Part shown: positions 1 to 64,000 of the stretch, in pieces | Layout of the letters: each line of letters opens with the position of its first letter | Numbering within the stretch: position 1 is the first letter of the stretch | DNA from: Tunturiibacter empetritectus | Lineage (GTDB): Bacteria > Acidobacteriota > Terriglobia > Terriglobales > Acidobacteriaceae | Reading direction: 5' to 3' | Length of the DNA: 64,000 bases | Assembly: GCF_013410875.1 (NCBI RefSeq) | Contig: NZ_JACCCU010000001.1 | Span: 2,294,001 to 2,358,000 of the forward strand | The notes under the pieces: model-generated | Databases searched by the model: none | Told to the model about the DNA's origin: nothing | Seen by the model: only the letters and a program-made list of their open reading frames with translations | Made by a program: the position numbers and the translations under genes

Positions 1-113
1 ACGGCAACATCTTCCTGCAGACCGCCGGTTTTCAATACTGGAGAGGAGTCAACCTGCCCATAGCAGGTCGTAGCAATAACGAACGCCAGCGAAAGTCTGA
101 AGAAAGATTTCAT
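1..113 (-). CDS. N-terminus of a secreted protein of unknown function (partial)
   Basis: An ATG on the minus strand at 113 opens a frame that stays open to the left edge (37 complete codons seen). The protein begins MKSFFRLSLAFVIATTCYGQ, a typical Sec signal peptide with two basic or polar residues, a hydrophobic core and a likely cleavage near Tyr-Gly-Gln. The rest of the gene lies outside the window, so no family can be named. It is divergent from the carotenoid operon that starts at 520, and the two share the intergenic region 114-519. The call rests on the signal-peptide pattern and the open frame only. Confidence 0.6.
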   Translation of the reverse strand, partial: MKSFFRLSLAFVIATTCYGQVDSSPVLKTGGLQEDVA

Positions 114-519
114 GTAGTAAGCGGATTACGGTAAGGATAAATCTGTTTATGTTCGATCGTTCAACAGTGTGCCCACTTTTCAGCGTGATCCAACATCCTT
201 AGCATCATTGATGCATTCGGGCGAACGGAGGGATAGAAAGCCGAAGCGGTGTATTTTCTATCCTATTGCCACAATTGGAGAGTAATTTTCTATCCATCTC
301 TCAGCTTGAGCCACGAGCTCTAAACCGGGACGAACAGTCATGGCGATGCGCCGTTTGTGACTCTCGGGCTTTTCTGAAGCCAACTTTTCTCCATTTAGAT
401 CGCACGGATGTTTGGAGCGCAAAATATTCACACTACGAAAGCTCCGAAGAGCGCGGTGCGATTAAGGCTTAGGATAACTAACAGGCTACCGCGAATAGCA
501 CAGCTGGGCTCAAGACTCT
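114..519. promoter_or_regulatory. Divergent intergenic region with a three-copy 9-mer (GGATAGAAA / TTTCTATCC)
   Basis: This 406-bp stretch separates the leftmost minus-strand gene from the carotenoid operon and holds no convincing gene; the short open frames in it show no recognisable protein. It contains TTTCTATCC at 255-263 and 287-295, and its reverse complement GGATAGAAA at 231-239. Copies one and two form a 9-bp inverted repeat with a 15-bp spacer; copy three is a direct repeat 32 bp from copy two. That arrangement suggests an operator for the operon, but no regulator gene lies beside it and no clear -35/-10 pair could be assigned. Confidence 0.4.
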
Positions 520-2100
520 ATGCGCAGGAATATGGGAAAAACAAAACCTTCAGAAGTTGTAATAGTCGGAGCGGGCCCGGGCGGACTGGCAGTGGCGATG
601 CTCCTGGCGAAGGCAGGAGTTCAAGTTACTGTCCTCGAGAAGCGCAGCCAAGTTGGAGGGAGGACCTCGACGATTGAACGGGGCGGCTTCAAGTTCGACA
701 TTGGTCCAACGTTCTTCTTGTACCCAAAGGTCCTAAGAGAAATCTTCAAGACGTCAGGATATGACTTGGATGTCGAAGTGCCGATGACTCGGCTTGATCC
801 TCAGTATAGGTTGGTGTTCGGCGCAGGAGGTGAGTTGTTGGCAACGCCAGATGCGGAGCGCATGAGGCAGGCAATTGCCACGATCTCGCCGCAGGATGCG
901 GCTCGTCTCGATAACTTCATGACGCAGAATCGAAAAAAGCTCACTAGTTTTATCCCGTTTCTGCAATCACCCTTCGAGAGCTGGAAGGATTTGGCAAAAC
1001 CAGGAATGATGAAGCTTCTGCCCTTGCTGGCTCCTTGGCGTTCCCTAGATCAAGATCTACAGCAGCACTTCAAGGATGAGAGGATCCGACTCGGCTTCAG
1101 CTTTCAGTCGAAATATCTAGGAATGAGTCCATTCCAATGCCCTAGTCTATTTTCTATTCTCTCGTTTCTCGAATATGAACATGGAGTGTTTCATCCGACA
1201 GGCGGGTGCGGGGCTGTTACACAGGCAATGGCGAGAATCGCTCGAGAAATGGGGGTAAAGATTCTGCTCAACGAGCCGGTAGAGCAAGTCTTCGTGGAGA
1301 ACGGAAAGGCAATCGGCGTAAAAACAACGCGCCATAGCTTGCCCGCAGATGCAGTCGTGGTGAACGCAGACTTCGCAGGTGCGATGCGGCAGATGATTCC
1401 GAATCATCAACGAAGAAAATGGACAAACGAAACGCTGGCTAAGAAGGATTATTCGTGTTCGACGTTCATGATGTATCTGGGAATCGATGGGTGCTACGAC
1501 GAGGTATCACATCACACGATCTACCTGGCTGAAAATTACAGGCAGAACCTGAAGGATATTGAAACGCTACACCGCCTCTCAGACAACCCGTCGTTTTATG
1601 TTCAGAATGCTAGTGTCACAGACTCAACGCTGGCTCCAAAGGGCAGCAGCACCTTATATGTACTGCTACCAGTTACACATGAGACTGGATCAAAAGGGAG
1701 CAACTCTGTGGATTGGGAAATGGAGACCCCACGGTTCCGAAAGCTAGCCTTTAAACAATTGGAGAAGATAGGAATCACGGATGTCGAGAGACGAATACGA
1801 ACAGAGAAGATTATTACCCCATCAGATTGGAGCAGCGAGTTCAATCTTTACAAAGGAGCGACCTTTAGCATGGCGCACTCGTTGAAACAAATGCTGCATC
1901 TACGTCCTCATAATCGATTCGAGGACATCGGACAGATGTATCTGGTCGGTGGAGGAACACACCCGGGCAGCGGATTGCCTGTCATCTTCGAGTCGGCCCG
2001 AATTACATCACGACTCTTGCTGCAAGACATGAAGATTGAGCCTCGCTGGGAGTCCGTATCACCGATATCCGACGATGAGTTGGTCGGCGTGGCATCATAA
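520..2100 (+). CDS. Carotenoid desaturase/oxidase, CrtN/CrtP-CrtI family (first copy)
   Basis: FAD-dependent amine-oxidase-fold enzyme of the phytoene desaturase family, 526 aa. The N-terminal dinucleotide-binding motif GAGPGG is at residues 17-22, followed by the acidic strand end (VTVLEK) and the family motif with FDIGPT. The C-terminal FAD signature (YLVGGGTHPGSGLP) is near residues 480-495. In C30 pathways such enzymes either desaturate dehydrosqualene or squalene (CrtN) or oxidise a terminal methyl group (CrtP); sequence reading alone does not say which this is. The order desaturase - aldehyde dehydrogenase - desaturase matches the C30 gene order known from Methylomonas. ATG 520 is used; ATG 532 is an alternative, and neither has a well-spaced ribosome binding site. 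The next gene starts 2 bp after the stop. Confidence 0.88.
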   Translation: MRRNMGKTKPSEVVIVGAGPGGLAVAMLLAKAGVQVTVLEKRSQVGGRTSTIERGGFKFDIGPTFFLYPKVLREIFKTSGYDLDVEVPMTRLDPQYRLVFGAGGELLATPDAERMRQAIATISPQDAARLDNFMTQNRKKLTSFIPFLQSPFESWKDLAKPGMMKLLPLLAPWRSLDQDLQQHFKDERIRLGFSFQSKYLGMSPFQCPSLFSILSFLEYEHGVFHPTGGCGAVTQAMARIAREMGVKILLNEPVEQVFVENGKAIGVKTTRHSLPADAVVVNADFAGAMRQMIPNHQRRKWTNETLAKKDYSCSTFMMYLGIDGCYDEVSHHTIYLAENYRQNLKDIETLHRLSDNPSFYVQNASVTDSTLAPKGSSTLYVLLPVTHETGSKGSNSVDWEMETPRFRKLAFKQLEKIGITDVERRIRTEKIITPSDWSSEFNLYKGATFSMAHSLKQMLHLRPHNRFEDIGQMYLVGGGTHPGSGLPVIFESARITSRLLLQDMKIEPRWESVSPISDDELVGVAS

Positions 2101-2102
2101 CA

Positions 2103-3602
2103 ATGCCCATCTCTGCGATCGGGGAAGAGGCACCTCTCAGTAGATCATCACGTATGGACGAAGCCGAGGAAGTCAACGCCATTGAATTTTCTTTGCGTCG
2201 CGAAGCGCAGCTGACATGGGCCAACTTGCCGATACAGAGGCGCCTTGATGTGTTGCGGCGTGCCAGGTTTGCGATGTCGCGCATGGCCGACGCATTCTCA
2301 GACGCAATACCATCTCATCTGTGCCGGACGCCTGCAGATACCAGAGTCGCAGAGGTCTTGCCACTGCTTGCGGCGTGCCGATTTCTGGAACAAAGAGCAG
2401 AGAAGATTCTCGAGGTCCAACGATTGGGCAGCCGACGGCGCCCTTTTTGGCTGGCAGGCCTCATCAGCGAGGTTCAGCGCGTACCCTACGGAGTTGTTCT
2501 TATTTTGGGACCAGCGAACTATCCACTTTTCTTACCCGGAGTACAGACTTTGCAGGCATTAGCTGCTGGCAATGCAGTAATGTTAAAACCTGGGCATGGC
2601 GGCGGCCCGATAGCGAAACTCTTTGCCGAAGCGCTCTATGCTGCGAACCTTCCACGTTCGTTGTTGGAGGTGACCGATGATTCGGTCGAGGCGGCAGAGG
2701 AGGCTCTACGGTCCTCCGTGGACAAGGTGATCTTCACAGGTTCCGCTCAGACTGCGCGAACAGTACTGCGAGTATGCGCGGAAAAGATAATCCCATGTGT
2801 GATCGAGGCATCGGGATGTGACGCTGTCGTGGTGCTACCTTCGGCCAATTTGAAGCGAGTTGTGAGGGCCATAACGTTTGGTATGCGTCTGAATGGCTCG
2901 GCTACGTGCATGGCGCCGCGAAGGCTATTGCTGTTGGGTGCATCCGAGGATCGAAAGAGGACGCTGGTCGGGATGTTGTCCACTGCGTTCAATGAATGCA
3001 GGCCGGTGCATCTTGGCGAGACGCCGCGAGCGAATTTGGGCGAGATGTTTCACGAGGCGGAGCGTTTAGGCGCTCACGTGCATGGCTCTATCAATACAGA
3101 GCAACGGCCTATCCTGGTGACTGAAGTAAAACCCGGGATGCGTCTGGCCCAAGCCGATCTGTTCGCTCCTGTGCTCTCGATGATCGACATATCGAGCGAG
3201 ACAGAAGTGCTGGCGGCGCAGAAGGCCTGCCCTTTTGCGCTGACGGCGTCGGTATTCGGCGATGAGGCAGAAGCCAAACGTTTGGCATCAACGCTCAACG
3301 TGGGCAACGTGCTGATTAACGACGTCATCGTTGCTACTGTGGATCCGCGGACCCCGTTCGGCGGACGAAAAGAAAGCGGCTACGGAACCACCCGCGGCAC
3401 TGAGGGACTTCTCGAGATGACTACTGCCAAGGTGGTTACAGTGCAACGCAACAAGAGCGTTCGCCACTACGAAGTAACAGGAGATCAGCATCGCGAGTTG
3501 TTCGATGGAGTAATCCTGGCATCGCACTCGCAAACGATACATCAACGGTGTCAAGGCTTAGCTAGAGCAGTAGGAGCCGCAATGCGGCTTCGCCGGAAGT
3601 AG
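2103..3602 (+). CDS. Aldehyde dehydrogenase of the C30 carotenoid pathway (AldH / CrtNc type)
   Basis: NAD(P)-dependent aldehyde dehydrogenase, 499 aa. The general-base glutamate is at Glu235 (motif IEASG) and the nucleophile at Cys269 (motif SATCMAPRR); the 34-residue gap equals that of canonical ALDHs. The Rossmann-type motif FTGS precedes Glu235. It starts 2 bp after the stop of the upstream desaturase and ends 13 bp before the next one, so the three are surely co-transcribed. By context the substrate is a carotenoid aldehyde (such as 4,4'-diaponeurosporenal or diapolycopenal) oxidised to the acid. The C-terminal 50 residues after the usual ALDH end are basic and unassigned. Confidence 0.88.
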   Translation: MPISAIGEEAPLSRSSRMDEAEEVNAIEFSLRREAQLTWANLPIQRRLDVLRRARFAMSRMADAFSDAIPSHLCRTPADTRVAEVLPLLAACRFLEQRAEKILEVQRLGSRRRPFWLAGLISEVQRVPYGVVLILGPANYPLFLPGVQTLQALAAGNAVMLKPGHGGGPIAKLFAEALYAANLPRSLLEVTDDSVEAAEEALRSSVDKVIFTGSAQTARTVLRVCAEKIIPCVIEASGCDAVVVLPSANLKRVVRAITFGMRLNGSATCMAPRRLLLLGASEDRKRTLVGMLSTAFNECRPVHLGETPRANLGEMFHEAERLGAHVHGSINTEQRPILVTEVKPGMRLAQADLFAPVLSMIDISSETEVLAAQKACPFALTASVFGDEAEAKRLASTLNVGNVLINDVIVATVDPRTPFGGRKESGYGTTRGTEGLLEMTTAKVVTVQRNKSVRHYEVTGDQHRELFDGVILASHSQTIHQRCQGLARAVGAAMRLRRK

Positions 3603-3615
3603 CCAAAGGAAGAGC

Positions 3616-5151
3616 ATGCGGGACGGCGGAATGAAAGTTGGAGTGATCGGAAGCGGATTAGCTGGGCTGGCGGCGGCTTGTACGCTGGCTGCCCGGGGAT
3701 ACCGGGTGGAGGTGTTCGAGAAGAATGCATGGCTCGGGGGAAAGGCTGCACAGTTGCGTGCCGCCGGCTTCCGCTTCGACATGGGACCGACGATTTTAAT
3801 CCAGCCTTCGGTGCTGGGAAGAATCTTCGAAGAAGCTGGACGACGCATGGAAGACTATGTGCCCATGGTAAGACTCGATCCACAGTGGCGGTGCTTCTTC
3901 GAAGATGGAACAAGCATGGACTTGCGCGATGACGCCTCCAGGATGGCGAAAGAACTCGAGGCTATCTGGCCGAGGATGGGCGCGGGCTACCTCAAGTTTC
4001 TTGAAACATCAAAGCAATTGCACTCGATCAGCGACCGGTTCTTCTTTTGGCGATCGATCGGGTCGATGAAAGACACCATCGATCTAGGTGGAGCGTTTGA
4101 CATCAAGGTTCTTAGAGACGTGATGAGGATGAGGCTGGGTAAGACAGTTGCGGGCACAATCCGAGAGTTCATCCCGGATGCGAATGTGGCACAGATGCTC
4201 GATCACTTTGTGCAGTATGTGGGAAGCTCACCCGATGCTTCGCCTGCGATTCTTTGTGCAATCGGATACATGCAGATGGCAGAAGGAATCTGGTACCCAC
4301 TCGGTGGGACACGCGCAGTGCCAGAGGCTCTGGTGAGACTGGCTGGCGAGCTTGGTGTTGTGTTTCGTACAGAGACAGACGTATCGCAGATTCTTACCGA
4401 CGTCCCTCGGCACGGAGGAAGGGCCGGCGGCAAGGTAACTGGACTCGTGACGACCATGGGCAAGGTGCATCATTTCGATGCGGTGGTCTCGAATGAAGAC
4501 GCAGTGCGGACCCACCGTGAACTCGTCGGCGGAGCGGCCGCACAGCAGTTTGAACATAAGCGACACTATGAGCCAGCGTGCTCCGGCGTAGTACTCTATC
4601 TCGGGCTGAATAAGCGGTACGAACATCTGGCGCATCATGACTTCGTGTTTTCGCGTGACCCCCACGAGGAATTTCACTCAATCTATGAGTTGGGCGAGCC
4701 CGCTCCCGACCCCACGTGTTATCTCGCTGCCACGGCCTCGACCGATCCAACCAGCGCCCCTGAAGGCGGCGAAGCGTTATACGTGCTCGTACACACACCG
4801 TATTTGCGCGAACATCATGACTGGTCCAAAATGCTTCCCGCGTATAGGCAGGTAATCTTGAATAAGCTAAAACGAACCGCAGGGCTCGAGGATATTGAAA
4901 AACGTATCGTCTTTGAAGCGACACTGACCCCTCAGGATATTCATGAACGATATAGGGTACTAAACGGAGCTATCTATGGGATTTCAAGCCACGGAGTCTT
5001 CCAGGGTGCATTCAAACCGGCCAACCGCAGTAAGGAACTGGCAGGAATGTATCTTGCCGGGGGAGCCGCACACCCAGGGCCCGGAATGCCTATGGTAATG
5101 ATGTCGGGATGGATCGCGGCGGATTCGCTCGATCATGATGCTCACCGATGA
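3616..5151 (+). CDS. Carotenoid desaturase/oxidase, CrtN/CrtP-CrtI family (second copy)
   Basis: Second FAD-dependent phytoene-desaturase-family enzyme, 511 aa. GSGLAG lies at residues 12-17, then the family motif with FDMGPT, and the C-terminal FAD signature YLAGGAAHPGPGMP. AAGGA at 3606-3610 is spaced 5 nt from ATG 3616, so that start is preferred over ATG 3631. It differs widely from the first copy, as expected if one acts as desaturase and the other as terminal oxidase. Its stop overlaps the start of the acyltransferase by 4 bp (ATGA), a translational-coupling arrangement. Confidence 0.88.
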   Translation: MRDGGMKVGVIGSGLAGLAAACTLAARGYRVEVFEKNAWLGGKAAQLRAAGFRFDMGPTILIQPSVLGRIFEEAGRRMEDYVPMVRLDPQWRCFFEDGTSMDLRDDASRMAKELEAIWPRMGAGYLKFLETSKQLHSISDRFFFWRSIGSMKDTIDLGGAFDIKVLRDVMRMRLGKTVAGTIREFIPDANVAQMLDHFVQYVGSSPDASPAILCAIGYMQMAEGIWYPLGGTRAVPEALVRLAGELGVVFRTETDVSQILTDVPRHGGRAGGKVTGLVTTMGKVHHFDAVVSNEDAVRTHRELVGGAAAQQFEHKRHYEPACSGVVLYLGLNKRYEHLAHHDFVFSRDPHEEFHSIYELGEPAPDPTCYLAATASTDPTSAPEGGEALYVLVHTPYLREHHDWSKMLPAYRQVILNKLKRTAGLEDIEKRIVFEATLTPQDIHERYRVLNGAIYGISSHGVFQGAFKPANRSKELAGMYLAGGAAHPGPGMPMVMMSGWIAADSLDHDAHR

Positions 5152-5987
5152 TGAATGCGCCACCTATTTCGCTACCGGCCCTTCGCTTCTTCCGAAAAAT
5201 CGTTCGCGGTTACTTTCGCCGGCACTTTCACGCCGTAAGGATAAGTGGAGCGGCTAGATTTTCCGCGCTGGCAAAACCAGATGCTGGACCCGTGATTGTG
5301 TATGCAAATCACAGTTCGTGGTGGGATCCGATGGTTTCGGTCTATCTAGCGGAGAGACTCATGGGCGCCAGGCGGCACTACGCTCCGATGGACGCAGCTG
5401 CTCTCGAGCGATATGCAGTTTTGAAGCGTATGGGCATCTTTGGAGTCGAGATGAACTCAGCCCGTGGAGCGATGACGTTTTTGAGGACCAGCGAAGCAAT
5501 CCTCGCTTCGGGCGGAGTTGTATGGATAACACCGCAGGCACGCTTCGTTGATAGCAGGGCGCGGCCGCTGGAGTTCAAGCCAGGTCTTTCTATTCTGGCA
5601 TCGAGAGTAGCTGTAAGCACTGGTTGGTGCACAGTAGTTCCGCTTGCCATCGAGTATCCGTTCTGGGACGAGCGGTTGCCAGAATGCTTACTGCACTTTG
5701 GAGAGCCACTAAAGGTTGACTCACCGCAGGATTCGGAGAAGTTGCAACAGGAATTGGTGCAATCGCTGGAAACGGCAATGAACACTCTACGCTTCATAGC
5801 CATACAACGCGATGCCCGAAACTTCGACACCTTAGCGCATGGAAAGCTCGGCACGGGCGGTTTCTATGGAGGATGGCAAAAACTGAAAGCCTCCTTGACC
5901 GGACGGCCTTATCAAGCGGAGCACACGGTACTGCCGGAGTACGGTAGGGATGTTGCCTCCTGCAAGGAGCGTGGCGATGATCTTTGA
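5148..5987 (+). CDS. PlsC-fold acyltransferase of the carotenoid operon
   Basis: Lysophospholipid-acyltransferase-like protein, 279 aa. The catalytic H-x4-D motif is His55-Ser-Ser-Trp-Trp-Asp60, followed by a hydrophobic segment with the second PlsC block near residues 100-135. In C30 xanthophyll clusters an acyltransferase esterifies the sugar of a glycosylated carotenoid acid. Staphylococcal CrtO has the same role but a different fold, so the role here is inferred from the operon. It overlaps the upstream oxidase by 4 bp and the downstream glycosyltransferase by 11 bp. The usual second-block Pro-Glu-Gly is not intact (TPQARFVDS is seen), which is odd for a general PlsC enzyme and may reflect an unusual acceptor. 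Confidence 0.8.
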   Translation: MMNAPPISLPALRFFRKIVRGYFRRHFHAVRISGAARFSALAKPDAGPVIVYANHSSWWDPMVSVYLAERLMGARRHYAPMDAAALERYAVLKRMGIFGVEMNSARGAMTFLRTSEAILASGGVVWITPQARFVDSRARPLEFKPGLSILASRVAVSTGWCTVVPLAIEYPFWDERLPECLLHFGEPLKVDSPQDSEKLQQELVQSLETAMNTLRFIAIQRDARNFDTLAHGKLGTGGFYGGWQKLKASLTGRPYQAEHTVLPEYGRDVASCKERGDDL

Positions 5988-7113
5988 CGCCTTCACAATA
6001 GCGGTGATGCTCTGTTCTTTGGCGCCCGCGGTATTGTTTTGCGTAAACTGGCGGCGATATGTGCCTCCTCCGCAAGCCGGGTCCTTATACCTGCCCGCAA
6101 TCTCTGTTCTTATTCCAGCGAGGGATGAGCAGGATGGAATTGCCGCCGCAGTAGAAAGCGTTCTCGCGAACACTGGCGTGGCCTTCGAATTGATCGTGAT
6201 GGACGATGGCTCGACCGATCAAACGGCTGATATCGTCGAGGCGATCGCGAAGAAAGATGCGCGAGTCAGACTCGAGCGTACTCAAACACTGCCGATCGGT
6301 TGGAATGGCAAGCAACACGCGTGTTGGGCGCTGGCACATGCTGCCAGGCACGATCTGCTCTGTTTTGTTGACGCAGACGTAAGACTGAGCCCCGAGTGCC
6401 TTGCTCGTGTGGCAGCGCTCTTGATACAAGGCCAACGGGGGTTAGTCAGTGGTTTCCCGCGGCAGCTGACGGAGACCTGGCTTGAACGGCTACTGCTACC
6501 TCTCATTCATTTTGTCCTCCTCGGATTTCTTCCGGTCGAAAGAATGAGAAACACTACCGATCCGTCGTTCGCGGCGGGCTGCGGGCAGTTCATTCTCGTT
6601 CAACGCAAAGATTACTTTGCATGCGGTGGCCATGCGGAGATCAAGACAACGATGCACGACGGACTTCTCCTTCCAAGGTTGTTCCGGCAACGCGGGTATC
6701 GAACAGATTTGACCGATCTCACTGATCTTGCAACGTGCAGGATGTATCGCAACGCTTGGCAAGTGTGGCAAGGGCTTGCCAAAAATGCAACGGAGGGACT
6801 CGCGGCACCGGTAAGAATTTTGCCGATCAGCCTGCTTTTATTCCTGGGTCAGATAGTCCCGTTCATGCTGGCAGCATGGCTATGGCTAGTAGAAGGAACT
6901 TCGCTTGCGGAGACAATCTATGTAGTCATTGCAATCGCTGGAGCATGGGTGCCGCGTTTTATGGCGGCATACCGTTTTCGCCAGAACTGGCGCGGGGGGT
7001 GGTTCCATCCCCTCGGTGTTGGAATACTTCTCGTTATACAGTGGTACGCTCTTATACGAAAACTAGCTGGCGGAAGTGTGAGGTGGAAAGAGCGATCCTA
7101 CTCTGAATTATAA
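5977..7113 (+). CDS. Family 2 glycosyltransferase, CrtQ-like (carotenoid acid glycosylation)
   Basis: Membrane-associated GT2 enzyme, 378 aa. An N-terminal hydrophobic segment is followed by the GT-A domain: SVLIPARDE start, VMDDGSTD nucleotide-binding block, and the metal-binding DxD at Asp132-Ala-Asp134 (FVDADV). Two or three membrane segments lie in the last 110 residues. The architecture is that of 4,4'-diaponeurosporenoate glycosyltransferase (CrtQ). ATG 5977 is chosen because AAGGAG (5964-5969) is ideally spaced 7 nt upstream; an in-frame ATG at 5950 has no such site. It is the last gene of the operon. Confidence 0.85.
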   Translation: MIFDAFTIAVMLCSLAPAVLFCVNWRRYVPPPQAGSLYLPAISVLIPARDEQDGIAAAVESVLANTGVAFELIVMDDGSTDQTADIVEAIAKKDARVRLERTQTLPIGWNGKQHACWALAHAARHDLLCFVDADVRLSPECLARVAALLIQGQRGLVSGFPRQLTETWLERLLLPLIHFVLLGFLPVERMRNTTDPSFAAGCGQFILVQRKDYFACGGHAEIKTTMHDGLLLPRLFRQRGYRTDLTDLTDLATCRMYRNAWQVWQGLAKNATEGLAAPVRILPISLLLFLGQIVPFMLAAWLWLVEGTSLAETIYVVIAIAGAWVPRFMAAYRFRQNWRGGWFHPLGVGILLVIQWYALIRKLAGGSVRWKERSYSEL

Positions 7114-7125
7114 AGACAAAACCGT

Positions 7126-7457
7126 CTAGAGAGGGTCTTTCTCTGCTCGCATGACGTTCCGGAAATGACTGATGCTCCAGACGAGCAGACCGACGCATAA
7201 CAGAGCTGCTAGGCCGACGGGCAGGCCCATCGGATCGTCTTCGAGGTTGATGCGGGCGCCTGATGTGGTATGGCTGGCCGTGCGGTCTCAGCCAGGAATA
7301 GGTACCCTCGTTTGCTGATCGTCTGGACAAAGCGGAGGCTCGATGAGTCGTCGCACAAAACTTGTCGTATCCTCCGAACGGCGGCATCAACCTCAATCTC
7401 ATCGTCCTAAAGCTCTTGAATGATCTCCTCTCTCATAACCAGTCCGTCAAGCCGGCT
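7126..7457 (-). pseudogene. Decayed winged-helix (OmpR/CadC-type) transcriptional regulator
   Basis: Reading the minus strand from 7457 gives a recognisable DNA-binding winged helix: GLVMREEIIQEL, then AVRRIRQVL, then FVQTISKRGYLFLAE, the hallmark of the OmpR-type effector domain found in CadC-like regulators. The frame is interrupted by an in-frame TAG (7407-7409) after EEIIQEL. After about residue 85 the reading frame shifts, and another frame continues with one transmembrane segment (GLPVGLAALLCVGLLVW) ending at a TAG at 7126. No start codon remains. This is a remnant of a helix-turn-helix plus membrane-segment regulator, sitting between the carotenoid operon and tRNA-Gln. Confidence 0.7.
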
Positions 7458-7528
7458 GGATCAGGAGCTCCATCGGGATCGCTCGTGCGAGAGGATGTTT
7501 GGGGACGTTTAATTTTTATGGATTTTGG

Positions 7529-7599
7529 TTGCCCCCCAGGGATTCGAACCCCGATTGATCGGTTCAGAGCCGACTGTTCTACCATTGAACTAGGGGGCA
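7529..7599 (-). tRNA. tRNA-Gln (anticodon CTG)
   Basis: A 71-nt cloverleaf on the minus strand. The acceptor stem TGCCCCC pairs with GGGGGCA, with discriminator A at 7529. The D arm is GTTC...GAAC. The anticodon stem GTCGG/CCGAT encloses loop CTCTGAA, giving anticodon CTG (plus-strand 7567-7565) for codon CAG. The T arm contains the invariant GTTCGAATC. CCA is not encoded. The gene is 85 bp from the left end of the accessory island, but the island's direct repeat does not lie within it. Confidence 0.97.
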
Positions 7600-7683
7600 A
7601 CGTGCTTGGCGTGGGTGCGCTTTTGCGTCGCGACGGGTGCTCGCTGACTGCCTTTTATGAGTGTACGAGGTGAGGGAGAGAAG

Positions 7684-7731
7684 GTCAACGGCTCGACGGG
7701 ATAGGAGATAGAGGGCTCCAAAACTGCCCCC
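7684..7731 (+). repeat. Left end of accessory island: 14-bp direct duplication plus 34-bp terminal inverted repeat
   Basis: GTCAACGGCTCGAC at 7684-7697 is repeated exactly and in the same orientation at 16506-16519. Directly inside it, the 34 bp at 7698-7731, beginning GGGATAGGAGATAG and ending CAAAACTGCCCCC, are the inverted counterpart of 16472-16505 with 31 of 34 positions identical (three transitions in the middle). This is the footprint of an insertion with terminal inverted repeats and a target-site duplication. The 220 bp between this end and the mod gene hold nothing I recognise. Confidence 0.8.
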
Positions 7732-7951
7732 CTCAATTCCCGCACGCACGAATTTGAAAGAAAACAAGAGTCAGCAGGAATATCCCAACGTAGATCTTTG
7801 ATATTGAACCACAACAGTTTTCGTTCCCGCCTCCACGATCCCCCGAAAGCCTGTTCATTTCTTGCACGCAACTCTGCGTTACAGTGGTTTAGAACATCTT
7901 TAAAACGCTGTCCACCACATCGCGGCTCCAAGCAGCCGCCAAGGAGTTTCT

Positions 7952-10072
7952 GTGTCACGACTGACCGACTTGATTGCCCAAGCCAAAACCAAAGACCCGC
8001 AATTAGGGGCAGATTTGGACAAGGAATTCAAGGTTTTGTCGTCACGGTTGCCGTTCGGCCTGAACTTCGAGCGCCACCGCCCGGAGGCCGTGGAGTTGCC
8101 TCAGCGTCCTGTTCGCAAGGGTGACAAGGTGCGCGTGTTGCCGAAACGTGGCTCCGGCAAAAAAGGAGACCAGCTCCTTTGGCAGGTGAAGGCGACCCGC
8201 AAGGTCGGTGACGGCAAGATGGCCGATCTGGAACTGTTGGGCGCGGCGAACACGGAAGCGCAATCCGTGGTGGTGAATGATTTGGTGATTGTTGCTGAGT
8301 TTCGCGACACCATCTATCCGGGCTTGGTCAGCACCGGCAAAGTACAGCGAGGTGGAGACAGACCTTTCCACACAGTCATCAATGGCGAGAACTACCACGT
8401 GCTGAAGGCGTTGACATACACGCATCGTGGAAAGGTGGATGCCATCTACATAGACCCGCCATACAACTCCAGGGCAAAAGATTGGAAATACAACAACGAT
8501 TACGTCGAGGCAGATGATCTCTATCGGCACAGCAAGTGGCTGGCGATGATGGAGCGGCGCTTGCTGCTCGCAAAGGACTTGTTAAATGCGGCGAATTCCG
8601 CGCTAATCGTCACCATTGACGAGAAGGAATATCTACGGCTGGGGTTGTTGCTGGAGCAGGTTTTCCCAGAAGCTGTCATTGAGATGGTTACAACCGTTGT
8701 GAACCCACGTGGACGCCATCGTCCCGGACGATTTTCGCGGTCAGAGGAATACATCTTTACGGTCATGCTAGGGAAGGCGACGGTCGGCCAAGAGGCAGAC
8801 CCCAATTTCGGCGGAGGCAGCCGGGTTCCTTGGCGTACTTTGCGACGTAGCGACGCGACTTCAGCGCGGGGCACCCTGAAAGGCGGCCCGGCTCAGTTCT
8901 ATCCCATCTACGTGAACGCCGAGGGCGTCATCGAAGAGATCGGCACTGCGCTACCTCATGGCGTCCCACGCGAAACTGCGCCATTTCGTAAAGGTTGCAC
9001 AGCAGTATTTCCTATGCGCGATTCGGGATTAGAAATGAACTGGGGACTTATCGCTCCGGCTCTGCGCAAAATACACTCCCGTGGGTACGTTCGTGTTGGG
9101 CGACACACGCCAGGAGAGCCTCAACAGTGGGAGATTTCGTACTTGACTACAGGAAAGATTAAAGACATTGATACTGGGCGCGCAATCATAGTAGATCGAG
9201 AGCCAAATGGGAGCGTCATAGCCGAGTATGTGGTCGATAAGCGCAAGACTCCAACTTCTACGTGGATGAGACCCTCCCACAACGCAGAGACTGGCGGCAC
9301 TCTCACCCTCACACAACTGCTGCCAGATCGCCGATTTCCGTTTCCCAAGTCACTGTATGCGGTTGAAGACACGCTACGTTTGTTTGTGGCTGCAAAGCAA
9401 GAAGCCGTCGTATTGGATTTCTTCGCAGGGTCAGGAACGACTGCCCACGCCGTCATGCGCCTGAACAAGCAGGATGGCGGCTCTCGCCAGTGCATCTCTG
9501 TTACTAACAATGAGGTTGCTGCCAAGGAGCAGGATGCGCTTCTTAAAAGGAGTCTGCGCCCAGGAGACGCCGAATGGGAACAATGGGGTATCTGCGACTA
9601 CATCACCAAGCCCCGCGTCGAAGCCGCTATCACTGGCAAGACACCGAGCGGTGAACTTATCGAGGGCGAATACAACTTCACCGACGAATTTCCGATGGCC
9701 GATGGCTTTAAGGAGAATGCGGAGTTCTTCACACTGACTTACGAATCTCCGATTGCAGTCAACCACAACGTGGCCTTTGCCCGCATCGCCCCGCTGTTGT
9801 GGTTGCGTGCCGGTAGCCGTGGCAAGCGCATCGACAATCTGCCCGCCGAAGGTTGGGCCGTGGTGTGTGCCTATGGACTGCTGGTGGACGTGGATACCGC
9901 TACGCCCTTCATCAAGGCTGTGAGCAAGGCTAAAGACGCGGGCGTCGCCTACATTGTTACCGACGATGATCGCCGTTTCCAAGCCATTGCACGGCGTTTA
10001 CCCCAAGGTGTGGAACCGGTGCGCCTGTACGAATCGTATTTGACCAACTTCAGCTTTGCGAACGGGGAATGA
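7952..10072 (+). CDS. mod: Type III restriction-modification system, DNA methyltransferase subunit (Mod)
   Basis: Beta-class adenine-N6 methyltransferase, 706 aa. The catalytic motif IV is Asp168-Pro-Pro-Tyr171, and the AdoMet-binding motif I is F-x-G-x-G type at residues 491-495 (FAGSGTTAH). The order IV then I, with a long target-recognition region between (about 230-450), is characteristic of type III Mod proteins. Start is GTG 7952, with AAGGAG at 7941-7946 well spaced. Mod gives sequence recognition to the complex and methylates one strand of an asymmetric site. The res gene follows after a 3-bp gap, so the pair is one operon. No frameshift or phase-variable simple repeat was seen in the gene. 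Confidence 0.93.
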   Translation: MSRLTDLIAQAKTKDPQLGADLDKEFKVLSSRLPFGLNFERHRPEAVELPQRPVRKGDKVRVLPKRGSGKKGDQLLWQVKATRKVGDGKMADLELLGAANTEAQSVVVNDLVIVAEFRDTIYPGLVSTGKVQRGGDRPFHTVINGENYHVLKALTYTHRGKVDAIYIDPPYNSRAKDWKYNNDYVEADDLYRHSKWLAMMERRLLLAKDLLNAANSALIVTIDEKEYLRLGLLLEQVFPEAVIEMVTTVVNPRGRHRPGRFSRSEEYIFTVMLGKATVGQEADPNFGGGSRVPWRTLRRSDATSARGTLKGGPAQFYPIYVNAEGVIEEIGTALPHGVPRETAPFRKGCTAVFPMRDSGLEMNWGLIAPALRKIHSRGYVRVGRHTPGEPQQWEISYLTTGKIKDIDTGRAIIVDREPNGSVIAEYVVDKRKTPTSTWMRPSHNAETGGTLTLTQLLPDRRFPFPKSLYAVEDTLRLFVAAKQEAVVLDFFAGSGTTAHAVMRLNKQDGGSRQCISVTNNEVAAKEQDALLKRSLRPGDAEWEQWGICDYITKPRVEAAITGKTPSGELIEGEYNFTDEFPMADGFKENAEFFTLTYESPIAVNHNVAFARIAPLLWLRAGSRGKRIDNLPAEGWAVVCAYGLLVDVDTATPFIKAVSKAKDAGVAYIVTDDDRRFQAIARRLPQGVEPVRLYESYLTNFSFANGE

Positions 10073-10075
10073 CAG

Positions 10076-12676
10076 ATGAAGTTCACGCTAAAGAGAAGCT
10101 ACCAGACGGATGCTGCACGCGATACCTTGTCCAATCTCAAGAAGGCCCGCAAGTATTGGCACGGCGAGGCCGACAAGACCGCGTTCTCCCTGACTGCCGT
10201 CACCGGCGCGGGCAAAACGGTCATGGCCGCCGCTGTGTTCGAGGCGCTGTTTCATGGTGATGACGAATTCGATTTCGATGCAGACCCTGGCGCGGTGGTG
10301 ATCTGGTTCAGCGACGATCCAGCGTTGAACGAGCAGACCCGGTTCCGCTTAATGGAAGCCAGTGACCGGCTCAGCCATACTGATCTAGTTCCAGTCGAAA
10401 ACACCTTCAGCAGGGATAAGTTTCAGGCGAAGAAGATTTATTTCATCAACACCGGAAAGCTCTCCAAGAACAGCTTGCTGACCCGCGGCTTCGACCAAGA
10501 GGAAGTGGAAACAAGAGCCGGTGCGCAGTTGCTGGAACTCCGTCCTGACTCGCGGTCATATACGATTTGGGAGACCATCCAGAACACCATTGAAGATCCG
10601 GACTTAACTCTGTATCTGGTACTGGATGAAGCGCACCGCGGAATAGGAAATCCCACCGCTGCCGACAGGAACGCTAAGAATACCATCGTCCAGAGACTCA
10701 TCAACGGCGCGAACGGCGTACCGGGCGTTCCAGTAGTCTGGGGTATTTCGGCCACAGTGGAACGCTTTAACGCAGCTATGGAAGTTGCTGTCAATCGCAC
10801 GATCTTGCCCAATGTACTGGTGGATTCTGCCAAAGTGCAGGAATCTGGTCTTATCAAAGACACCATCCTGATTGACATCCCGGATGAGGCGGGTGATTTC
10901 GATACCGTGCTGGTGCGCCGAGCGACGGACAAGTTGAAAGCATCCACCTCTGCTTGGGCTGAGTACGCCAAGCATCAGGAGGAGTCGCATACTGTGGTTC
11001 CGCTGATGGTGTTGCAGGTTCCCAACAAACCTGATCCGAACGATATTGGCCGAGCGTTGGATACCATCTATCAGCAATGGCCGGAGTTGCCCAGCGGAAG
11101 CGTGGCGCATGTGCTTGCCGACCACATCGCGCAACAGTTTGGCAACCACAACGTGCCGTACATTTCGCCAGAGTTGGTGCAGGATCGTGCTTGGGTGCGT
11201 GTGCTTATTGCCAAGGATGCCATCAGTACGGGCTGGGACTGCCCGCGGGCAGAGGTGATGGTGTCCTTCCGTGCTGCTACGGATTATACCCACATCACAC
11301 AGTTGCTGGGCCGCCTGGTGCGTTCGCCATTGGCTCGCCGTATCCCTGGCAATGAGCGATTGAATGCAGTGGAATGCCTGTTGCCGAATTTCAAGAAGAA
11401 GACGGTTGGTGACGTTGTCAAGGCTCTGATGAAGGGCGATGACACGATGCAGCCTTCTACTGGACGCATCCTCGTCAATCCTGTTGAGGTGAAGCCCAAT
11501 CCTGCGGCATCAGCGGCTGTTTGGGAGGTCTTTGAAGCATTGCCATCCCAAACGCAACCACAGCGTGGAGCAAAGCCTGCAAAGCGTTTGACTGCGCTTG
11601 CGCACGAATTGGCTTCCGATGACATTCTTCCCGGTGCTGGAAAGTTGGCTCATGCAGACATGCACAAGGCTTTGGACAAGTTCCAAGAGAGTGAGAAGGT
11701 GAAGATAGAGGCCAAACGCAAAGCTGTGATGACGGTAGACGGCAAGACCATAGTTGCCGACCTAAAAGGTAAGAACAAGAGTTTCGATGATTTCTGGGAA
11801 GATGCGGATATGGCAGTGATCGAGGATGCCTACCGCCGTGCCGCGCGCATCTTTACCCCGGACATTTCGCGCACCTATGCCGAGTTCCTTGCTTACAAGG
11901 TGGCCGCGCCGGATGAACCGGATGAATTCGAGGAATCCATTATCGAATCGCGTGTATCTATCGCCGCTCTGGGTTTGGTGATGGAGGCGCAAGGTTATTT
12001 CGATGCCGAGGCCGACAAGCTGGCCACGGCTTGGCTAGCCAAATACGGCAACGAAATCAAGAAGCTGACCGATGACCGGAAGGAAGCCTACCGACAGATT
12101 GTCGAGATGAGCAGCGAGCCGCAAGATCTGGAGTTGGTCAAGCCGGAAACCAAGTTCGAGCCGACCAAGGTAATAGAGAACGACAAGGAAACAGAATTTC
12201 CGACCTACAAGAACCATCTATTGTGCGATGAGAACGGCAATTACCCGGCGAATCTAAATTCATGGGAGATCGCTGTTGCAGAGACCGAATCAAAGCGCAA
12301 GGGTTTCAGCTTCTGGTATCGCAATCCCCAACAACCTGGGCAATCTTCGCTTGGCATCGCTTACCTTGATGGTGACCAATACAAAATCGTCCGCCCTGAC
12401 TTCATCTTCTTCTCCACCCTAGAAGATGGGAAGGTTGTTGGTGACATTGTTGACCCTCACGGCCTCTATTTGAACGACGCGCTACCCAAACTGCGAGGAT
12501 TGGCACTGTTCGCGGAGGCGCACTCAGTGGCTTACCGGCGGATCGAATCCGTTGCCGAGGTAAAGGGCAAACTGCGCGCCTTAAACTTGAAACGAGAAGA
12601 CGTGCGCAATGCCATTGCAATCGCAAAGGATGCTGCCAGCTTGTTCGTTGGACGCTTAGCCAGTGATTATGAATGA
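10076..12676 (+). CDS. res: Type III restriction-modification system, restriction subunit (Res)
   Basis: Superfamily 2 helicase-nuclease, 866 aa. Walker A is TGAGKT at residues 43-48 and the DEAH box at 184-187, followed by the SF2 motif III (WGISAT) and the second RecA-like domain with the motif VI region QLLGRLVRSP. The C-terminal part contains the PD-(D/E)xK-type nuclease region (VRPDFIFF followed by a GDIVDPHG segment). It needs Mod for recognition and cuts after ATP-dependent communication between two inverted sites. It appears intact and full length. Its stop codon overlaps a spurious downstream ATG, and remnants of a Cas1 gene begin about 140 bp after it. Confidence 0.93.
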   Translation: MKFTLKRSYQTDAARDTLSNLKKARKYWHGEADKTAFSLTAVTGAGKTVMAAAVFEALFHGDDEFDFDADPGAVVIWFSDDPALNEQTRFRLMEASDRLSHTDLVPVENTFSRDKFQAKKIYFINTGKLSKNSLLTRGFDQEEVETRAGAQLLELRPDSRSYTIWETIQNTIEDPDLTLYLVLDEAHRGIGNPTAADRNAKNTIVQRLINGANGVPGVPVVWGISATVERFNAAMEVAVNRTILPNVLVDSAKVQESGLIKDTILIDIPDEAGDFDTVLVRRATDKLKASTSAWAEYAKHQEESHTVVPLMVLQVPNKPDPNDIGRALDTIYQQWPELPSGSVAHVLADHIAQQFGNHNVPYISPELVQDRAWVRVLIAKDAISTGWDCPRAEVMVSFRAATDYTHITQLLGRLVRSPLARRIPGNERLNAVECLLPNFKKKTVGDVVKALMKGDDTMQPSTGRILVNPVEVKPNPAASAAVWEVFEALPSQTQPQRGAKPAKRLTALAHELASDDILPGAGKLAHADMHKALDKFQESEKVKIEAKRKAVMTVDGKTIVADLKGKNKSFDDFWEDADMAVIEDAYRRAARIFTPDISRTYAEFLAYKVAAPDEPDEFEESIIESRVSIAALGLVMEAQGYFDAEADKLATAWLAKYGNEIKKLTDDRKEAYRQIVEMSSEPQDLELVKPETKFEPTKVIENDKETEFPTYKNHLLCDENGNYPANLNSWEIAVAETESKRKGFSFWYRNPQQPGQSSLGIAYLDGDQYKIVRPDFIFFSTLEDGKVVGDIVDPHGLYLNDALPKLRGLALFAEAHSVAYRRIESVAEVKGKLRALNLKREDVRNAIAIAKDAASLFVGRLASDYE

Positions 12677-12851
12677 CGACACGCGACGAAGCCTTGAGTG
12701 ACCGGGAGAAATCACACAGGTCTCACGGTGACCTCGTAGGTCGGCTATCATCCGTCCATTATCCCGCCGGTCCGAGACTGCGACCGGGTGGCCCTGGACG
12801 TAACAGAAAGTTTAGCGACGAAGAGTTACGACCCTTGATGAGATTCGGTCT

Positions 12852-13844
12852 GTGGAGTTGCGCGCAGCCAAGATCTATTGGAAAGCGTGGCGGGCAGTCA
12901 CAATCAAGTTTCCCGACAAGGATCTGCCTCGCACACCCGAACATTGGCGGATCTTTCGCTCACGCGCGTCTGTCCTCTCAGGCTCTCCTAGACTCGCGGT
13001 AAATCCGGTTAACGCAATTTTGAACTATCTCTATGCACTGCTGGATGCGGAGTGTCGTCTTGCTGTCGCTGCCCTTGGACTTGATCCAGAGATGGGAGTT
13101 TTGCACATGGATACGATCAACCGAGACAGCCTGGCGTGCGATCTGATGGAGGCCATCCGACCCGATGTTGATGCCTATGTTTTAGACCGCATTTTGAAGC
13201 AGCCTCTAAAAAGAAATTGGTTTTTCGAAGAGCGCAACGGCAATTGCCGTCTGATGGCTGATCTAGCGAGTCAGCTCGCAGAAACGATTTCGACCTGGGC
13301 TCGCTTAGTCGCTCCACTTGCTGAGTGGACCGTGAAGGAGATTGCGTCAACGACCAAAATCCGCAGAGCGACTCCAGCAACGCGGCTGACACAGAATCAC
13401 AAGCGCGAGACCCGGGGAGGAGATCCGTTTGTAACGTCCAACAATTCGGTTAGCTTGCAGAACGTCTGTAATGACTGCGGCACTCCGATCATCAATGCAA
13501 ATGAGAAGTGCAGAGTTTGCTCAGTTGAAGAGTCTAAGCGGCGCCTTAAAGCAGTTGCGACAGAGGGGCGTGTAGTTTCTCGTTCAGCCAATGCTCAAGT
13601 TAAGCGGTCCACGACTCAGATTGCGAACCAAGTAGAGATCCGGGAATGGTCACCTTCGGACCAACCGTCCTGGCTGACAGCAGAATTTTATGCTGAGAAC
13701 ATTCAGCCGCAAATCTCCTCTCTATCTTGCAGTTCCATAACAACCCGACTTGCAGTTTCGCGAGGCTATGCAGGCGAGATTCGGCAGGGCCGGGTGCCGC
13801 ATCCACGGCATTGGATGGCTTTGGCCAAACTTATAGGGCTGTAA
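12852..13844 (+). CDS. Solo Cas1-like endonuclease/integrase, N-terminal domain missing, with zinc-ribbon tail
   Basis: The first 170 residues match the catalytic helical domain of Cas1. The glutamate motif is VELRAAKIYW (Glu2), then NPVNAILNYLYALL, GLDPEMGVLH (His85) and SLACDLMEAIRP (Asp97), so all three metal ligands are present. The usual N-terminal beta domain (about 130-160 residues) is absent. The frame opens only at 12816 after a TAG, and the only start is GTG 12852 without a ribosome binding site. The remainder carries a C-x2-C...C-x2-C zinc ribbon (CNDC, CRVC) and a C-terminal helix-turn-helix-like segment ending RQGRVPHPRHWMALAKLIG, features I associate with CRISPR-independent Cas1 proteins. 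No cas2, other cas gene or CRISPR array is nearby. The gene is probably a truncated remnant, though the catalytic part is free of stops. Confidence 0.75.
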   Translation: MELRAAKIYWKAWRAVTIKFPDKDLPRTPEHWRIFRSRASVLSGSPRLAVNPVNAILNYLYALLDAECRLAVAALGLDPEMGVLHMDTINRDSLACDLMEAIRPDVDAYVLDRILKQPLKRNWFFEERNGNCRLMADLASQLAETISTWARLVAPLAEWTVKEIASTTKIRRATPATRLTQNHKRETRGGDPFVTSNNSVSLQNVCNDCGTPIINANEKCRVCSVEESKRRLKAVATEGRVVSRSANAQVKRSTTQIANQVEIREWSPSDQPSWLTAEFYAENIQPQISSLSCSSITTRLAVSRGYAGEIRQGRVPHPRHWMALAKLIGL

Positions 13845-14058
13845 GAATAGAGGGTTCTGCCGTGGAACCGGTACGCGAGTGCTCAGTGAGTGGATTGCCT
13901 TGTTGTCGCCCATTCACACTTCCTCTGTTTAGTAGCAAGGAATATTGTCCAAGAGATCGACATGTGACTTAGCGCGAGTACTTAAAGCCGACGACGAGAA
14001 TCACGTGCTACGCTGTCCAGTAGGTCAGGGATTGAGATGTGGGTATATGCTCCCATGA

Positions 14059-14946
14059 CTAGGGATGGCCACTCACGCTAGGCATAGGAGCCTTAGGATA
14101 TTGCAAAGCCATGAACTGCTTATCTCCGTCCGACAGTTGATAGGTCCAGGGCGCTGAAATATTGTTCTGAGTCCACTCGGATGGAAAGCTGTAAATCATG
14201 ATCGAGCTTGTGTCCATTCTGGTAAAGATAAGCTGTTTAGGTGTGTATTGGTTGAAAATATTCTGATCTACGTCGTCTGTTGTCCAGCCCCACTGCGTCT
14301 TACAGTATTGATAAACGTACGGTTTGTTCCAAATAATCCCCGTGTTCGGTAGTTGATGTTCGTGAACCAAACCGAGAGCGTGGCCGAACTCGTGAAGAAC
14401 CACGCTGTCGTAGTCCGCTTGTGATGAAAAAGTTGTAAGCCAACCGAAGTGCATCGTTTCCTTCGTTCCATCGATTTGCAACGCATCATTTCCGATTTCC
14501 GATTCTGATCTTCCATTCCCGTCTACGCCGATACGAATCGACGCCTGGGTGGGATCATCAACAAAATTAAATTTGACGTTGACGTAGTCAGTCCACTTCA
14601 TTGCTGATTGCTTAATTCTTTCGCGAACAGTCGGATCTCCACTCAGAAACGCTACTTTGATAGTGGAACCTTGAGGCCAAAGTTCCGGCTTCATTACCCC
14701 TTGCTGTATGCTTGGCGAAATTGCTCGAATATCAGCTAATTGCGAGGCAGACAAACTTGTAATATTTAGCTCTTGGTTGAACATCGGCGACTGAGCGAGC
14801 TTATTCAAAGCCTTTCTGACCCTGGGTGGATCCTTGGCCGAACAAACGTGTATTTTCAGATTCGGACTGGGCGACTTTGATTCATTCTGAAGCCCCGCCG
14901 AAACCAAGCTTGCAAGGCCAACAACCAGTAACCACGGTCGCATCAT
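14059..14946 (-). CDS. Secreted zinc metalloprotease of the metzincin clan (astacin/matrixin-like)
   Basis: A 295-aa protein with an N-terminal signal peptide (PWLLVVGLASLVSA). The zinc site is H185-E-F-G-H189-A-L-G-L-V-H195-E-H, the extended metzincin signature, and a Met-turn candidate follows (SSIMIYSFPSEW). The N-terminal 80 residues may be a propeptide. It probably acts outside the cytoplasm. It lies 18 bp downstream of a broken outer-membrane-type gene on the same strand, so the two were probably co-transcribed. Active-site residues are intact although the neighbour has decayed. Confidence 0.85.
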   Translation of the reverse strand: MMRPWLLVVGLASLVSAGLQNESKSPSPNLKIHVCSAKDPPRVRKALNKLAQSPMFNQELNITSLSASQLADIRAISPSIQQGVMKPELWPQGSTIKVAFLSGDPTVRERIKQSAMKWTDYVNVKFNFVDDPTQASIRIGVDGNGRSESEIGNDALQIDGTKETMHFGWLTTFSSQADYDSVVLHEFGHALGLVHEHQLPNTGIIWNKPYVYQYCKTQWGWTTDDVDQNIFNQYTPKQLIFTRMDTSSIMIYSFPSEWTQNNISAPWTYQLSDGDKQFMALQYPKAPMPSVSGHP

Positions 14947-14964
14947 AGTTGCTCCTCGTATCCT

Positions 14965-16116
14965 TCAAGGCTTCTTTGCAGTGGTAGGTTTGGTGGGGCT
15001 CGTGGTCGTAGGAGTGGCAGGCGTACTCTTGTCGGACTTCACAAAGGAATTAGTTTGGAACGTAATTCCTCCAGCAAACCGGGCAGACCAGCGTGTCACG
15101 GGCGTCAACTGCCCAAAATTAGGGGGGATTACGCTGCCGTTGTGAAATCCTGGAGGGTAGTCGGCAAACTCCCCCATATGCATGCCCCCAGACAGAAACA
15201 GCCGCCTTCACAACGAAAATGAACCACCAGCAAACCAGCCGAAATTGGACACGGAGGGAGTGCTTCCAAATTTGAATACAGGACCCGTAGAAAACGCAAG
15301 CCCCGGCTGCGGACCCTTGTCTAAGACATATAACTTATAGTTGAGTAAGGCCAGCCCTTGTGGGCTTACATTTGAATTGCCATTCACGACAAGAACATTC
15401 TGCGTTCCCGTTGAGGTTGGCACTGACTGGCTCACATAAGTTCGATATGGAAGTGTCGTGAACATAACGCCAACAGACAGCGTTAAGACGTCATCTATCC
15501 CACATCGCCAAGATAAAGTCGAATCGCTAAGCTGATTGTTGTAGCGCAAACGCTCCCTCACCGTGAAGGCATCCCAGTGTTTGCTATCAACTTGATACGG
15601 GAATGAGACACTCGCAGTCCCAGAACCAAGCTTTTCATTGAGCGCCTCGTACTCTTGGATTTCTTGTGCTACGTCTAAAAGGTGGCTTGAGATCTGCACA
15701 TATCCAGGTGTGGTTCGATCGCTGCATTTCGCGTTTGTGAGCACTGTGGTGACCGATTGGCTAGTCAGCGCTGTCTGAGTTTCACTCAGGCCAACACTGT
15801 TTCCATTTTTCGGAAATAGAGATTGATTACTCGAAACATCCTCTAGGGCGGTTTCGTAGGCGCTGCAGTCTAGGTGAGGAGCCCCGGCCACAGGCTGCTG
15901 GCCTCCACCCAGCGCGCCACCGCCGGGCAGTCTACCGGCGTCGTTCCCGGGAAGTTCGTAACTTTTGACGTCAAGGGAGTACGTGTAGAGAATGATATTT
16001 GCGTTTGTCAGAGTTAACTGCGCGTTAGTTACACCCGTTCCAGGTGCAATGCAAGCTTGTTGTCCCGTCGTCCTGTTAGACCAATCAATTGTAACGGTCG
16101 GAGTAGTTTGGGTGTG
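14965..16116 (-). pseudogene. Broken gene for a putative outer-membrane/surface protein
   Basis: A single minus-strand reading frame runs from about 16116 to 14965, but it has no start codon at its 5' end (a TAA precedes it at about 16117) and is interrupted by an in-frame TGA at 15208-15210. Before the stop the product ends GWFAGGSFSL; after nine more codons it continues MHMGEFADYPPGFHNG and LTPVTRWSARFAGGITFQTNSF, which reads like the last strands of a beta-barrel with a terminal aromatic residue. A Pro/Thr/Ser/Lys-rich tail follows. Both parts are in the same frame, so the TGA is a nonsense mutation and not a frameshift. The family was not identified. Confidence 0.65.
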
Positions 16117-16471
16117 AGCTTATTGTGAATACGCACCCTCCTATAGCCTTGGACTTACCTAGTCGTGACTCCATTAGGCTCTCCTCGCGTGTAGAACACT
16201 CTGCTGCGTGGGACACTCTGGGCCGGGGACATAACAGATATCACGCCTTTCGATCTAAAGCAATGTTTCTTTCTTGGGGATTAATTAACTATCTGCGCTC
16301 GGCGAGCCCGGCACAAGAATCCGTCCAATGGCAGCCCTCCCTCCCCAACCAGAACGCAACCCTCTTCTTGGAGGAAACCCACCCCTGCGTTCTTTGGGGC
16401 TTAAAAAAATGAGGAAGCCCTATGGGACAACGAAGAAACAATCGCCGAGTCACTTATCGCAACACAGTCAA
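16117..16471. other. Non-coding right flank inside the island
   Basis: About 355 bp with no supported gene. It contains a possible hairpin GGGCTT...AAGCCC around 16398-16421 with an A-rich loop. Codon-like structure seen on the minus strand (around 16260-16470) has stops and no start, so it is either vestigial or non-coding. Confidence 0.4.
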
Positions 16472-16521
16472 GGGGGCAGTTTTGAAACCCCCTATCTCCT
16501 ATCCCGTCAACGGCTCGACGG
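16472..16521 (-). repeat. Right end of accessory island: 34-bp terminal inverted repeat plus 14-bp direct duplication
   Basis: Positions 16472-16505, beginning GGGGGCAGTTTTG and ending CTATCTCCTATCCC, are the inverted partner of 7698-7731. GTCAACGGCTCGAC at 16506-16519 repeats 7684-7697 exactly; two further G residues after it are also shared, making 16 bp identical. The DinB-like gene starts 35 bp to the right, so the chromosome resumes immediately. Confidence 0.8.
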
Positions 16522-16555
16522 ATCTGGATCCGCTGGTGCGGGTTAGAATGCAGGG

Positions 16556-17059
16556 ATGACTATGACCCTTGATGCTGTTGCTGCCGATTTTCTTGATGTT
16601 TCATGTCGCAGGCTCGACATGATGTGTGAGTGCTTCGAAGTTTGTTTGAGGAAGCTGACTTACGATCAGGTTTGGCAGCGGCAGGGGGACCATGAGAATG
16701 CTGTAGGAAATCTTGTGCTTCATCTTTGCGGGAATGCCCGACAGTGGGTGATGCATGGGGTGGGCGGGGCTGCCGATGTCAGAGTTCGTGATGCGGAGTT
16801 CAGTGCAGAGGGTGGGATGAGCCCAGAGGAGTTGATTGCGCTGTTTCAATCGACTTTTGCGGAGGCGAAGGGTGTGATTGCTGCGGTGCCGGCGGGGCGG
16901 TTGCCGGAGAGGATCACTCCGCAGGGGCGCGATGTGAGTGTGCTGGAGGCGATCTACCAGGTTGTGGGACATGTGCAGCAGCATGTAGGGCAGATTATTT
17001 TGCTGACGAAGCAGATGACTGCTGGGGATCTTGACCTTACGATTCCCCGGCCCAGATAG
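16556..17059 (+). CDS. DinB/DUF1572-family protein
   Basis: A 167-aa four-helix protein of the DinB superfamily. Metal-ligand type histidines are seen in the helix NLVLHLCGN and in the C-terminal helix GHVQQHVGQIILL, as is usual in this superfamily. Members include metal-dependent thiol transferases and DNA-damage-induced proteins, but the substrate here cannot be told. ATG 16556 is used, with ATG 16562 as alternative. It is the first gene outside the right end of the island. Confidence 0.8.
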   Translation: MTMTLDAVAADFLDVSCRRLDMMCECFEVCLRKLTYDQVWQRQGDHENAVGNLVLHLCGNARQWVMHGVGGAADVRVRDAEFSAEGGMSPEELIALFQSTFAEAKGVIAAVPAGRLPERITPQGRDVSVLEAIYQVVGHVQQHVGQIILLTKQMTAGDLDLTIPRPR

Positions 17060-17661
17060 TGCCGCTCCCCCTCCCCCCTCCCCCAATGGGTATCTTGTAT
17101 GGAAGTTGTTTGTTTTTATTGGTTTGCGAGGGGTGATTGTCTGCAAAATATTGATTTTGCTTGAGTTGGTCACAAAATACTTATAATCAATGATTTAGTA
17201 GATATATGCAAGCTGCTTGTTGAAGCATTATCTCTTCCTCCTCGCTTTCTTACTTAAAGTATAGTGCGGCAGGCTTATCTAATACGCCACGTGGATGTTC
17301 TTTGGATAGAAGTGTTTAGGTCTCGGTGGGGCTTGACATGTGTTTTGTTGGGGTTTTGGCGGTTTCGTTCAGGGGAAGAGCAAGCGAGGGGAACAGCAAT
17401 GAATGGTGGGCAGGCTCCATTTGACTTCGCACAGAGGCAGGATGACGGTAAGAACAGGCAACAGCACAACGCAACTGCAAAATACGGGGATTCTTCGCTC
17501 TGCTCAGAATGACGATCGAATTGTGGGGGCTACGCGGTGGGTTGTGGGGGCCAGGTAGGTTGGCAGGGGCCACGCCGTGGGTTGTAGGGACCAGGTAGAT
17601 TGTGGAGATTAGGTGGTGGGCCGTGGTTGCCAGGTGGTGGGTTGTGGTTGCGAGATGGTGG
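17060..17661. repeat. Non-coding region with an interspersed repeat and G-rich imperfect tandem repeats
   Basis: No gene is supported in these 600 bp. The first part is C-rich and then AT-rich. At 17449-17514 lies a diverged copy of an intergenic repeat also present near 33070 and 37069; it ends GGGGATTCTTC...CAGAATGACG. From about 17526 to 17660 the plus strand is strongly G-rich, with an imperfect 40-bp tandem repeat (GGTGGGTTGTGGGGGCCAGG type, units at 17526 and 17566) followed by GGTGGTGGG-like runs. These could fold as G-quadruplexes. They lie just past the 3' end of the convergent CGNR gene. Confidence 0.45.
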
Positions 17662-18249
17662 TTAGGTGGTGGATTGGTGGCGGTGGCGGAAGGCGGCTAC
17701 CTTGTTGCGGTTGCCGCAGGTGGCCATGCTGCACCAGCGACGATGGTGGGAGCGGGTTCGGTCATAGAACCAGAGGATGCACTCGGAGTCTTCGCAGCGG
17801 CGGACTAGGTTGAAGTCTCCGGTGGCGAGGAGTTCGGCAGCGGCTTCGGCTATGGGGGCGAGAATCTCTTCGGGGGTCCGCTGCTGCCAATGACGTTCGA
17901 GATGAAACGTTCCTTTTTGGGCAGAAGATAGTTTGAGATGGCTTTGTGACTGGGCAAGGAAGGCGTTGAGAGGAGCCGGGTCGGCGCGCTTCCCTGCTTT
18001 TCTGGTTTCTATGATCTTGCGAATGGCTTCCCGAAGGGACCGGGCACTGCGCAGGAGAGCACCTGGCTTTGACCTTGCGAGATCGTGCTCGATTCGCCAG
18101 CCCGCAGCGGCAAGCCACTGAAGTGCATCCTGATCGGTCTGGAGAGAGTCTACGATTACGCCGTCGAGAAGGAAGACGGTGTTGAGGACATCGAGCGCGG
18201 GATGATCGCCTACCTTTGGAGATTCGACGAGATTGACGGGTGTCGGCAA
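17662..18249 (-). CDS. CGNR zinc finger protein (ABATE domain), putative transcriptional regulator
   Basis: A 195-aa protein with an N-terminal ABATE-type stress-sensing domain and a C-terminal CGNR zinc finger: Cys pair C-x4-C (CEDSEC), the FYDRTRSHHRRWCSMATCGNR block with the eponymous CGNR, and a basic tail. Such proteins are thought to bind DNA. The start is uncertain: the frame offers TTG 18249 and no in-frame ATG before the upstream stop, with no good ribosome binding site. It is divergent from the hydrolase at 18374, and dyad repeats lie between them. Confidence 0.82.
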   Translation of the reverse strand: MPTPVNLVESPKVGDHPALDVLNTVFLLDGVIVDSLQTDQDALQWLAAAGWRIEHDLARSKPGALLRSARSLREAIRKIIETRKAGKRADPAPLNAFLAQSQSHLKLSSAQKGTFHLERHWQQRTPEEILAPIAEAAAELLATGDFNLVRRCEDSECILWFYDRTRSHHRRWCSMATCGNRNKVAAFRHRHQSTT

Positions 18250-18271
18250 GGGTAAAGTTTTTCTGTTTTTA

Positions 18272-18319
18272 TTGTAACTTCTGAAACCTATTTCAGGCGG
18301 TTACATCTCACTTGTAACT
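18272..18319. promoter_or_regulatory. Nested dyad and direct repeats between CGNR gene and hydrolase
   Basis: GTAAC (18274-18278) and GTTAC (18300-18304) flank TGAAA (18282-18286) and TTTCA (18291-18295), forming a nested imperfect dyad. TTGTAACT at 18272-18279 recurs at 18312-18319, 40 bp away. The region is the divergent promoter of the CGNR regulator and the hydrolase, so these are candidate operator sites. Binding by the CGNR protein is an inference. Confidence 0.4.
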
Positions 18320-18373
18320 ATTGAATACCAGGTTCAACGGTTTCACGTATTTGAGTTGCATCCGGAGGACAGA

Positions 18374-19402
18374 ATGGATCGTCGAGGCTTTATTGCTGGA
18401 GGTGGGAGCCTACTGGCAATGGCTGGTGCCGCTCCCGCTGTCCTTTCACAAAGTTTGTTTGAAGACTCACGAAGTTTCGAAGGAGGAGAGAGTATGTCCA
18501 ACATCTCCGCAGGTTCAGCAGTATCGAGTTCAGGAGTTCCGCTGACTACCGTTCGCCGCGTTACAGCTGATGGAGTGACCGTGTTTTATCGTGAGGCTGG
18601 TCCGGCGGATGCACCGGTGGTGTTGCTGCTGCACGGCTTCCCCACTTCTTCGTTTCAGTATCGTGAGCTGATTCCGCGGCTGGCGGATAAGTATCGGGTG
18701 ATTGCGCCGGATCTTCCGGGATTTGGATTTACGGATGTGCCTGAGGCGCGGCAGTACAAGTACAGCTTCGATGCGCTGGCGAAGACGATGCTGGCCTTTA
18801 CCGATGCGCTGCATCTGAAGCGGTATTCATTATATGTGTTCGACTATGGGGCGCCTACCGGGCTTCGCATGGCGGTGGCGCATCCGGAGCGGGTGACGGC
18901 GATCGTCTCGCAGAACGGGAACGCGTATGAAGAGGGGCTTGGCGATGCGTGGGGGCCGATTCGTAAGTATTGGAGCGATCCTTCGGCGGCGAATCGCGAG
19001 GAGGTACGTAAGGCTGCGGTGAGCTTTGAGGGGATCAAGTTTCAGTACGTGCATGGGGTGAAGAGTCCGGAGGCGGTTGGCCCAGAGGCTTACTGGCTAG
19101 ACTATGCGCTGGTGAGCCGCCCAGGAAATACGGATATTCAACTGGATTTGTTTTTGGATTATCAGAACAACGTGAAGCTGTATCCGAAGTTTCAGGAGTA
19201 CTTCCGGACGTCGAAGCCTCCGTTGCTGGCGATCTGGGGGAAGAACGATCCGTTTTTTATTCCACCGGGGGCTGAGGCTTTCAAAAAGGATAATCCGAAT
19301 GCTACGGTGCAGTTTCTGGATACGGGACACTTTGCGCTGGAGACGCATGTAGAGGAGGTTGCGTTGGCTATGAGGGAGTTGCTGGCGAAGAGCGTTGCGT
19401 GA
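18374..19402 (+). CDS. Alpha/beta hydrolase (haloalkane dehalogenase / epoxide hydrolase type), Tat-like leader
   Basis: A 342-aa hydrolase. The oxyanion motif is LLHGFPTSS, the nucleophile is an aspartate (Asp147 in VFDYGAP), and the catalytic histidine is in the DTGHFALETH segment. An aspartate nucleophile points to dehalogenase or epoxide hydrolase chemistry. The leader MDRRGFIAGGGSLLAMAGAA resembles a twin-arginine signal. Start ATG 18374 follows GGAGG at 18364-18368. A second in-frame ATG at 18494 follows AGGAGGAG (18481-18488) at ideal spacing and would give a leaderless 302-aa form. The substrate is unknown. Confidence 0.85.
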   Translation: MDRRGFIAGGGSLLAMAGAAPAVLSQSLFEDSRSFEGGESMSNISAGSAVSSSGVPLTTVRRVTADGVTVFYREAGPADAPVVLLLHGFPTSSFQYRELIPRLADKYRVIAPDLPGFGFTDVPEARQYKYSFDALAKTMLAFTDALHLKRYSLYVFDYGAPTGLRMAVAHPERVTAIVSQNGNAYEEGLGDAWGPIRKYWSDPSAANREEVRKAAVSFEGIKFQYVHGVKSPEAVGPEAYWLDYALVSRPGNTDIQLDLFLDYQNNVKLYPKFQEYFRTSKPPLLAIWGKNDPFFIPPGAEAFKKDNPNATVQFLDTGHFALETHVEEVALAMRELLAKSVA

Positions 19403-19464
19403 TGACGTGATGAATTGCTGGTTCAAGGGTGGAAATCGGTACGTTCGTCCGCCCGACGACACCC

Positions 19465-19503
19465 TGACGAGGCTTGACGGCCAAGGCGCAACAAGCCTCG
19501 TCA
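19465..19503. terminator. Perfect 12-bp inverted repeat between convergent genes (bidirectional terminator candidate)
   Basis: TGACGAGGCTTG (19465-19476) and CAAGCCTCGTCA (19492-19503) are perfectly complementary with a 15-nt loop. It lies 60 bp after the hydrolase and downstream of the epimerase on the other strand. No long T-run follows, so it may act with Rho or only as an RNA-stabilising hairpin. Confidence 0.5.
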
Positions 19504-19580
19504 GCTTTGTAGAGTTGTTCCGAAGAGCGCGCTCTGTGCGATGTTGCTCCTTGGATCGTGGCACCATATCTGGTATCTCC

Positions 19581-19615
19581 GTTTGTGTATCGAAGCATAC
19601 TGTTTGTGTATCGAA
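19581..19615. repeat. 14-bp direct repeat spaced by 21 bp
   Basis: GTTTGTGTATCGAA occurs at 19581-19594 and 19602-19615, one repeat start every 21 bp, which is two helical turns. It lies between convergent genes where no promoter is expected. It could be a regulator site left over from a lost gene. Confidence 0.45.
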
Positions 19616-19659
19616 CCTGCTCGACGGTGAGATTAATGTTTTGCGCGGCAACGGTTCCA

Positions 19660-20571
19660 TTACGCCTCCAGCCACTGCAATCTTCGCGGCTTCCATCCGA
19701 GAATCCGCTTCGCCTTGGCATTGGAGGCGCCACTCAACTTTGTTGCGTAATATACGACATCTTCCCCTGCGATTGATTTCACCTCGGCTTCGCTCATGCG
19801 CGGAGGTGGCGGAGCGCCCACGAACTTCGCAAACGCCGGCAGCCACACGGCCTGAGGGGAAGGATCATCATCGACCAAGTTGTACACACCTGGTTCGGCG
19901 GTCAGAGCTGCGACTGTTCCAATTGCAGCGTCGTCGATATGCACAAAGGACGACACTCCCTCACCTTTACCGACCACGGGATTTTGTTGCTTCATCACCA
20001 TGTTCGCCGCCGCCTCACCGGGGTGATACCACGTTCTCGGCCCGTAGAAGAACCCATAACGCAGCGACACGCCCTCGATTGCCTTGGAACTGAAGAGGCG
20101 TGTTTCCAGTTCTGTGTACGTCCGCGCACTTGCCGCTACGCCTGGGCTTGCGTGCACATCCAAGGGAGAAGATTCATCGGCCAAAGTACCTTCGGCCGCT
20201 TTCAAGAAGAATCCGCTCGACTGTTGCAGATATCGCCGCACGCCGCTTGCAATCGCTGCACGAAAGAGATTGCCACCACCCTCAATCCTTAGCTTTCTGT
20301 CTCCAGCCGCGTAGTTTGGCATATCGCTTTGTTCTTTGGGCAGAGATGTCAGCTCATCGATCACTACTTCGGCCTTTGAATGCCGCAGCGCTGCTTCGAG
20401 CGCTACAGCATCGAAGGCGTCTACGATCACGGCCTCGGCTCCCTGAGCTTCCAGGTCTTTCGCTCGCGCCGCGCTTGTAGTCATGCCCACTACAGAGTGT
20501 CCCTGCTTAAGTAGCTCCGCGATCAGAGGTCCGCCGATCGCTCCGCTTGCACCTGCTACAAATACATGCAT
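19660..20571 (-). CDS. NAD(P)-dependent epimerase/dehydratase (atypical SDR)
   Basis: A 303-aa extended or atypical short-chain dehydrogenase. The N-terminal GASGAIGGPL is the G-x-x-G-x-x-G nucleotide-binding motif. The YLQQSSGFF and YTELE segments correspond to the Ser/Tyr region, although a canonical YxxxK is not obvious. The later SFVHIDDAA motif is typical of epimerases of the WcaG type. The substrate is not predictable. It is transcribed on its own strand, convergent with the hydrolase and 85 bp downstream of the MFS transporter gene, possibly in one operon with it. Confidence 0.8.
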   Translation of the reverse strand: MHVFVAGASGAIGGPLIAELLKQGHSVVGMTTSAARAKDLEAQGAEAVIVDAFDAVALEAALRHSKAEVVIDELTSLPKEQSDMPNYAAGDRKLRIEGGGNLFRAAIASGVRRYLQQSSGFFLKAAEGTLADESSPLDVHASPGVAASARTYTELETRLFSSKAIEGVSLRYGFFYGPRTWYHPGEAAANMVMKQQNPVVGKGEGVSSFVHIDDAAIGTVAALTAEPGVYNLVDDDPSPQAVWLPAFAKFVGAPPPPRMSEAEVKSIAGEDVVYYATKLSGASNAKAKRILGWKPRRLQWLEA

Positions 20572-20656
20572 CGCCTGCTCCTCTTAGATTGGTTGCTTAA
20601 TCCCGGACGGTTGCTAAGGAGATGGTACGAGCCTGCGCTCTACCCTGAGAAGCCCT

Positions 20657-21946
20657 TTAGAGTTCGAGTTGTGCGGTCTTGATCACGGTGGGGCGAAGTG
20701 GCCGCAGGCAGACGAAGATCAACATAGGGATGCTGGTTACGAGGGCGGCCACACACTCAATAGCGGGCAGTCCTCGTGCTCCCCATCGGGCCGCAGCCCA
20801 GCCGTCGATGGAGATCATGAGCAGCACCGGGATGTTGATGATGCCGTTGATGACTGAGAAGCGTCCGCTGCCGCTCTTGCCTGACTCTCCGAGGAACTCA
20901 AGTGTAATCGCAGTCGAGGTCGAGTAACAGCAGCCCGAGGTGAACAGATACAGGACCGTGGCGCAGAGATAGCTCCATGGGCGCATGGGGCCGAACGCCA
21001 TTGCGCCAAGGACCAACGCGTTGAGAATGTAAACGACGAGAGCGGGGCGTGCGATTCCCCAACGAGTTGGGAACAGGGCTGTCACCATTGAGCCTGCGGC
21101 GATAGCTAAGGCTCCTATCAAGCCGTTCATCCAGGCAATCTGGTCGCTGTTGATGCTGTAGGATTGCGCGATGCTGGGAAGTAGTCCTATGGCTGCGCCG
21201 GTGCCTGCCGGCAGGAGCACGTATACCAGATAAGGGATGGAGTCCCGGCGCAGGAAGGTAGCTTTGCACTCGCTACCCAGAATTCTGAGGGTCTGTAGAA
21301 GGCCGGAGCTTCGCACGACGGGCTGATGCGGTGCGAGAAGAGCAAAGATGCTGGGAAGTCCAATCATGGCAGCTGCCATCCATCCAAGCGATGCGGCAGG
21401 AACGCGTGAGCTTTCGCGGATTAAGGCCCAGGTGGCGAGCGCGCCGAAGGCCATGGAGCCAGCCTGAAAAAAACCACACGCTGTGTGCCGAGACTTGTCG
21501 GAGTGAAGCGTTCCCATCATGCCGCCACAACTGGCAAAGACAAGCTGTGTGAGGCATCCGCTGAGGAGAATAAGCCGCAGTGGAGTGGGCGCGGCGATGC
21601 TTTGTTGGCGAAAGGCGAGCAGCATGAGGACAGCCGCGCAGAGCGAACCAAGCATCAGCCAGGTGCGCCGTTTGAGGAGGAAGTCCGTTAACGGGCTGTA
21701 GAGAAAATAAAGCGTTGTGGGAAGCGCCAGTATGGAGAGCCAATGGGATGCGACGTCGATCTTCATGCCCTGCTGGGTGAGCAGATATCCGAGTACCCCA
21801 CCCTGTATGATCCCGTTGGCTACGACAGCCGACGGCGCGACGAGCAGACCAAAGATCCAGGGCCGATCCCCGCTGACAGTGGCGTCACCAAGAACGGACG
21901 GGAGAGCGTCCGGCAACAGCAGGTCCTGCTGGTTGGCAGCATTCAT
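20657..21946 (-). CDS. Major facilitator superfamily transporter
   Basis: A 429-aa integral membrane protein with about 12 hydrophobic segments. A loop of MFS type follows segment 2 (SPLTDFLLKRRTW), where the second cytoplasmic motif A usually lies. The sequence arrangement resembles the AmpG/PAT-type branch, but no substrate can be named. The gene is divergent from the carbonic anhydrase gene; the 339-bp gap between them holds repeated AGTGATGGG words and no other gene. Confidence 0.82.
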   Translation of the reverse strand: MNAANQQDLLLPDALPSVLGDATVSGDRPWIFGLLVAPSAVVANGIIQGGVLGYLLTQQGMKIDVASHWLSILALPTTLYFLYSPLTDFLLKRRTWLMLGSLCAAVLMLLAFRQQSIAAPTPLRLILLSGCLTQLVFASCGGMMGTLHSDKSRHTACGFFQAGSMAFGALATWALIRESSRVPAASLGWMAAAMIGLPSIFALLAPHQPVVRSSGLLQTLRILGSECKATFLRRDSIPYLVYVLLPAGTGAAIGLLPSIAQSYSINSDQIAWMNGLIGALAIAAGSMVTALFPTRWGIARPALVVYILNALVLGAMAFGPMRPWSYLCATVLYLFTSGCCYSTSTAITLEFLGESGKSGSGRFSVINGIINIPVLLMISIDGWAAARWGARGLPAIECVAALVTSIPMLIFVCLRPLRPTVIKTAQLEL

Positions 21947-22285
21947 AAGATTCGCTGATCTCTAGCGCCCGTTTATAACACGTCGCGTCGAGATTCAGAT
22001 CGAATGGGTTCATTCCTTATTAGCGAAGGGTTTCTAAGAGCCGGCTTGCAGAGAGTGATGGGCACTTCAAGTGATGGGTTACCCGCAGTTACGCCGTGAA
22101 CCAGAGATCCGGTTGGGGGAAGACATAATGGACACTGGCCAGCTTCACAGACCGAAACCACAGCTATTTGGTTACGGCTTGTAATCGGATTGCTCACGGT
22201 GGGGCTGCGAGCAACTTTTCTTTGGCTGATGCTTTGTGGTGCATGGTAAAGTTAGCGTCCCGGGCCCCCAAAAGGAGATTTTTCA

Positions 22286-23119
22286 ATGAAGAAGAGATTT
22301 GCTCTTGTTCTTTTCTTGGTGTGTACATGGGGCGAGTTCCCTGCCCATGCGCAGATTGTCGCCGCTGCCGCTGGAGTTGACGCTGATGACTTTGCTTACA
22401 CCGGAGATAAGGGGCCTGGATTCTGGGCTGAACTGCATGACAAACATGGGAAGGATTTTTTGGCGTGTGCTCCGTCGCCCTCTGCGCGGCAGTCTCCAAT
22501 AGACATCAACACGGTGGTGGAAGACCCGGGGCTAGGGCCTCTGGAGGTCAGATTTGTTCAGGCACCGTTCGTTTTGAAAAATCTGGGGTATACGATTCAG
22601 GCCACTCCTGCGTTTGGAAGTTCGTTGACGTTAGATGGGCGCAGTTACTCGCTCCTCCAATTTCACTTTCATACTCTTTCAGAACACACGGTGGCGGGAA
22701 GGCACGGTGTGATGGAGTTGCACCTTGTCTTCAAGCACTCGGACGCCGACTTTGCTGTAATTGGAGTGCTGTACAGGGTTGGGAGGCCGAACGCTTTCCT
22801 GAAGACTTTGATTGAGGCCGGTTTGCCTGAAAAGACGACGTCTCCCGACGTTGCGGTGATGCCAGATCTGGAGAAGGCCTTGACCGATGCATCACAATAT
22901 TTCACTTACCCCGGCTCCCTTACGACGCCGCCGTGCAGCCCCGTAGTGACATGGCTGGTTTTGAAGCAATGGGCGGAGCTGTCGCCGGAACAGTTTGAGG
23001 CGTTTCGCAAGATTCTTGGCAATGATTTCCGCCCGCTGCAAAACCCGAATAGCCGGGTGGTGCATGCGACGGTGAGGCGATGGCCTTTTGACGCGGTCCA
23101 GCCATCAACCACTCCTTAG
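22286..23119 (+). CDS. Alpha-class carbonic anhydrase, secreted
   Basis: A 277-aa protein hydrating CO2 to bicarbonate. A signal peptide ends near AHA-Q (residues 20-23). Zinc ligands are His127, His129 (FHFH) and His146 (ELHLVF). The conserved SLTTPPCSPVVTW block contains the threonine of the active site and one cysteine of the usual disulfide; Cys61 is the likely partner. Location is the periplasm. AGGAG at 22273-22277 lies 8 nt before ATG 22286. It is convergent with the VWFA gene, 7 bp apart. Confidence 0.93.
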   Translation: MKKRFALVLFLVCTWGEFPAHAQIVAAAAGVDADDFAYTGDKGPGFWAELHDKHGKDFLACAPSPSARQSPIDINTVVEDPGLGPLEVRFVQAPFVLKNLGYTIQATPAFGSSLTLDGRSYSLLQFHFHTLSEHTVAGRHGVMELHLVFKHSDADFAVIGVLYRVGRPNAFLKTLIEAGLPEKTTSPDVAVMPDLEKALTDASQYFTYPGSLTTPPCSPVVTWLVLKQWAELSPEQFEAFRKILGNDFRPLQNPNSRVVHATVRRWPFDAVQPSTTP

Positions 23120-23126
23120 GACCAGA

Positions 23127-24284
23127 TTACTCGACGGGGAGTTTAGCGTTGTAGCCATCGCGGGCGATAACGGAGTACTTTTGCGGCTTGCCTTTTTCAT
23201 CCTGCATGCGGAGGGGGTGGCCTTCGTTGTCGACGAGGAGGACCTTGACCTTGCGGTAGCTGCCGTCGTTCTTGTTGTTGGAGGGGCGGTAGGTGAGGAT
23301 GTACTCGTTGCGGATGGACTGGTTGATCTGGCCGAAGATGTCGGGAAGCTCGCCTTGGAAGATGGGGGCGAAGCTGAGGCCGCCGGTCATTCTCGCAAAG
23401 GTCTGTAGTTGGTTCTGGGCCTGGAGGTAGTCGAGTTCGCGGGGACCGCCGCCGCCGCGGAGCTCGTTCAACATGGCGCCGGTGCTGATGGTGAAGATGG
23501 TGACGTTCTGGCTGGCTTTGACCTTGGCGAGGATCTTGTCGAGGGTGAGCTTGGAGAAGGTGTCGCGGCCGGAGCCGATGAGGATGATGTACTTGCGGCC
23601 TTCGATGCGGCTGGTGCGGTCGAGGGTCTCGTAGAGGGCGTCGAACATGTCGGTGTCGGAGAAGCCGGGGATCATGAGGGACTGGAGGGACTGGGCGATG
23701 AGGTCTTTGTTGTTGGTGAAGTCGGTGAGGATGTGGGTGCGGAGGTCGTAGGTGATGACGGCGATGTAGTCGTCGGGGCGCAGGGAGCGGAAGAAGTAGT
23801 AGGAGGCGTTCCGCATGTCGTTGATGAGGTAGTAGCTGTTGGCAGCGAACTCCAGCAGCATGACGGCGGTGATGGGTGTCTGGGTGGTGCGGACGCTGGT
23901 GATGGTCTGGGGAACGCCGTCCTCGAGGATGAGGAAGTTGTTAGCCTTGAGGCCGGGGACGAATTGATGAGTCTTGTCGAGGATGACACTGGCATCGATG
24001 TTGACGATGGGGACGTCGACGCGGAGGGAGAAGGTCTCGTTGTCGGGATTTTTGACTTTGGGGGTGACGGGCGCTGGGGGCGGCGGGGGCTCGTCGGCTT
24101 CCTTCTTTTTCTTGAGGATGATCGTGCCGTTGTCGGTGTCGGGGCCGGCGTCGTCGGGGGTGGGCTTGGTCTGCTGGGGCGGGTTTTGCGCGGGCGCTTC
24201 CTGCGCCCGGGCGGGCGGAAGGGTTAGGACGAGGTAGCAGAAGAGAAGAAGGAAGATGCGAGCCCTGAGAAGGATAGTCATCAT
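23127..24284 (-). CDS. Secreted VWFA-related protein of acidobacterial type, degenerate metal site
   Basis: A 385-aa protein with a signal peptide (ILLRARIFLLLFCYLVLTLPPARA-Q region), a Pro/Lys-rich linker, and a von Willebrand A-like domain. It resembles the large family of Acidobacteria-specific secreted VWFA proteins. Where these usually have the MIDAS motif D-x-S-x-S, this one reads AVMLLEFAANSYY, so the metal site appears lost; later strands (YIILIGSGRDTFS) are kept. Start is ATG 24284 (or 24281). The same frame stays open far upstream, but only as the antisense of the next gene. Function is unknown, possibly protein binding. Confidence 0.85.
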   Translation of the reverse strand: MMTILLRARIFLLLFCYLVLTLPPARAQEAPAQNPPQQTKPTPDDAGPDTDNGTIILKKKKEADEPPPPPAPVTPKVKNPDNETFSLRVDVPIVNIDASVILDKTHQFVPGLKANNFLILEDGVPQTITSVRTTQTPITAVMLLEFAANSYYLINDMRNASYYFFRSLRPDDYIAVITYDLRTHILTDFTNNKDLIAQSLQSLMIPGFSDTDMFDALYETLDRTSRIEGRKYIILIGSGRDTFSKLTLDKILAKVKASQNVTIFTISTGAMLNELRGGGGPRELDYLQAQNQLQTFARMTGGLSFAPIFQGELPDIFGQINQSIRNEYILTYRPSNNKNDGSYRKVKVLLVDNEGHPLRMQDEKGKPQKYSVIARDGYNAKLPVE

Positions 24285-24341
24285 CTGAAACTTTACTCCG
24301 AATGTTGGACGGGTTCTAAGTTCAATTGTGAGTGGAGTGTG

Positions 24342-24397
24342 TGTCCTGCCGGACGGGCCTCCTGCGCGGAGGGCGGTCACTTCGTGACTTGTGTACC
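24342..24397. repeat. Interspersed hairpin repeat, family 1, copy 1
   Basis: A 56-bp intergenic unit beginning TGTCCTGCCGGACGGGCC, containing a CCTCC-TGCGC-GGAGG hairpin and then GTCAC-TTC-GTGAC. It matches 31198-31253 closely and 58852-58940 in diverged form. It sits between the divergent VWFA and S55 peptidase genes. Confidence 0.7.
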
Positions 24398-24473
24398 GCT
24401 TCGCTTGGTGCTCCCGTTGGTCGCAGGATAGTTTGTGCAACGGCTCGGGTTTCCCTAGTAGTCTGTAGACGTG

Positions 24474-26336
24474 ATGGATGGGGTAAAGACTCGGTTGTGC
24501 ATGGCTGGCCTGATGGCGGGCTGGGTGTTGGGAAGTTCTGCGTTGTTGGGTGGGCCCTGGGCGGCAGGACAGGCTGTGAGTGGGACGGGCGGCTGGACCG
24601 CGGTGGCTGCGCCTTCGGTAGCTCCGGCGGTGACTCAGTTTTTCCCTCTGGCTGAGGTAAGGCGGGGGATGCGCGGGGTGGCTTATACGGTGTTTGAAGG
24701 GGTGAACCCGGAGCCGATGCAGGTGGAGATTCTTGGGCTGTTGAAGGATGCGCTGGGGCCGGGGCAGGACATGATTCTGGCTCGGTTGCACGGGGATAAG
24801 CCGGAGTACACGGGCGTGGTGGCGGGGATGAGCGGGAGCCCGGTGTATATCGATGGGCGGCTGGTGGGGGCGCTGAGTTATCGGATTGGGCAGTTCAGCA
24901 AGGAGCCGATTGCGGGGATTACACCGATCGAGTCGATGCTGCAGGTGCGGGATGAGGATGGCGCAGCGGCGGGGATGAAGCTGGCCGGAGTGAAGCTGCC
25001 TGAGGTAAGCAGAGAGTTTGAGGGACAGCCTGAGATGCGAGCGATGGAGACTCCGCTGGTGATGGGCGGGTTCAGCCAGGAGACGGTGGAGCGGTTTGGG
25101 GATCGTTTCCGGGCGATGGGATTGACGCCGGTGGTGGGGCTGGGTGGGGCGGACTCTGCCGCGGTGCAGCCGGAGCCGCTGGTGCCGGGGAGTGCGGTGA
25201 GCGCGGTGCTGGTGCGGGGGGATCTGTCGATGGCGGGGACCTGCACGGTGACGTATGTGGACCCGAAGAGGCTGCTGGCTTGTGGGCATCCGATTACACA
25301 GTATGGACCGGTGGATATGCCGATGACCAAGGCTACGGTGCTGGCTTCGCTTGCTTCTCCGCTGAACGCGTTCAAGATTATTAATACGACGGAGACGGTG
25401 GGGGCGTTTACCGAGGATCGCGCTTCGGCGATTATGGGCCGGTTCGGGGTGGAGGCGCGGATGATTCCGGTTGAGGTGGAGGTGGTTCCTCCTCCGGTGG
25501 AGAAAGGAGTGCCGGCGAAGGCTGTGTCCGTTAAGACGAGAACGCTGCGCTTTGAGGTGTTGGATAATCGGCAGCTGACGCCTTCTGCGATGCTGGTTTC
25601 GGTTTATCAATGTATGCAGACGAATAATACGGCGGCGGAAGAGTTGAGCTATCGGCTGTCGGGCGAGATTGATTTGAAGGGACAGCCGCCGGTTGCGATG
25701 CAGGGGTTGATGGCACAGAACGAGCTGAATCCGGCTACGATCAACGCCGCTCTACTCGTGAATGACAGGTTTAGCAAGGTGTATGGGAATGCGCTGGATC
25801 AGCCGGTGGTGACGGGAGTGAAGTTGAGGGTGGAGGCGATTCCGGCGAGGATGTCGGCCGTGCTGGAGTCGGCGCGTTTGAGCAGGATGGAGGCTCGGGC
25901 GGGGGATGAGATTGAGGTGGAGGCGATGGTGCATCCTTATCAGGGTGAGGCGCGGATGGTGCGGGTGAAGGTGAGGGTGCCGAAGGATGTGAGCGCGGGT
26001 CCGATGCGGGTGGTGGTCAGCGACGGCGCTACGGTGGATCGGCTGACGACGAAGGCAGGGGCGGAGCGGTCGGTGGGGCTGGCCGATACGGTGTCGGCGT
26101 TGAACAGGATTCATGAGAATGATCGGGTTTACGTGACGCTGTTGAATCACTCAGCACAGGCAGTGCTGGAAGGCGAGGCTCTGACGGAAGTCCCGTTGTC
26201 GATGGCTAATGTGTTTGAGCCGTTGAAGGAGGCGCAGAAGATGCAACTGACCGGAGAGAGTGTTGTTGCGGCGGGATCGGTGGAGGCGGGATATGCTGTG
26301 AGCGGATACCAGGTGCTGAACCTGGTGGTGCGGTAG
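24474..26336 (+). CDS. Secreted SpoIVB/S55-family serine peptidase-like protein
   Basis: A 620-aa protein. A hydrophobic leader precedes the domain FFPLAEVRRGMRGVAYTVFEG, which begins the SpoIVB (S55) peptidase region. The candidate catalytic serine is in GVVAGMSGSPVYIDG, and the characteristic LLACGHPITQYGPVDMPM block follows, then a long C-terminal beta-rich part. SpoIVB itself is a sporulation signalling protease, but related secreted proteins are common in non-sporulating Acidobacteria with unknown targets. ATG 24474 is used; GTG 24471 is directly before it. Confidence 0.82.
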   Translation: MDGVKTRLCMAGLMAGWVLGSSALLGGPWAAGQAVSGTGGWTAVAAPSVAPAVTQFFPLAEVRRGMRGVAYTVFEGVNPEPMQVEILGLLKDALGPGQDMILARLHGDKPEYTGVVAGMSGSPVYIDGRLVGALSYRIGQFSKEPIAGITPIESMLQVRDEDGAAAGMKLAGVKLPEVSREFEGQPEMRAMETPLVMGGFSQETVERFGDRFRAMGLTPVVGLGGADSAAVQPEPLVPGSAVSAVLVRGDLSMAGTCTVTYVDPKRLLACGHPITQYGPVDMPMTKATVLASLASPLNAFKIINTTETVGAFTEDRASAIMGRFGVEARMIPVEVEVVPPPVEKGVPAKAVSVKTRTLRFEVLDNRQLTPSAMLVSVYQCMQTNNTAAEELSYRLSGEIDLKGQPPVAMQGLMAQNELNPATINAALLVNDRFSKVYGNALDQPVVTGVKLRVEAIPARMSAVLESARLSRMEARAGDEIEVEAMVHPYQGEARMVRVKVRVPKDVSAGPMRVVVSDGATVDRLTTKAGAERSVGLADTVSALNRIHENDRVYVTLLNHSAQAVLEGEALTEVPLSMANVFEPLKEAQKMQLTGESVVAAGSVEAGYAVSGYQVLNLVVR

Positions 26337-26440
26337 GGCTTGCGGGCCAGGCTAATAAGTGTTGAAGCAGGTGTTGTTACTAGATTGTTGCGAGCTGGTG
26401 CGATTAGCGGGTGGATGATTTTTTGCTCTGGGTGGTGTTG

Positions 26441-26471
26441 TAGCATCAAAGGGTAGATAGCATCAAAGGGT
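26441..26471. repeat. Tandem 14-bp direct repeat upstream of alcohol dehydrogenase
   Basis: TAGCATCAAAGGGT occurs at 26441-26454 and 26458-26471, period 17 bp, ending 45 bp before the dehydrogenase ATG. Either a paired regulator site or a recent slippage duplication. Confidence 0.5.
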
Positions 26472-26515
26472 CAGGCGCGGCGGATATGTTCTGCGCCAAA
26501 AGGGAATGATTTCGA

Positions 26516-27523
26516 ATGAGTGAAATACATGGTCTCGCTGTGCATGCGGCCGGCGCACACTTACTAGCCTATAAATTTGATCCGGGCGAGCTGCAGGCAA
26601 ATGAGGTCGAGGTAAAGATCTCGCATTGTGGCGTATGTCACAGCGATGTGCACCTGATCGATAACGATTGGGGGATCAGTAAGTATCCGTTTATTCCGGG
26701 CCATGAGATTGTGGGAACGGTGGTGGGGGTGGGCTCTGCGGTAAAAGACCGCGCAATGGGTGAGCGAGTGGGGATTGGCTGGCAGGCAGATAGCTGCGGG
26801 ATCTGCGAGTGGTGCCGGCAGGGCCAGGAGCAGCTGTGTGCGAAGTCCCAACCAACGTGCGTGGGACGCAATGGCGGGTTTGCGGACAAGGTTCGGGTGA
26901 ACTCGCGGTTTGCGGTTCCGTTGCCTGCGACGCTGGAGAGCGAGAATGCGGCTCCGCTGCTGTGCGCTGGAATTACGGTGTACGCTCCGTTGAGGAACTA
27001 TGAGGTGCGTCCGTCGTCGCGTGTGGGTGTGATTGGGATTGGTGGCCTGGGGCATCTTGGGGTGCAGTTTGCGAGGGCCTTTGGCGCGGAGGTGACGGCG
27101 TTTTCGACCTCGAAGGATAAAGAGGCCGAGGCGAAGCAGTTGGGAGCGCACCATTTTGTAAATACGCGCGATACGGGAGCGTTGAAGAAGGTTGCCGGGT
27201 CGTTTGATCTGCTGCTTTCGACGGTGAGCGCGGACCAGGAGTGGCAGGCTTATGTGAATGCGCTGCGGCCGAAGGGGACTCTTTGCGTTGTTGGGGCGCC
27301 GCCATCTCCGATGCCGATTCTGGGTGGGTCGCTGATTACTCATCAGAAAGCTGTTGCGGGGAGCAATACCGGGAGTCCGCAGGAGATAAGCGAGATGCTG
27401 GACGTGGCGGCTCGTCACGGGGTGAAGGCGATTACCGAGCGGTTTGCGATGGCCAAGGCGAACGATGCGGTGACCAAGGTGAAGAAGAATCAGGTTCGGT
27501 ATCGAGCGGTGCTGACGAACTAG
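26516..27523 (+). CDS. Zinc-dependent NAD(P)-alcohol dehydrogenase (cinnamyl-alcohol/AdhA type)
   Basis: A 335-aa medium-chain dehydrogenase. Catalytic zinc ligands are in GVCHSDVH and in the PGHE motif. The structural zinc site is the four-cysteine lobe CGICEWC...LC. The nucleotide-binding motif is GIGGLGHLG. It interconverts alcohols or aldehydes with NAD(P)H; the CAD/YahK-like branch often reduces a range of aldehydes. A paired 14-bp direct repeat lies just upstream. Confidence 0.9.
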   Translation: MSEIHGLAVHAAGAHLLAYKFDPGELQANEVEVKISHCGVCHSDVHLIDNDWGISKYPFIPGHEIVGTVVGVGSAVKDRAMGERVGIGWQADSCGICEWCRQGQEQLCAKSQPTCVGRNGGFADKVRVNSRFAVPLPATLESENAAPLLCAGITVYAPLRNYEVRPSSRVGVIGIGGLGHLGVQFARAFGAEVTAFSTSKDKEAEAKQLGAHHFVNTRDTGALKKVAGSFDLLLSTVSADQEWQAYVNALRPKGTLCVVGAPPSPMPILGGSLITHQKAVAGSNTGSPQEISEMLDVAARHGVKAITERFAMAKANDAVTKVKKNQVRYRAVLTN

Positions 27524-27547
27524 CAGTTATTAGGTAGTCGATAGCTT

Positions 27548-28231
27548 CTAGTCGCCTCCGTTCTTCATGGTCGAAGTCCAGTGGCTGGTTCGGTCTTCGA
27601 TCTTTTCTCGTGCCTGGTCTTTCCAAAATGATTCGAGGCCGGACATCTCGAGCATTCGGTGGGCGTAGTCTAGATCGAACTTCAGGTACATGCAGCGGTT
27701 GATTGCGGGGATCGAGCCTTCAGGGTTTAACCGTTCTTCGATCAGCCATAAGTCGCCTGAGTGAAGTGTGCCGGGTTCGAGGACGCGCAGATAAAAGCCT
27801 GTACGATTTTCTCGAATCGTCAGCTTCACCCAGTCGGGGCGTCCGATTCGTCGCGCGAGATTGGCGCAGGGGACGCGCGGACCGCTGACTTGAACGAGCG
27901 CAGTGCCCAGACGCACCTGGTCGCCTACGCAGACCTGATCTTCGGTGATGCCGTCGAGGGTGAGATTTTCGCCGACATTCCCGGCTTCGAGGTTCATGTG
28001 GTATTGGGTGTTCCAGAAGGCGTAGTGATCCGCCAAATGGACGCAGATCGCTGCGCCCGGACCTCCGTGATAGGGCTGGGCGACCTTGTCTTCGGCGAGT
28101 CCCTGAAGGGAGACCGGTACCGGGCCATCCACGCGATTGCGAAAGATGGAGGAAGTCCAAGTTCCGCGTTCATCGGTGATGGATCTGGGCTGGCCGGTGA
28201 AGACTGCCTGGATGGTGGCGGGTTTCGTCAC
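27548..28231 (-). CDS. MOSC domain protein (YiiM-like)
   Basis: A 227-aa protein carrying a MOSC domain: KVAQPYHGGPGAAICVH, NVGENLTLDGI and the conserved cysteine in VSGPRVPCANLARR. The domain occurs in molybdenum cofactor sulfurases and in YiiM/YuaD-type proteins that handle N-hydroxylated compounds or molybdenum cofactor. The C-terminal 60 residues form a helical extension. It is convergent with the dehydrogenase and divergent from the propeller protein. Confidence 0.88.
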   Translation of the reverse strand: MTKPATIQAVFTGQPRSITDERGTWTSSIFRNRVDGPVPVSLQGLAEDKVAQPYHGGPGAAICVHLADHYAFWNTQYHMNLEAGNVGENLTLDGITEDQVCVGDQVRLGTALVQVSGPRVPCANLARRIGRPDWVKLTIRENRTGFYLRVLEPGTLHSGDLWLIEERLNPEGSIPAINRCMYLKFDLDYAHRMLEMSGLESFWKDQAREKIEDRTSHWTSTMKNGGD

Positions 28232-28311
28232 GTGATCGATTTTAGGCTGACGCTGTGAATGCGTCGACCCACGTCGTTCGGGAATGGCGGAGATACTTTA
28301 GACTCAGGGTG

Positions 28312-30543
28312 ATGATGCGACGAGTGTTAGTTACGGGATTAGTAGTGTCTTCCCTGCTGTCTGGGTGGGCGAGCGCGCAGGGCACGAAGCTGTGGAGCGT
28401 GGAACGCTACGACGAGATGGAAAAGGGCAATGCGGAGGGGATGGCGATCCGCAGCGATGGACGGCTGGAGGCGGGGCCGGCGACTTCGTTGATGTATGAG
28501 ACGGGAAAGAGCTATGCGTGGGCGCTGGCGAACGATGGGGCGGGGAACGGCTATGTGGGGCTGGGTGGGACGGCGGCGGGGTCGGCTGTGGTGATGAAGG
28601 TGACGCCGGAGGGTAAGGCTGCGGAGATCTTTGCGGGGAAAGAGCTGGCGGTGCAGGCGGTTCGCGTGGCGGCCGATGGAAGTGTGCTGGCGGCGACTTC
28701 GCCGGATGGGAAGGTGTATCGGATTCCTGCGGGTGGGGGGGCGGCTGCGGTGATATTTGATCCTTCGAATACGGAGGATAAACCGAAGTATCTCTGGGAT
28801 CTGGCGGTGGGTAAAGGCGGCGAGGTGTATGTGGCTGCTGGTGCTCCGGCGGTGGTGTACCGGGTGGCCGCGGGTGGCGGGAAGGCGGAGGTTTTGTTCA
28901 GGACGGCGGATCAGCATATTCGGTGTCTGTTGCTGGCGGCGGATGGGACGTTGTGGGCTGGGTCGGATGGATCAGGTGTGGTGTACCGGTTTGCGACGGG
29001 GACGGCGGGGGCGAAGCCGTTTGCGGCTTACGCTGCGGGGCGGCGGGAGATTACAGCTCTGGCGATGGATGCGGCAGGTGATGTCTATGCGGCGGGGGTG
29101 GGTACGAAGGGACGCTCGACGCTGCCGCCGTTGCCGGTAACGGGGGGCGTGGGGGTGACGATTACGTTTGTGCAGCCGGGGTCGTCGACGGCGGCTGGGG
29201 CGAATACGCTGGTGCCGGATGGGTCGGAGATTTACAAGATAGGGGTGGATGGTGCCCCGCAGAAGCTGCTGACGTTGAAAGATGATGTGGTGTATGCGCT
29301 GGCGGTTCGGGGTGGGAACTTGCTTGCTGCTACGGGAAATCGTGGGCGGGTGTATCGCGTCGATACCAACGGTAGTGGGCGCTTTAGTGATGTGGCACAT
29401 CTGGAGGCGTCACAGGCGATGGCGTTTGCAGCGGCGAAAGATGGGCTGCTGGTGGCGACGAGTAATAGCGGGAAGGTGTTTCGGCTGGGGGATGCGGTTG
29501 CGCCTGCGGCGACTTACACGAGTGATGTCTTCGATGCGCAGAGTTTTTCGCAGTGGGGGCGCGCGGAGGTTCGATCCGGCGGGGCTGCCGGGTTCGATCT
29601 GTTTGTGCGGAGTGGAAATGTGGAGAGCCCGGTGATGGGGTGGAGCGAGTGGGCTCGGGTTGGCGCGGATGGGAGCTTTGCGGTTCCGCCGGGACGATTT
29701 GTGCAGTGGAAGGCGGTGCTGCATGGGGGCGGATCGGTGGATGCGGTGGGGTTGAACTATCTGCAGCGGAATCTGGCTCCGGTGGTGGATGAGGTGGTGG
29801 TGCAACCAGGGGCTCGGGTGACGCCGGTGGCTCCGGTTGCGGGCAGCGCTACGGTGCAGGTGGCCTTCCCTGCTGCTGCGGGTGCTACGCCTGCGGTGAA
29901 TTTTTCTACGGATGCGAATGCTGCTCCGCTGATGGCGCAGAAGGATAAGACGGCGGTGACGGTGCGGTGGATGGCGCATGACGACAACGGCGATGAATTG
30001 ATGTTTGCGGTGTGGTATCGCGGGGTGGGTGAGGCGAACTGGCGGTTACTGAAGGACAAGATCTCGGAGAGGGTTTACAGCTTCGACTCTGCGCTGCTGC
30101 CTGATGGGAGTTACGAAATGAAGGTGGTGGCGAGCGATGCTCCGGTGCATACGGATGCGGAGGCGTTGACGGGGGAGCGCGCGAGCGAGGTGTTTGTGGT
30201 GGATACGACACCGCCGGTGCCTGGGGTTTTGACGGCGACGAAACAGATTTTGTTCGAGCAAAGCGGTCCGAACAAAGCTGCCTCGACATTCATTCATGCA
30301 ACGTTGGAGGTGCGAGATGCTACTTCGCCGATTGCGCATGCGGAGTATTCGATTGACGCAGGGCCTTGGCAGTATCTGGAGCCGGTGGGGAAGGTGTCGG
30401 ATTCTCTAACGGAGCGGTATGACTTTACGGTGGCGGTGCCTGCCGCGACTGCTCCGGTAAGTGATGCGAAGGAGCATGTGCTGGCGGTGAGGGTGTATGA
30501 CCGGTATGAGAACGTCGCCGCGGTGAAGGCGGTGGTGCGGTAA
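28312..30543 (+). CDS. Secreted beta-propeller protein with C-terminal Ig/Fn3-like region
   Basis: A 743-aa protein. The signal peptide is MMRRVLVTGLVVSSLLSGWASA-Q; ATG 28312 or 28315 is preferred over GTG 28255, which would place charged residues before it. Repeats of the form GxVYRxxAGG...LAxxxDGSxxA through residues 40-380 indicate a multi-bladed propeller (NHL/WD-like). Then come Pro-rich linkers and domains with the fibronectin-like pattern (DNGDELMFAVWYRGVGE) and a bacterial Ig-like end. The function is unknown; binding or structural. The next gene overlaps the stop by 1 bp. Confidence 0.8.
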   Translation: MMRRVLVTGLVVSSLLSGWASAQGTKLWSVERYDEMEKGNAEGMAIRSDGRLEAGPATSLMYETGKSYAWALANDGAGNGYVGLGGTAAGSAVVMKVTPEGKAAEIFAGKELAVQAVRVAADGSVLAATSPDGKVYRIPAGGGAAAVIFDPSNTEDKPKYLWDLAVGKGGEVYVAAGAPAVVYRVAAGGGKAEVLFRTADQHIRCLLLAADGTLWAGSDGSGVVYRFATGTAGAKPFAAYAAGRREITALAMDAAGDVYAAGVGTKGRSTLPPLPVTGGVGVTITFVQPGSSTAAGANTLVPDGSEIYKIGVDGAPQKLLTLKDDVVYALAVRGGNLLAATGNRGRVYRVDTNGSGRFSDVAHLEASQAMAFAAAKDGLLVATSNSGKVFRLGDAVAPAATYTSDVFDAQSFSQWGRAEVRSGGAAGFDLFVRSGNVESPVMGWSEWARVGADGSFAVPPGRFVQWKAVLHGGGSVDAVGLNYLQRNLAPVVDEVVVQPGARVTPVAPVAGSATVQVAFPAAAGATPAVNFSTDANAAPLMAQKDKTAVTVRWMAHDDNGDELMFAVWYRGVGEANWRLLKDKISERVYSFDSALLPDGSYEMKVVASDAPVHTDAEALTGERASEVFVVDTTPPVPGVLTATKQILFEQSGPNKAASTFIHATLEVRDATSPIAHAEYSIDAGPWQYLEPVGKVSDSLTERYDFTVAVPAATAPVSDAKEHVLAVRVYDRYENVAAVKAVVR

Positions 30544-31190
30544 TGGCGCTGCGGGACTGGTTCCCGAAGTACAGGCAGGATGTGGTGCTGCTGGCGGTGG
30601 ACCTGGTGGGGACGTTTGTGTTTGCCGTGGAGGGGGCGCTGGCGGGGATTCGCGGCGAGCTGGATCTGCTGGGGCTGCTGGTGGTGTCGTTTGTGACGGC
30701 GTTGGGTGGCGGGACGGTGAGGGATCTGCTGATTGGTGCGGTGCCACCGAACAGCATTCGCGACTGGCGATATGGAGCGACGGCGTTTGCGGGTGGTGGT
30801 GCGGTGTTTTGTTTTTATCAGTCGTTTCAGCATGTGCCGCAACAGTTGTTGATTACCCTCGATGCGGCGGGGTTGGCGCTGTTTGCAATGGCGGGTGCCG
30901 CGAAGGCGCTGGAGTTTGGGATCAATCCGATGATTGCGGTGCTGATGGGTGTGTTGACTGGTGTTGGTGGTGGGACGATTCGCGATGTGCTGATGACGCG
31001 GGTGCCGGGAATTTTGAATACGGATATCTATGCTTCGGCTGCGCTGGCGGGTGCGGTGGTGATGGTGATTGGGCTGGCTTTGAAGGTGCCGCGGACGATT
31101 GCGATGACAGTGGGTGGGGTTTGTTGCTTTGTGCTGCGAATGGTGGCGGTGGCGCGGCATTGGAATCTACCTAAGGTGATCGCGCATTAA
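30543..31190 (+). CDS. TRIC-family cation channel protein (UPF0126, YicG-like)
   Basis: A 215-aa membrane protein made of two homologous three-helix repeats, marked by LGGGTVRDLL (first) and VGGGTIRDVL (second), with a final seventh segment. Bacterial members of this family form trimeric cation channels; glycine transport has also been linked to YicG-type proteins. The start codon overlaps the stop of the propeller gene (TAATG), so they are translationally coupled although no functional link is evident. Confidence 0.88.
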   Translation: MALRDWFPKYRQDVVLLAVDLVGTFVFAVEGALAGIRGELDLLGLLVVSFVTALGGGTVRDLLIGAVPPNSIRDWRYGATAFAGGGAVFCFYQSFQHVPQQLLITLDAAGLALFAMAGAAKALEFGINPMIAVLMGVLTGVGGGTIRDVLMTRVPGILNTDIYASAALAGAVVMVIGLALKVPRTIAMTVGGVCCFVLRMVAVARHWNLPKVIAH

Positions 31191-31197
31191 GGCTGCT

Positions 31198-31253
31198 TGT
31201 CCTGCCGGACGGACCGCCTGCGCGGCGCGCGGTCACTTCGTGACTTGTATACC
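31198..31253. repeat. Interspersed hairpin repeat, family 1, copy 2
   Basis: 56-bp unit like 24342-24397. The first hairpin reads CCGCC-TGCGC-GGCGC where copy 1 has CCTCC-TGCGC-GGAGG: the T:A pair is replaced by G:C, a compensatory change. The GTCAC-TTC-GTGAC hairpin is identical. It lies between the TRIC gene and lolC/E. Confidence 0.7.
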
Positions 31254-31321
31254 TTGTTGGGGCGGGTGTAGGGCGTGGTGCCTCGCGTTGCTCGGCTGTG
31301 CGGATAGTAAGCTGGAGTTCG

Positions 31322-32590
31322 ATGCGATTTGAATTTTTTATTGCGGCGCGTTATCTGCGGGCGAAGCGGCGGCAGGCGGTGGTAGGGGTGATCACGGCTA
31401 TCTCGGTGATCGGCGTAGCGGCGGGCGTGGCTTCGCTGATTATCGCGCTGGCGATTACGAATGGTATGCGTCGGGATCTGCAGGAGCGGCTGGTGGGGTC
31501 GACCTCGCATGTGGACCTGATGCGAGTGGCGGGGGATGGGATACGGGACTGGCGGCCGCTGCTGGCGCGGCTTCGCGGCGTGCCGCATGTGGTGGCGGCG
31601 GCTCCGGGATTGTATGGGCAGGTGCTGATCTCGAAGGGTGCGAGGAGCGGCGGCGGATTGGTGAAGGGCGTGATCCCGAAGGATGAGAAGACGGTGGGGG
31701 ATCTGCTGCAGAGTGTAGTGCAGGGTTCGGCTGCGGCGTTGGAGCCAGAGAGCAGCGAGTCAGCGAGTCAGCAGATCAGCTTGCCGAGTGCTCGGGCGAT
31801 TCCGCCGATTGTGATTGGGCAGGATATGGCGGAGTCTCTGGGGGCGAAGGTAGGGGATGGGGTGCTGGTGACGAGTCCGCAAGGGGAGTTGACGCCGCTG
31901 GGGCTGGTGCCGAAGTATGAGCGGTTTCAGGTGGCGGGGATCTTCAAGTCGGGGTTTTATCAGTATGACTCGAGCTACGCGTTTCTGCGGTTGGCGGATG
32001 CGCAGAGGTTATTTAGTGAGCCGGACCTGATCTCGGTGATCAGCTTCAAGGTGGATGATCTTTATCATGCGGATCGCGTGGGAAGGGCGATTGAAGATGC
32101 GGCGGGCAAGGGATTTCAGACGACGAACTGGATGGAGCAGAATCGTGAGTTGTTTCGCGCGTTGAAGCTGGAGCAGGTGGTGACGTTTATTGTGCTGGCT
32201 CTGATTGTCTGCGTGGCTGCGCTGAATATTCTGATTGCGTTGACGATGATGGTCATGGAGAAGACGCGGGATATCGCGGTGCTGATGAGCTTCGGAGTGA
32301 GTGGGGCGCAGGTAAGACGAATTTTTTTGATGCAGGGATTGTTGATCTCTGTGATTGGGACGGTGCTGGGGTTGGTTCTTGGGTATGGACTGAGCTGGCT
32401 GGGTGGGCACTACCGGTTTATTCGGCTCGATGCGGCGGTCTATTCGATTGATTATCTGCCGTTCGCGCCGCGGGTTGTGGATGCGGTGATTGTGGCGGCT
32501 GTCTCGTTGGGGGTGAGTCTGATTGCTACGATCTATCCAAGTGGAAGCGCGGCGAAGGTGCTGCCGGCGGAGGCTTTGCGATATGAGTAA
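31322..32590 (+). CDS. LolC/LolE-type lipoprotein-releasing ABC transporter permease
   Basis: A 422-aa permease with an N-terminal membrane segment preceded by FEFFIAARYLRAKRR, a large periplasmic domain, and three C-terminal membrane segments (FIVLALIVCVAALNILIAL onward). The cytoplasmic coupling segment MVMEKTRDIAVLMSFG is typical of LolC/E. It would release outer-membrane lipoproteins to LolA, together with the ATPase at 33226. ATG 31322 has GGAG at 31314-31317, and homologous starts MRFEFFIA support it over GTG 31298. The next gene starts inside its last codons. Confidence 0.9.
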   Translation: MRFEFFIAARYLRAKRRQAVVGVITAISVIGVAAGVASLIIALAITNGMRRDLQERLVGSTSHVDLMRVAGDGIRDWRPLLARLRGVPHVVAAAPGLYGQVLISKGARSGGGLVKGVIPKDEKTVGDLLQSVVQGSAAALEPESSESASQQISLPSARAIPPIVIGQDMAESLGAKVGDGVLVTSPQGELTPLGLVPKYERFQVAGIFKSGFYQYDSSYAFLRLADAQRLFSEPDLISVISFKVDDLYHADRVGRAIEDAAGKGFQTTNWMEQNRELFRALKLEQVVTFIVLALIVCVAALNILIALTMMVMEKTRDIAVLMSFGVSGAQVRRIFLMQGLLISVIGTVLGLVLGYGLSWLGGHYRFIRLDAAVYSIDYLPFAPRVVDAVIVAAVSLGVSLIATIYPSGSAAKVLPAEALRYE

Positions 32591-33065
32591 TCCTAGATTG
32601 AAGTATGGGCAGTTGGCGCCGGAGGGTTTGGCGAAGATGACTGCGCTGGAACATTACTTGAATACGGAGGCTGGGCTCGAGGCTTCGTTGCTGGGGTTGG
32701 TAAGGCTCAAGGTTTCGTTGATGAATGGGTGTGAGTATTGCATTCATCTGCATACGGCGGAGTTGAAGAAGCTGAATGAGACGGCGGAGCGAGTAGCGGG
32801 GGTTGGCGATTGGCGCGGGTCGGAGGCTTATACGAAACGGGAGCGGGCGGCACTCGCCTGGGCGGAGGCGGTAACGAATATTCAGGATGGCCATGCTCCG
32901 GATGCAATGTATGACGAGGTAAGGGCGCACTTCAGCGAGGTCGAAACGGTGAATCTGACGCTGGTGATTACGACCATCAATGCGTGGAACCGGATGGCGA
33001 TCTCGTTGGGAAAGTATCCGGGGCATGACGGTGCGAAGGTCGTCGGCGGAGAGATACATGGCTGA
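32583..33065 (+). CDS. AhpD/carboxymuconolactone-decarboxylase-family protein
   Basis: A 160-aa alkylhydroperoxidase-like protein with the AhpD core motif C-x2-C-x3-H in NGCEYCIHLHTAEL. Family members reduce peroxides or act as decarboxylases; the CxxC...H suggests the redox form. ATG 32583 overlaps the LolC/E stop by 8 bp. It sits between the permease and the ATPase of the Lol-type transporter, an unusual interposition. Confidence 0.88.
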   Translation: MSNPRLKYGQLAPEGLAKMTALEHYLNTEAGLEASLLGLVRLKVSLMNGCEYCIHLHTAELKKLNETAERVAGVGDWRGSEAYTKRERAALAWAEAVTNIQDGHAPDAMYDEVRAHFSEVETVNLTLVITTINAWNRMAISLGKYPGHDGAKVVGGEIHG

Positions 33066-33069
33066 ATGG

Positions 33070-33134
33070 CAAAAATGCGGGGGTCTCTCCACTGCGTCGC
33101 GCGATGAGGCCGCGCAACTCCGGTCGAGATGACG
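33070..33134. repeat. Interspersed hairpin repeat, family 2, copy B
   Basis: Intergenic unit with GGGGGTCTCTCCACTGCG, then GCGCG-ATGAGGC-CGCGC, then GGTCGAGATGACG. It shares the outer words and the ATGAGGC loop with 37069-37149, while the stem sequence differs but still pairs. It separates the AhpD-like gene from the ATPase gene. Confidence 0.6.
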
Positions 33135-33225
33135 CTTCTATTGGAGATCGCTTCTATATTGGGAAACGTTTCGTTTGGGTTGGGGAATGCTTCGTTGGGG
33201 GATGGATGGATGAGGTGAAGGGTTG

Positions 33226-34017
33226 ATGGATCCGAATGAAGGGGATGTCCGGTTTGAGAATGAGGGGACGCTGGAGCCGCTGCCTGTTGTGCGCAAGCGT
33301 ACTGTGGTGATGCGGGCGGTGGGGCTGACGAAGATCTATGCGGCTGTTGCGACAAGGACCGGTTCGGCGCGGCCGGCGATGGAGCTGTTTCGCGGGCTGG
33401 ATCTGAAGGTTCATGCGGGCGAGATGGTCGCGATTGTTGGGGAGAGCGGCGCGGGCAAGAGCTCGCTGCTGCATCTGTTGGCGGCGCTGGATACGCCGAC
33501 GGCTGGGGAGGTTTGGTGTGGGGAAAGCCGGTTGAGCTCGTTTACGCCGAAGCAGGCGGCGGAGTTTCGCAATCGGGATGTGGGGTATGTGTGGCAGTTT
33601 CATTATTTACTTCCGGAGTTTTCTGCGTTGGAGAATGCTGCGATGCCGCTGCTGGCTCGCGGGATGCGACGGGCGGATGCCCTGGAGAAGGCGCAGTTCT
33701 GGTTGGCGGAGGTAGGGTTGGGGGATCGGGCGGAGCATCGCTCGGGGGAGCTGAGCGGCGGGGAGCAGCAGAGGGTGAGCCTGGCACGGGCGCTGGTGAC
33801 GGAGCCGAGGCTGCTGCTGGCCGATGAGCCGACGGGCGATCTGGATGGGAAGACGGCGGAGGCGGTGTTCAGTTTGATCCAGCGGCTGCATGAGGCGCAT
33901 GGGCTGACGAGTGTGCTGGTGACGCATAATCTTGAGTTTGCGGAGCGATGCGATCGAGTGCTGAAGCTGCGGGAGGGGCGACTGGTAGATGGACGAGCGG
34001 GGGAGAGTCGAGTTTGA
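33226..34017 (+). CDS. lolD: LolD-type ABC transporter ATP-binding protein
   Basis: A 263-aa ATPase. Walker A is GESGAGKSS, the signature LSGGEQQR, Walker B LLLADEPTGDLD, and the H-loop VTHN. The GDLD ending is characteristic of the LolD/MacB/FtsE branch. It should power lipoprotein release with the permease at 31322. The first 30 residues are an extension before the domain; ATG 33226 is used, with TTG 33223 beside it. A Q-loop VWQFHYLLPEF is present. Confidence 0.9.
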   Translation: MDPNEGDVRFENEGTLEPLPVVRKRTVVMRAVGLTKIYAAVATRTGSARPAMELFRGLDLKVHAGEMVAIVGESGAGKSSLLHLLAALDTPTAGEVWCGESRLSSFTPKQAAEFRNRDVGYVWQFHYLLPEFSALENAAMPLLARGMRRADALEKAQFWLAEVGLGDRAEHRSGELSGGEQQRVSLARALVTEPRLLLADEPTGDLDGKTAEAVFSLIQRLHEAHGLTSVLVTHNLEFAERCDRVLKLREGRLVDGRAGESRV

Positions 34018-34517
34018 ACGGAACAGAGTGCGCGGGATTGAAAGCGACGGTGTCTGGGCGCTCATGGCCTGAACCTTTGCCGACTGGAAAGGTTGATTCG
34101 CAGCTTTACCGCGGCGGGTGATTCGGCTTCGTGCTTTTGGGGAAGAGAGTTCTGGTGGGACAGGGCTCTGCCGGTCAGTGATCTGTGATCTTACGATGCT
34201 TCAGCGAGTTGCAATCCTGCTTCTTCCCTGTTGGCAGATCATCCAATCAAGAGAAGGAACTACAGTTCCTAGAAGTGCACCTAATTTGGTGCTGGTTTTG
34301 CACAGGGCACGTCTAAAAGAGTGCTAAGTTATGCATAACTTTCGAGGGATTTCGAATATTTTGCGGGGACGACTACACTAGGAAGTAGTGGGATGGATGC
34401 TTCGCAGGTTGAAGTAGCCTGATTTGTCTCCGGGAGTGAGCGGCACGGAGATGGTTGTAGGGACCAACGGCGCTATGCGGCCTTCGGGCTAAGTGGTGGC
34501 CGGCTTGAAGGGGATAT
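34018..34517. promoter_or_regulatory. clpC upstream region with a 16-bp palindrome and CIRCE-like half site
   Basis: 500 bp without a gene. AAGTTATGCATAACTT (34326-34341) is a perfect 16-bp palindrome. Overlapping its left edge is GAGTGCTAA (34319-34327), identical to the right half of the CIRCE (HrcA) operator, but the left half (TTAGCACTC) is not at the canonical 9-nt spacing. GCACC...GGTGC (34277-34281/34288-34292) is a smaller dyad. A TTGCAC hexamer at 34298 could be a -35. The palindrome is 177 bp before the clpC ATG. Confidence 0.45.
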
Positions 34518-36986
34518 ATGTTCGAACGCTATACGGAGAAGGCGCGGCGGGTGATCTTTTTTGCCCGCTATGAGGCCAGTCAGTTTGGGTCGCCTTACAT
34601 CGAGACCGAGCACCTGCTGCTCGGTTTGTTGCGCGAGGACAAGGCATTGACGAACCGCTTTTTGCGGTCGCACGCGTCGGTGGAGTCGATACGCAAACAG
34701 ATTGAAGGCCATACGACGATTCGGGAGAAGGTGTCGACTTCGGTTGATCTGCCGCTTTCGAACGAGTGCAAGCGGGTGCTTGCGTACGCGGCTGAAGAAG
34801 CAGAGCGGCTTTCGCATAAACATATCGGCACTGAGCATCTGCTGCTGGGATTGCTGCGCGAGGAGAAGTGCTTCGCGGCGGAGATTCTGCAGGAGCGAGG
34901 GTTGCGGCTTCCGGCGATTCGCGAGGAGCTGCAGCGGACGACTCAAGAGAAGGCTCCTTCCACGAGCGGCAGCAAAGGACAGCGCGGCGAGCAGAGTATG
35001 CTGGCGGAGTTTTCGCGGGACCTGACTCAGTCGGCGATGGATCAGCAGCTTGATCCGCTGGTTGGCAGGGATAGCGAGGTGGATCGGGTGATCCAGATTC
35101 TGTGCCGGCGCACGAAGAATAATCCGGTACTGATTGGCGAACCTGGCGTGGGTAAGACGGCGATTGTTGAAGGACTGGCGCAGAAGATCGCTGATGGCGA
35201 GGTGCCAAGTTTCCTGGCCGACAAGCGCGTGCTGGCGCTGGATCTTTCGTTGATCGTTGCGGGGACGAAGTATCGCGGGCAGTTTGAAGAGCGGCTAAAG
35301 ACGATCATGAAAGAGCTGATGGAGAATCAGAACTCGATCGTGTTCATCGATGAGCTGCATACACTGGTGGGCGCTGGGTCGGCCGAGGGGTCGCTCGATG
35401 CTGCCAATATCCTCAAGCCTGCTCTGTCTCGCGGCGAGATTCAGTGCATTGGCGCGACCACACCTGCGGAGTACCGCAAGTCGATTGAGAAGGATCGGTC
35501 TTTGGAGCGGCGTTTTCAGGCAGTAAAGGTGCCTCCGCCAAACGAAGAAGACGCGATCAAGATCATCATGGGGATCAAGGAGAAGTACGAGAAGTTCCAC
35601 GCGGTGAGTTACACCGATGATGCGATTACATTCTCGGTGTCGCACTCGAGCCGGTACATTCCTGATCGTTTCCTGCCGGACAAGGCGATCGACTTGATCG
35701 ATGAGGCGGGGGCGCGGGTGAAGCTGCGGCAGACCTCGATGCCTGAGGAGTTGACCGAAGTACAGAAGCGGATCAAGTTCATCGTGCACAGGATGGAGAA
35801 CGCGATTGCGAATCATGAGTTCGAGAAGGCTCGGTTCTACTCGGATGAGGAGCGCAAGGAGCGGGAGAATCTGCGGGCGCTGCGGGACAAGTATCACCTG
35901 GATGACTCTTCGGCGGGCATTGTGACGCGTGGAGATATCGAGGATGTGGTTAGCCGCTGGACGGGCGTGCCGATTACTTCACTGAAGGAAGAGGAGACGC
36001 AGCGGTTGCTGCGAGTTGAGGAAGAGCTGCACAAGCGCGTGATCTCGCAGGATAAGGCGATCTCGGCGCTGGCGCGGGCGATTCGACGATCGCGTGCTGG
36101 ATTGAAGAATCCGGCTCGACCAATCGGAAGCTTCCTGTTCCTTGGACCTACCGGCGTAGGTAAGACGGAGATGGCGCGGACGCTCGCGCAGTTCCTGTTT
36201 GGGAGCGAGAAGGCGCTGATCCGCTTCGATATGTCGGAGTTCATGGAGAAGCACTCGGTGAGCAAGTTGATTGGTTCGCCTCCGGGATATGTGGGCTACG
36301 AAGAGGGAGGCCAGTTGACGGAGCGCGTGAAGCGGAATCCGTACTGCGTGGTGCTGCTCGATGAGATCGAGAAGGCTCATCCCGATGTGTTCAATCTGCT
36401 TCTGCAGGTATTTGAAGACGGGCAGCTGACGGATGGGCTGGGCAATACAGTCGATTACAAGAACTGCATCATCATCATGACTTCGAACATTGGGGCTAAA
36501 CATCTGCAAAAGCGGCAGGGGCTGGGCTTCCAAAGCGAGAAGGAAGACATGGTCATGGACAAGATGGAAGAGTTGGTTCGGGGCGAGGTCAAACGGACAT
36601 TCAACCCGGAGTTCCTGAATCGTCTGGACGAGATCATCATCTTCACGTCGCTCTCGGATGCGGACCTGATGCAGATTCTCGAGCTGCTGGTGCAGCAGTT
36701 GAATGTGAATCTCGTGCATAAGGCGATTACGATCTCGGTGACCGATGATGCGAAGAAGTGGATCATCGAGAAGACGGCTTCGGACCGCAGCTATGGGGCA
36801 CGGCCTCTGCGTCGGGCGCTGCAGCGGTTTGTTGAGGATCCTCTGTCGGAGGCGCTGATCGGCGGTGGGATCGTCGAGCGTCCTGCGTTCCTCGAGGTGT
36901 ACATGGAGAACAACAAGCTGTACTACCGTCCGATCTCCGCTGATGGCGAAGAGAAGATGGCTGGGCTTGAACTGACCACTGTTTAG
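34518..36986 (+). CDS. clpC: ATP-dependent Clp protease ATP-binding subunit ClpC
   Basis: An 822-aa Hsp100 unfoldase. Two Clp-N repeats (around 1-75 and 80-145, each with [11 protein letters not shown]) bind adaptors or substrates. First AAA+ module: Walker A GEPGVGKT, Walker [10 protein letters not shown] middle UVR-like coiled coil follows ([17 protein letters not shown]), then the second module with [11 protein letters not shown] and [16 protein letters not shown]. The C-terminal D2-small domain includes [14 protein letters not shown]. It feeds unfolded substrates to ClpP, encoded 5 kb downstream. AAGGGG upstream of ATG 34518 is the ribosome binding site. A strong terminator follows. Confidence 0.96.
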
Positions 36987-37006
36987 TGCGCTGTTAGTAC
37001 GTATAC

Positions 37007-37045
37007 AAAACGCCTCGGCTATTCGCCGGGGCGTTTTATTTTTTT
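37007..37045 (+). terminator. Rho-independent terminator of clpC
   Basis: AAAACGCC (37007-37014) pairs with GGCGTTTT (37030-37037), with further G:C pairing inside (TCGG/CCGG), followed by TATTTTTTT. It lies 21 bp after the clpC stop. Confidence 0.9.
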
Positions 37046-37068
37046 GGAACGTACTGGGGAAGAACGGA

Positions 37069-37149
37069 CAACAGCAAAGGCGAGATACAGGGGTTTCTCC
37101 AGTGCGCTGTTCACGATGAGGCCGTGAACAGCATCAGTCGAAATGACGG
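37069..37149. repeat. Interspersed hairpin repeat, family 2, copy A
   Basis: Unit with GATACAGGGGTTTCTCCAG, a perfect 10-bp hairpin GCTGTTCACG-ATGAGGC-CGTGAACAGC, then CAGTCGAAATGACGG. It shares its flanks and loop with the copy at 33070 and its ends with the diverged copy at 17449. Confidence 0.65.
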
Positions 37150-37175
37150 TGTTTTTTGAGGATGAAAGAACAGAC

Positions 37176-37214
37176 AACGCGAACATCCCGAGGGAGGGCC
37201 GGGATGTTCGCGTT
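37176..37214 (-). terminator. 15-bp perfect hairpin, likely terminator for the YtxH gene
   Basis: AACGCGAACATCCCG (37176-37190) and CGGGATGTTCGCGTT (37200-37214) are perfectly complementary with a 9-nt loop. On the minus strand it lies about 100 nt after the YtxH-like gene and is followed by TTGTCTGTTCTTT, moderately T-rich. Confidence 0.65.
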
Positions 37215-37315
37215 CCAGATAAGGCAGATTGGTGTTGGTGCAGAAAATCCAGACCTGTAGGGAAGAAGAACAGACCCGCAGCGTTAGACGGCGAGGGCTA
37301 ACAACAATAGGGAGG

Positions 37316-37612
37316 CTAAACCAGCGATTGAGCAGTCTTGACAGCACTATTTACGACGTCGCCTGCCTTGTCGATGGCGTAATCCACCTGGCCTTTGCTG
37401 CGCTTGATAGCCTTTTGGGTCTCGTCGCTGAGACGCTCAGCCTGGGTTTTGAGATAGTTACCTGCGTCCTCGAGATAATCGCCTGCGTCCTCAGCTCTTT
37501 TGCGAAGCTGTTTGCGCGTCTTGACTCCTGTTTGCGGAGCGTAGAGGAGAGCAATTGCCGCTCCTGCGCTGACGCCGATGCCGAAGGCAAACCAATAGTT
37601 CTTTGCACTCAT
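37316..37612 (-). CDS. YtxH-domain small membrane-anchored protein
   Basis: A 98-aa protein: one N-terminal membrane segment (YWFAFGIGVSAGAAIALLYAP) followed by a basic, helical tail (GVKTRKQLRKRAEDAGDYL). This is the YtxH pattern, including the ALLYAPQTG stretch. Such proteins are often stress-induced; the molecular role is unknown. It stands alone on the minus strand between clpC and the 31-aa peptide. Confidence 0.88.
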   Translation of the reverse strand: MSAKNYWFAFGIGVSAGAAIALLYAPQTGVKTRKQLRKRAEDAGDYLEDAGNYLKTQAERLSDETQKAIKRSKGQVDYAIDKAGDVVNSAVKTAQSLV

Positions 37613-37812
37613 TCGAAGTTACCTCGTGCGAAATTTCGCTTCTTTGAAATAAGATTCAGCGGAGCGACAATTGGTTGGTTTTTTCTTTGGCATGGCGAAG
37701 GTTTTGAAGCAGTTAGAGGGAATCTTCTGAGGTAATGGCGAGCCGGTTCCCCCGCTTATCCATGCTGCCCAGCGGTCAGCAACCGCAGGCTACAGTGAGG
37801 AAGAGGATACCG

Positions 37813-37908
37813 ATGAAAGACGTTGTGATCGCGCTTGTTTTTCTTGCCATGATCGTCGGGCCGGGTTTTTTTGCTATAGATGTGTTCGGGGAGAAGAAGC
37901 AGTTTTAG
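37813..37908 (+). CDS. Small 31-aa membrane peptide
   Basis: ATG 37813 with AGAGGA (37802-37807) spaced 5 nt upstream opens a 31-codon frame: a hydrophobic stretch VVIALVFLAMIVGPGFFAI followed by a charged tail ending GEKKQF. It is a plausible single-pass membrane peptide. Its last 4 bp overlap the end of the convergent uracil-DNA glycosylase gene. Family not known; the support is the ribosome binding site and the composition. Confidence 0.55.
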   Translation: MKDVVIALVFLAMIVGPGFFAIDVFGEKKQF

Positions 37909-38621
37909 ACGGCGAGTCCGGCCAGTTCCCTTGCCCGCAAAAAGATGCGCGTGAACATGACCCGGTTGAGGCGGCCGGTGTTGGTGTTGCGCAGGGACGG
38001 ATGGTAGGTGGCGAGCAGACTGAGGCCATTGGGAAGGAGATACTCTGCGCCGTGGGAGAAGCGATAGTCCGATTTGCGAGCGATGACGCCGGTTTGCAGG
38101 AGGAAGGCCATGTATCCGTCGAAGGCTATCTTTCCGAGGCAGACCACAACGCGTACGCGAGGGAGTGCTTGAATCTCCTGGGCGAGGTGGGTGCCGCAGT
38201 TGCGAATCTCCTGAGGGAGCGGCTTGTCGCCGGGGGGAGCGCAGCGGACGACGGAGGCGATCCAGGCATGGCGAAGGTTGAGGCCGTCGTCGCGGGTGAC
38301 GGCGCGGGGTTTGCTGGCGAGGCCGAGCTCGTGGAGCACGGGGTACATGAAGTCGCCTGAGCCGTCGCCGGTGAAGGGGCGGCCGGTACGGTTGGCTCCA
38401 TGGGCGCCGGGGGCGAGGCCAAGGATTAGGATGCGGGCGCGGGGGTCGCCGAAGCCGGGGACCGGACGGGACCAGTAGGTCTGATCAAGATAGGCGCGGC
38501 GTTTGGTCTCGCCGATGCCGCGGCAGTAGTCGCGAAGCCGAGGGCAACGTTCGCAGGTGATGATGGTTTCGCGAATCTGCTGCAGGAGGGGGGACGTACT
38601 TTGTAGGTTGGCCGGCGTCAC
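37905..38621 (-). CDS. Uracil-DNA glycosylase, family 5 (UdgB-like, iron-sulfur)
   Basis: A 238-aa base-excision repair enzyme. The cluster cysteines are seen as C-x2-C (CERCPRL) and later in RCAPPGDKPLPQEIRNC. Motif A is GLAPGAHGANRTGRPF, where the polar catalytic residue of families 1-4 is replaced by alanine, as in family 5. The later motif is TYHPSLRNTNTG. It removes uracil, and often other deaminated bases, from DNA. Start is GTG 38621 with GGAGAG upstream. Confidence 0.88.
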   Translation of the reverse strand: MTPANLQSTSPLLQQIRETIITCERCPRLRDYCRGIGETKRRAYLDQTYWSRPVPGFGDPRARILILGLAPGAHGANRTGRPFTGDGSGDFMYPVLHELGLASKPRAVTRDDGLNLRHAWIASVVRCAPPGDKPLPQEIRNCGTHLAQEIQALPRVRVVVCLGKIAFDGYMAFLLQTGVIARKSDYRFSHGAEYLLPNGLSLLATYHPSLRNTNTGRLNRVMFTRIFLRARELAGLAV

Positions 38622-38720
38622 TGCTCTCCATGATAGTGGGTGGGAGACGGCGGGGAGATTGGCGCGTCAAACAACTGAGTAGAATGATGTTCGTATATCA
38701 CAGAGGGAATAGGCGGTAAG

Positions 38721-40052
38721 TTGGAAGATCCAAGATTGAGCAGGATGTACTGGGCGCTTCTAAAGCAGTGGGCGGCGCGGCGGCGCAGAAGTATCTGGCA
38801 TGCCGCGGTAATGCGCTCCGGCCTGCTGACAGTGCTGCTACTGGCCCTGCTGATTGCGGGTCTGGCGTTTGGCTGGCGGACCCACAGGCTGGGACAGTTT
38901 GCGCTGCTGAAGAAGCAGCTTCGGGCCAAGCCAAAGCAGGATATCGTCTTTCGTCCCGGTGGTCAGGATGTGATCACGCTGCAACGCACGCAGATGGTGG
39001 GTGGGGGCGGGCCTGAGTTTCTGTCGACGACGTTGATGCCCGGGCGCGGGATGAATATGCTGCAGATCTCGGCCTATCTTCCGAACAAAGGCGAGGTGAA
39101 TCTGCTGGCTTCGCCGCCGCTGGAGACGGCAGCAGAGCAGCTGAGCGGCACTGGGGCGGATGCCATGGGGACAAAGAGCCTGGCGATGGGCGCGGCGATT
39201 GAGGCTCCCTGGGCTGGCCGGATCTATGGAACGCGGACCCCGGATGGTGGATTGACGGCGATGTGGCGCGGCGTTCATTTGAACCTGCCGACGGGGGTGA
39301 AGGATAGCTATGGGCTCGACGGCGCGGTTGCGGCGGGCGGTTTGCTGCTGAAGGAGCCGTCGACTGCGGTGCACACCAACATCATGCCGGATGGAGGAGA
39401 GGCAACGGCGACGTTTCGGCCCAAGGATTTCGACGGCCACTGGCTCTCGCAGACCGAGATCGATACGACTGTGGTGTTAAGCGGCAGGGTGATTGAGATG
39501 AAGATCGTCGCCCATAATATCGGCGATACTGCGGAGCCGATCGGTATTGGCTGGCATCCTCGGTTTGCGATTCTGAGCGGGCATCGCGGGCAGATATCGC
39601 TGCGGTTGCCGGAGGGCCTTCGCGCGGAGGTGAAGGATCGTCGCACGGGTGAGTTGAGTGGGAGACTGCTGCCGGTGACCGGGACCGAGTATGACTTTAC
39701 CGGACGGGAGGGGGCCCAGCTGGGTGCGTTGAACCTGGACGACAGCTTTGTGGAGCTGAAGCGCGGCATGATGGCAGATGGGCCTGTGGCGGAGCTGCGC
39801 GATCCGGAGAGCGGATACGGGCTGCGGATTACGGCAACCTCGCCTACCATCAAGGCTTTGCGGGTGTATGCCCCGTTGGACGGCTCGTATCTTTCGATCG
39901 AGCCACAGTTCAACTACGACGATCCCTTCGGGCATGAGTGGGCGAAGGGGGAGGATACCGGGATGGTCGTGCTGCAGCCAGGCGAGTCTACGCAATGGAG
40001 GGTGAGGCTTGAGATATTTTCTTTAGACTCGGGCCAGCCGGAACGTTTTTAG
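38721..40052 (+). CDS. Membrane-anchored aldose 1-epimerase-like protein
   Basis: A 443-aa protein with one N-terminal membrane segment (SGLLTVLLLALLIAGLAFGW) and a large galactose-mutarotase-like beta-sandwich: IGIGWHPRFAILSG carries a histidine typical of the fold, and YLSIEPQFNYDDPFG is close to the epimerase C-terminal motif with the catalytic Glu. It may convert sugar anomers at the cell envelope. The start is uncertain: TTG 38721, or ATG 38745. Confidence 0.75.
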   Translation: MEDPRLSRMYWALLKQWAARRRRSIWHAAVMRSGLLTVLLLALLIAGLAFGWRTHRLGQFALLKKQLRAKPKQDIVFRPGGQDVITLQRTQMVGGGGPEFLSTTLMPGRGMNMLQISAYLPNKGEVNLLASPPLETAAEQLSGTGADAMGTKSLAMGAAIEAPWAGRIYGTRTPDGGLTAMWRGVHLNLPTGVKDSYGLDGAVAAGGLLLKEPSTAVHTNIMPDGGEATATFRPKDFDGHWLSQTEIDTTVVLSGRVIEMKIVAHNIGDTAEPIGIGWHPRFAILSGHRGQISLRLPEGLRAEVKDRRTGELSGRLLPVTGTEYDFTGREGAQLGALNLDDSFVELKRGMMADGPVAELRDPESGYGLRITATSPTIKALRVYAPLDGSYLSIEPQFNYDDPFGHEWAKGEDTGMVVLQPGESTQWRVRLEIFSLDSGQPERF

Positions 40053-40243
40053 GGGAGTTTTTTGACGCTCCGAAGTTGTGGAGCAGGGTTTGCGGAGAGC
40101 TTGCGAAGACAGGTGTAGGCGCAGGCGACGGTGGCTGGTTTGACCCCCTCGTACCGGGACTCGTACAGTAGAGAAAGAGGCGTGGATCGCGCTCGTCAGG
40201 ATAGCGGCGTCGGCGCGGCATACACAGACGCACTTTGGAAGGC

Positions 40244-41686
40244 ATGGAATTGACCCCGACTGAGATGACAGAGACCAATGAGACTGCAGAGCTGCAGCCA
40301 GAAGTAGCGACAACGCAAGATCATGAGCATCATGACCACGCTCACGACCATCACGATCATGAGCACACCCATCAGCATGCGCCCGCGCTTAACCCGGAGC
40401 TGACCCGGGAGATTGACGTCGAGGTTGGCGCTGACGAAGTATCGAAGAGCTTCAAGACCGTAGTGAAGCGATACCAGAAGCTGGCGAGGATTCCTGGCTT
40501 TCGCGCGGGAAAGGTGCCTGAGACGCTGGTGCGCTCGAAGTTTGCGAAGGAGGTTCGGCAGGAGGTTCTGGAGAGCCTGGTGTCGGAGCGCTTCCGTAAG
40601 GCAATTGATGAGCAGAAGCTGCGTCCGGTGTCGGAGCCGCAGTTGCTGGATCTTCAGTTGTTCGACGGCCAGCCGTTGAAGTTCAAGGCTGCGTTTGAAG
40701 TTGCACCGGAGATCGACGTTGCCGGCTATGACAGCGTCTCGGTGACCAAGCCCGAGGCTTCGCTGACCGATGAGGAGTACGATGCGGAGCTGGCCCGCGT
40801 GCTGGATGGCCACGCTACCGTCGAGCCGGTGGAAGAGGATCGTCCGCTGGTCGATGGCGACTGGGCGCAGATCCAGTTTCGCGGCGAAGTAAAAGACGTG
40901 GCGCAGACGGTGACCGAGGCTGGCGTGCAGAGCGTTTCGAACAGCGAGCCGATTACGGGCGAGGATGTGCTGATCGAGATTGGCGGGAAGAATACGCTGA
41001 CTGCCTTCAACGAGGCGCTGCGTGGGGCGAAGGCTGGGCAGGGGCTGAAGTTCGAGGTGGACTATCCGGCGGACTTCGGCGAGCGGCGGCTTGCCGGGCA
41101 GACTGTGAGCTATGACGTGACCGTGAAGGGCATCAAGCACAAGAGCTATCCGGAGCGGGATGCGGAGTTCGCCAAGCAGCTGGGCAACTACGAGAGCTGG
41201 GAGGAGTTCGAGAGCAAACTGCGCGAGCATGCTTCGGATCGCAAGAAGAACGCGCTCGAGAACGCTGCGAAGGACAAGATGCTCGGTGAGTTTGTCGAGA
41301 AGTTCCAGTTCCCTGTTCCCGAGGCGTTTGTGCAGCAGCAGGTCGAGGCGCGGCTGGATCGCGGGCTGCGGGCACTGGCGCAACAGGGTATGAAGGTTGA
41401 GGATATGCGCAAGCTGGACTTTCAGCAGCTGCGTGCCTCGCAGCGCGACCTGGCGGTGAACGAGGTGAAGGTTTCGATGATCCTCGATCGCATCGCGGAG
41501 GTGGAGGGCGTCACGCTGAGCGAACAGGATCTGGAGCGCGAGTTGTTGTTGCTCTCGATTCAGTCGCGTGAGCCGCTGGAGACGCTTCGTGACAGGCTGT
41601 CGAACGATGGCGGGCTGGACCGGATTCGCGAGCAGATGCGGCGCGAGAAGACTGGAAGCGTGCTCTACGAGAAGCTGGCTTCGTAG
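40244..41686 (+). CDS. tig: Trigger factor with histidine-rich N-terminal extension
   Basis: A ribosome-associated chaperone and peptidyl-prolyl isomerase, 480 aa. The ribosome-binding loop is PGFRAGKVP (canonical GFRKGKVP), then the FKBP-like PPIase domain (around DGDWAQIQFRG) and the C-terminal substrate cradle. Before the normal start of the family lies an extra segment of about 45 residues with 11 histidines between residues 27 and 45, alternating with Asp and Glu. That could bind metal. ATG 40244 is chosen; TTG 40235 and ATG 40265 are alternatives, and none has an ideal ribosome binding site. It heads the tig-clpP-clpX-lon cluster. Confidence 0.93.
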   Translation: MELTPTEMTETNETAELQPEVATTQDHEHHDHAHDHHDHEHTHQHAPALNPELTREIDVEVGADEVSKSFKTVVKRYQKLARIPGFRAGKVPETLVRSKFAKEVRQEVLESLVSERFRKAIDEQKLRPVSEPQLLDLQLFDGQPLKFKAAFEVAPEIDVAGYDSVSVTKPEASLTDEEYDAELARVLDGHATVEPVEEDRPLVDGDWAQIQFRGEVKDVAQTVTEAGVQSVSNSEPITGEDVLIEIGGKNTLTAFNEALRGAKAGQGLKFEVDYPADFGERRLAGQTVSYDVTVKGIKHKSYPERDAEFAKQLGNYESWEEFESKLREHASDRKKNALENAAKDKMLGEFVEKFQFPVPEAFVQQQVEARLDRGLRALAQQGMKVEDMRKLDFQQLRASQRDLAVNEVKVSMILDRIAEVEGVTLSEQDLERELLLLSIQSREPLETLRDRLSNDGGLDRIREQMRREKTGSVLYEKLAS

Positions 41687-41698
41687 ATATAAAAAACA

Positions 41699-41726
41699 AA
41701 ACAGAGGATTCTGTTTAAAGATTTTT
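41699..41726 (+). terminator. Weak hairpin between tig and clpP
   Basis: AAACAGA (41699-41705) and TCTGTTT (41710-41716) pair with a 4-nt loop and are followed by AAAGATTTTTT. It may attenuate transcription between tig and clpP. The stem is short and A/T-rich. Confidence 0.35.
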
Positions 41727-41741
41727 TAGAAAGAGAGCGTT

Positions 41742-42332
41742 ATGGGACTAGTACCGATGGTGATCGAGCAGACGAGCCGGGGCGAACGCGCCTACGACAT
41801 TTACAGCCGTCTGCTGCGGGACAACATCATTTTTCTGGGCACGCCAATCGATGACAACATCGCCAATGTGATCATTGCGCAGATGCTGTTTTTGAGCCAG
41901 GAAGACCCAGAGAAGGATATTCAGCTCTACATCAACTCGCCGGGCGGATCGATCACGGCCGGACTGGCGATCTACGACACGATGCAATACCTCAAGAACG
42001 ATGTGGTGACGTTCTGCATTGGGCAGGCTGCCAGCATGGGCGCGTTTCTGTTGATGGCGGGCAAGAAGGGCAAGCGATTTGCTCTGCCGAACTCGCGCAT
42101 CCTGATCCACCAGCCGTCGATGGGCGGGCTGAGCGGACAGGCTACCGATATCGACATCCATGCACGGGAGATTCTGCGCATTCGCGAGATCACGAACAAG
42201 CTGATGAGCGCCAGCACGGGCCAGACGCTGGAGCGGATCGAGCGGGATGTGGAGCGCGACTTCATCATGACGGCCGCGCAGTCGAAGGAGTATGGGATCA
42301 TCGACGACATCATCGATCGGCCCCGCACCTAG
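41742..42332 (+). CDS. clpP: ATP-dependent Clp protease proteolytic subunit ClpP
   Basis: The serine peptidase that forms the 14-subunit barrel, 196 aa, normal length. Catalytic triad: Ser98 (GQAASMGAF), His123 ([10 protein letters not shown]), and Asp173 (ERDFIMTA region). It works with ClpX (next gene) and ClpC (34518). AGAGAG upstream of ATG 41742 serves as ribosome binding site. A terminator hairpin follows before clpX. Confidence 0.97.
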
Positions 42333-42350
42333 TTACCGCGGTGCTATTGG

Positions 42351-42382
42351 AAGAGCCCGGGCACTGGTTCGGGCTCTTTCGC
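42351..42382 (+). terminator. Hairpin after clpP
   Basis: AAGAGCCCG (42351-42359) pairs with CGGGCTCTT (42370-42378), 10-nt loop, then TCGCATATG. The T-run is short, so partial termination is likely and clpX may have its own promoter. Confidence 0.6.
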
Positions 42383-42496
42383 ATATGACCATTTCGGGGT
42401 ACTCCGGTGCCCTTCGAACCATGCTTTGTAAGTTGAATCGGGTGTAAACTTACAGCAGGACTTTGTTGTGCGCACGACTCAGGAGTAGTCGCATCT

Positions 42497-43783
42497 ATGA
42501 AAACTTCACGGGGCTCAGACGAATCTCTTCGTTGTTCTTTCTGCCATAAATCGCAGGACGCAGTTGCCAAGCTGATCTCATCGCCTTCGGACTATCCAAG
42601 GGCGTATATCTGCGATGAGTGCGTGGCGGTTTGCAACTCGATTCTGGAAGACGACCGCACCGAGACCCAGCCTGGCGCTGCACCGGCTCACCTGCCTAAG
42701 CCGCAAGAGGTAAAGGCTTTTCTAGATGAGTATGTGATCGGGCAGGACCAGACGAAGAAGAAGCTCGCCGTGGCGGTTTATAACCACTACAAGCGGATTC
42801 AGATGAACAAGACGCGCGGCAACGATGTGGAGCTGGCGAAGTCGAATATTCTGCTGGTGGGACCGACGGGTTCAGGCAAGACGCTGCTGGCGCAGACGAT
42901 GGCGAAGATGCTTGACGTGCCGTTTGCGATTGTGGATGCTACGACGCTGACCGAGGCCGGGTACGTGGGCGAGGATGTTGAGAATATCATTCTGAAGCTT
43001 CTACAGGCTGCAGATGGCGATGTGCAGCGCGCGCAGAGCGGGATTATCTACATCGACGAGATTGACAAGATTGGGCGCAAGGATGAGAACCCCTCGATTA
43101 CGCGTGATGTTTCAGGTGAGGGCGTGCAACAGGCGTTGTTGAAGCTGCTGGAAGGTACTGTTGCGAATGTGCCACCACAGGGTGGGCGGAAGCATCCGCA
43201 CCAGGAGTTTACTGCTGTTGATACAACGAACATCCTCTTTATCTGCGGCGGCGCCTTTGTCGGGCTGGAGAAGGTGATCGGGCGGCGAATTGGCAAGAAG
43301 GCGCTTGGGTTCAAGGCGATTGCCGATCCGGATGCGAAGGATGGCGATGTGACGCCGATTCGGGCACAGCGGGACGCGGAGTTGCTGCGTCAGGCGGAGC
43401 CTCAGGATCTGCTTAAGTATGGATTGATTCCCGAGTTTGTTGGACGACTGCCGGTGTTGGGGATTCTCGATGAGTTGGATGAGGTGGCCCTGGTTGAGAT
43501 TCTGACCAAGCCTCGCAATGCGATCTTGAAGCAGTACACGAAGCTTTTCGACTTTGAAGGTGTGAAGGTGACCTTCACGGATGAGGCTGCGCGGGAGATC
43601 GCTCGTGAGGCGCTGCAACGGAAGGTCGGAGCACGCGGTCTGCGGATGATTCTGGAAGAGCTGATGCTGGATCTGATGTACTACGTTCCAGGAAACAAGA
43701 AGGTCAAGGAACTTTCGATCACAGCGGAGATGGTGAAGAAGCACAGCCTTACGCTGCCGATGCTGCTGGAAAAAGCAGGTTAG
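42497..43783 (+). CDS. clpX: ATP-dependent Clp protease ATP-binding subunit ClpX
   Basis: A AAA+ unfoldase, 428 aa. The N-terminal zinc-binding domain has Cys13, Cys16, Cys39 and Cys42. Walker A is GPTGSGKT, Walker [11 protein letters not shown], pore loop GYVGEDV, and the ClpP-contacting IGF-like loop region lies near LGFKAIADP. It unfolds substrates and feeds ClpP. One oddity: the usual CGKSQ of the zinc domain is CHKSQ here. Confidence 0.97.
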
Positions 43784-43840
43784 GCATCAGTTTGTCGCAC
43801 AGATTGTTTGAGGAGATGGAATTACTTTGATGTCAGTGGG

Positions 43841-43867
43841 TCGCAACGATATCGATTGTCGTTGCGA
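43841..43867. promoter_or_regulatory. Perfect 9-bp dyad between clpX and lon
   Basis: TCGCAACGA (43841-43849) and TCGTTGCGA (43859-43867) with a 9-bp spacer. It lies 58 bp after clpX and 147 bp before lon. There is no T-run directly after, so it may be an operator for lon as readily as a terminator for clpX. Confidence 0.4.
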
Positions 43868-44013
43868 TTGCTGCTTTAACAGCTGAGTATATTTTTCAAT
43901 TCCCTGCCAGTTGTATTTGTGGAATACCTTTATGTCGCGCGAGGAATTACAATCACCTGAAGCCGCGACGCCACTGCATCATTTCTGGCGTTTTAACGTC
44001 TAATTGGAGAGAG

Positions 44014-46440
44014 ATGACAAATCAACCAAAAAAAGCGCTAAGCGGCGATGTTCGCAAGCTTCCGATGATGCCCATACGTGACATGGTCATCTTTCCTCAT
44101 ATGATGACGCCGTTCGTTGTTGGGCGCGAGTCCAGTGTTCGGGCTCTGGAGGAGGCACTGTCGGGGGACCGCAAGATCTTTCTCGCAACCCAGCACGATG
44201 CTTCCGTGGACGAGCCGAACGCCGATGATATCTATGAGACGGGCACGATTGGCAATATCGTCCAGAGCGTGAAGATGCCGGACGGAAATATTAAAGTGCT
44301 GGTTGAAGGCGTGGAGCGGGCGCACGCTACCGAGATTAATGACGTTGATGGGTTCTTTGTCGCGACGGTACGGACCGGCCAAACGCAGCTGGAGATGACG
44401 CCGCAGGTGGAGCAGTTGATGCAGCGGGTGCACTCGCTGTTTGAGCAGTATGTGAAGCTGCAGCAGTCGTTGAACTACGAGACGATGGCGGCGAGCGTGC
44501 GCGCGGATGAGCCGGCAAAACTGGCCGATACGATTGCGGCAAACCTGCAGCTCTCGATTGAAGAGAAGCAGCAGCTGCTCGAGGTCTTTGACCCGGAGAG
44601 CAGGCTGACCAAAGTTGCGGATGTGCTGGATGTCGCGATTGAGAAGCTGAACATGGATCGCACGATTCAGTCGCGCGTAAAGCGGCAGATGGAGAAGGCT
44701 CAGAAGGAGTATTACCTCAACGAGAAGATCAAGGCGATTCAGAAGGAGCTTGGTCGCGGGGAGAAGTCTGAGTTCGACGAACTGAAGAAGAAGATTGAAG
44801 CAGCAGGGATGCCGAAGGATGTACTGGAGAAGTCGCTGCAGGAGCTGAAGAAGCTTGAGGCGATGCCGCCCATGTCGGCCGAGTCGACGGTGTCGCGGAA
44901 CTATCTGGACTGGCTGCTAGCTGTGCCATGGAAGAAGCGGTCGAAGGAGATTCGTTCGATCGAGCATGCGGAACAGATTCTGAACGAAGACCACTATGGG
45001 CTGGAGAAGATCAAGGAACGGATCCTTGAGTTCCTTGCGGTTCGGCAGCTAGTAAAGAATCCTAAGGGATCGATTCTCTGCTTTGTCGGGCCTCCGGGGG
45101 TTGGTAAAACCTCACTGGGGATGTCGATTGCGAAGGCTACGGGTCGCAAGTTTGTGAGGATGTCGCTGGGCGGCGTTCGGGACGAGGCGGAGATTCGCGG
45201 GCATCGCCGCACTTACATTGGCGCTCTGCCAGGGCAGATTATTCAGTCGATGAAGAAGGCTGGAACGAAGAACCCGGTGTTCATGCTGGACGAGATCGAC
45301 AAGATGGCTTCGGACTTCCGCGGCGATCCGGCGAGCGCGCTGCTTGAGGTGCTGGATCCGGAGCAGAATACTTCGTTCCAGGATCACTACCTGGATGTTG
45401 AGTACGATCTGTCGCAGGTGCTGTTTGTCGCTACGGCGAATGTGCTTCACACGATTCCCGGCCCACTGCAGGACCGCATGGAGATTCTGCGGCTGCATGG
45501 TTACACCGAGATCGAAAAACTGGAGATTGCCAAACAGTATCTGGTGAAGAAGCAGCGGGAAGGCACGGGGTTGACGGAAGAGCAGATCGTCTTCGAGGAC
45601 GATGCGCTGCGGCAGATCATTCGCGGTTATACACGCGAGGCTGGTGTCAGAAACCTTGAGCGTGAGATTGGGAATGTGTGCCGCAAGGTTGCACGGCGCG
45701 TGGTGAAGAACGGCGCGGAGCATAGGGAGACGATCAGCGGGGAGAATATCGGGGATATTCTCGGCGTAGCGAAGTTCCGCGACTCACAGGTTCACGAGAA
45801 GAGCGAAGTTGGCCTGGTGACGGGCCTTGCGTGGACCGAGATGGGCGGGACGATTCTGCAGACCGAGGTGCAGGTGCTCGACGGCAAGGGCAAGATGACG
45901 GCGACCGGGCAGCTTGGCGATGTAATGCAGGAGTCAGCGCAGGCTGCACTGACTTATATTCGTTCGCGCTCGCATCATCTTGGGCTTGCGAAGGACTTTT
46001 ATAAGAACGTCGACATCCATGTGCACGTGCCGGAGGGAGCGATTCCGAAGGATGGTCCATCGGCGGGCATCACGCTGGCTACCGGGCTGGCAAGTGCGCT
46101 TACCAAAATCAAGGTGCGGCGTGATATTGCGATGACCGGTGAGATTACTCTGCGCGGCAAGGTGCTTCCGATTGGCGGTCTGAAGGAGAAGCTGCTGGCG
46201 GCACATCGCGCGGGAATCTTCGAGGCGATTCTGCCGGAGGAGAATCGCAAGGATATGGCGGATCTGCCGGAACTGCTGAAGACGAGCATGAAGCTGCACT
46301 TTGTTGAAGAGATGGATCAGGTGCTGAAGCTTGCGCTTGAGGGCAATCTGCCTGAGCTGCAGGAAGAGACTCCTGAGGCTTTAGCAAACGTCATACCGGC
46401 GGTTGGGATCGAGATTCCTCAGCCTGTAGCGCACCAATAG
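44014..46440 (+). CDS. lon: ATP-dependent protease Lon (LonA)
   Basis: 808 aa: N-terminal substrate-binding domain ([19 protein letters not shown] start), central coiled coil, AAA+ module (Walker [10 protein letters not shown], Walker [11 protein letters not shown]), and C-terminal Ser-Lys protease with Ser683 (PKDGPSAG) and Lys726, exactly 43 residues apart as in E. coli Lon. It degrades misfolded and regulatory proteins. GGAGAG precedes ATG 44014. A strong terminator follows. Confidence 0.97.
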
Positions 46441-46459
46441 ATCCAGCTTTCGTAACGCG

Positions 46460-46500
46460 AAAAGGCCGAACCTTTAAAACAGGTTCGGCCCTTTTCTTTT
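46460..46500 (+). terminator. Rho-independent terminator of lon
   Basis: GGCCGAACC (46464-46472) pairs with GGTTCGGCC (46482-46490), flanked by AAAA on the left and CTTTTCTTTT on the right, 20 nt after the lon stop. The A-tract makes it usable from the minus strand too, for the small gene at 46517. Confidence 0.92.
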
Positions 46501-46516
46501 ACAAAACTTATGGCGT

Positions 46517-46666
46517 TCAGACGGCGCGTCGGCCGCTGACGAAGTTCATGATGATTGAGATCAAGGCAAAGATCAGAAGCAGATGGATGAGGAAGCTGCT
46601 GACGTGAAGAACAAAAAAGCCACCGATCCAAAGCAGGATTAGTACAACTGCAAGAATGAGAAACAT
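46517..46666 (-). CDS. Lmo0937-family small membrane protein
   Basis: A 49-aa hydrophobic protein read on the minus strand from ATG 46666: MFLILAVVLILLWIGGFFV, a short polar link, then a second membrane segment (LLLIFALISIIMNFV) and a basic end SGRRAV. This two-helix pattern matches the Lmo0937 family. AAGGTC precedes the start within AGGAAAGAAGGTCAATC. It is convergent with lon, sharing the terminator region. Confidence 0.8.
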   Translation of the reverse strand: MFLILAVVLILLWIGGFFVLHVSSFLIHLLLIFALISIIMNFVSGRRAV

Positions 46667-46829
46667 GATTGACCTTCTTTCCTAGAACTGAGTTGCGCAC
46701 CAACGCGCGAATGTCTACAGCACATAAGAGTTGAAATGCACCCTACGCGTTGCTCCGGCTCAAGATATTGGTCAAGTATGGTGTGGAGGCGGTCCTTACG
46801 GCTCAGCGTATCAACTGTTTTCAGGCAGT

Positions 46830-47111
46830 TTAGATGCAGCCGCCGGCGATGGAGGGGATGAGCATAATCTCGTCGCCGTCCTGGAAGGCGTAGGTTTCGC
46901 CACCGAGGAAGCGGATGTCCTCGTCGTTGACGTAGATGTTGATAAAGCGGCGGAGCTTGCCCTCTTCGTCCTTGATCTGGGTGGAGAGCGCGGGGAAGGT
47001 CTGGTCAATGTCGGCGATGAGGCCGGGGAGGTTGGCGGCCGCGGAGCTGAAGTGCTTGCGGCCATCGGTGTGGCGGACGAAGGCAGTGGGGAGGGTAACT
47101 TTGATCGACAT
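46830..47111 (-). CDS. MoaD/ThiS-family sulfur carrier with masked C-terminus
   Basis: A 93-aa ubiquitin-like beta-grasp protein (RRFINIYVNDEDIRFLGG then DGDEIMLIPSIAGG). Sulfur carriers of this family end in Gly-Gly, which is adenylated and thiocarboxylated; this one ends Gly-Gly-Cys-Ile. Similar two-residue tails are known in QbsE-type carriers and are removed by a JAMM-type peptidase before activation. The start overlaps the threonine synthase stop by 1 bp (TAATG). That coupling suggests a role in sulfur amino acid or cofactor synthesis; no MoeB-like or JAMM gene is in this window. Confidence 0.87.
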   Translation of the reverse strand: MSIKVTLPTAFVRHTDGRKHFSSAAANLPGLIADIDQTFPALSTQIKDEEGKLRRFINIYVNDEDIRFLGGETYAFQDGDEIMLIPSIAGGCI

Positions 47112-48391
47112 TAGAGGGCTCCTGCTGTGGCCAGTTCTGGCTCTGTGATTCCGTCGAGTTCCCGGAGGTAGGCGTCGAAGTCTGCGAGGCGCGGACGGAC
47201 GGCGCGCTCAGGCTGATAACGGCCGGTGAGTGCGTCGGTCGTTTTGAGTCCGTTGCCGGTGATGCAGGCGATGGTGATCTCGTTGGGGCTGATGCGGCCG
47301 TCGGCGTAAAGACGCGCGGTGACGGCGGTGGTGACCCCGCCGGCGGTCTCGGTGAAGATGCCTTCGGTCTCGGCTAGCTCCTGAATGCCTGAGACGATCT
47401 CCACGTCGGAGACGTCCTCCGCCCAACCTCCTGTGCTGCGGATCATCTTCGCCGCAGCGGGTCCGTCGGCTGGGTTGCCGATGGCAAGTGAGCGGGCGAT
47501 GGTGTTGGGTCGCTGCGGCTCGATGGTGTCAGTTCCCTCTTTGACGGCGACGGAGATGGGAGAGCAGCCGGAGGCTTGAGCGCCGAAGAAGCGGACGGGC
47601 TTGGCGTCCACCAATCCCAGATCGATCAACTCTTGAAAGGCCTTGCGAATTTTGCGGATGAGTGAGCCGCCGGCCATGGGGACGATGACGTTATCGGGGA
47701 GACGCCAGCCGAGCTGCTCGGCGATCTCGTAGCCTACGGTCTTCGAGCCTTCAGCGTAGTAGGGGCGGAGGTTTACGTTGACTAGGCCCCAGGCGTACTC
47801 GTCGGCGATCTGGGTGCAGAGACGGTTGACGTGGTCGTAGTTGCCGTCGATGCGAATGAGGCGTGCGCCATAGACAAGGGTGTTGAGGATCTTGGCGGGT
47901 TCGAGGTCGGCGGGGACGAGGATTGTGGCTTTGAGGCCAAGACGGGCTGCCTGAGCGGCGACGGAGTTGGCGAGGTTGCCGGTGGAGGAGCAGCCGACGA
48001 TCTTGAAACCGAACTTCTGCGCGTTGGCGAGCGCGACGGAGACGACACGATCCTTGAAGCTGAGGGTTGGGAAGCAGACGGCGTCGTTCTTGATGTAGAG
48101 ACTGTTGGCACCGATATGCTTGCCGAGGTTTTTGGCACGGACGAGCGGGGTGAAGCCTACGGGGAGATCGGGCTCGAAGCCTTCGGGGATGGGGAGGAGA
48201 GCGGCGTAACGCCAGATGTTGGCCGGCCCGGCTGCGATGTTTTCCCTGGTGAAGATGCCTCGGACGGCCTCGAGGTCATAGGCGATTTCCAGAGGGGCGA
48301 GGCAATCAGGACAGGCGGAGAGGGGTTGGTTGCCGAACCGCTTGCCGCACTCGTTGCACTTCAGCTCGTACCGGCTACAGGAGTAGTTCAT
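47111..48391 (-). CDS. thrC: Threonine synthase (PLP fold type II)
   Basis: A 426-aa enzyme converting O-phosphohomoserine to threonine. The N-terminal zinc-ribbon-like cysteines are CNEC and CPDC. The PLP lysine is in LSFKDR and the phosphate-binding loop is CSSTGNLANS. The length and zinc ribbon fit the bacterial/archaeal ThrC branch. Coupling to the MoaD-like gene leaves open that it acts on another homoserine ester in sulfur transfer. ATG 48391 follows GGAAAGAG. Confidence 0.9.
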   Translation of the reverse strand: MNYSCSRYELKCNECGKRFGNQPLSACPDCLAPLEIAYDLEAVRGIFTRENIAAGPANIWRYAALLPIPEGFEPDLPVGFTPLVRAKNLGKHIGANSLYIKNDAVCFPTLSFKDRVVSVALANAQKFGFKIVGCSSTGNLANSVAAQAARLGLKATILVPADLEPAKILNTLVYGARLIRIDGNYDHVNRLCTQIADEYAWGLVNVNLRPYYAEGSKTVGYEIAEQLGWRLPDNVIVPMAGGSLIRKIRKAFQELIDLGLVDAKPVRFFGAQASGCSPISVAVKEGTDTIEPQRPNTIARSLAIGNPADGPAAAKMIRSTGGWAEDVSDVEIVSGIQELAETEGIFTETAGGVTTAVTARLYADGRISPNEITIACITGNGLKTTDALTGRYQPERAVRPRLADFDAYLRELDGITEPELATAGAL

Positions 48392-48799
48392 CGTGCTCTT
48401 TCCGAGGGGAAAGGGGTGAACTTTTGCGCTTACTCTCTTTTTTGGGGGTCGCCGGATAGGCTGGGAAGGTGAAATGCGGGGTACAAGCCTGGAACTCTGG
48501 CTTGCGTGCTCCGAATCTCATGTTCCCTGTAGCAGCCTAAAAGGCCCCCAGGAGAGAGTTGACACCGGTACGCGTTTGTTCTGTCCGGTTGTCGTGGCGT
48601 CAAAGGGCTCGTCCCTCAACCACTCTGCATGAAATTCAAATCTGCCGAAGCAGACTGGAATACATCGTTTGTACCACAGGCTGGCTGACGTCGCAACTCT
48701 GTGGAGATTTTGACGCGGAAGTTGTATCGACGGGATGCGGGTGGATGGGTGTACTGGGCAGGTGGTGAGTGCACGAATCTAGTTGAGGAGAGATCGCCG
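48392..48799. other. Intergenic region between thrC and a small secreted protein gene
   Basis: 408 bp without a supported gene; it serves both divergent genes. A small hairpin AAGCC...GGCTT lies around 48486-48504. I saw no T-box, SAM or other riboswitch core here. Confidence 0.35.
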
Positions 48800-49102
48800 A
48801 TGAAGAGAGAGATCGAGTTTGTTGGGAGTTTTGCGATGAGCGTGCTGCTGCTGGCTGGTTCGTTCGCGGTGGCGCAGAGTGCTACGACGGCGAAGGCGAA
48901 GAAGTCTGCGGCTACGACAACGACCGCCGCGGCTACGAGCACCACGACTCAGAGTGCAGTTCCGACTGCGAATACTCAGGCGGCTCCAGCTGCCAATGGG
49001 CAAGCGAACGGGGCTGCAGCGACGACTTCGACCACTGTGACAACGAAGCCAAAGACCATGGTCAGCGCGGATAAGCGGACGATTCCGGTTCCACAGATTT
49101 AG
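48800..49102 (+). CDS. Small secreted Ala/Thr-rich protein
   Basis: A 100-aa protein with a signal peptide (FVGSFAMSVLLLAGSFAVA-Q) and a low-complexity Thr/Ala-rich body ending KRTIPVPQI. GAGGAG lies upstream of ATG 48800. No domain is recognised. The last 4 bp overlap the end of the convergent receiver-like gene. Confidence 0.7.
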   Translation: MKREIEFVGSFAMSVLLLAGSFAVAQSATTAKAKKSAATTTTAAATSTTTQSAVPTANTQAAPAANGQANGAAATTSTTVTTKPKTMVSADKRTIPVPQI

Positions 49103-49491
49103 TTTGAAGCGGCATTCGACGGAAGCGGGATAATGTCCTTGACTCCCTTGGCGAAGGCGGCGGGGTCGAACTCTGTGCGAACGATCTCGTCGGGGCAGTC
49201 GGTGAGGATCGCGACGCGCCAGTTGCAGACGAAGGCTACGAGCTGCTGATGCTGGGCGGTCTTGATCTCAGAGCACATCTGTTCGGCGCGAGGAATGCCT
49301 TCTTCCCCTTCCACGTCGATCAGGACGAGATCGTAGTGGCGCGACCGAAACATGGACAGACCTTCGGCGTGCTCGAGGGAGGAGTCAACGTGAAATCCTG
49401 AAAGCCGGAGAACCTGATCGCGGAGGGGCCGAATGGTCTCGCGGGTGCAGATATGCAAAATGGACCGAGTGCCGTTGATGGGAGTTTCCAT
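49099..49491 (-). CDS. Response-regulator receiver-like protein (stand-alone, divergent)
   Basis: A 130-aa protein with the alternating pattern of a CheY-like receiver: SILHICTRE, HYDLVLIDVEGEEG (candidate phosphoacceptor Asp in LIDVE), and VAILTDCPDE. The acidic pair after the first strand and the late Lys are not clearly kept, so phosphorylation is doubtful. No histidine kinase is nearby. Confidence 0.65.
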   Translation of the reverse strand: METPINGTRSILHICTRETIRPLRDQVLRLSGFHVDSSLEHAEGLSMFRSRHYDLVLIDVEGEEGIPRAEQMCSEIKTAQHQQLVAFVCNWRVAILTDCPDEIVRTEFDPAAFAKGVKDIIPLPSNAASN

Positions 49492-49694
49492 TGGTTCTTA
49501 AACAACTTTCAGCTAGACCATACGCCCAATCTTCAAATCCTCAAAGAGAACGCTCCTGGGTTGGGATAAGGAGACTTTCCCAGGCCAATCGCGTTTGAAA
49601 ACAGTCACTCTTATTTTACCGGAGGTTTGGATTCCATAGGCAAATCGAGAGGCTGGGCTCACCTTACCGACCGCGGTCTTGATTGGAAGCGCAG

Positions 49695-52418
49695 TTACTC
49701 GGGATCGTAGTTCAGATTCTGGCCCAGCCATCGCTCGACCTCAGCCACGCTCATTCCCTTGCGCTTGTGATAATCGGCGACCTGATCGCGATCGATCTTG
49801 CCGAGACTGAAGTAGCGTGACTCCGGGTGTGCAAAGTAGAGCCCACTTACGCTCGAGCCAGGCCACATCGCGAATGACTCCGTGATCAACATGCTGGTGT
49901 TGGCCTGCACGTCGAGCAGACGCCAGAGTGTGCCTTTTTCGGTGTGGTCGGGGCAAGCCGGATAACCCGCGGCAGGCCGGATACCGCGATATTTCTCTTG
50001 GATGAGATCGGCGGGAGTGAGACCTTCTTCGAGCCCGTAACCCCACTCGTCCCGGACGCGTTTGTGCAGGCACTCGGCGAAGGCTTCGGCGAGCCGATCC
50101 GCGACAGCCTCGGCCATGATGGCGCTATAGTCGTCGTTGTCGGCCCGGAAGCGATCGCAGAGGTCCTTCAGGCCGATGCCGGTGGTCACCGCGAAGGCGC
50201 CGATGTGATCGGACAGCCCTGCCTCGGTGGGTGCGATGAAATCGGCGAGTGATCGGCATGGTTCGCTGCCCTCCTTGTTTGCCTGCTGGCGGAGGAAATG
50301 AAAGCGGTCGAGCTCTGTCTTGCGCGTGTCGTCTGAGTAGAGCGCCACATCGTCGCCAACGGCGCTGGCAGGAAAGAAGCCGTAGACGCCGCGCGCGGTG
50401 ATGAGGTTCTTCTCGATGATGCGATCGAGCAGAGTGTTGGCGTCCGCGAAGATCTGGCGGGCTTGCTCGCCCTGTTGTTCGTGCTCGAGGATGCGAGGGT
50501 AGACGCCCTTCAGGCCCCAGGCGTGGAAGAGGGGTGACCAGTCGATGTAGTCGCGCAATGTGGCCAAAGGAAAGTTATCCAGCACACGTACCCCGGTGAA
50601 CGCGGGTGTGGGTACGTCTTCGGTTCGCCACTCAATCGAAGTCCGTCTTGCGCGAGCGGCCTCGAGGGAGATTACCGTCTGGCGCGGTGCGGAGTGGGCG
50701 GCACGGAGGGCTTCGTACTCGGTGCGGTGCTGCGCTACGAACGCCGGCTTACCTTCGTCGCTGAGAAGGCTGGTCGTGACGGGTACGGCGCGGCTGGCGT
50801 CAAGGATGTGGACCACCGGCTCGCTGTAGTGCGGCGCAATCTTGATGGCTGTGTGCCTGCGGCTGGTGGTTGCGCCGCCGATGAGCAACGGCAGTTTAAA
50901 GCCCTGCCGTTCCATCTCCCGAGCTACGTGCACCATCTCGTCGAGTGACGGCGTGATGAGGCCGCTGAGGCCTATAAGGTCGACCTTCTCTGCCTTGGCG
51001 CGTTCGAGGATCTTCTCGGAGGAGACCATCACGCCCATGTCGATGACCTCGTAGTTATTGCACGCGAGAACGACGCCGACGATGTTCTTGCCGATGTCGT
51101 GAACGTCGCCCTTGACGGTTGCGAGCAGGATCTTTCCCTGAGCCTTGACGACCTGGCCCAAGGCGGCCATCTCGGCTTTTTCGGCCTCCATGAACGGGGT
51201 CAGATGCGCTACTGCCTTCTTCATGACGCGGGCGGATTTGACGACCTGGGGCAGGAACATCTTTCCAGCTCCGAAGAGATCGCCTACTATTCCCATGCCG
51301 TCCATCAGTGGACCTTCGATGACCAGCAGAGGACGGCCAAGCTTGACGCGAGCTTCTTCTGCGTCGAGTTCGATGTAGGTATCGATGCCTTTGACCAGGG
51401 CGTGGGAGAGACGCTCCTCGACCGTGCCATTGCGCCACTCTTCTGCCTTCTTCTCACTTGCGACCGATCCTGTACCTGCGGCCTTCAGGGCTTCGCCGTA
51501 CTCTACCAGTCGCTCAGTCGCGTCCGACCGGCGATTGAGTAAAACATCTTCAACTAAAACTTTAAGTTCCGGCTCGATCTCCTCGTAGACCTCGAGGATT
51601 CCGGCGTTGACGATTCCCATGTCCATGCCTGCGGCGACGGCGTGATAGAGAAACGCAGAGTGCATGGCCTCGCGCACCTTGTTGTTGCCACGGAAGCTGA
51701 AGGAGATGTTCGAGACGCCGCCACTCACCTTTGCGTTGGGCAGGTTGGCCTTGATCCAGCGCGTGGCGTTGATGAAGTCGACGGCGTAGTTGTTATGCTC
51801 CTCCATGCCGGTGGCGACGGTGAGGATGTTTGGGTCGAAGATAATGTCTTCGGGCGGGAAGCCGACCTCGTCGACGAGGATCCGGTGGGCGCGTTCACAG
51901 ATGCGAATCTTCTCCTCGTAGGTCGCGGCCTGGCCTTGCTCGTCGAAGGCCATCACAACGACCGCCGCCCCGTACTTCAGCACGGTCGCAGCGTTCTTGC
52001 GAAACTTCTCTTCGCCCTCTTTAAGCGAGATCGAGTTCACGATACCCTTGCCCTGCAGGCACTTCAGTCCCGCTTCGATAACCTCCCATTTTGAGGAGTC
52101 GATCATGAACGGAACCTTGGCGACTTCGGGTTCGCTGGCTAGCAACTGCAGATAGCGCGACATTGCTGCGACGCCGTCGATCATGCCCTCGTCCATGCAG
52201 ATGTCGAGAACGTTGGCGCCGTTCTCAACCTGCTGCCGGGCTATGCTGACCGCTTCTTCGTACTTGCCCTCTTTGACCAGCTTGGCGAACTTCGGAGAGC
52301 CGGCAACGTTGGTCCGTTCGCCGATCATGATGAAGACGCCAGCCTGCTGGGTGAAGGGTTGTGATCCTGAGAGGCGAAGCGGCTTGGGATGCGTCGGCTC
52401 GGCTGCGCTTACACTCAC
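49695..52418 (-). CDS. metH: Methionine synthase, C-terminal part (pterin, cobalamin and AdoMet domains)
   Basis: A 907-aa protein equal to the second part of cobalamin-dependent MetH. The pterin-binding barrel begins at [12 protein letters not shown]. Next come the cobalamin modules with the His-donor motif [11 protein letters not shown], then the AdoMet reactivation domain with [15 protein letters not shown]. It takes methyl from methyltetrahydrofolate to cobalamin and on to homocysteine held by the partner gene product. GTG 52418 is the start: its GTGA overlaps the stop of the N-terminal gene by 4 bp, and the open frame further upstream is only antisense noise. Confidence 0.92.
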
Positions 52419-53533
52419 GCGGCACGCTCGATCTGACGGACCAACTGTCGGGGCGGTTGGCCTTCGAGTGCCTTGGCGATCGCTGCGATGTGCTCGGGCG
52501 TGTTGCCGCAGCAGCCGCCGGCGATGTTGATCAAGCCTGCCCGTGCGAAGTCGCCAAGATAACGCGCCATATCTTGCGGTCCGAGATCGAAGCCGGTCTC
52601 GGAGAGAGGATTTGGCAGGCCGGCATTCGGGTAGCACGAGATCGCCACGTCCGCTTTTGTTGCGAGCTCGTCCAGGAACGGATACATCAGATCGGGGCCG
52701 AGAGAGCAGTTGAGCCCAACGGACAGGGGCTTCACGTGCTTCACTGCGTTCCAGAAGGCCTCCGTGGTCTGCGCGGAGATCAGCGTCTCGCCGCCGCGCC
52801 CGACTGCTGCCGAGATCATCACCGGAAGCTCCTTATTGTTCGCCGTAAAGCCGTCCTGGTCGAAGACTTCGCGGATGGCTACGAGTGCGGCCTTGGCGTT
52901 CAGAGAATCGAAGATTGTCTCGACCAGCAACAGATCGGAGCCGCCTGCGATGAGCGCACGAACCTGCTGCATGTATGCGTTTTTTACCTGATCGAACGTG
53001 ACGACGCGGAAACCCGCATCATCTGCATCGGGGGAGTTCGAGAGAGAGACGGTCAGCGGACCGATCGCTCCTGCAACAAAGCGTTGGCGCCCGGTTTCAT
53101 TCGCGACGCGGTCGGCCCATTCGCGACACTGCCGTGAAGACTGCTCGTTGATCTCCCATGCCAGATTGTTGAGCATCGGATCGTCGATGATCTTCTGGTA
53201 GAACTCCGGATCTTTGCGGCCGCCGTGTTCGCGGGGATCGTCTACGAAGAACTCGCTCTGGGTAATGCTGGTCGCGCCGAAGGTGTTGGTCTCGATGATG
53301 TCCGCTCCCGCCTCCAGAAAGCGGCGATGGATGTCGCAGATCATCTTCGGCTGGGTCAGGGAGAAGAGATCGCCGTTGTTGAGCAGGTCCTTGGTCGAAT
53401 CCTTGAATCGCTCGCCGCGGATGTCAGCTTCCTTCATGCCGTAGGTGCGGATCGTCGTGCCCATTGCGCCGTCGATAATGGCAATTCGGCTCTTGAAGAT
53501 CTTTTCAAGGGGATGTTGGTTAGCTGTCTTCAT
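52415..53533 (-). CDS. metH: Methionine synthase, N-terminal homocysteine S-methyltransferase domain
   Basis: A 372-aa (betaine-)homocysteine S-methyltransferase barrel. It starts with [14 protein letters not shown], and the three zinc-binding cysteines are in [10 protein letters not shown] and [11 protein letters not shown]. In most bacteria this is the first module of a single 1,200-aa MetH; here it is a separate gene, followed by the rest of the enzyme with a 4-bp overlap. ATG 53533 begins MKTANQHPL; an in-frame upstream start at 53599 lacks support. Confidence 0.92.
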
Positions 53534-53656
53534 CTTTATTTGATGTCCTTCACTGGTTGCGCGGTGCGTTGTCGCGCCGGTCGTAGTGCGGAGAGCCACC
53601 GGGACTCACCGTCAGGTTCTGTAAACATCAACGTGGATCTTTTATGCGCGAATCTC

Positions 53657-54160
53657 TTAGGCGAGGATCTCTGCCTGGTCTTTCTGGGACCGCACGGCAT
53701 CGGGAAGCGCTGGTGTGGGAATGAGCAGGTCTTCCTTGCGCATGACGAGGGTCGTGGCGTTGAGGCTGGCAAGCTCGAACCCGTGACCGTGGGTGATGGC
53801 GTCGGTGGGGCAGGCCTCGACACAGTAGCCGCAAAAGATGCAGCGGTTGTAGTCGATGTTGTAGACCTTAGCGTAACGCTCGGCGGAGGAGATGCGGGTC
53901 TCTTCGGTGTTCTCTGCGGCCTCGATGTAGATGCAGTTCGAGGGGCAGGCGGCAGCACAGAGGAAGCAAGCAACACACTTTTCGAGGCCGTTCTCGTCGC
54001 GCTGGAGTTGGTGCTTGCCGCGGAAGCGCTCCTCAAATTTGGCTCCGCGCATGGGACCTTTGCCGTCGGGATAGTTCTCGACTTCGGTCGGCTGGAAGAC
54101 CTGCTTCATCGTGATGCTCATTCCCTTGGCAATGGCTGCGGCGTCGCGGACGATAGACAT
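53657..54160 (-). CDS. nuoI: NADH-quinone oxidoreductase subunit I (NuoI-type ferredoxin)
   Basis: A 167-aa iron-sulfur protein with two 4Fe-4S motifs: C-x2-C-x2-C-x3-C in CVACFLCAAACPSNC and again in CIFCGYCVEACP. The N-terminal stretch and the GLEKC entry are typical of the complex I 23-kDa subunit. It stands alone; no other nuo genes are seen in the window, so it may be a second copy or belong to a dispersed complex I. Start ATG 54160. Confidence 0.87.
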   Translation of the reverse strand: MSIVRDAAAIAKGMSITMKQVFQPTEVENYPDGKGPMRGAKFEERFRGKHQLQRDENGLEKCVACFLCAAACPSNCIYIEAAENTEETRISSAERYAKVYNIDYNRCIFCGYCVEACPTDAITHGHGFELASLNATTLVMRKEDLLIPTPALPDAVRSQKDQAEILA

Positions 54161-54199
54161 GCCTTGAGTATACGACGGGGGCGCGGTAGGCTGAAAGCC

Positions 54200-54751
54200 A
54201 TGAAAAGCGCATGCCTCCCCCTCTCGATGCTCGTAAGTCTTTGCTTTGCCGGAGTGATCGCCGTCGAGGCGTGCGCGCAGACGGTTCCGATGGGGGTAAT
54301 GGCAGAGCACCAGCACGCTCCTGCGCAGCCTTCGACGAGCCTGATGTTAACCCTGGATGGCAAGGCGACGACGCTGTCGGTTGCGGATCTATCGGCAATG
54401 CCGCAGACGACGATCACCGTTCACAACGAGCACACCAAGGCGGATGAGACCTACTCCGGTGTGTTGCTGGGGGCACTTCTGGCGAAGGTTGGACTGCCCG
54501 TGGATAAGACGACGCACCAGAAGATGTTGCGAAGTTACCTCGTGGCGGAGGGGACGGATAAGTATTGGGTGCTTTACTCGGTTACAGAGATTGAGGGGTC
54601 AGAACATAACGGCACGGTGCTTGTTGCGACCAGTATGGGAGGTAAGCCGCTGGGGGACGATGGGCAGTTCAAGCTTGTCGATAGTGAAGACAAGAAGCCG
54701 CAGCGTTGGGTACGGAATCTAAGTGCGATTACGGTGAAGAGCGCGGAGTAG
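54200..54751 (+). CDS. Secreted protein with oxidoreductase molybdopterin-binding (sulfite-oxidase) fold
   Basis: A 183-aa protein: signal peptide ending near CAQ, a His-containing linker, then a small molybdopterin-fold domain (LTLDGKATTLSVADL, ETYSGVLLGALLAKVGLP, YLVAEGTDKYWVLYS). No conserved molybdenum-ligand cysteine is present in the domain, so it may be non-catalytic. Divergent from nuoI; function unknown. Confidence 0.75.
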   Translation: MKSACLPLSMLVSLCFAGVIAVEACAQTVPMGVMAEHQHAPAQPSTSLMLTLDGKATTLSVADLSAMPQTTITVHNEHTKADETYSGVLLGALLAKVGLPVDKTTHQKMLRSYLVAEGTDKYWVLYSVTEIEGSEHNGTVLVATSMGGKPLGDDGQFKLVDSEDKKPQRWVRNLSAITVKSAE

Positions 54752-54870
54752 TGCCGGGTGCTCTCATATGTACGCGGCGTCTTCGGCGGCATCAAATATC
54801 CCAGGTTTCACAATTCTTCGTCCCCAGGGCGCGTAATCTGGGTTGCACTCTCTGACCGCTGGAGGTCCCG

Positions 54871-56139
54871 ATGCGAAAAAAAACACCTCGTCAGACGCTG
54901 CAGTACGCTATCAAAAGCTTCGATGCCAATGGCAAATCCCAGCAGCCGGGCGCTGCAAACGATCAGCCGATCTTTTCGCAGCCTAAACCTTCTCCCGATC
55001 CCGTTAGCTTCAAAGATCCAGTTACGGATCAGAAGTATCAAGGAATCGCCAAGGTTGAACCCGTGCCGCCACCTGCCGGTGGTGCGGTCGAACCGATCGT
55101 CACCTTGGAACAAGCGTATGGACTTGCGGGCGCTGGCGTCGTCAAGGCGATTCAACAGGCGAAGCAGATTGTGTTTCACTCGGTTGGCGACACCGGCAGC
55201 GTAACCGGGCCAGACACTCAGTCGCTGGTTGCCGACAAGATGGTCTCCGACTTCAGCGAAGCCAACCCGGCCGATGTTCCCTCGTTCTTCTTCCACCTGG
55301 GGGACGTGGTCTATTACTTTGGCGAGAGCACTTACTACTACGACCAGTTCTTCGAGCCCTATCGCGACTATCCCGCGCCCATCTTCGCGGTTGCGGGCAA
55401 CCATGACGGTGTGGTCTATCCGAACGATCCTGCGCCCACGTTGGATGCGTTTCTGCGTAACTTCTGCTCGGCTACAGCGGCCCAGTCGCCGGACTCAGGG
55501 AATCTTCTTCGCACAACGATGATTCAGCCCGGCGTGTACTTCACGCTGGAGGCTCCGTTTGTGCGCATCCTCGGCCTGTATAGCAATGTGCTGGAGGATC
55601 CCGGCGTCATATCCGGCGAGAACGGACAGAACACCGTGCTGGATAATCGGCAGATTGCATTTCTAACGGCTGCACTAAAGCGGGTGAAGAGCGATAAATT
55701 TGCTGGCGCGGTAATCATCGCGGTGCATCATCCTCCGTTCACGGGAGGCGTAGAGCATGGTGGCAGCCCGCTGATGCTTGCGGATATTGACGCAGCCTGC
55801 ACCGCGGCGGGAGTGTGGCCTCACGCGGTCTTCTCCGGCCATGCGCATAACTACCAGCGGTACACACGCACGGTCAACAAGCTCCAAATACCGTTCGTCG
55901 TCGCGGGTTGCGGAGGGCATAACCCGCTTTCAGCGATGCGGGGCACGTTTCGAACGCCATACAAGATCGACAACACGCTGACGCTGGAGAGCTACGATGC
56001 CACCGACTACGGATACCTTCGCGTGATCGTGAATGCGACGACGATGACGGTCGAATATCATCCGGAGAGCGACGGGAGCACCACCAAGACTCCGAACGAT
56101 GTAGTGACGATTGCGCTTGCCACCCACACGGCAAACTGA
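54871..56139 (+). CDS. Metallophosphoesterase (calcineurin-like)
   Basis: A 422-aa phosphoesterase. Metal motifs in order: SVGDTG (D-x-x around residue 105), HLGDVVYY, AGNHDG, VHHPPF and SGHAHNYQR, the purple-acid-phosphatase-like layout GDxx...GDxxY...GNHD...H...GHxH. No signal peptide is visible; the N-terminal 80 residues are Pro/Gln-rich. GGAGG precedes ATG 54871. The substrate is not predictable. Confidence 0.88.
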   Translation: MRKKTPRQTLQYAIKSFDANGKSQQPGAANDQPIFSQPKPSPDPVSFKDPVTDQKYQGIAKVEPVPPPAGGAVEPIVTLEQAYGLAGAGVVKAIQQAKQIVFHSVGDTGSVTGPDTQSLVADKMVSDFSEANPADVPSFFFHLGDVVYYFGESTYYYDQFFEPYRDYPAPIFAVAGNHDGVVYPNDPAPTLDAFLRNFCSATAAQSPDSGNLLRTTMIQPGVYFTLEAPFVRILGLYSNVLEDPGVISGENGQNTVLDNRQIAFLTAALKRVKSDKFAGAVIIAVHHPPFTGGVEHGGSPLMLADIDAACTAAGVWPHAVFSGHAHNYQRYTRTVNKLQIPFVVAGCGGHNPLSAMRGTFRTPYKIDNTLTLESYDATDYGYLRVIVNATTMTVEYHPESDGSTTKTPNDVVTIALATHTAN

Positions 56140-56165
56140 ATCTACCGGCGGCAGCGTTGTTCGGT

Positions 56166-57755
56166 TTACTCGATGCCCAGCTTCTTCCAGAGAGCATCAA
56201 CTTTTGCCCTTACTTCTGCGTCCATGGTGAGCATGGGCGGCCAGGGGCGATCGAAGCCTTCGGCGGCCCACTTGCGCGTGGCGTCGATGCCCATCTTGCT
56301 GCCGAAGTTGGGCAGGCGGCTGGCGTGGTCGAGCGAGTCGACGGGGCCAAGGGTAAACTGGATGTCGCGCTCGGGGTCGATGTTATTGGCCGTGCGAAGG
56401 GTGACTTCAGCGAGGTCCTGGACGTCGCAGTCTTCGTCGACAACGATGATGCATTTGGTGAACATCGCCTGACCCATAGCCCAGATGCCGTTCATGATCT
56501 TGCGTGCGTGACCCGCATAGGATTTTTTGATCGAGACGATCATGAGGTTGTGGAAGACACCTTCGGCGGGAAGATTGACGTCGACGATCTCCGGCAGTGT
56601 CAGTTGCATAAGCGGAAGAAAGATGCGCTCGACAGCCTTGCCCATCCAGGCGTCTTCCATGGGTGGCTTGCCTACGAGGGTGGCTGCGTAGATGGGGTCT
56701 TTGCGGTGGGTGATGCAGGTGATATGGAAGACGGGGTACTCGTCCTGCATGGTGTAGAAGCCGGTGTGGTCGCCAAAGGGGCCTTCAGTGCGGAGTTCGC
56801 CCAGCTCAACGTAGCCCTCGAGGATGTACTCGGCGTTGGCTGGGACTTCAAGGTCTACGGTCTCGGCTTTGACTAATTCGAGCGGCTTCTGGCGGAGGAA
56901 GCCGGCGATGAGGTACTCCTCGACGTCGGGTGGGGCGGGCACGATGGCGCTGAAGGTGGTGGCAGGGTCAGTGCCGATGGCTACGGCCACATCCATGCGG
57001 TCTTCGCGGATACTGGTGACGGTGGTGGTGGTGAGGGTGTCGAGAGAGGATGCGGCAGCGGTACCGCCGGCGGTGATGGCCATCAGGTCGACACGGGCGG
57101 CGGAGTCGGGAGAGGCTTCGCGGAGGCGCTCGCGCATGTGTTCCGCGGCGACCTTCTGACGCTGCCAGTGCATGCCGGTGGTCTTGCCGTCGTAGACCTG
57201 CATGCGGTACATACCTACGTTGCGCTTGCCGGACTTCGGGTCGCGGGTGATGACGCAGGGCAGTGTGATGAAGGGCCCGCCATCCTGCGGCCACGTCTTG
57301 AGGATGGGGAGTTCGAGAAGATTGACCTCTTCGCCGCGATGGATGACTTGTTTGCAGGGGGCGTCTTTGGCGGAGACGACTTTAGGAAAGAAACTGCCTA
57401 TCTCGGACAGCATTGGCAGAAGCTTGAGCTTGTCCATGAAGTTGGTTGGCATCTGCGGCTTGATAAGGGTGCGAATGCGGTCGGCGATAGCGTCGAGCGA
57501 GTCAGTCTCGAGCGCAAGCCTCATGCGGCGTTCGCTGCCGAACTGATTCATCAGGACGCGAGCACCAGGATAGCCTTCAACGTTTTCGAAGAGAAGCGCG
57601 GGGCCGCCTGCCTTTGCAGTGCCTCGACCTAGTTTGGCTGTGCGATCGGCGATCTCTGCCATCTCGAGATCCGGCGAGACCTCGATGGTGATGCGCTTCA
57701 GTTCTCCGGCCTTCTCAAGCTGCTTAATCCATTTGCGTAGATCGTTGTAGGCCAA
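56166..57755 (-). CDS. ubiD: UbiD-family decarboxylase (prenylated-FMN dependent)
   Basis: A 529-aa decarboxylase. The N-terminus AYNDLRKWIKQLEKAGELKRI is typical. Central motifs include GMYRMQVYDGKTTGMHWQ and the catalytic-region ELRTEGPFGDHTGFYT with Glu and Asp. It would decarboxylate 4-hydroxy-3-polyprenylbenzoate or a related aromatic acid and needs UbiX for its cofactor; ubiX is not in the window. TTG 57755 is chosen because GGAGAGGG sits just upstream and gives the family-like start. Confidence 0.9.
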   Translation of the reverse strand: MAYNDLRKWIKQLEKAGELKRITIEVSPDLEMAEIADRTAKLGRGTAKAGGPALLFENVEGYPGARVLMNQFGSERRMRLALETDSLDAIADRIRTLIKPQMPTNFMDKLKLLPMLSEIGSFFPKVVSAKDAPCKQVIHRGEEVNLLELPILKTWPQDGGPFITLPCVITRDPKSGKRNVGMYRMQVYDGKTTGMHWQRQKVAAEHMRERLREASPDSAARVDLMAITAGGTAAASSLDTLTTTTVTSIREDRMDVAVAIGTDPATTFSAIVPAPPDVEEYLIAGFLRQKPLELVKAETVDLEVPANAEYILEGYVELGELRTEGPFGDHTGFYTMQDEYPVFHITCITHRKDPIYAATLVGKPPMEDAWMGKAVERIFLPLMQLTLPEIVDVNLPAEGVFHNLMIVSIKKSYAGHARKIMNGIWAMGQAMFTKCIIVVDEDCDVQDLAEVTLRTANNIDPERDIQFTLGPVDSLDHASRLPNFGSKMGIDATRKWAAEGFDRPWPPMLTMDAEVRAKVDALWKKLGIE

Positions 57756-58110
57756 TTCCCTCTCCTGCTGATGCTTTAGTGCGACGGGGCGGATTGTTGT
57801 CCCCCTACCCCGTGAAGTGTGCAAATTATTCGAACGAAACGCCTTATGGGTGTACTTGTAGCTGACTAGCCTGTTGTGCTCTTTCAGTTTAGCTGGTAGC
57901 AGGGGGTGGTTGTGTCAAGTACCCTCCTTGAGTTTCAGAGGATGGATTGTCCTCGCCTCTTTTTGGAGGGTTTGAGGCACGAACGCATTCCAGGCTGTGT
58001 GCAGGTTAGCTCCCGCTGGGAACATACGCACACCTTGTAGGTGTCTAACAACGTACAGCCGTATTCCTCGCTGGATGCGCACCTTAGATCCGAAAGTTGG
58101 AGGTGCTTCC
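57756..58110. promoter_or_regulatory. Divergent region upstream of ubiD and tonB with an ACACCT dyad
   Basis: 355 bp without a gene. ACACCTTGTAGGTGT at 58030-58044 is a perfect 6-bp dyad with a 3-bp centre, about 65 bp before the TonB-like gene. This resembles in form the short palindromes bound by BlaI/MecI-type repressors, which often control TonB-family genes in Acidobacteria; no BlaI gene lies here. Confidence 0.4.
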
Positions 58111-58833
58111 ATGTTTGAGGACAGTCTGGTTGAGTCGCGTGTTGCTGAAGTGTCATCGAGCAAACGTTGGACGACCGTGGCGTCGATTGGCCTGCAATTT
58201 GCCATTGCCGGCCTTGTGATTGCTTTGCCCCTGCTGCATCCGGAGGCGCTGCCGTTTTCTATTGGAGCGCCTAAGATCCTCTTGCCGTTGTTGCCGAAGC
58301 CTCCTGCGCCTCCGTTGCGGGTGCAGCAGGTCACAGAGGCCGCTTCGAGTTTTGCGACAGCTACGCCGTCTCAACCGGCGATCATCTCAACGCTGCTACC
58401 GGGCAGAGAAGTTGCTGCGGCCGAAGAGCCTGCGCTTCTATCTCCGGACAACATGGGGATGCGCGGGTTGCCGATTGGGATTGTCACCGAAGAATGTGAG
58501 CCGCATCCTAGTGTGTCCATTGGGACGGGTGGAGCTCCGCATAAGACGATTAATGTCTCGACAGGGGTCTCGCAGGGATTGCTGATTGCGCCGATTCGTC
58601 CAGTGTATCCGGCGATTGCCAGAGCTGCTCATGTGGAAGGATCGGTGGTCGTAGAGGCGGTCATCTCGCGAGGTGGAACCATCGAGAGTCTGCACGTGCT
58701 CAGCGGGCCGATGATGCTGCAAAGCGCGGCGATGGATGCGATACGAGCGGCGCGATACCGGCCTTATCAGCTAAATGGGGAAGCTGTGGAGGTGCAGACA
58801 ACGATTACCGTTAATTTTCGGATGGGTGGCTGA
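58111..58833 (+). CDS. TonB-family energy transducer protein
   Basis: A 240-aa protein: membrane segment around residues 25-48 (ASIGLQFAIAGLVIALPLL), Pro-rich periplasmic linker, and a TonB C-terminal domain (PVYPAIARAAHVEGSVVVEAVI...AARYRPYQLNG). It would couple proton motive force from ExbBD to an outer-membrane receptor. GGAGG precedes ATG 58111. No exbB/exbD is present nearby. Confidence 0.88.
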   Translation: MFEDSLVESRVAEVSSSKRWTTVASIGLQFAIAGLVIALPLLHPEALPFSIGAPKILLPLLPKPPAPPLRVQQVTEAASSFATATPSQPAIISTLLPGREVAAAEEPALLSPDNMGMRGLPIGIVTEECEPHPSVSIGTGGAPHKTINVSTGVSQGLLIAPIRPVYPAIARAAHVEGSVVVEAVISRGGTIESLHVLSGPMMLQSAAMDAIRAARYRPYQLNGEAVEVQTTITVNFRMGG

Positions 58834-58851
58834 AGCAACAGAATGACTCGA

Positions 58852-58940
58852 GTCCCTGCCGAACGGGCCTCCTGTGCTCAGTCACTCATAAACGAAGACT
58901 GGTTTGCTGGGACCGATTCAGCGGTCACTTTCGTGACGGG
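58852..58940. repeat. Interspersed hairpin repeat, family 1, diverged copy 3
   Basis: AGTCCCTGCCGAACGGGCCTCCTG and GCGGTCACTTTCGTGAC match the left and right ends of the unit at 24342 and 31198, but about 40 bp of unrelated sequence separate them. It sits between the convergent TonB and DedA genes. Confidence 0.5.
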
Positions 58941-58946
58941 TCCGAC

Positions 58947-59969
58947 TTACATTGACGGGACGGCGGTTTTTGAGTCGACTGGAAGAATCTTCTCGACGAC
59001 ATCGGTGCTTGGCGCCTCGGTAACATAGTCAACCAGTGGAAAGCCTGCTTCCTTCCAGCCATCAAAACCGCCGCGGAGTGGACGGACGCGGTAGACACCC
59101 ATCTTGTGCAGCTGCAAGGCGAGCTTGGCGCTGGTCTCTTCGCTGGGGCAGGTGCAGTAGAGGATCACATCGCGATCGCGGGGGATGATCTCGCTGTGAG
59201 CCTTGAGTTCGTTGGGGCCGATGCGGAGCGCTCCGGGCAGCACACGCGGATCGGGGAGATAGTCGAGGGGATGACGCAGATCGACGATGAAGGGTGGCGT
59301 ATTGCCGCTGGCCTCGGCTGCGTCAAGCATCGCCTTCAGCTCGGTGGGCTCCAGGCGCAGCTCACGAACCTGCTGGAGGAACTTGCGCTGCTTCCAGATA
59401 CGGTGAGCCAGGAAGCCCAGAACCATTAGAGCGAAGATTACGAAGGCGAAGTGGCCGAGCCAGTGAAAGAACGGAGCACTCTTCTTCGCGAGGTCGCCGA
59501 AGAACCGGCCAGCGAGGATGAAGGTCTCTCCCCAGATCAGCGAGCCGGCGAGATCCCACATGAGGAACTTCGAGTAGGGCATCCCGGTCTGACCGGCGAT
59601 GGGAGCAGCGACAGTGCTGAGGCCGGGGACAAACTTGGCGAAGAGCAAGGTGACTGGGCCACGGCGGGTAAAGTAGCCTTCGGTCTTGCTGACGCAGGTG
59701 GAGGCTTCAAATGACAGGCGGCATAGGAGCTTCAGCACGCTGTTGCCGTAACGACGGCCGAGGGCAAACCAAATGGTGTCCGCAATGAGACAAGCGAACA
59801 GAACCGCAATCACGATATAGAGGTGGCTGACGGTGTGGGTTGCGCTGAGGGTTCCCGCGGTGAGCAGGACCGGGATGCTTGGAATCGGGATGCCGACCTG
59901 CTCCACCAATACCCAAAGGAAGACGATCAGGTAGGCGTAGTGGACGAAGAATGCGAGTGCGATCGGCAT
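58947..59969 (-). CDS. DedA-family membrane protein fused to a rhodanese domain
   Basis: A 340-aa fusion. The N-terminal 200 residues are a DedA/SNARE-associated protein: FLWVLVEQVGIPIPSIPVLL, FAKFVPGLSTVAAPIAG and the terminal membrane helix. DedA proteins are half-transporters or lipid scramblases for envelope lipids. Residues 215-320 are a rhodanese: PFIVDLRHP, DRDVILYCTCPSEETSA with the catalytic cysteine, and LRGGFDGWKEAGFP. The rhodanese would face the cytoplasm and handle sulfur or thiols. Confidence 0.87.
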   Translation of the reverse strand: MPIALAFFVHYAYLIVFLWVLVEQVGIPIPSIPVLLTAGTLSATHTVSHLYIVIAVLFACLIADTIWFALGRRYGNSVLKLLCRLSFEASTCVSKTEGYFTRRGPVTLLFAKFVPGLSTVAAPIAGQTGMPYSKFLMWDLAGSLIWGETFILAGRFFGDLAKKSAPFFHWLGHFAFVIFALMVLGFLAHRIWKQRKFLQQVRELRLEPTELKAMLDAAEASGNTPPFIVDLRHPLDYLPDPRVLPGALRIGPNELKAHSEIIPRDRDVILYCTCPSEETSAKLALQLHKMGVYRVRPLRGGFDGWKEAGFPLVDYVTEAPSTDVVEKILPVDSKTAVPSM

Positions 59970-60035
59970 AGGAGTGTACGTACTAAAGATGATTGGAGGC
60001 CGCAGTTGGATGCGAACTCCTGCTCTTTAACATAC

Positions 60036-60066
60036 ACAGCCCGGACGCTTCGCGCGACCGGGCTGT
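60036..60066 (-). terminator. Hairpin downstream of dps
   Basis: ACAGCCCGG (60036-60044) and CCGGGCTGT (60058-60066), 13-nt loop. On the minus strand it lies 60 nt after the Dps stop; T-content downstream is modest. Confidence 0.55.
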
Positions 60067-60128
60067 CTGATGAGGCTAAGCCAGGATTCACAGACTTCCG
60101 GGCCAATCCTCGACTGTTGTTCGAGGAT

Positions 60129-60725
60129 CTACTTTTCCAGGATCAACGGCATCTCGACCAGGTGCTGACCGATGAACCAGGACTGGAGTTCATTGGGGCG
60201 CAGAATGTCGCTGACGACCAGATCGTTTGTGCCCTGGTCGCCGGCCTTATCTGCCGCCTCGGAGGTGTCGAGGCAGCTCTGAATAATGATCTTGTGGGCT
60301 TCGAGGAGGCGAGAGATCTGTACCGGCACCTCTTCCCTGCCGCGTGGCGGCCGCTGGATGCGGGTGATCTCCGCAACGTCGCCACCCATGGCGATGGTGA
60401 CTCCGCCCAGAAGCTGAATGCGCTCGGCAATGGTATCTACCATCTCGATCTGCTCGTCGAAATGCTTGTCGAAGAGGAGATGAAGCTGGTAGAAGGTGGG
60501 TCCGGAGACCTGCCAGTGGTGCTTCTTGTACATATCGCGCAATGCGATCGAATCGGCCAGAAGTTGATTGAGCTGGGCGACCACCTCGGCGCGAACCTTT
60601 GCGCTCAAAGGGTGAGGCATATCCTCGACCACAGAGCCGTACTTCTGGATCTCTTTCGCGTGTGCGTGCCAGTGCGGCGCTACATTCGCGGCGCTCACAC
60701 TGGCCTTCTTGATTGCAACTGCCAT
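60129..60725 (-). CDS. dps: Dps-family DNA-binding ferritin-like protein
   Basis: A 198-aa protein; the ferroxidase residues of the Dps inter-subunit site are in MYKKHHWQVSGPTFYQLHLLFDKHFDEQIE (His, His, Asp, Glu). It stores iron using hydrogen peroxide and protects DNA in starvation or oxidative stress. Residues 1-30 form a basic, His-containing tail that could contact DNA. AGGTGGAAG upstream of ATG 60725 is the ribosome binding site. Confidence 0.92.
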   Translation of the reverse strand: MAVAIKKASVSAANVAPHWHAHAKEIQKYGSVVEDMPHPLSAKVRAEVVAQLNQLLADSIALRDMYKKHHWQVSGPTFYQLHLLFDKHFDEQIEMVDTIAERIQLLGGVTIAMGGDVAEITRIQRPPRGREEVPVQISRLLEAHKIIIQSCLDTSEAADKAGDQGTNDLVVSDILRPNELQSWFIGQHLVEMPLILEK

Positions 60726-60793
60726 CTTCCACCTCGTAAGAACATGCTTTCAGTTCTCAGATGCCACGAAGACCGCGGTGGTTTCCCTCTCGC

Positions 60794-62113
60794 TTATTTG
60801 ACCTCTACATCCGGCGTAACCGACATGCCAGGGCGCAGCGCGTAGTCGCCGTTTTCCTGTTGCAGATTCGTGAAATCGACACGAACAGGTATTCGCTGGA
60901 CGACCTTAACATAGTTTCCGGTCGCGTTTTCAGGCGGGAAGAGAGAGAGCCTGGAGCCGGTCGCTCCGCCGATCTGCGTCACCTTACCGTGGAATTTGCG
61001 TCCTCCGAGAGCGTCGACCTTGAGAGTCACCGACTGTCCGGGTTTCATCTTGGCGAGCTGCGTCTCCTTGAAGTTTGCCGTAACCCATAGATTGGTCAGC
61101 GGAATGATCGTCAGAACGTCCTGGCCGATGCTGAGGTTCGCGCCCACCTGCACGTTCTTTTTATTGACGATACCGGTGGTGGGAGCGGTGATGTGGGTAT
61201 AGCCAAGGTTGAGCAGGGCCTGATCGACCTTGGCCTGCGCCTGTTTGACATCGGCGAGGGCGGAGTTAGCCTTGGCCTGCTGGACCCGCACCTGATCTGG
61301 GCCGGTTTTGATGGATTGCGCTGCCTGAAAACGCGACTGGGCAAGCTTTTGGATCGACTGGGTGACGGCGGCCTGCTGGCCAATGACCGTTGCTTCGGCC
61401 TCCAGCACAGAGGCCTGATTCGCGGCATCTGTAGCCACGGCGGCATCATACTGCTGCTTCGAGATGACGTCTTTTTCGACCAGCGGGGTATAGCGCTCGA
61501 CGTCGAGATGCGATTTGACCGCGGTAGCTTTGGCTGCGACGACGCGAGCCTCTGCCGCCTGAGCCTGCTTGCGGGCCTGCTCGACCGCTGCAGAACTGCC
61601 AGTAACGTCGGAGCCGGTGGTGCTTACGCTGGTGTTCACATTGACACCGGTGATCGGCACATTGACAGTGGCCTGGAGCGCAGCGGCCTGCGAGCTGGCG
61701 AGGTTAGCCTGAGCCTGCTCGAGGGCTACCTGATAGTCACGCGGGTCGATCTCGGCGATAGGATCGCCTATTTTGATCTCTTGATTGTCTTCCACGTAGA
61801 CCTTGATGACCTGGCCGGTGACGCGGGAGCTTACCTGATAGAGATCGCCATCAACCTGGGCATCGTCGGTGTCCTCGCTGAAGGTAGAGCGCCAGTAAAA
61901 GATTCCTGCTCCAATGACAAGGAGAATGATGACAGCGATGATGATGAACTTGCGGCCGGATTTCTTCTCCGGCGCGTCGTCCTCTTCCTGCTTGTGGGAA
62001 TCCTTCTGCGAATCGTCCGGGGGCTGTTTGCCGCCGCCGTTCTGCTTGATCTGCACTGTGCCGCTGATCTGCGCGGTCTGGCCTTCCTGCTGCTGATCTG
62101 ATTGGTCTGGCAA
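60794..62113 (-). CDS. HlyD/EmrA-family periplasmic adaptor of an efflux pump
   Basis: A 439-aa protein: cytoplasmic Gln/Asp-rich N-tail, one membrane helix (FIIIAVIILLVIGAGIFYW), lipoyl half-motif VTGQVIKVYVEDNQEIKIGDPIAEIDPRDY, a long alpha-helical hairpin (about 110-290) and the second lipoyl and beta-barrel part. It links an inner-membrane transporter to the TolC-like protein of the preceding gene. Start is TTG 62113, 2 nt after the tolC-like stop, with GGAGGAAAG inside the end of that gene. The inner-membrane transporter is not encoded here. Confidence 0.9.
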   Translation of the reverse strand: MPDQSDQQQEGQTAQISGTVQIKQNGGGKQPPDDSQKDSHKQEEDDAPEKKSGRKFIIIAVIILLVIGAGIFYWRSTFSEDTDDAQVDGDLYQVSSRVTGQVIKVYVEDNQEIKIGDPIAEIDPRDYQVALEQAQANLASSQAAALQATVNVPITGVNVNTSVSTTGSDVTGSSAAVEQARKQAQAAEARVVAAKATAVKSHLDVERYTPLVEKDVISKQQYDAAVATDAANQASVLEAEATVIGQQAAVTQSIQKLAQSRFQAAQSIKTGPDQVRVQQAKANSALADVKQAQAKVDQALLNLGYTHITAPTTGIVNKKNVQVGANLSIGQDVLTIIPLTNLWVTANFKETQLAKMKPGQSVTLKVDALGGRKFHGKVTQIGGATGSRLSLFPPENATGNYVKVVQRIPVRVDFTNLQQENGDYALRPGMSVTPDVEVK

Positions 62114-62115
62114 GT

Positions 62116-63660
62116 TTACTTTCCTCCGAGATAATCTTTGTAGTTGGACTGCGCTACGCCAAGGGCACGCGCCAAACCAAGCTTGGCGACGTTGTGCTGG
62201 TAGAGCGCGCTGATGTATTGGTCGTTGGCCTGCTCCGTCTGGGACTGCGCCTGCGAGACAGGGAGGTTGTCCGAAACCCCGGCGTGGAAGCGCTGCTGCG
62301 CTTCGCTGAGAGCCTCATTGGCAAGATCCACATTGGAGTGCGTAGACTCGACCAGCTTCGCCGCCGACTGAATATCGAGCAGACTGTCGCGCACATCCTG
62401 GTTGACCTGCTGGACCTGGTCGGAGAGCTTCGCGCGGGCCTGTTCGTACTGGGCGTCGGCGACCTGCTCCTGCCCCCTGGTCTTGGCGATCTGGAGGATG
62501 GGTGCGCTTACCTGGCCGGTTGCGGTAAAGGTGCCATGCGAGTGGCCGGGTGTGGTGCCGATGTCGCCGTAGTCGCCTGAAAAGCTGGCGACAGGAAGCT
62601 GATAGGCCCAGGCCGAGGTCTTTTCATCGCTCGCAGATTTCACCTGTTCGGCGTAAGCCTTTAGGTCTTTGCGGCCCTTGAGGGCTTGCTGAAATGCAAC
62701 TTGCGGATCGACGTTGTCGAGTACCTGGAAGGGGACGAGGTCGGTCAGCCGGAAGACCTGCTCAAGGGGCAGCCCGATGGTTCGCGCCAGGGCCAGCTTG
62801 TCTTTTTCGAGGCTGTTCTTCGCCGAGATCAGTGTTTGCTCCTCGTTCTGGTAGTCGACCTGCGCGCGCAGCACGTCGAGCTTCGGGCTGGTGCCGGCGT
62901 CGTGTGCGGCTACGGCCTGATCCAGCGAGACTTTTGATGTAGCTAACTCCGCCGTGACCGCTTCGATGCGGGCCGAGTCTGCGATGCACAACAGGTAGGC
63001 GTTGCCCACGGTGAGGGCTACCAGGTCCCGTGCATCTTCTGCGGTGAGTCGTGCGCCCTGGAAGTTATGCTTCGCGGCGAGGTAGTTCTTGAGGGCTGAG
63101 ACGTTGACCAGATTCTGGGTCAAGTAGGCGCGGAAATCGACCACCTGGAATGGCCCGATGATGGGCTGGACACCAGGGAACTTAATGCCGAAGGCCGCGA
63201 GGTTGACCTGCTCCACCTCGATGCTTGCCGAAGCGGTGACGGTGGGAAGCAGCGGCTGAAGCTCCTCGAGACGCTGACCGGCGGCATTCTTCACCGACGA
63301 GCTCTGCAGAATGAGGCCGAGGTTCTGACGCAGGCCGCGCTGGATCGCGTCATCGAGCGAGAGGTCGAGAACCCCCTCGGTCGCCTTGCCGGTGACCACG
63401 CTGCCCTTGAAGGAGTCTTGTGTCGGCTGGGCGCCGTTCTGGCCGGAGGCGGTGTACAGACTCTGCTGGGCGTTCGCCACGGCAGAGCTGTTGGTGGCTG
63501 TGCTGGGTCCACTGGCTGGGGTCTGCGCAGTCTGGGCGCCGGGCCCCTGGGCATAAGAGAAACCGCTCGCCAGAACGAGGCAGAACCCGAGATAACGAAC
63601 TGACGCTTGAGGAGCGCCCGCTGTTTTGCTTTTGCTCATACGGTTAATCGTAACCTGCAT
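62116..63660 (-). CDS. TolC-family outer-membrane efflux protein
   Basis: A 514-aa protein with signal peptide (SVRYLGFCLVLASGFSYA-Q) and two OEP repeats of long helices: LSLDDAIQRGLRQNLGL opens the first and ALSEAQQRFHAGVSDNLPVSQAQ is the typical second-half motif. It forms the trimeric exit duct for the HlyD-type adaptor in the next gene. ATG 63660 is used; ATG 63639 is equally possible. Confidence 0.9.
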   Translation of the reverse strand: MQVTINRMSKSKTAGAPQASVRYLGFCLVLASGFSYAQGPGAQTAQTPASGPSTATNSSAVANAQQSLYTASGQNGAQPTQDSFKGSVVTGKATEGVLDLSLDDAIQRGLRQNLGLILQSSSVKNAAGQRLEELQPLLPTVTASASIEVEQVNLAAFGIKFPGVQPIIGPFQVVDFRAYLTQNLVNVSALKNYLAAKHNFQGARLTAEDARDLVALTVGNAYLLCIADSARIEAVTAELATSKVSLDQAVAAHDAGTSPKLDVLRAQVDYQNEEQTLISAKNSLEKDKLALARTIGLPLEQVFRLTDLVPFQVLDNVDPQVAFQQALKGRKDLKAYAEQVKSASDEKTSAWAYQLPVASFSGDYGDIGTTPGHSHGTFTATGQVSAPILQIAKTRGQEQVADAQYEQARAKLSDQVQQVNQDVRDSLLDIQSAAKLVESTHSNVDLANEALSEAQQRFHAGVSDNLPVSQAQSQTEQANDQYISALYQHNVAKLGLARALGVAQSNYKDYLGGK

Positions 63661-63719
63661 CTTGTTAGATTCACGGACTAGTTTATGGCAAGACCGGTGG
63701 AACAGCGGGAGCTTGTTGG

Positions 63720-63767
63720 CTTTGTCACAAACTACTTGTATGAGTTACTGATGCGCTCGATTGTCAA
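63720..63767 (-). promoter_or_regulatory. Putative promoter and dyad of the efflux operon
   Basis: On the minus strand TTGACA (63767-63762) is followed after about 19 nt by CATACA (63742-63737), a weak -35/-10 pair. Between this and the tolC-like start lies TTTGTCACAAA at 63721-63731, a 5-bp dyad with a single central base, positioned like an operator. Confidence 0.35.
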
Positions 63768-63891
63768 AAATCTTCAAAAGATGCAATCGTTACACTCACA
63801 TCACGGTTGTTTCAGGATTTCAGCTTGCGCAAAGAAATTTTTGTTGCTTTTTTGTTGAAGTTGGTAACAAAGAGCGGAGCTGTTGTGAATG

Positions 63892-63903
63892 GGTTTATAA
63901 ACC
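63892..63903. promoter_or_regulatory. 12-bp palindrome upstream of the rightmost oxidoreductase
   Basis: GGTTTATAAACC is a perfect palindrome 50 bp before ATG 63953, a possible operator or part of a promoter. Confidence 0.3.
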
Positions 63904-63952
63904 GTTTCGCCGGATCAATACGGCGTTCGAGTGAGTCTGCGAGGAGCGGGGA

Positions 63953-64000
63953 ATGGCTGAGATTGGGGTAGCGGTAGTCGGGTTTGGGCTGGCAGGGCAG
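63953..64000 (+). CDS. Gfo/Idh/MocA-family oxidoreductase (partial, N-terminus)
   Basis: ATG 63953, preceded by GAGGAG (63941-63946), opens MAEIGVAVVGFGLAGQ, the dinucleotide-binding start (G-x-G-x-x-G) seen in this oxidoreductase family. The gene runs off the right edge, so only 16 residues are seen. Confidence 0.65.
   Translation, partial: MAEIGVAVVGFGLAGQ

Follow-up and report, generated by a model that had tools for sequence, protein, structure and literature searches.

A decayed casposon, likely moved by a Cas1-type integrase, with its 14-bp duplication at the −35 box of a predicted tRNA-Gln promoter in Tunturiibacter empetritectus

Results

The window, a 64,000-nt stretch of the T. empetritectus genome, holds an 8.8-kb island (7684–16521 of the window) bordered by the 14-bp direct repeat GTCAACGGCTCGAC in identical orientation at 7684–7697 and 16506–16519. 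Directly inside lie 34-bp terminal inverted repeats, delimited by comparing ends with those of relatives, at 7698–7731 (plus strand) and 16472–16505 (minus strand), which match at 31 of 34 positions. The geometry of a transposed element described in the initial annotation is thereby confirmed, and by a simple estimate the chance of such a repeat pair within 64 kb is about 4e-15. Repeat-finding on the island extends the arms to 37 nt (92% identity) rather than 34 because the GAC/GTC of the duplication happens to prolong the match. Taken alone, the island leaves its boundary ambiguous, as an 8-bp duplication, AACGGCTC, with ends starting GAC fits too; that reading is ruled out by other elements, which fix the length at 14 bp. 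At 0–1 mismatch, the 18-bp outer end occurs in the source genome only at the two island ends, so the 34-bp sequence is not a common dispersed repeat; at three mismatches there are nine more matches, against 5 for a reversed control.

The left part of the island carries, in tandem on the plus strand, the two genes of a type III restriction-modification system: mod (7952–10072; 706 aa with DPPY and FAGSGTT motifs; Pfam N6_N4_Mtase, 6e-17; PADLOC MTase_III, 3.4e-279) and res (10076–12676; 866 aa with GAGKT and DEAH motifs; Pfam ResIII, 5e-12; PADLOC REase_III, 3.4e-9). Downstream on the same strand is a truncated casposase, Cas1 (12852–13844; Pfam Cas_Cas1, E 1.3e-23), which matches the model only at positions 155–279 of 283 and is the single Cas1 match in the source genome. 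This fragment lacks the N-terminal residues 1–184, is 86% identical to residues 185–522 of the Cas1 of a related element (L044), and keeps the catalytic-domain part with its E/H/D residues, the zinc finger and the C-terminal HTH-like tail. Two further cargo genes lie on the minus strand, one for a zinc metalloprotease-like protein (M10/astacin; 14059–14946) identified by protein-family search, and one an ORF from the ORF list to which that search assigned no function (15208–15891). PolB is absent from the island copy, and a scan of the main ORFs of the window and of the related element L012 revealed no Cas2.

The host gene in the right flank, DinB/DUF1572 (16556–17059, plus strand), served as the probe for an empty site. 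Such a site, which the initial annotation had proposed to look for in related genomes, was found at locus L087, where the left flank is joined to DinB through one copy of the duplication, GTCAACGGCTCAAC, identical to that of the island at 13 of 14 positions; L091 and L094 read likewise.

Related elements are present in 37 of the 299 genomes sampled, all in one bacterial family, that of the island. When 53 regions were scanned with the duplication length left free, 29 end pairs in 26 regions gave 14 bp; the other lengths, 12 once and 16 three times, all come from reading these same elements one base out of register. The scan gave no pair of inverted repeats with a duplication in 27 of the 53 regions (short contigs, fragments and decayed copies) and no anchored repeat for 108 candidate end pairs. 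Further copies of the ends, which the initial annotation had also proposed to seek, thus do occur, with different 14-bp duplications, including GACAAGCTCCATTG at L012 in Granulicella sp. L46, a second and unambiguous site that lies within a gene. Viral contigs contributed only two loci with a relative and were of no use for target sites.

Among 27 delineated elements, Cas1 is encoded in 25, a frequency that arises partly by selection because the regions were picked by Cas1, and in many relatives it is full length with its catalytic residues. PolB is encoded in 20 (a few as fragments), an HTH gene in 18 and an HNH-like gene in 7; the HTH and HNH names are assigned from sequence motifs, and Pfam gave no match for the HTH or HNH proteins of L012. 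The relatives therefore have the stand-alone cas1 within the element as the conserved integrase gene, the terminal inverted repeats, the duplications of about 14–15 bp, the PolB and the accessory genes (HTH, HNH) of the casposon superfamily, of which PolB is missing from the island copy. The L012 element encodes a Cas1 of 526 aa and a PolB-like protein of 1014 aa. Across 39 Cas1 sequences, E195, H278 and D290 are invariant, and the closest solved structure is the Methanosarcina casposase 6opm (4.1e-22 by sequence, 5.4e-17 by fold), with sequence scores for 6opm and the CRISPR Cas1 4n06 almost equal; in a Cas1 tree with two partial outgroups only, the casposase and CRISPR outgroups pair up on long branches. 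The PolB proteins keep D48, E50, D360, D623 and D625 in 17 sequences, with DTET, DFLSMYP and DTDS motifs in members. Their Pfam matches are weak (11 of 17 members at E<=0.01, best 3.8e-7, to the family DNA_pol_B_2), and a sequence comparison with solved polymerases gave nothing better than 0.07; the fold matches of a predicted structure of modest confidence (pLDDT 67.5) are B-family polymerases.

These relatives bear on what moved the island. Its lack of an intact integrase and a duplication of its own readable as 8 bp could suggest a transposon of the DDE-transposase kind that has lost its transposase and carries Cas1 as a mere passenger, and the gathering of relatives through Cas1 makes the count of 25 of 27 less telling against it. 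Yet beyond Cas1, PolB (20) and one HTH family (18), no family reaches 8 of the 27 elements, and a protein-family search of the main window ORFs turned up no DDE domain. The duplications, moreover, are 14 bp long, as reported for casposases (PMC6977970), and we regard a DDE origin as very improbable. The evidence instead supports the suggestion of the initial annotation that a Cas1-type mobile element carries type III restriction-modification cargo. The further suggestion there that the island is distinct from known casposons in having no PolB is not supported; relatives with the same type of ends possess PolB and full-length Cas1, so the missing PolB and Cas1 N-terminus represent loss in this copy. 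Without the polymerase, the accessory genes and part of Cas1, the island copy is predicted to be immobile alone. What is truly unusual, and absent from that annotation, is a promoter target with stacking behind the promoter.

To the left of the island, and outside it, lies tRNA-Gln(CTG) (7526–7599, minus strand; tRNA scan), whose 5′ end faces the insertion, which rules out the tRNA 3′-end target expected from known casposons. Between gene and element we read, on the same strand, a predicted −10 box, TACACT (7660–7665), 17 bp from a predicted −35 box, TTGACC (7683–7688), whose TTGAC forms the outermost bases of the duplication; both boxes are predicted by comparison with the consensus. TTGAC closes 21 of 25 duplications, with TTGAG in its place at L046 and TTGCG at L120. 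A pattern search of the 299 genomes, in which TTGAC was preset and the −10 box unconditioned, so that only the −10 result is unconditional, gave 35 matches in 29 genomes, whereas the reversed pattern gave 1. We read 30 of these loci, of which 7 abut another element end (agreeing with a known end at 20–24 of 24 bases). The other 23 ends border host DNA, and 22 of them have TAnnnT downstream at 17 bp (14 ends) or 18 bp (8 ends), against at most 1 at any other spacing. In 1.01 Mb of host DNA, a −10 box stands at that spacing behind 59 of 1659 TTGAC (3.6%) and 8 of 36 GTTTGACC, and the difference is significant against both backgrounds (Fisher, 1e-29 and 2e-8, respectively). One locus from the search, L195, adjoins DNA that is neither promoter nor known end (12/24).

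The strict promoter rule holds at 17 of 21 distinct sites and fails at L012 (within a TonB-receptor-like gene), L064, L129 and L131. The genes at the targets include tRNA-Gln (the island), tRNA-Ala, valS, thrS, rplU and nuoB; tRNAs were called with ARAGORN, and valS, thrS, rplU, nuoB, the kinase and the radical SAM gene were checked on one representative each, whereas the GAF and ASPIC-like labels at L064 and L120 are putative. At most sites, insertion is thus upstream of a gene at the −35 box rather than at a tRNA or aEF-2 3′ end. Statistically, the predicted target is a core promoter motif, N9-TTGAC, cut, N, 17 or 18 bp, TAnnnT, standing before many unrelated genes.

Selection after the event could imitate part of this preference. 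If the element entered any (C)GTTTGAC site, isolated CGTTTGAC included, promoters would come to dominate through selective loss elsewhere, and the L012 element does sit within a coding gene. TTGAC is common to nearly all sites and G is favoured at duplication position 8, where it occurs in 13 of 17 distinct sites but in only 21 of 59 promoter-like sites of the background; the integrase therefore appears to recognise certain bases by itself. Insertion at intergenic TTGAC away from promoters should, however, be tolerated, yet a −10 box accompanies nearly every end at host DNA and only the stated minority of host GTTTGACC, and a cut within the −35 hexamer would be an odd outcome of survival alone. 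We therefore consider survivor bias an unlikely account of the pattern as a whole.

Insertions also follow one another. At 12 of 25 loci, a further element end lies right past the far duplication, forming stacks behind one promoter in which the elements are separated by 14 bp, an arrangement resembling that of a CRISPR array. Among the relatives, the single element L142 has CRISPR effector genes similar to those of type I-C, together with a CRISPR array, as cargo; the seven ORFs scanned there include no Cas2, and cas1 beside cas2 with an array, as in a CRISPR-Cas adaptation module, was not seen among the ORFs scanned in the window, L012 or L142. A resemblance between an L142 spacer and another casposon, matching at 16 of 33 bases with E 0.008, was judged to be chance.

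Discussion

Combining the ends, the empty site, the gene content and the relatives, we conclude, with a probability of roughly 0.9, that the 8.8-kb island represents the decayed remains of a casposon, for which an integrase of the Cas1 type was the likely mover, and that its 14-bp duplication lies exactly on the −35 box of the predicted tRNA-Gln promoter, with type III restriction-modification as cargo. The case for the mobility of these elements is comparative throughout.

We propose that Cas1 would join both element ends at staggered positions 14 bp apart, one joining point falling between bases 5 and 6 of the −35 hexamer, and that gap filling would then double the 14 bp. The outward copy would restore the −35 box, spacer and −10 box, so that the host gene would retain its core promoter and the element would occupy a position upstream of the rebuilt promoter. 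Because the promoter-side target would be restored at each insertion, stacking becomes possible, and later elements could enter the rebuilt site to give a row of duplication, element, duplication, element, like a CRISPR array behind its leader. The least certain step is recognition, for which the integrase complex might use its own C-terminal HTH, the HTH proteins of the element or promoter-bound RNA polymerase.

Recognition through bound RNA polymerase holoenzyme, rather than by the integrase reading DNA itself, would suit a spacing of either 17 or 18 bp, as in sigma70 promoters, where a fixed protein–DNA contact would rather need one, and would suit target promoters whose genes are unrelated to one another. 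Bound sigma would cover the −35 hexamer, however, and one cut falls within it, while the extra letter favoured inside the duplication likewise argues for direct reading. Known casposases, moreover, find a motif upstream of their target in vitro without other proteins, according to two studies (PMC6614799, PMC6977970). A search led by the holoenzyme thus appears to us doubtful, if less so than survivor bias. Our fuller proposal, to which we give even odds, is that the casposases of Acidobacteriota recognise a sigma70 promoter as a whole, with −35 and −10 boxes at sigma-like spacing, cut it in the −35 box, rebuild it by duplication and file transposons like spacers behind a leader, and that an element already holding CRISPR effectors and an array, of which there is at least one, is a living counterpart of the casposon–effector joining that led toward adaptive immunity.

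The element is of a known kind, while the promoter target rule and the acidobacterial host group are new relative to the literature searched, in which we did not find them. Few bacterial casposons are described in that literature. Family 3, the bacterial one, comprises those of Streptomyces albulus, Henriciella marina, Nitrosomonas AL212 and Ca. Acetothermum (PMC4046053). By the description given there, our elements share with family 3 a Cas1 whose C-terminal part holds a zinc finger and an HTH, as in AceAut-C1, genes for PolB, HNH and HTH proteins, terminal inverted repeats and duplications of about 14–15 bp, and differ from it in their acidobacterial hosts, in a PolB that, where Pfam matches, is DNA_pol_B_2, and in their −35 target, stacks behind promoters and defence cargo. 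With the casposons of Methanosarcina mazei and Aciduliprofundum boonei, as reported (PMC6977970, PMC10359463, PMC6614799), they share the 14-bp duplication, site specificity, a host-side motif past the duplication, tandem entry into a regenerated site and target genes that stay intact. The targets reported there are tRNA 3′ ends and, for a thaumarchaeal family, the 3′ end of aEF-2; here, by contrast, the target is a promoter, at the opposite end of the gene, and the genes are of many kinds.

CRISPR Cas1–Cas2 adaptation resembles our system in the Cas1 fold and active-site residues, in a target doubled at each insertion and in a row of repeat, insert and repeat that grows from a leader-like sequence. 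Here, however, the inserts are elements of 5–17 kb with ends of their own, the repeats are 14 bp long, the scanned proteins include no Cas2, and the promoter is directed away from the row. The Ty3 and Ty1 elements insert upstream of RNA polymerase III genes. Tn7 inserts at glmS (PMC4046053). All three, like our elements, insert at a fixed position relative to a gene without harm to it, but their enzymes are unrelated, and in our case the cut would fall in the core promoter itself, which the duplication would then restore.

Casposons are regarded as the origin of the CRISPR adaptation machinery. A casposon group with a clear target rule makes the preference of Cas1 for one leader-like site testable, and raises the question of whether the first CRISPR leader could have been a promoter. 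Many Cas1 proteins of these elements bear the database name CRISPR-associated endonuclease Cas1; surveys that use cas1 numbers as a proxy for CRISPR in soil may therefore overestimate it. For the host, insertion at these predicted promoter sites would spare the gene from silencing, and if the promoters keep working, the elements would place defence genes upstream of essential genes that remain unbroken, a natural scheme of safe insertion.

Ends, contents and empty site of the island

The island at 7684-16521 of the window is bounded, at the positions proposed in the initial annotation, by 14-bp direct repeats and inverted ends (31/34), a repeat/end pair for which the chance expectation in 64 kb is about 4e-15. 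Its outer end is not a dispersed repeat, since at 0-1 mismatch in the 5.07 Mb genome holding the window only the island's two ends match. Between them lie type III mod and res genes that look intact in sequence, a Cas1 fragment, a metalloprotease-like gene and an ORF of unknown function. Aligned with Cas1 from L044, a relative with a fuller gene set, the fragment covers residues 185-522 at 86% identity and lacks residues 1-184; it retains its zinc finger together with the E, H and D residues. A tblastn search of the island with the L044 polymerase, HTH, HNH and second HTH proteins gave at best E 0.010 over 19 residues. The same insertion is present in G150, a strain of the same species, at 97.7-99.2% identity.

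The empty site and differing duplications anticipated for a transposed element were both found. When the DinB flank was searched against 60 genomes of the genus, 37 had a match, and in G278 (L087) the tRNA-Gln flank is joined directly to DinB via a single GTCAACGGCTCAAC; L091 and L094 likewise read as empty sites. The element of Granulicella sp. L46 (L012; 16.2 kb) has the same kind of ends with another 14-bp duplication, and encodes a 526-aa Cas1 and a 1014-aa polymerase-like protein. It also contains a tandem pair of tyrosine recombinase genes (L012:11574-13933), perhaps a second mobile element or perhaps part of the casposon. Separately, G209 carries at the tRNA-Gln site a 143-bp insert (L086:2055-2197) flanked by two copies of GTCAACGGCTCGAC and, judged by its right end, a putative miniature casposon derivative of the L011 element family.

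Insertion at predicted promoters

In 53 regions, end pairs were picked only on how well their inverted repeats matched (16/20 or better, beginning with GGG), leaving the direct repeat free from 6 to 25. Duplications of 14 were found at 29 pairs in 26 regions, of 16 at three pairs and of 12 at one, the last four arising from a one-base shift of the end in the same elements; for 108 end pairs no direct repeat could be anchored, and 27 of the 53 regions yielded nothing. The 26 regions amount to 25 loci, L011 and L048 being two records of a single locus, and to 24 insertions, as the window and L076 inherited theirs in common.

At 21 of the 25 loci the duplication, read outward, ends in TTGAC, in most cases with TAnnnT 17 or 18 bp on. 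In the window, the complement of 7683-7688 (minus strand) reads as a predicted -35 box, TTGACC, 17 bp from a predicted -10 box, TACACT (complement of 7660-7665), in front of tRNA-Gln. As an independent test, the element end plus duplication, CTCCTATCCC-N9-TTGAC, was sought in 299 genomes, giving 35 matches in 29 genomes; the reversed pattern gave one. Thirteen of these 29 genomes lie outside the 37 with a Cas1 match, so that many ends are decayed or non-autonomous copies. Thirty pattern loci were read, the remaining five matches being without a locus. Another element end directly follows in seven (matching a known end at 20-24 of 24 bases), and 22 of the other 23, the exception being L195, have TAnnnT at 17 bp (14) or 18 bp (8). 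Host background from the same regions (1.01 Mb) has TAnnnT at 17 or 18 bp from 59 of 1659 TTGAC sites and 8 of 36 GTTTGACC sites (Fisher against 22/23, 1e-29 and 2e-8, respectively). When orthologous sites of both sets are grouped, without L080 and L195, 17 of 21 distinct sites fit the strict rule of TTGAC followed by TAnnnT 17 or 18 bp downstream. This insertion geometry and its statistics are direct observations.

Genes checked downstream of the predicted target promoters are those for tRNA-Gln, tRNA-Ala, the tRNA ligases for valine and threonine, ribosomal protein L21 and NADH dehydrogenase subunit B. Others encode a Ser/Thr kinase, a radical SAM protein and proteins resembling an alpha-amylase and a TonB receptor; among the ten proteins, two more had no match in Pfam and three none in NCBIfam. 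In the Cas1 tree, elements at tRNA-Gln group as a single clade, and those at valS sit inside one larger clade together with an rplU and a kinase site, a second rplU element lying outside it; target choice is therefore partly inherited and partly common to different lineages.

Proposed mechanism and stacking

We posit that the integrase would carry both element ends to the promoter and that each end would be joined to one strand, at positions 14 bp apart of which one falls within the -35 box, by a chemistry that we carry over by analogy from studied casposases. Repair would then double N9-TTGAC. Together with its flank, the outer copy would reconstitute the original promoter, its sequence unchanged from -35 through -10, the element replacing only the sequence formerly upstream, and the rebuilt site would be open to the next insertion.

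At 12 of the 25 loci an element end stands directly past the duplication on the far side, and at two (L068, L080) on the near side, counting as an end any sequence that matches a known one at 15/24 or better, a level that 3.6% of GGG starts in the regions reach. For L068, extending the sequence outward placed the predicted promoter (TTGAC-N-17-TATTAT) beyond one more element. L052, L068, L070 and L117 hold rows in which the same 14 bp appears three times; since end sequences clearly differ between the two units in L052 and in L070, these units are separate insertions rather than one duplicated. The far-side remnants suggest that newer elements may be nearest the promoter. Tandem casposons are already known in Methanosarcina (PMC9939771, PMC10359463).

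Core genes and cargo

The 27 delineated elements span 5.1 to 17.2 kb and include L117a, which has duplications at both sides but ends unlike each other. Cas1 is present in 25 of them, from regions that had been chosen by Cas1, and the two without it (L052a, L070b) are tandem neighbours; a polymerase-like protein (about 1000 aa), whole or in piece, occurs in 20, an HTH-like protein in 18 and an HNH-like protein in seven. In Cas1 of this group, E195, H278 and D290 are invariant and a CxxC-CxxC finger is present, and the best fold match of its model (mean pLDDT 78.8) is the Methanosarcina casposase (6opm, 5.4e-17), with TM-scores of 0.35-0.54, low over the whole chain. Many polymerase members show the motifs DTET, DFLSMYP and DTDS, 11 of 17 match Pfam DNA_pol_B_2, and the structural matches of a model of modest quality are B-family polymerases.

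Twenty cargo proteins, chosen by eye as defence-like, were run against PADLOC, and 11 matched at 1e-10: GmrSD-type and IIG/Eco57I-type restriction genes, a methylase, AAA, AbiU-like, NACHT-type, Mrr/Avs-like and kinase genes, and CRISPR effectors (L142). The defence-type cargo of L120, L050, L064, L046, L066 and L129 comprises GmrSD and IIG-like restriction, Mrr/Avs-like, AAA (HEC-01A-like) and AbiU-like genes, NACHT ATPases, an Eco57I methylase and a kinase. L142:369-13784 (G269, C25) is a casposon seen on a single contig of a single genome; its ends match at 20/20 and its duplication is AAATCCCATTTGAC. Inside its ends, beside its own casposase and PolB, it holds type I-C-like effector genes, namely Cas5-like (7578-8186), Cas8c (8176-9885), Cas7-like (9800-10726) and Cas3 (10710-12917), together with a CRISPR array (13106-13468) in which a 32-bp repeat occurs six times without variation; neither Cas2 nor Cas4 was among the seven L142 ORFs scanned. 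Elsewhere, a tRNA-Gly(CCC) gene (L060:17561-17632) lies inside a casposon (11399-27772 of the joined region L060_L061).

Distribution and significance

A genome scan with the island's Cas1 fragment gave three loci, L012 among them. With the L012 Cas1, matches occurred in 37 of 299 genomes of the family at E 1e-20, in 44 of 398 (family) and 34 of 298 (order) at E 1e-60, these samples overlapping, and in 8 of 396 phylum-wide at E 1e-40, seven of the eight in the same family. Another family of the phylum holds a 5.3-kb element (L131:7142-12400, G422:C2) with 20/20 ends and duplication GTCAAGCAGAGGCC; its site, TTGACA-17-AATACT, fails the strict TAnnnT rule and looks promoter-like by sequence.

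Published work covers casposon families, targets and duplications (PMC4046053), casposase target motifs (PMC6614799), the M. mazei casposase (PMC6977970), movement in vivo (PMC10359463), a review (PMC9939771) and an origin scenario (PMC6452270). Across 5.39 million open papers, casposons and Acidobacteriota come together in a single paper, which names casposons only among its references, and neither a casposon in Granulicella nor a cas1 solo in Acidobacteriota was found. The word 'promoter' is absent from PMC4046053, PMC9939771, PMC6977970, PMC10359463 and PMC6614799, and in the checked portions of open literature joining casposon, promoter and target site it concerns other matters.

A protein database search with the L012 Cas1 returned 4670 proteins at E 0.001 (7998 scored), the best 120 of which are 417-595 aa long, and public metagenomes seem to contain a large casposase family. 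Among the matches listed (P0001-P0120), many bear the source name CRISPR-associated endonuclease Cas1; cas1-based counts of CRISPR systems may be inflated by casposases so named.
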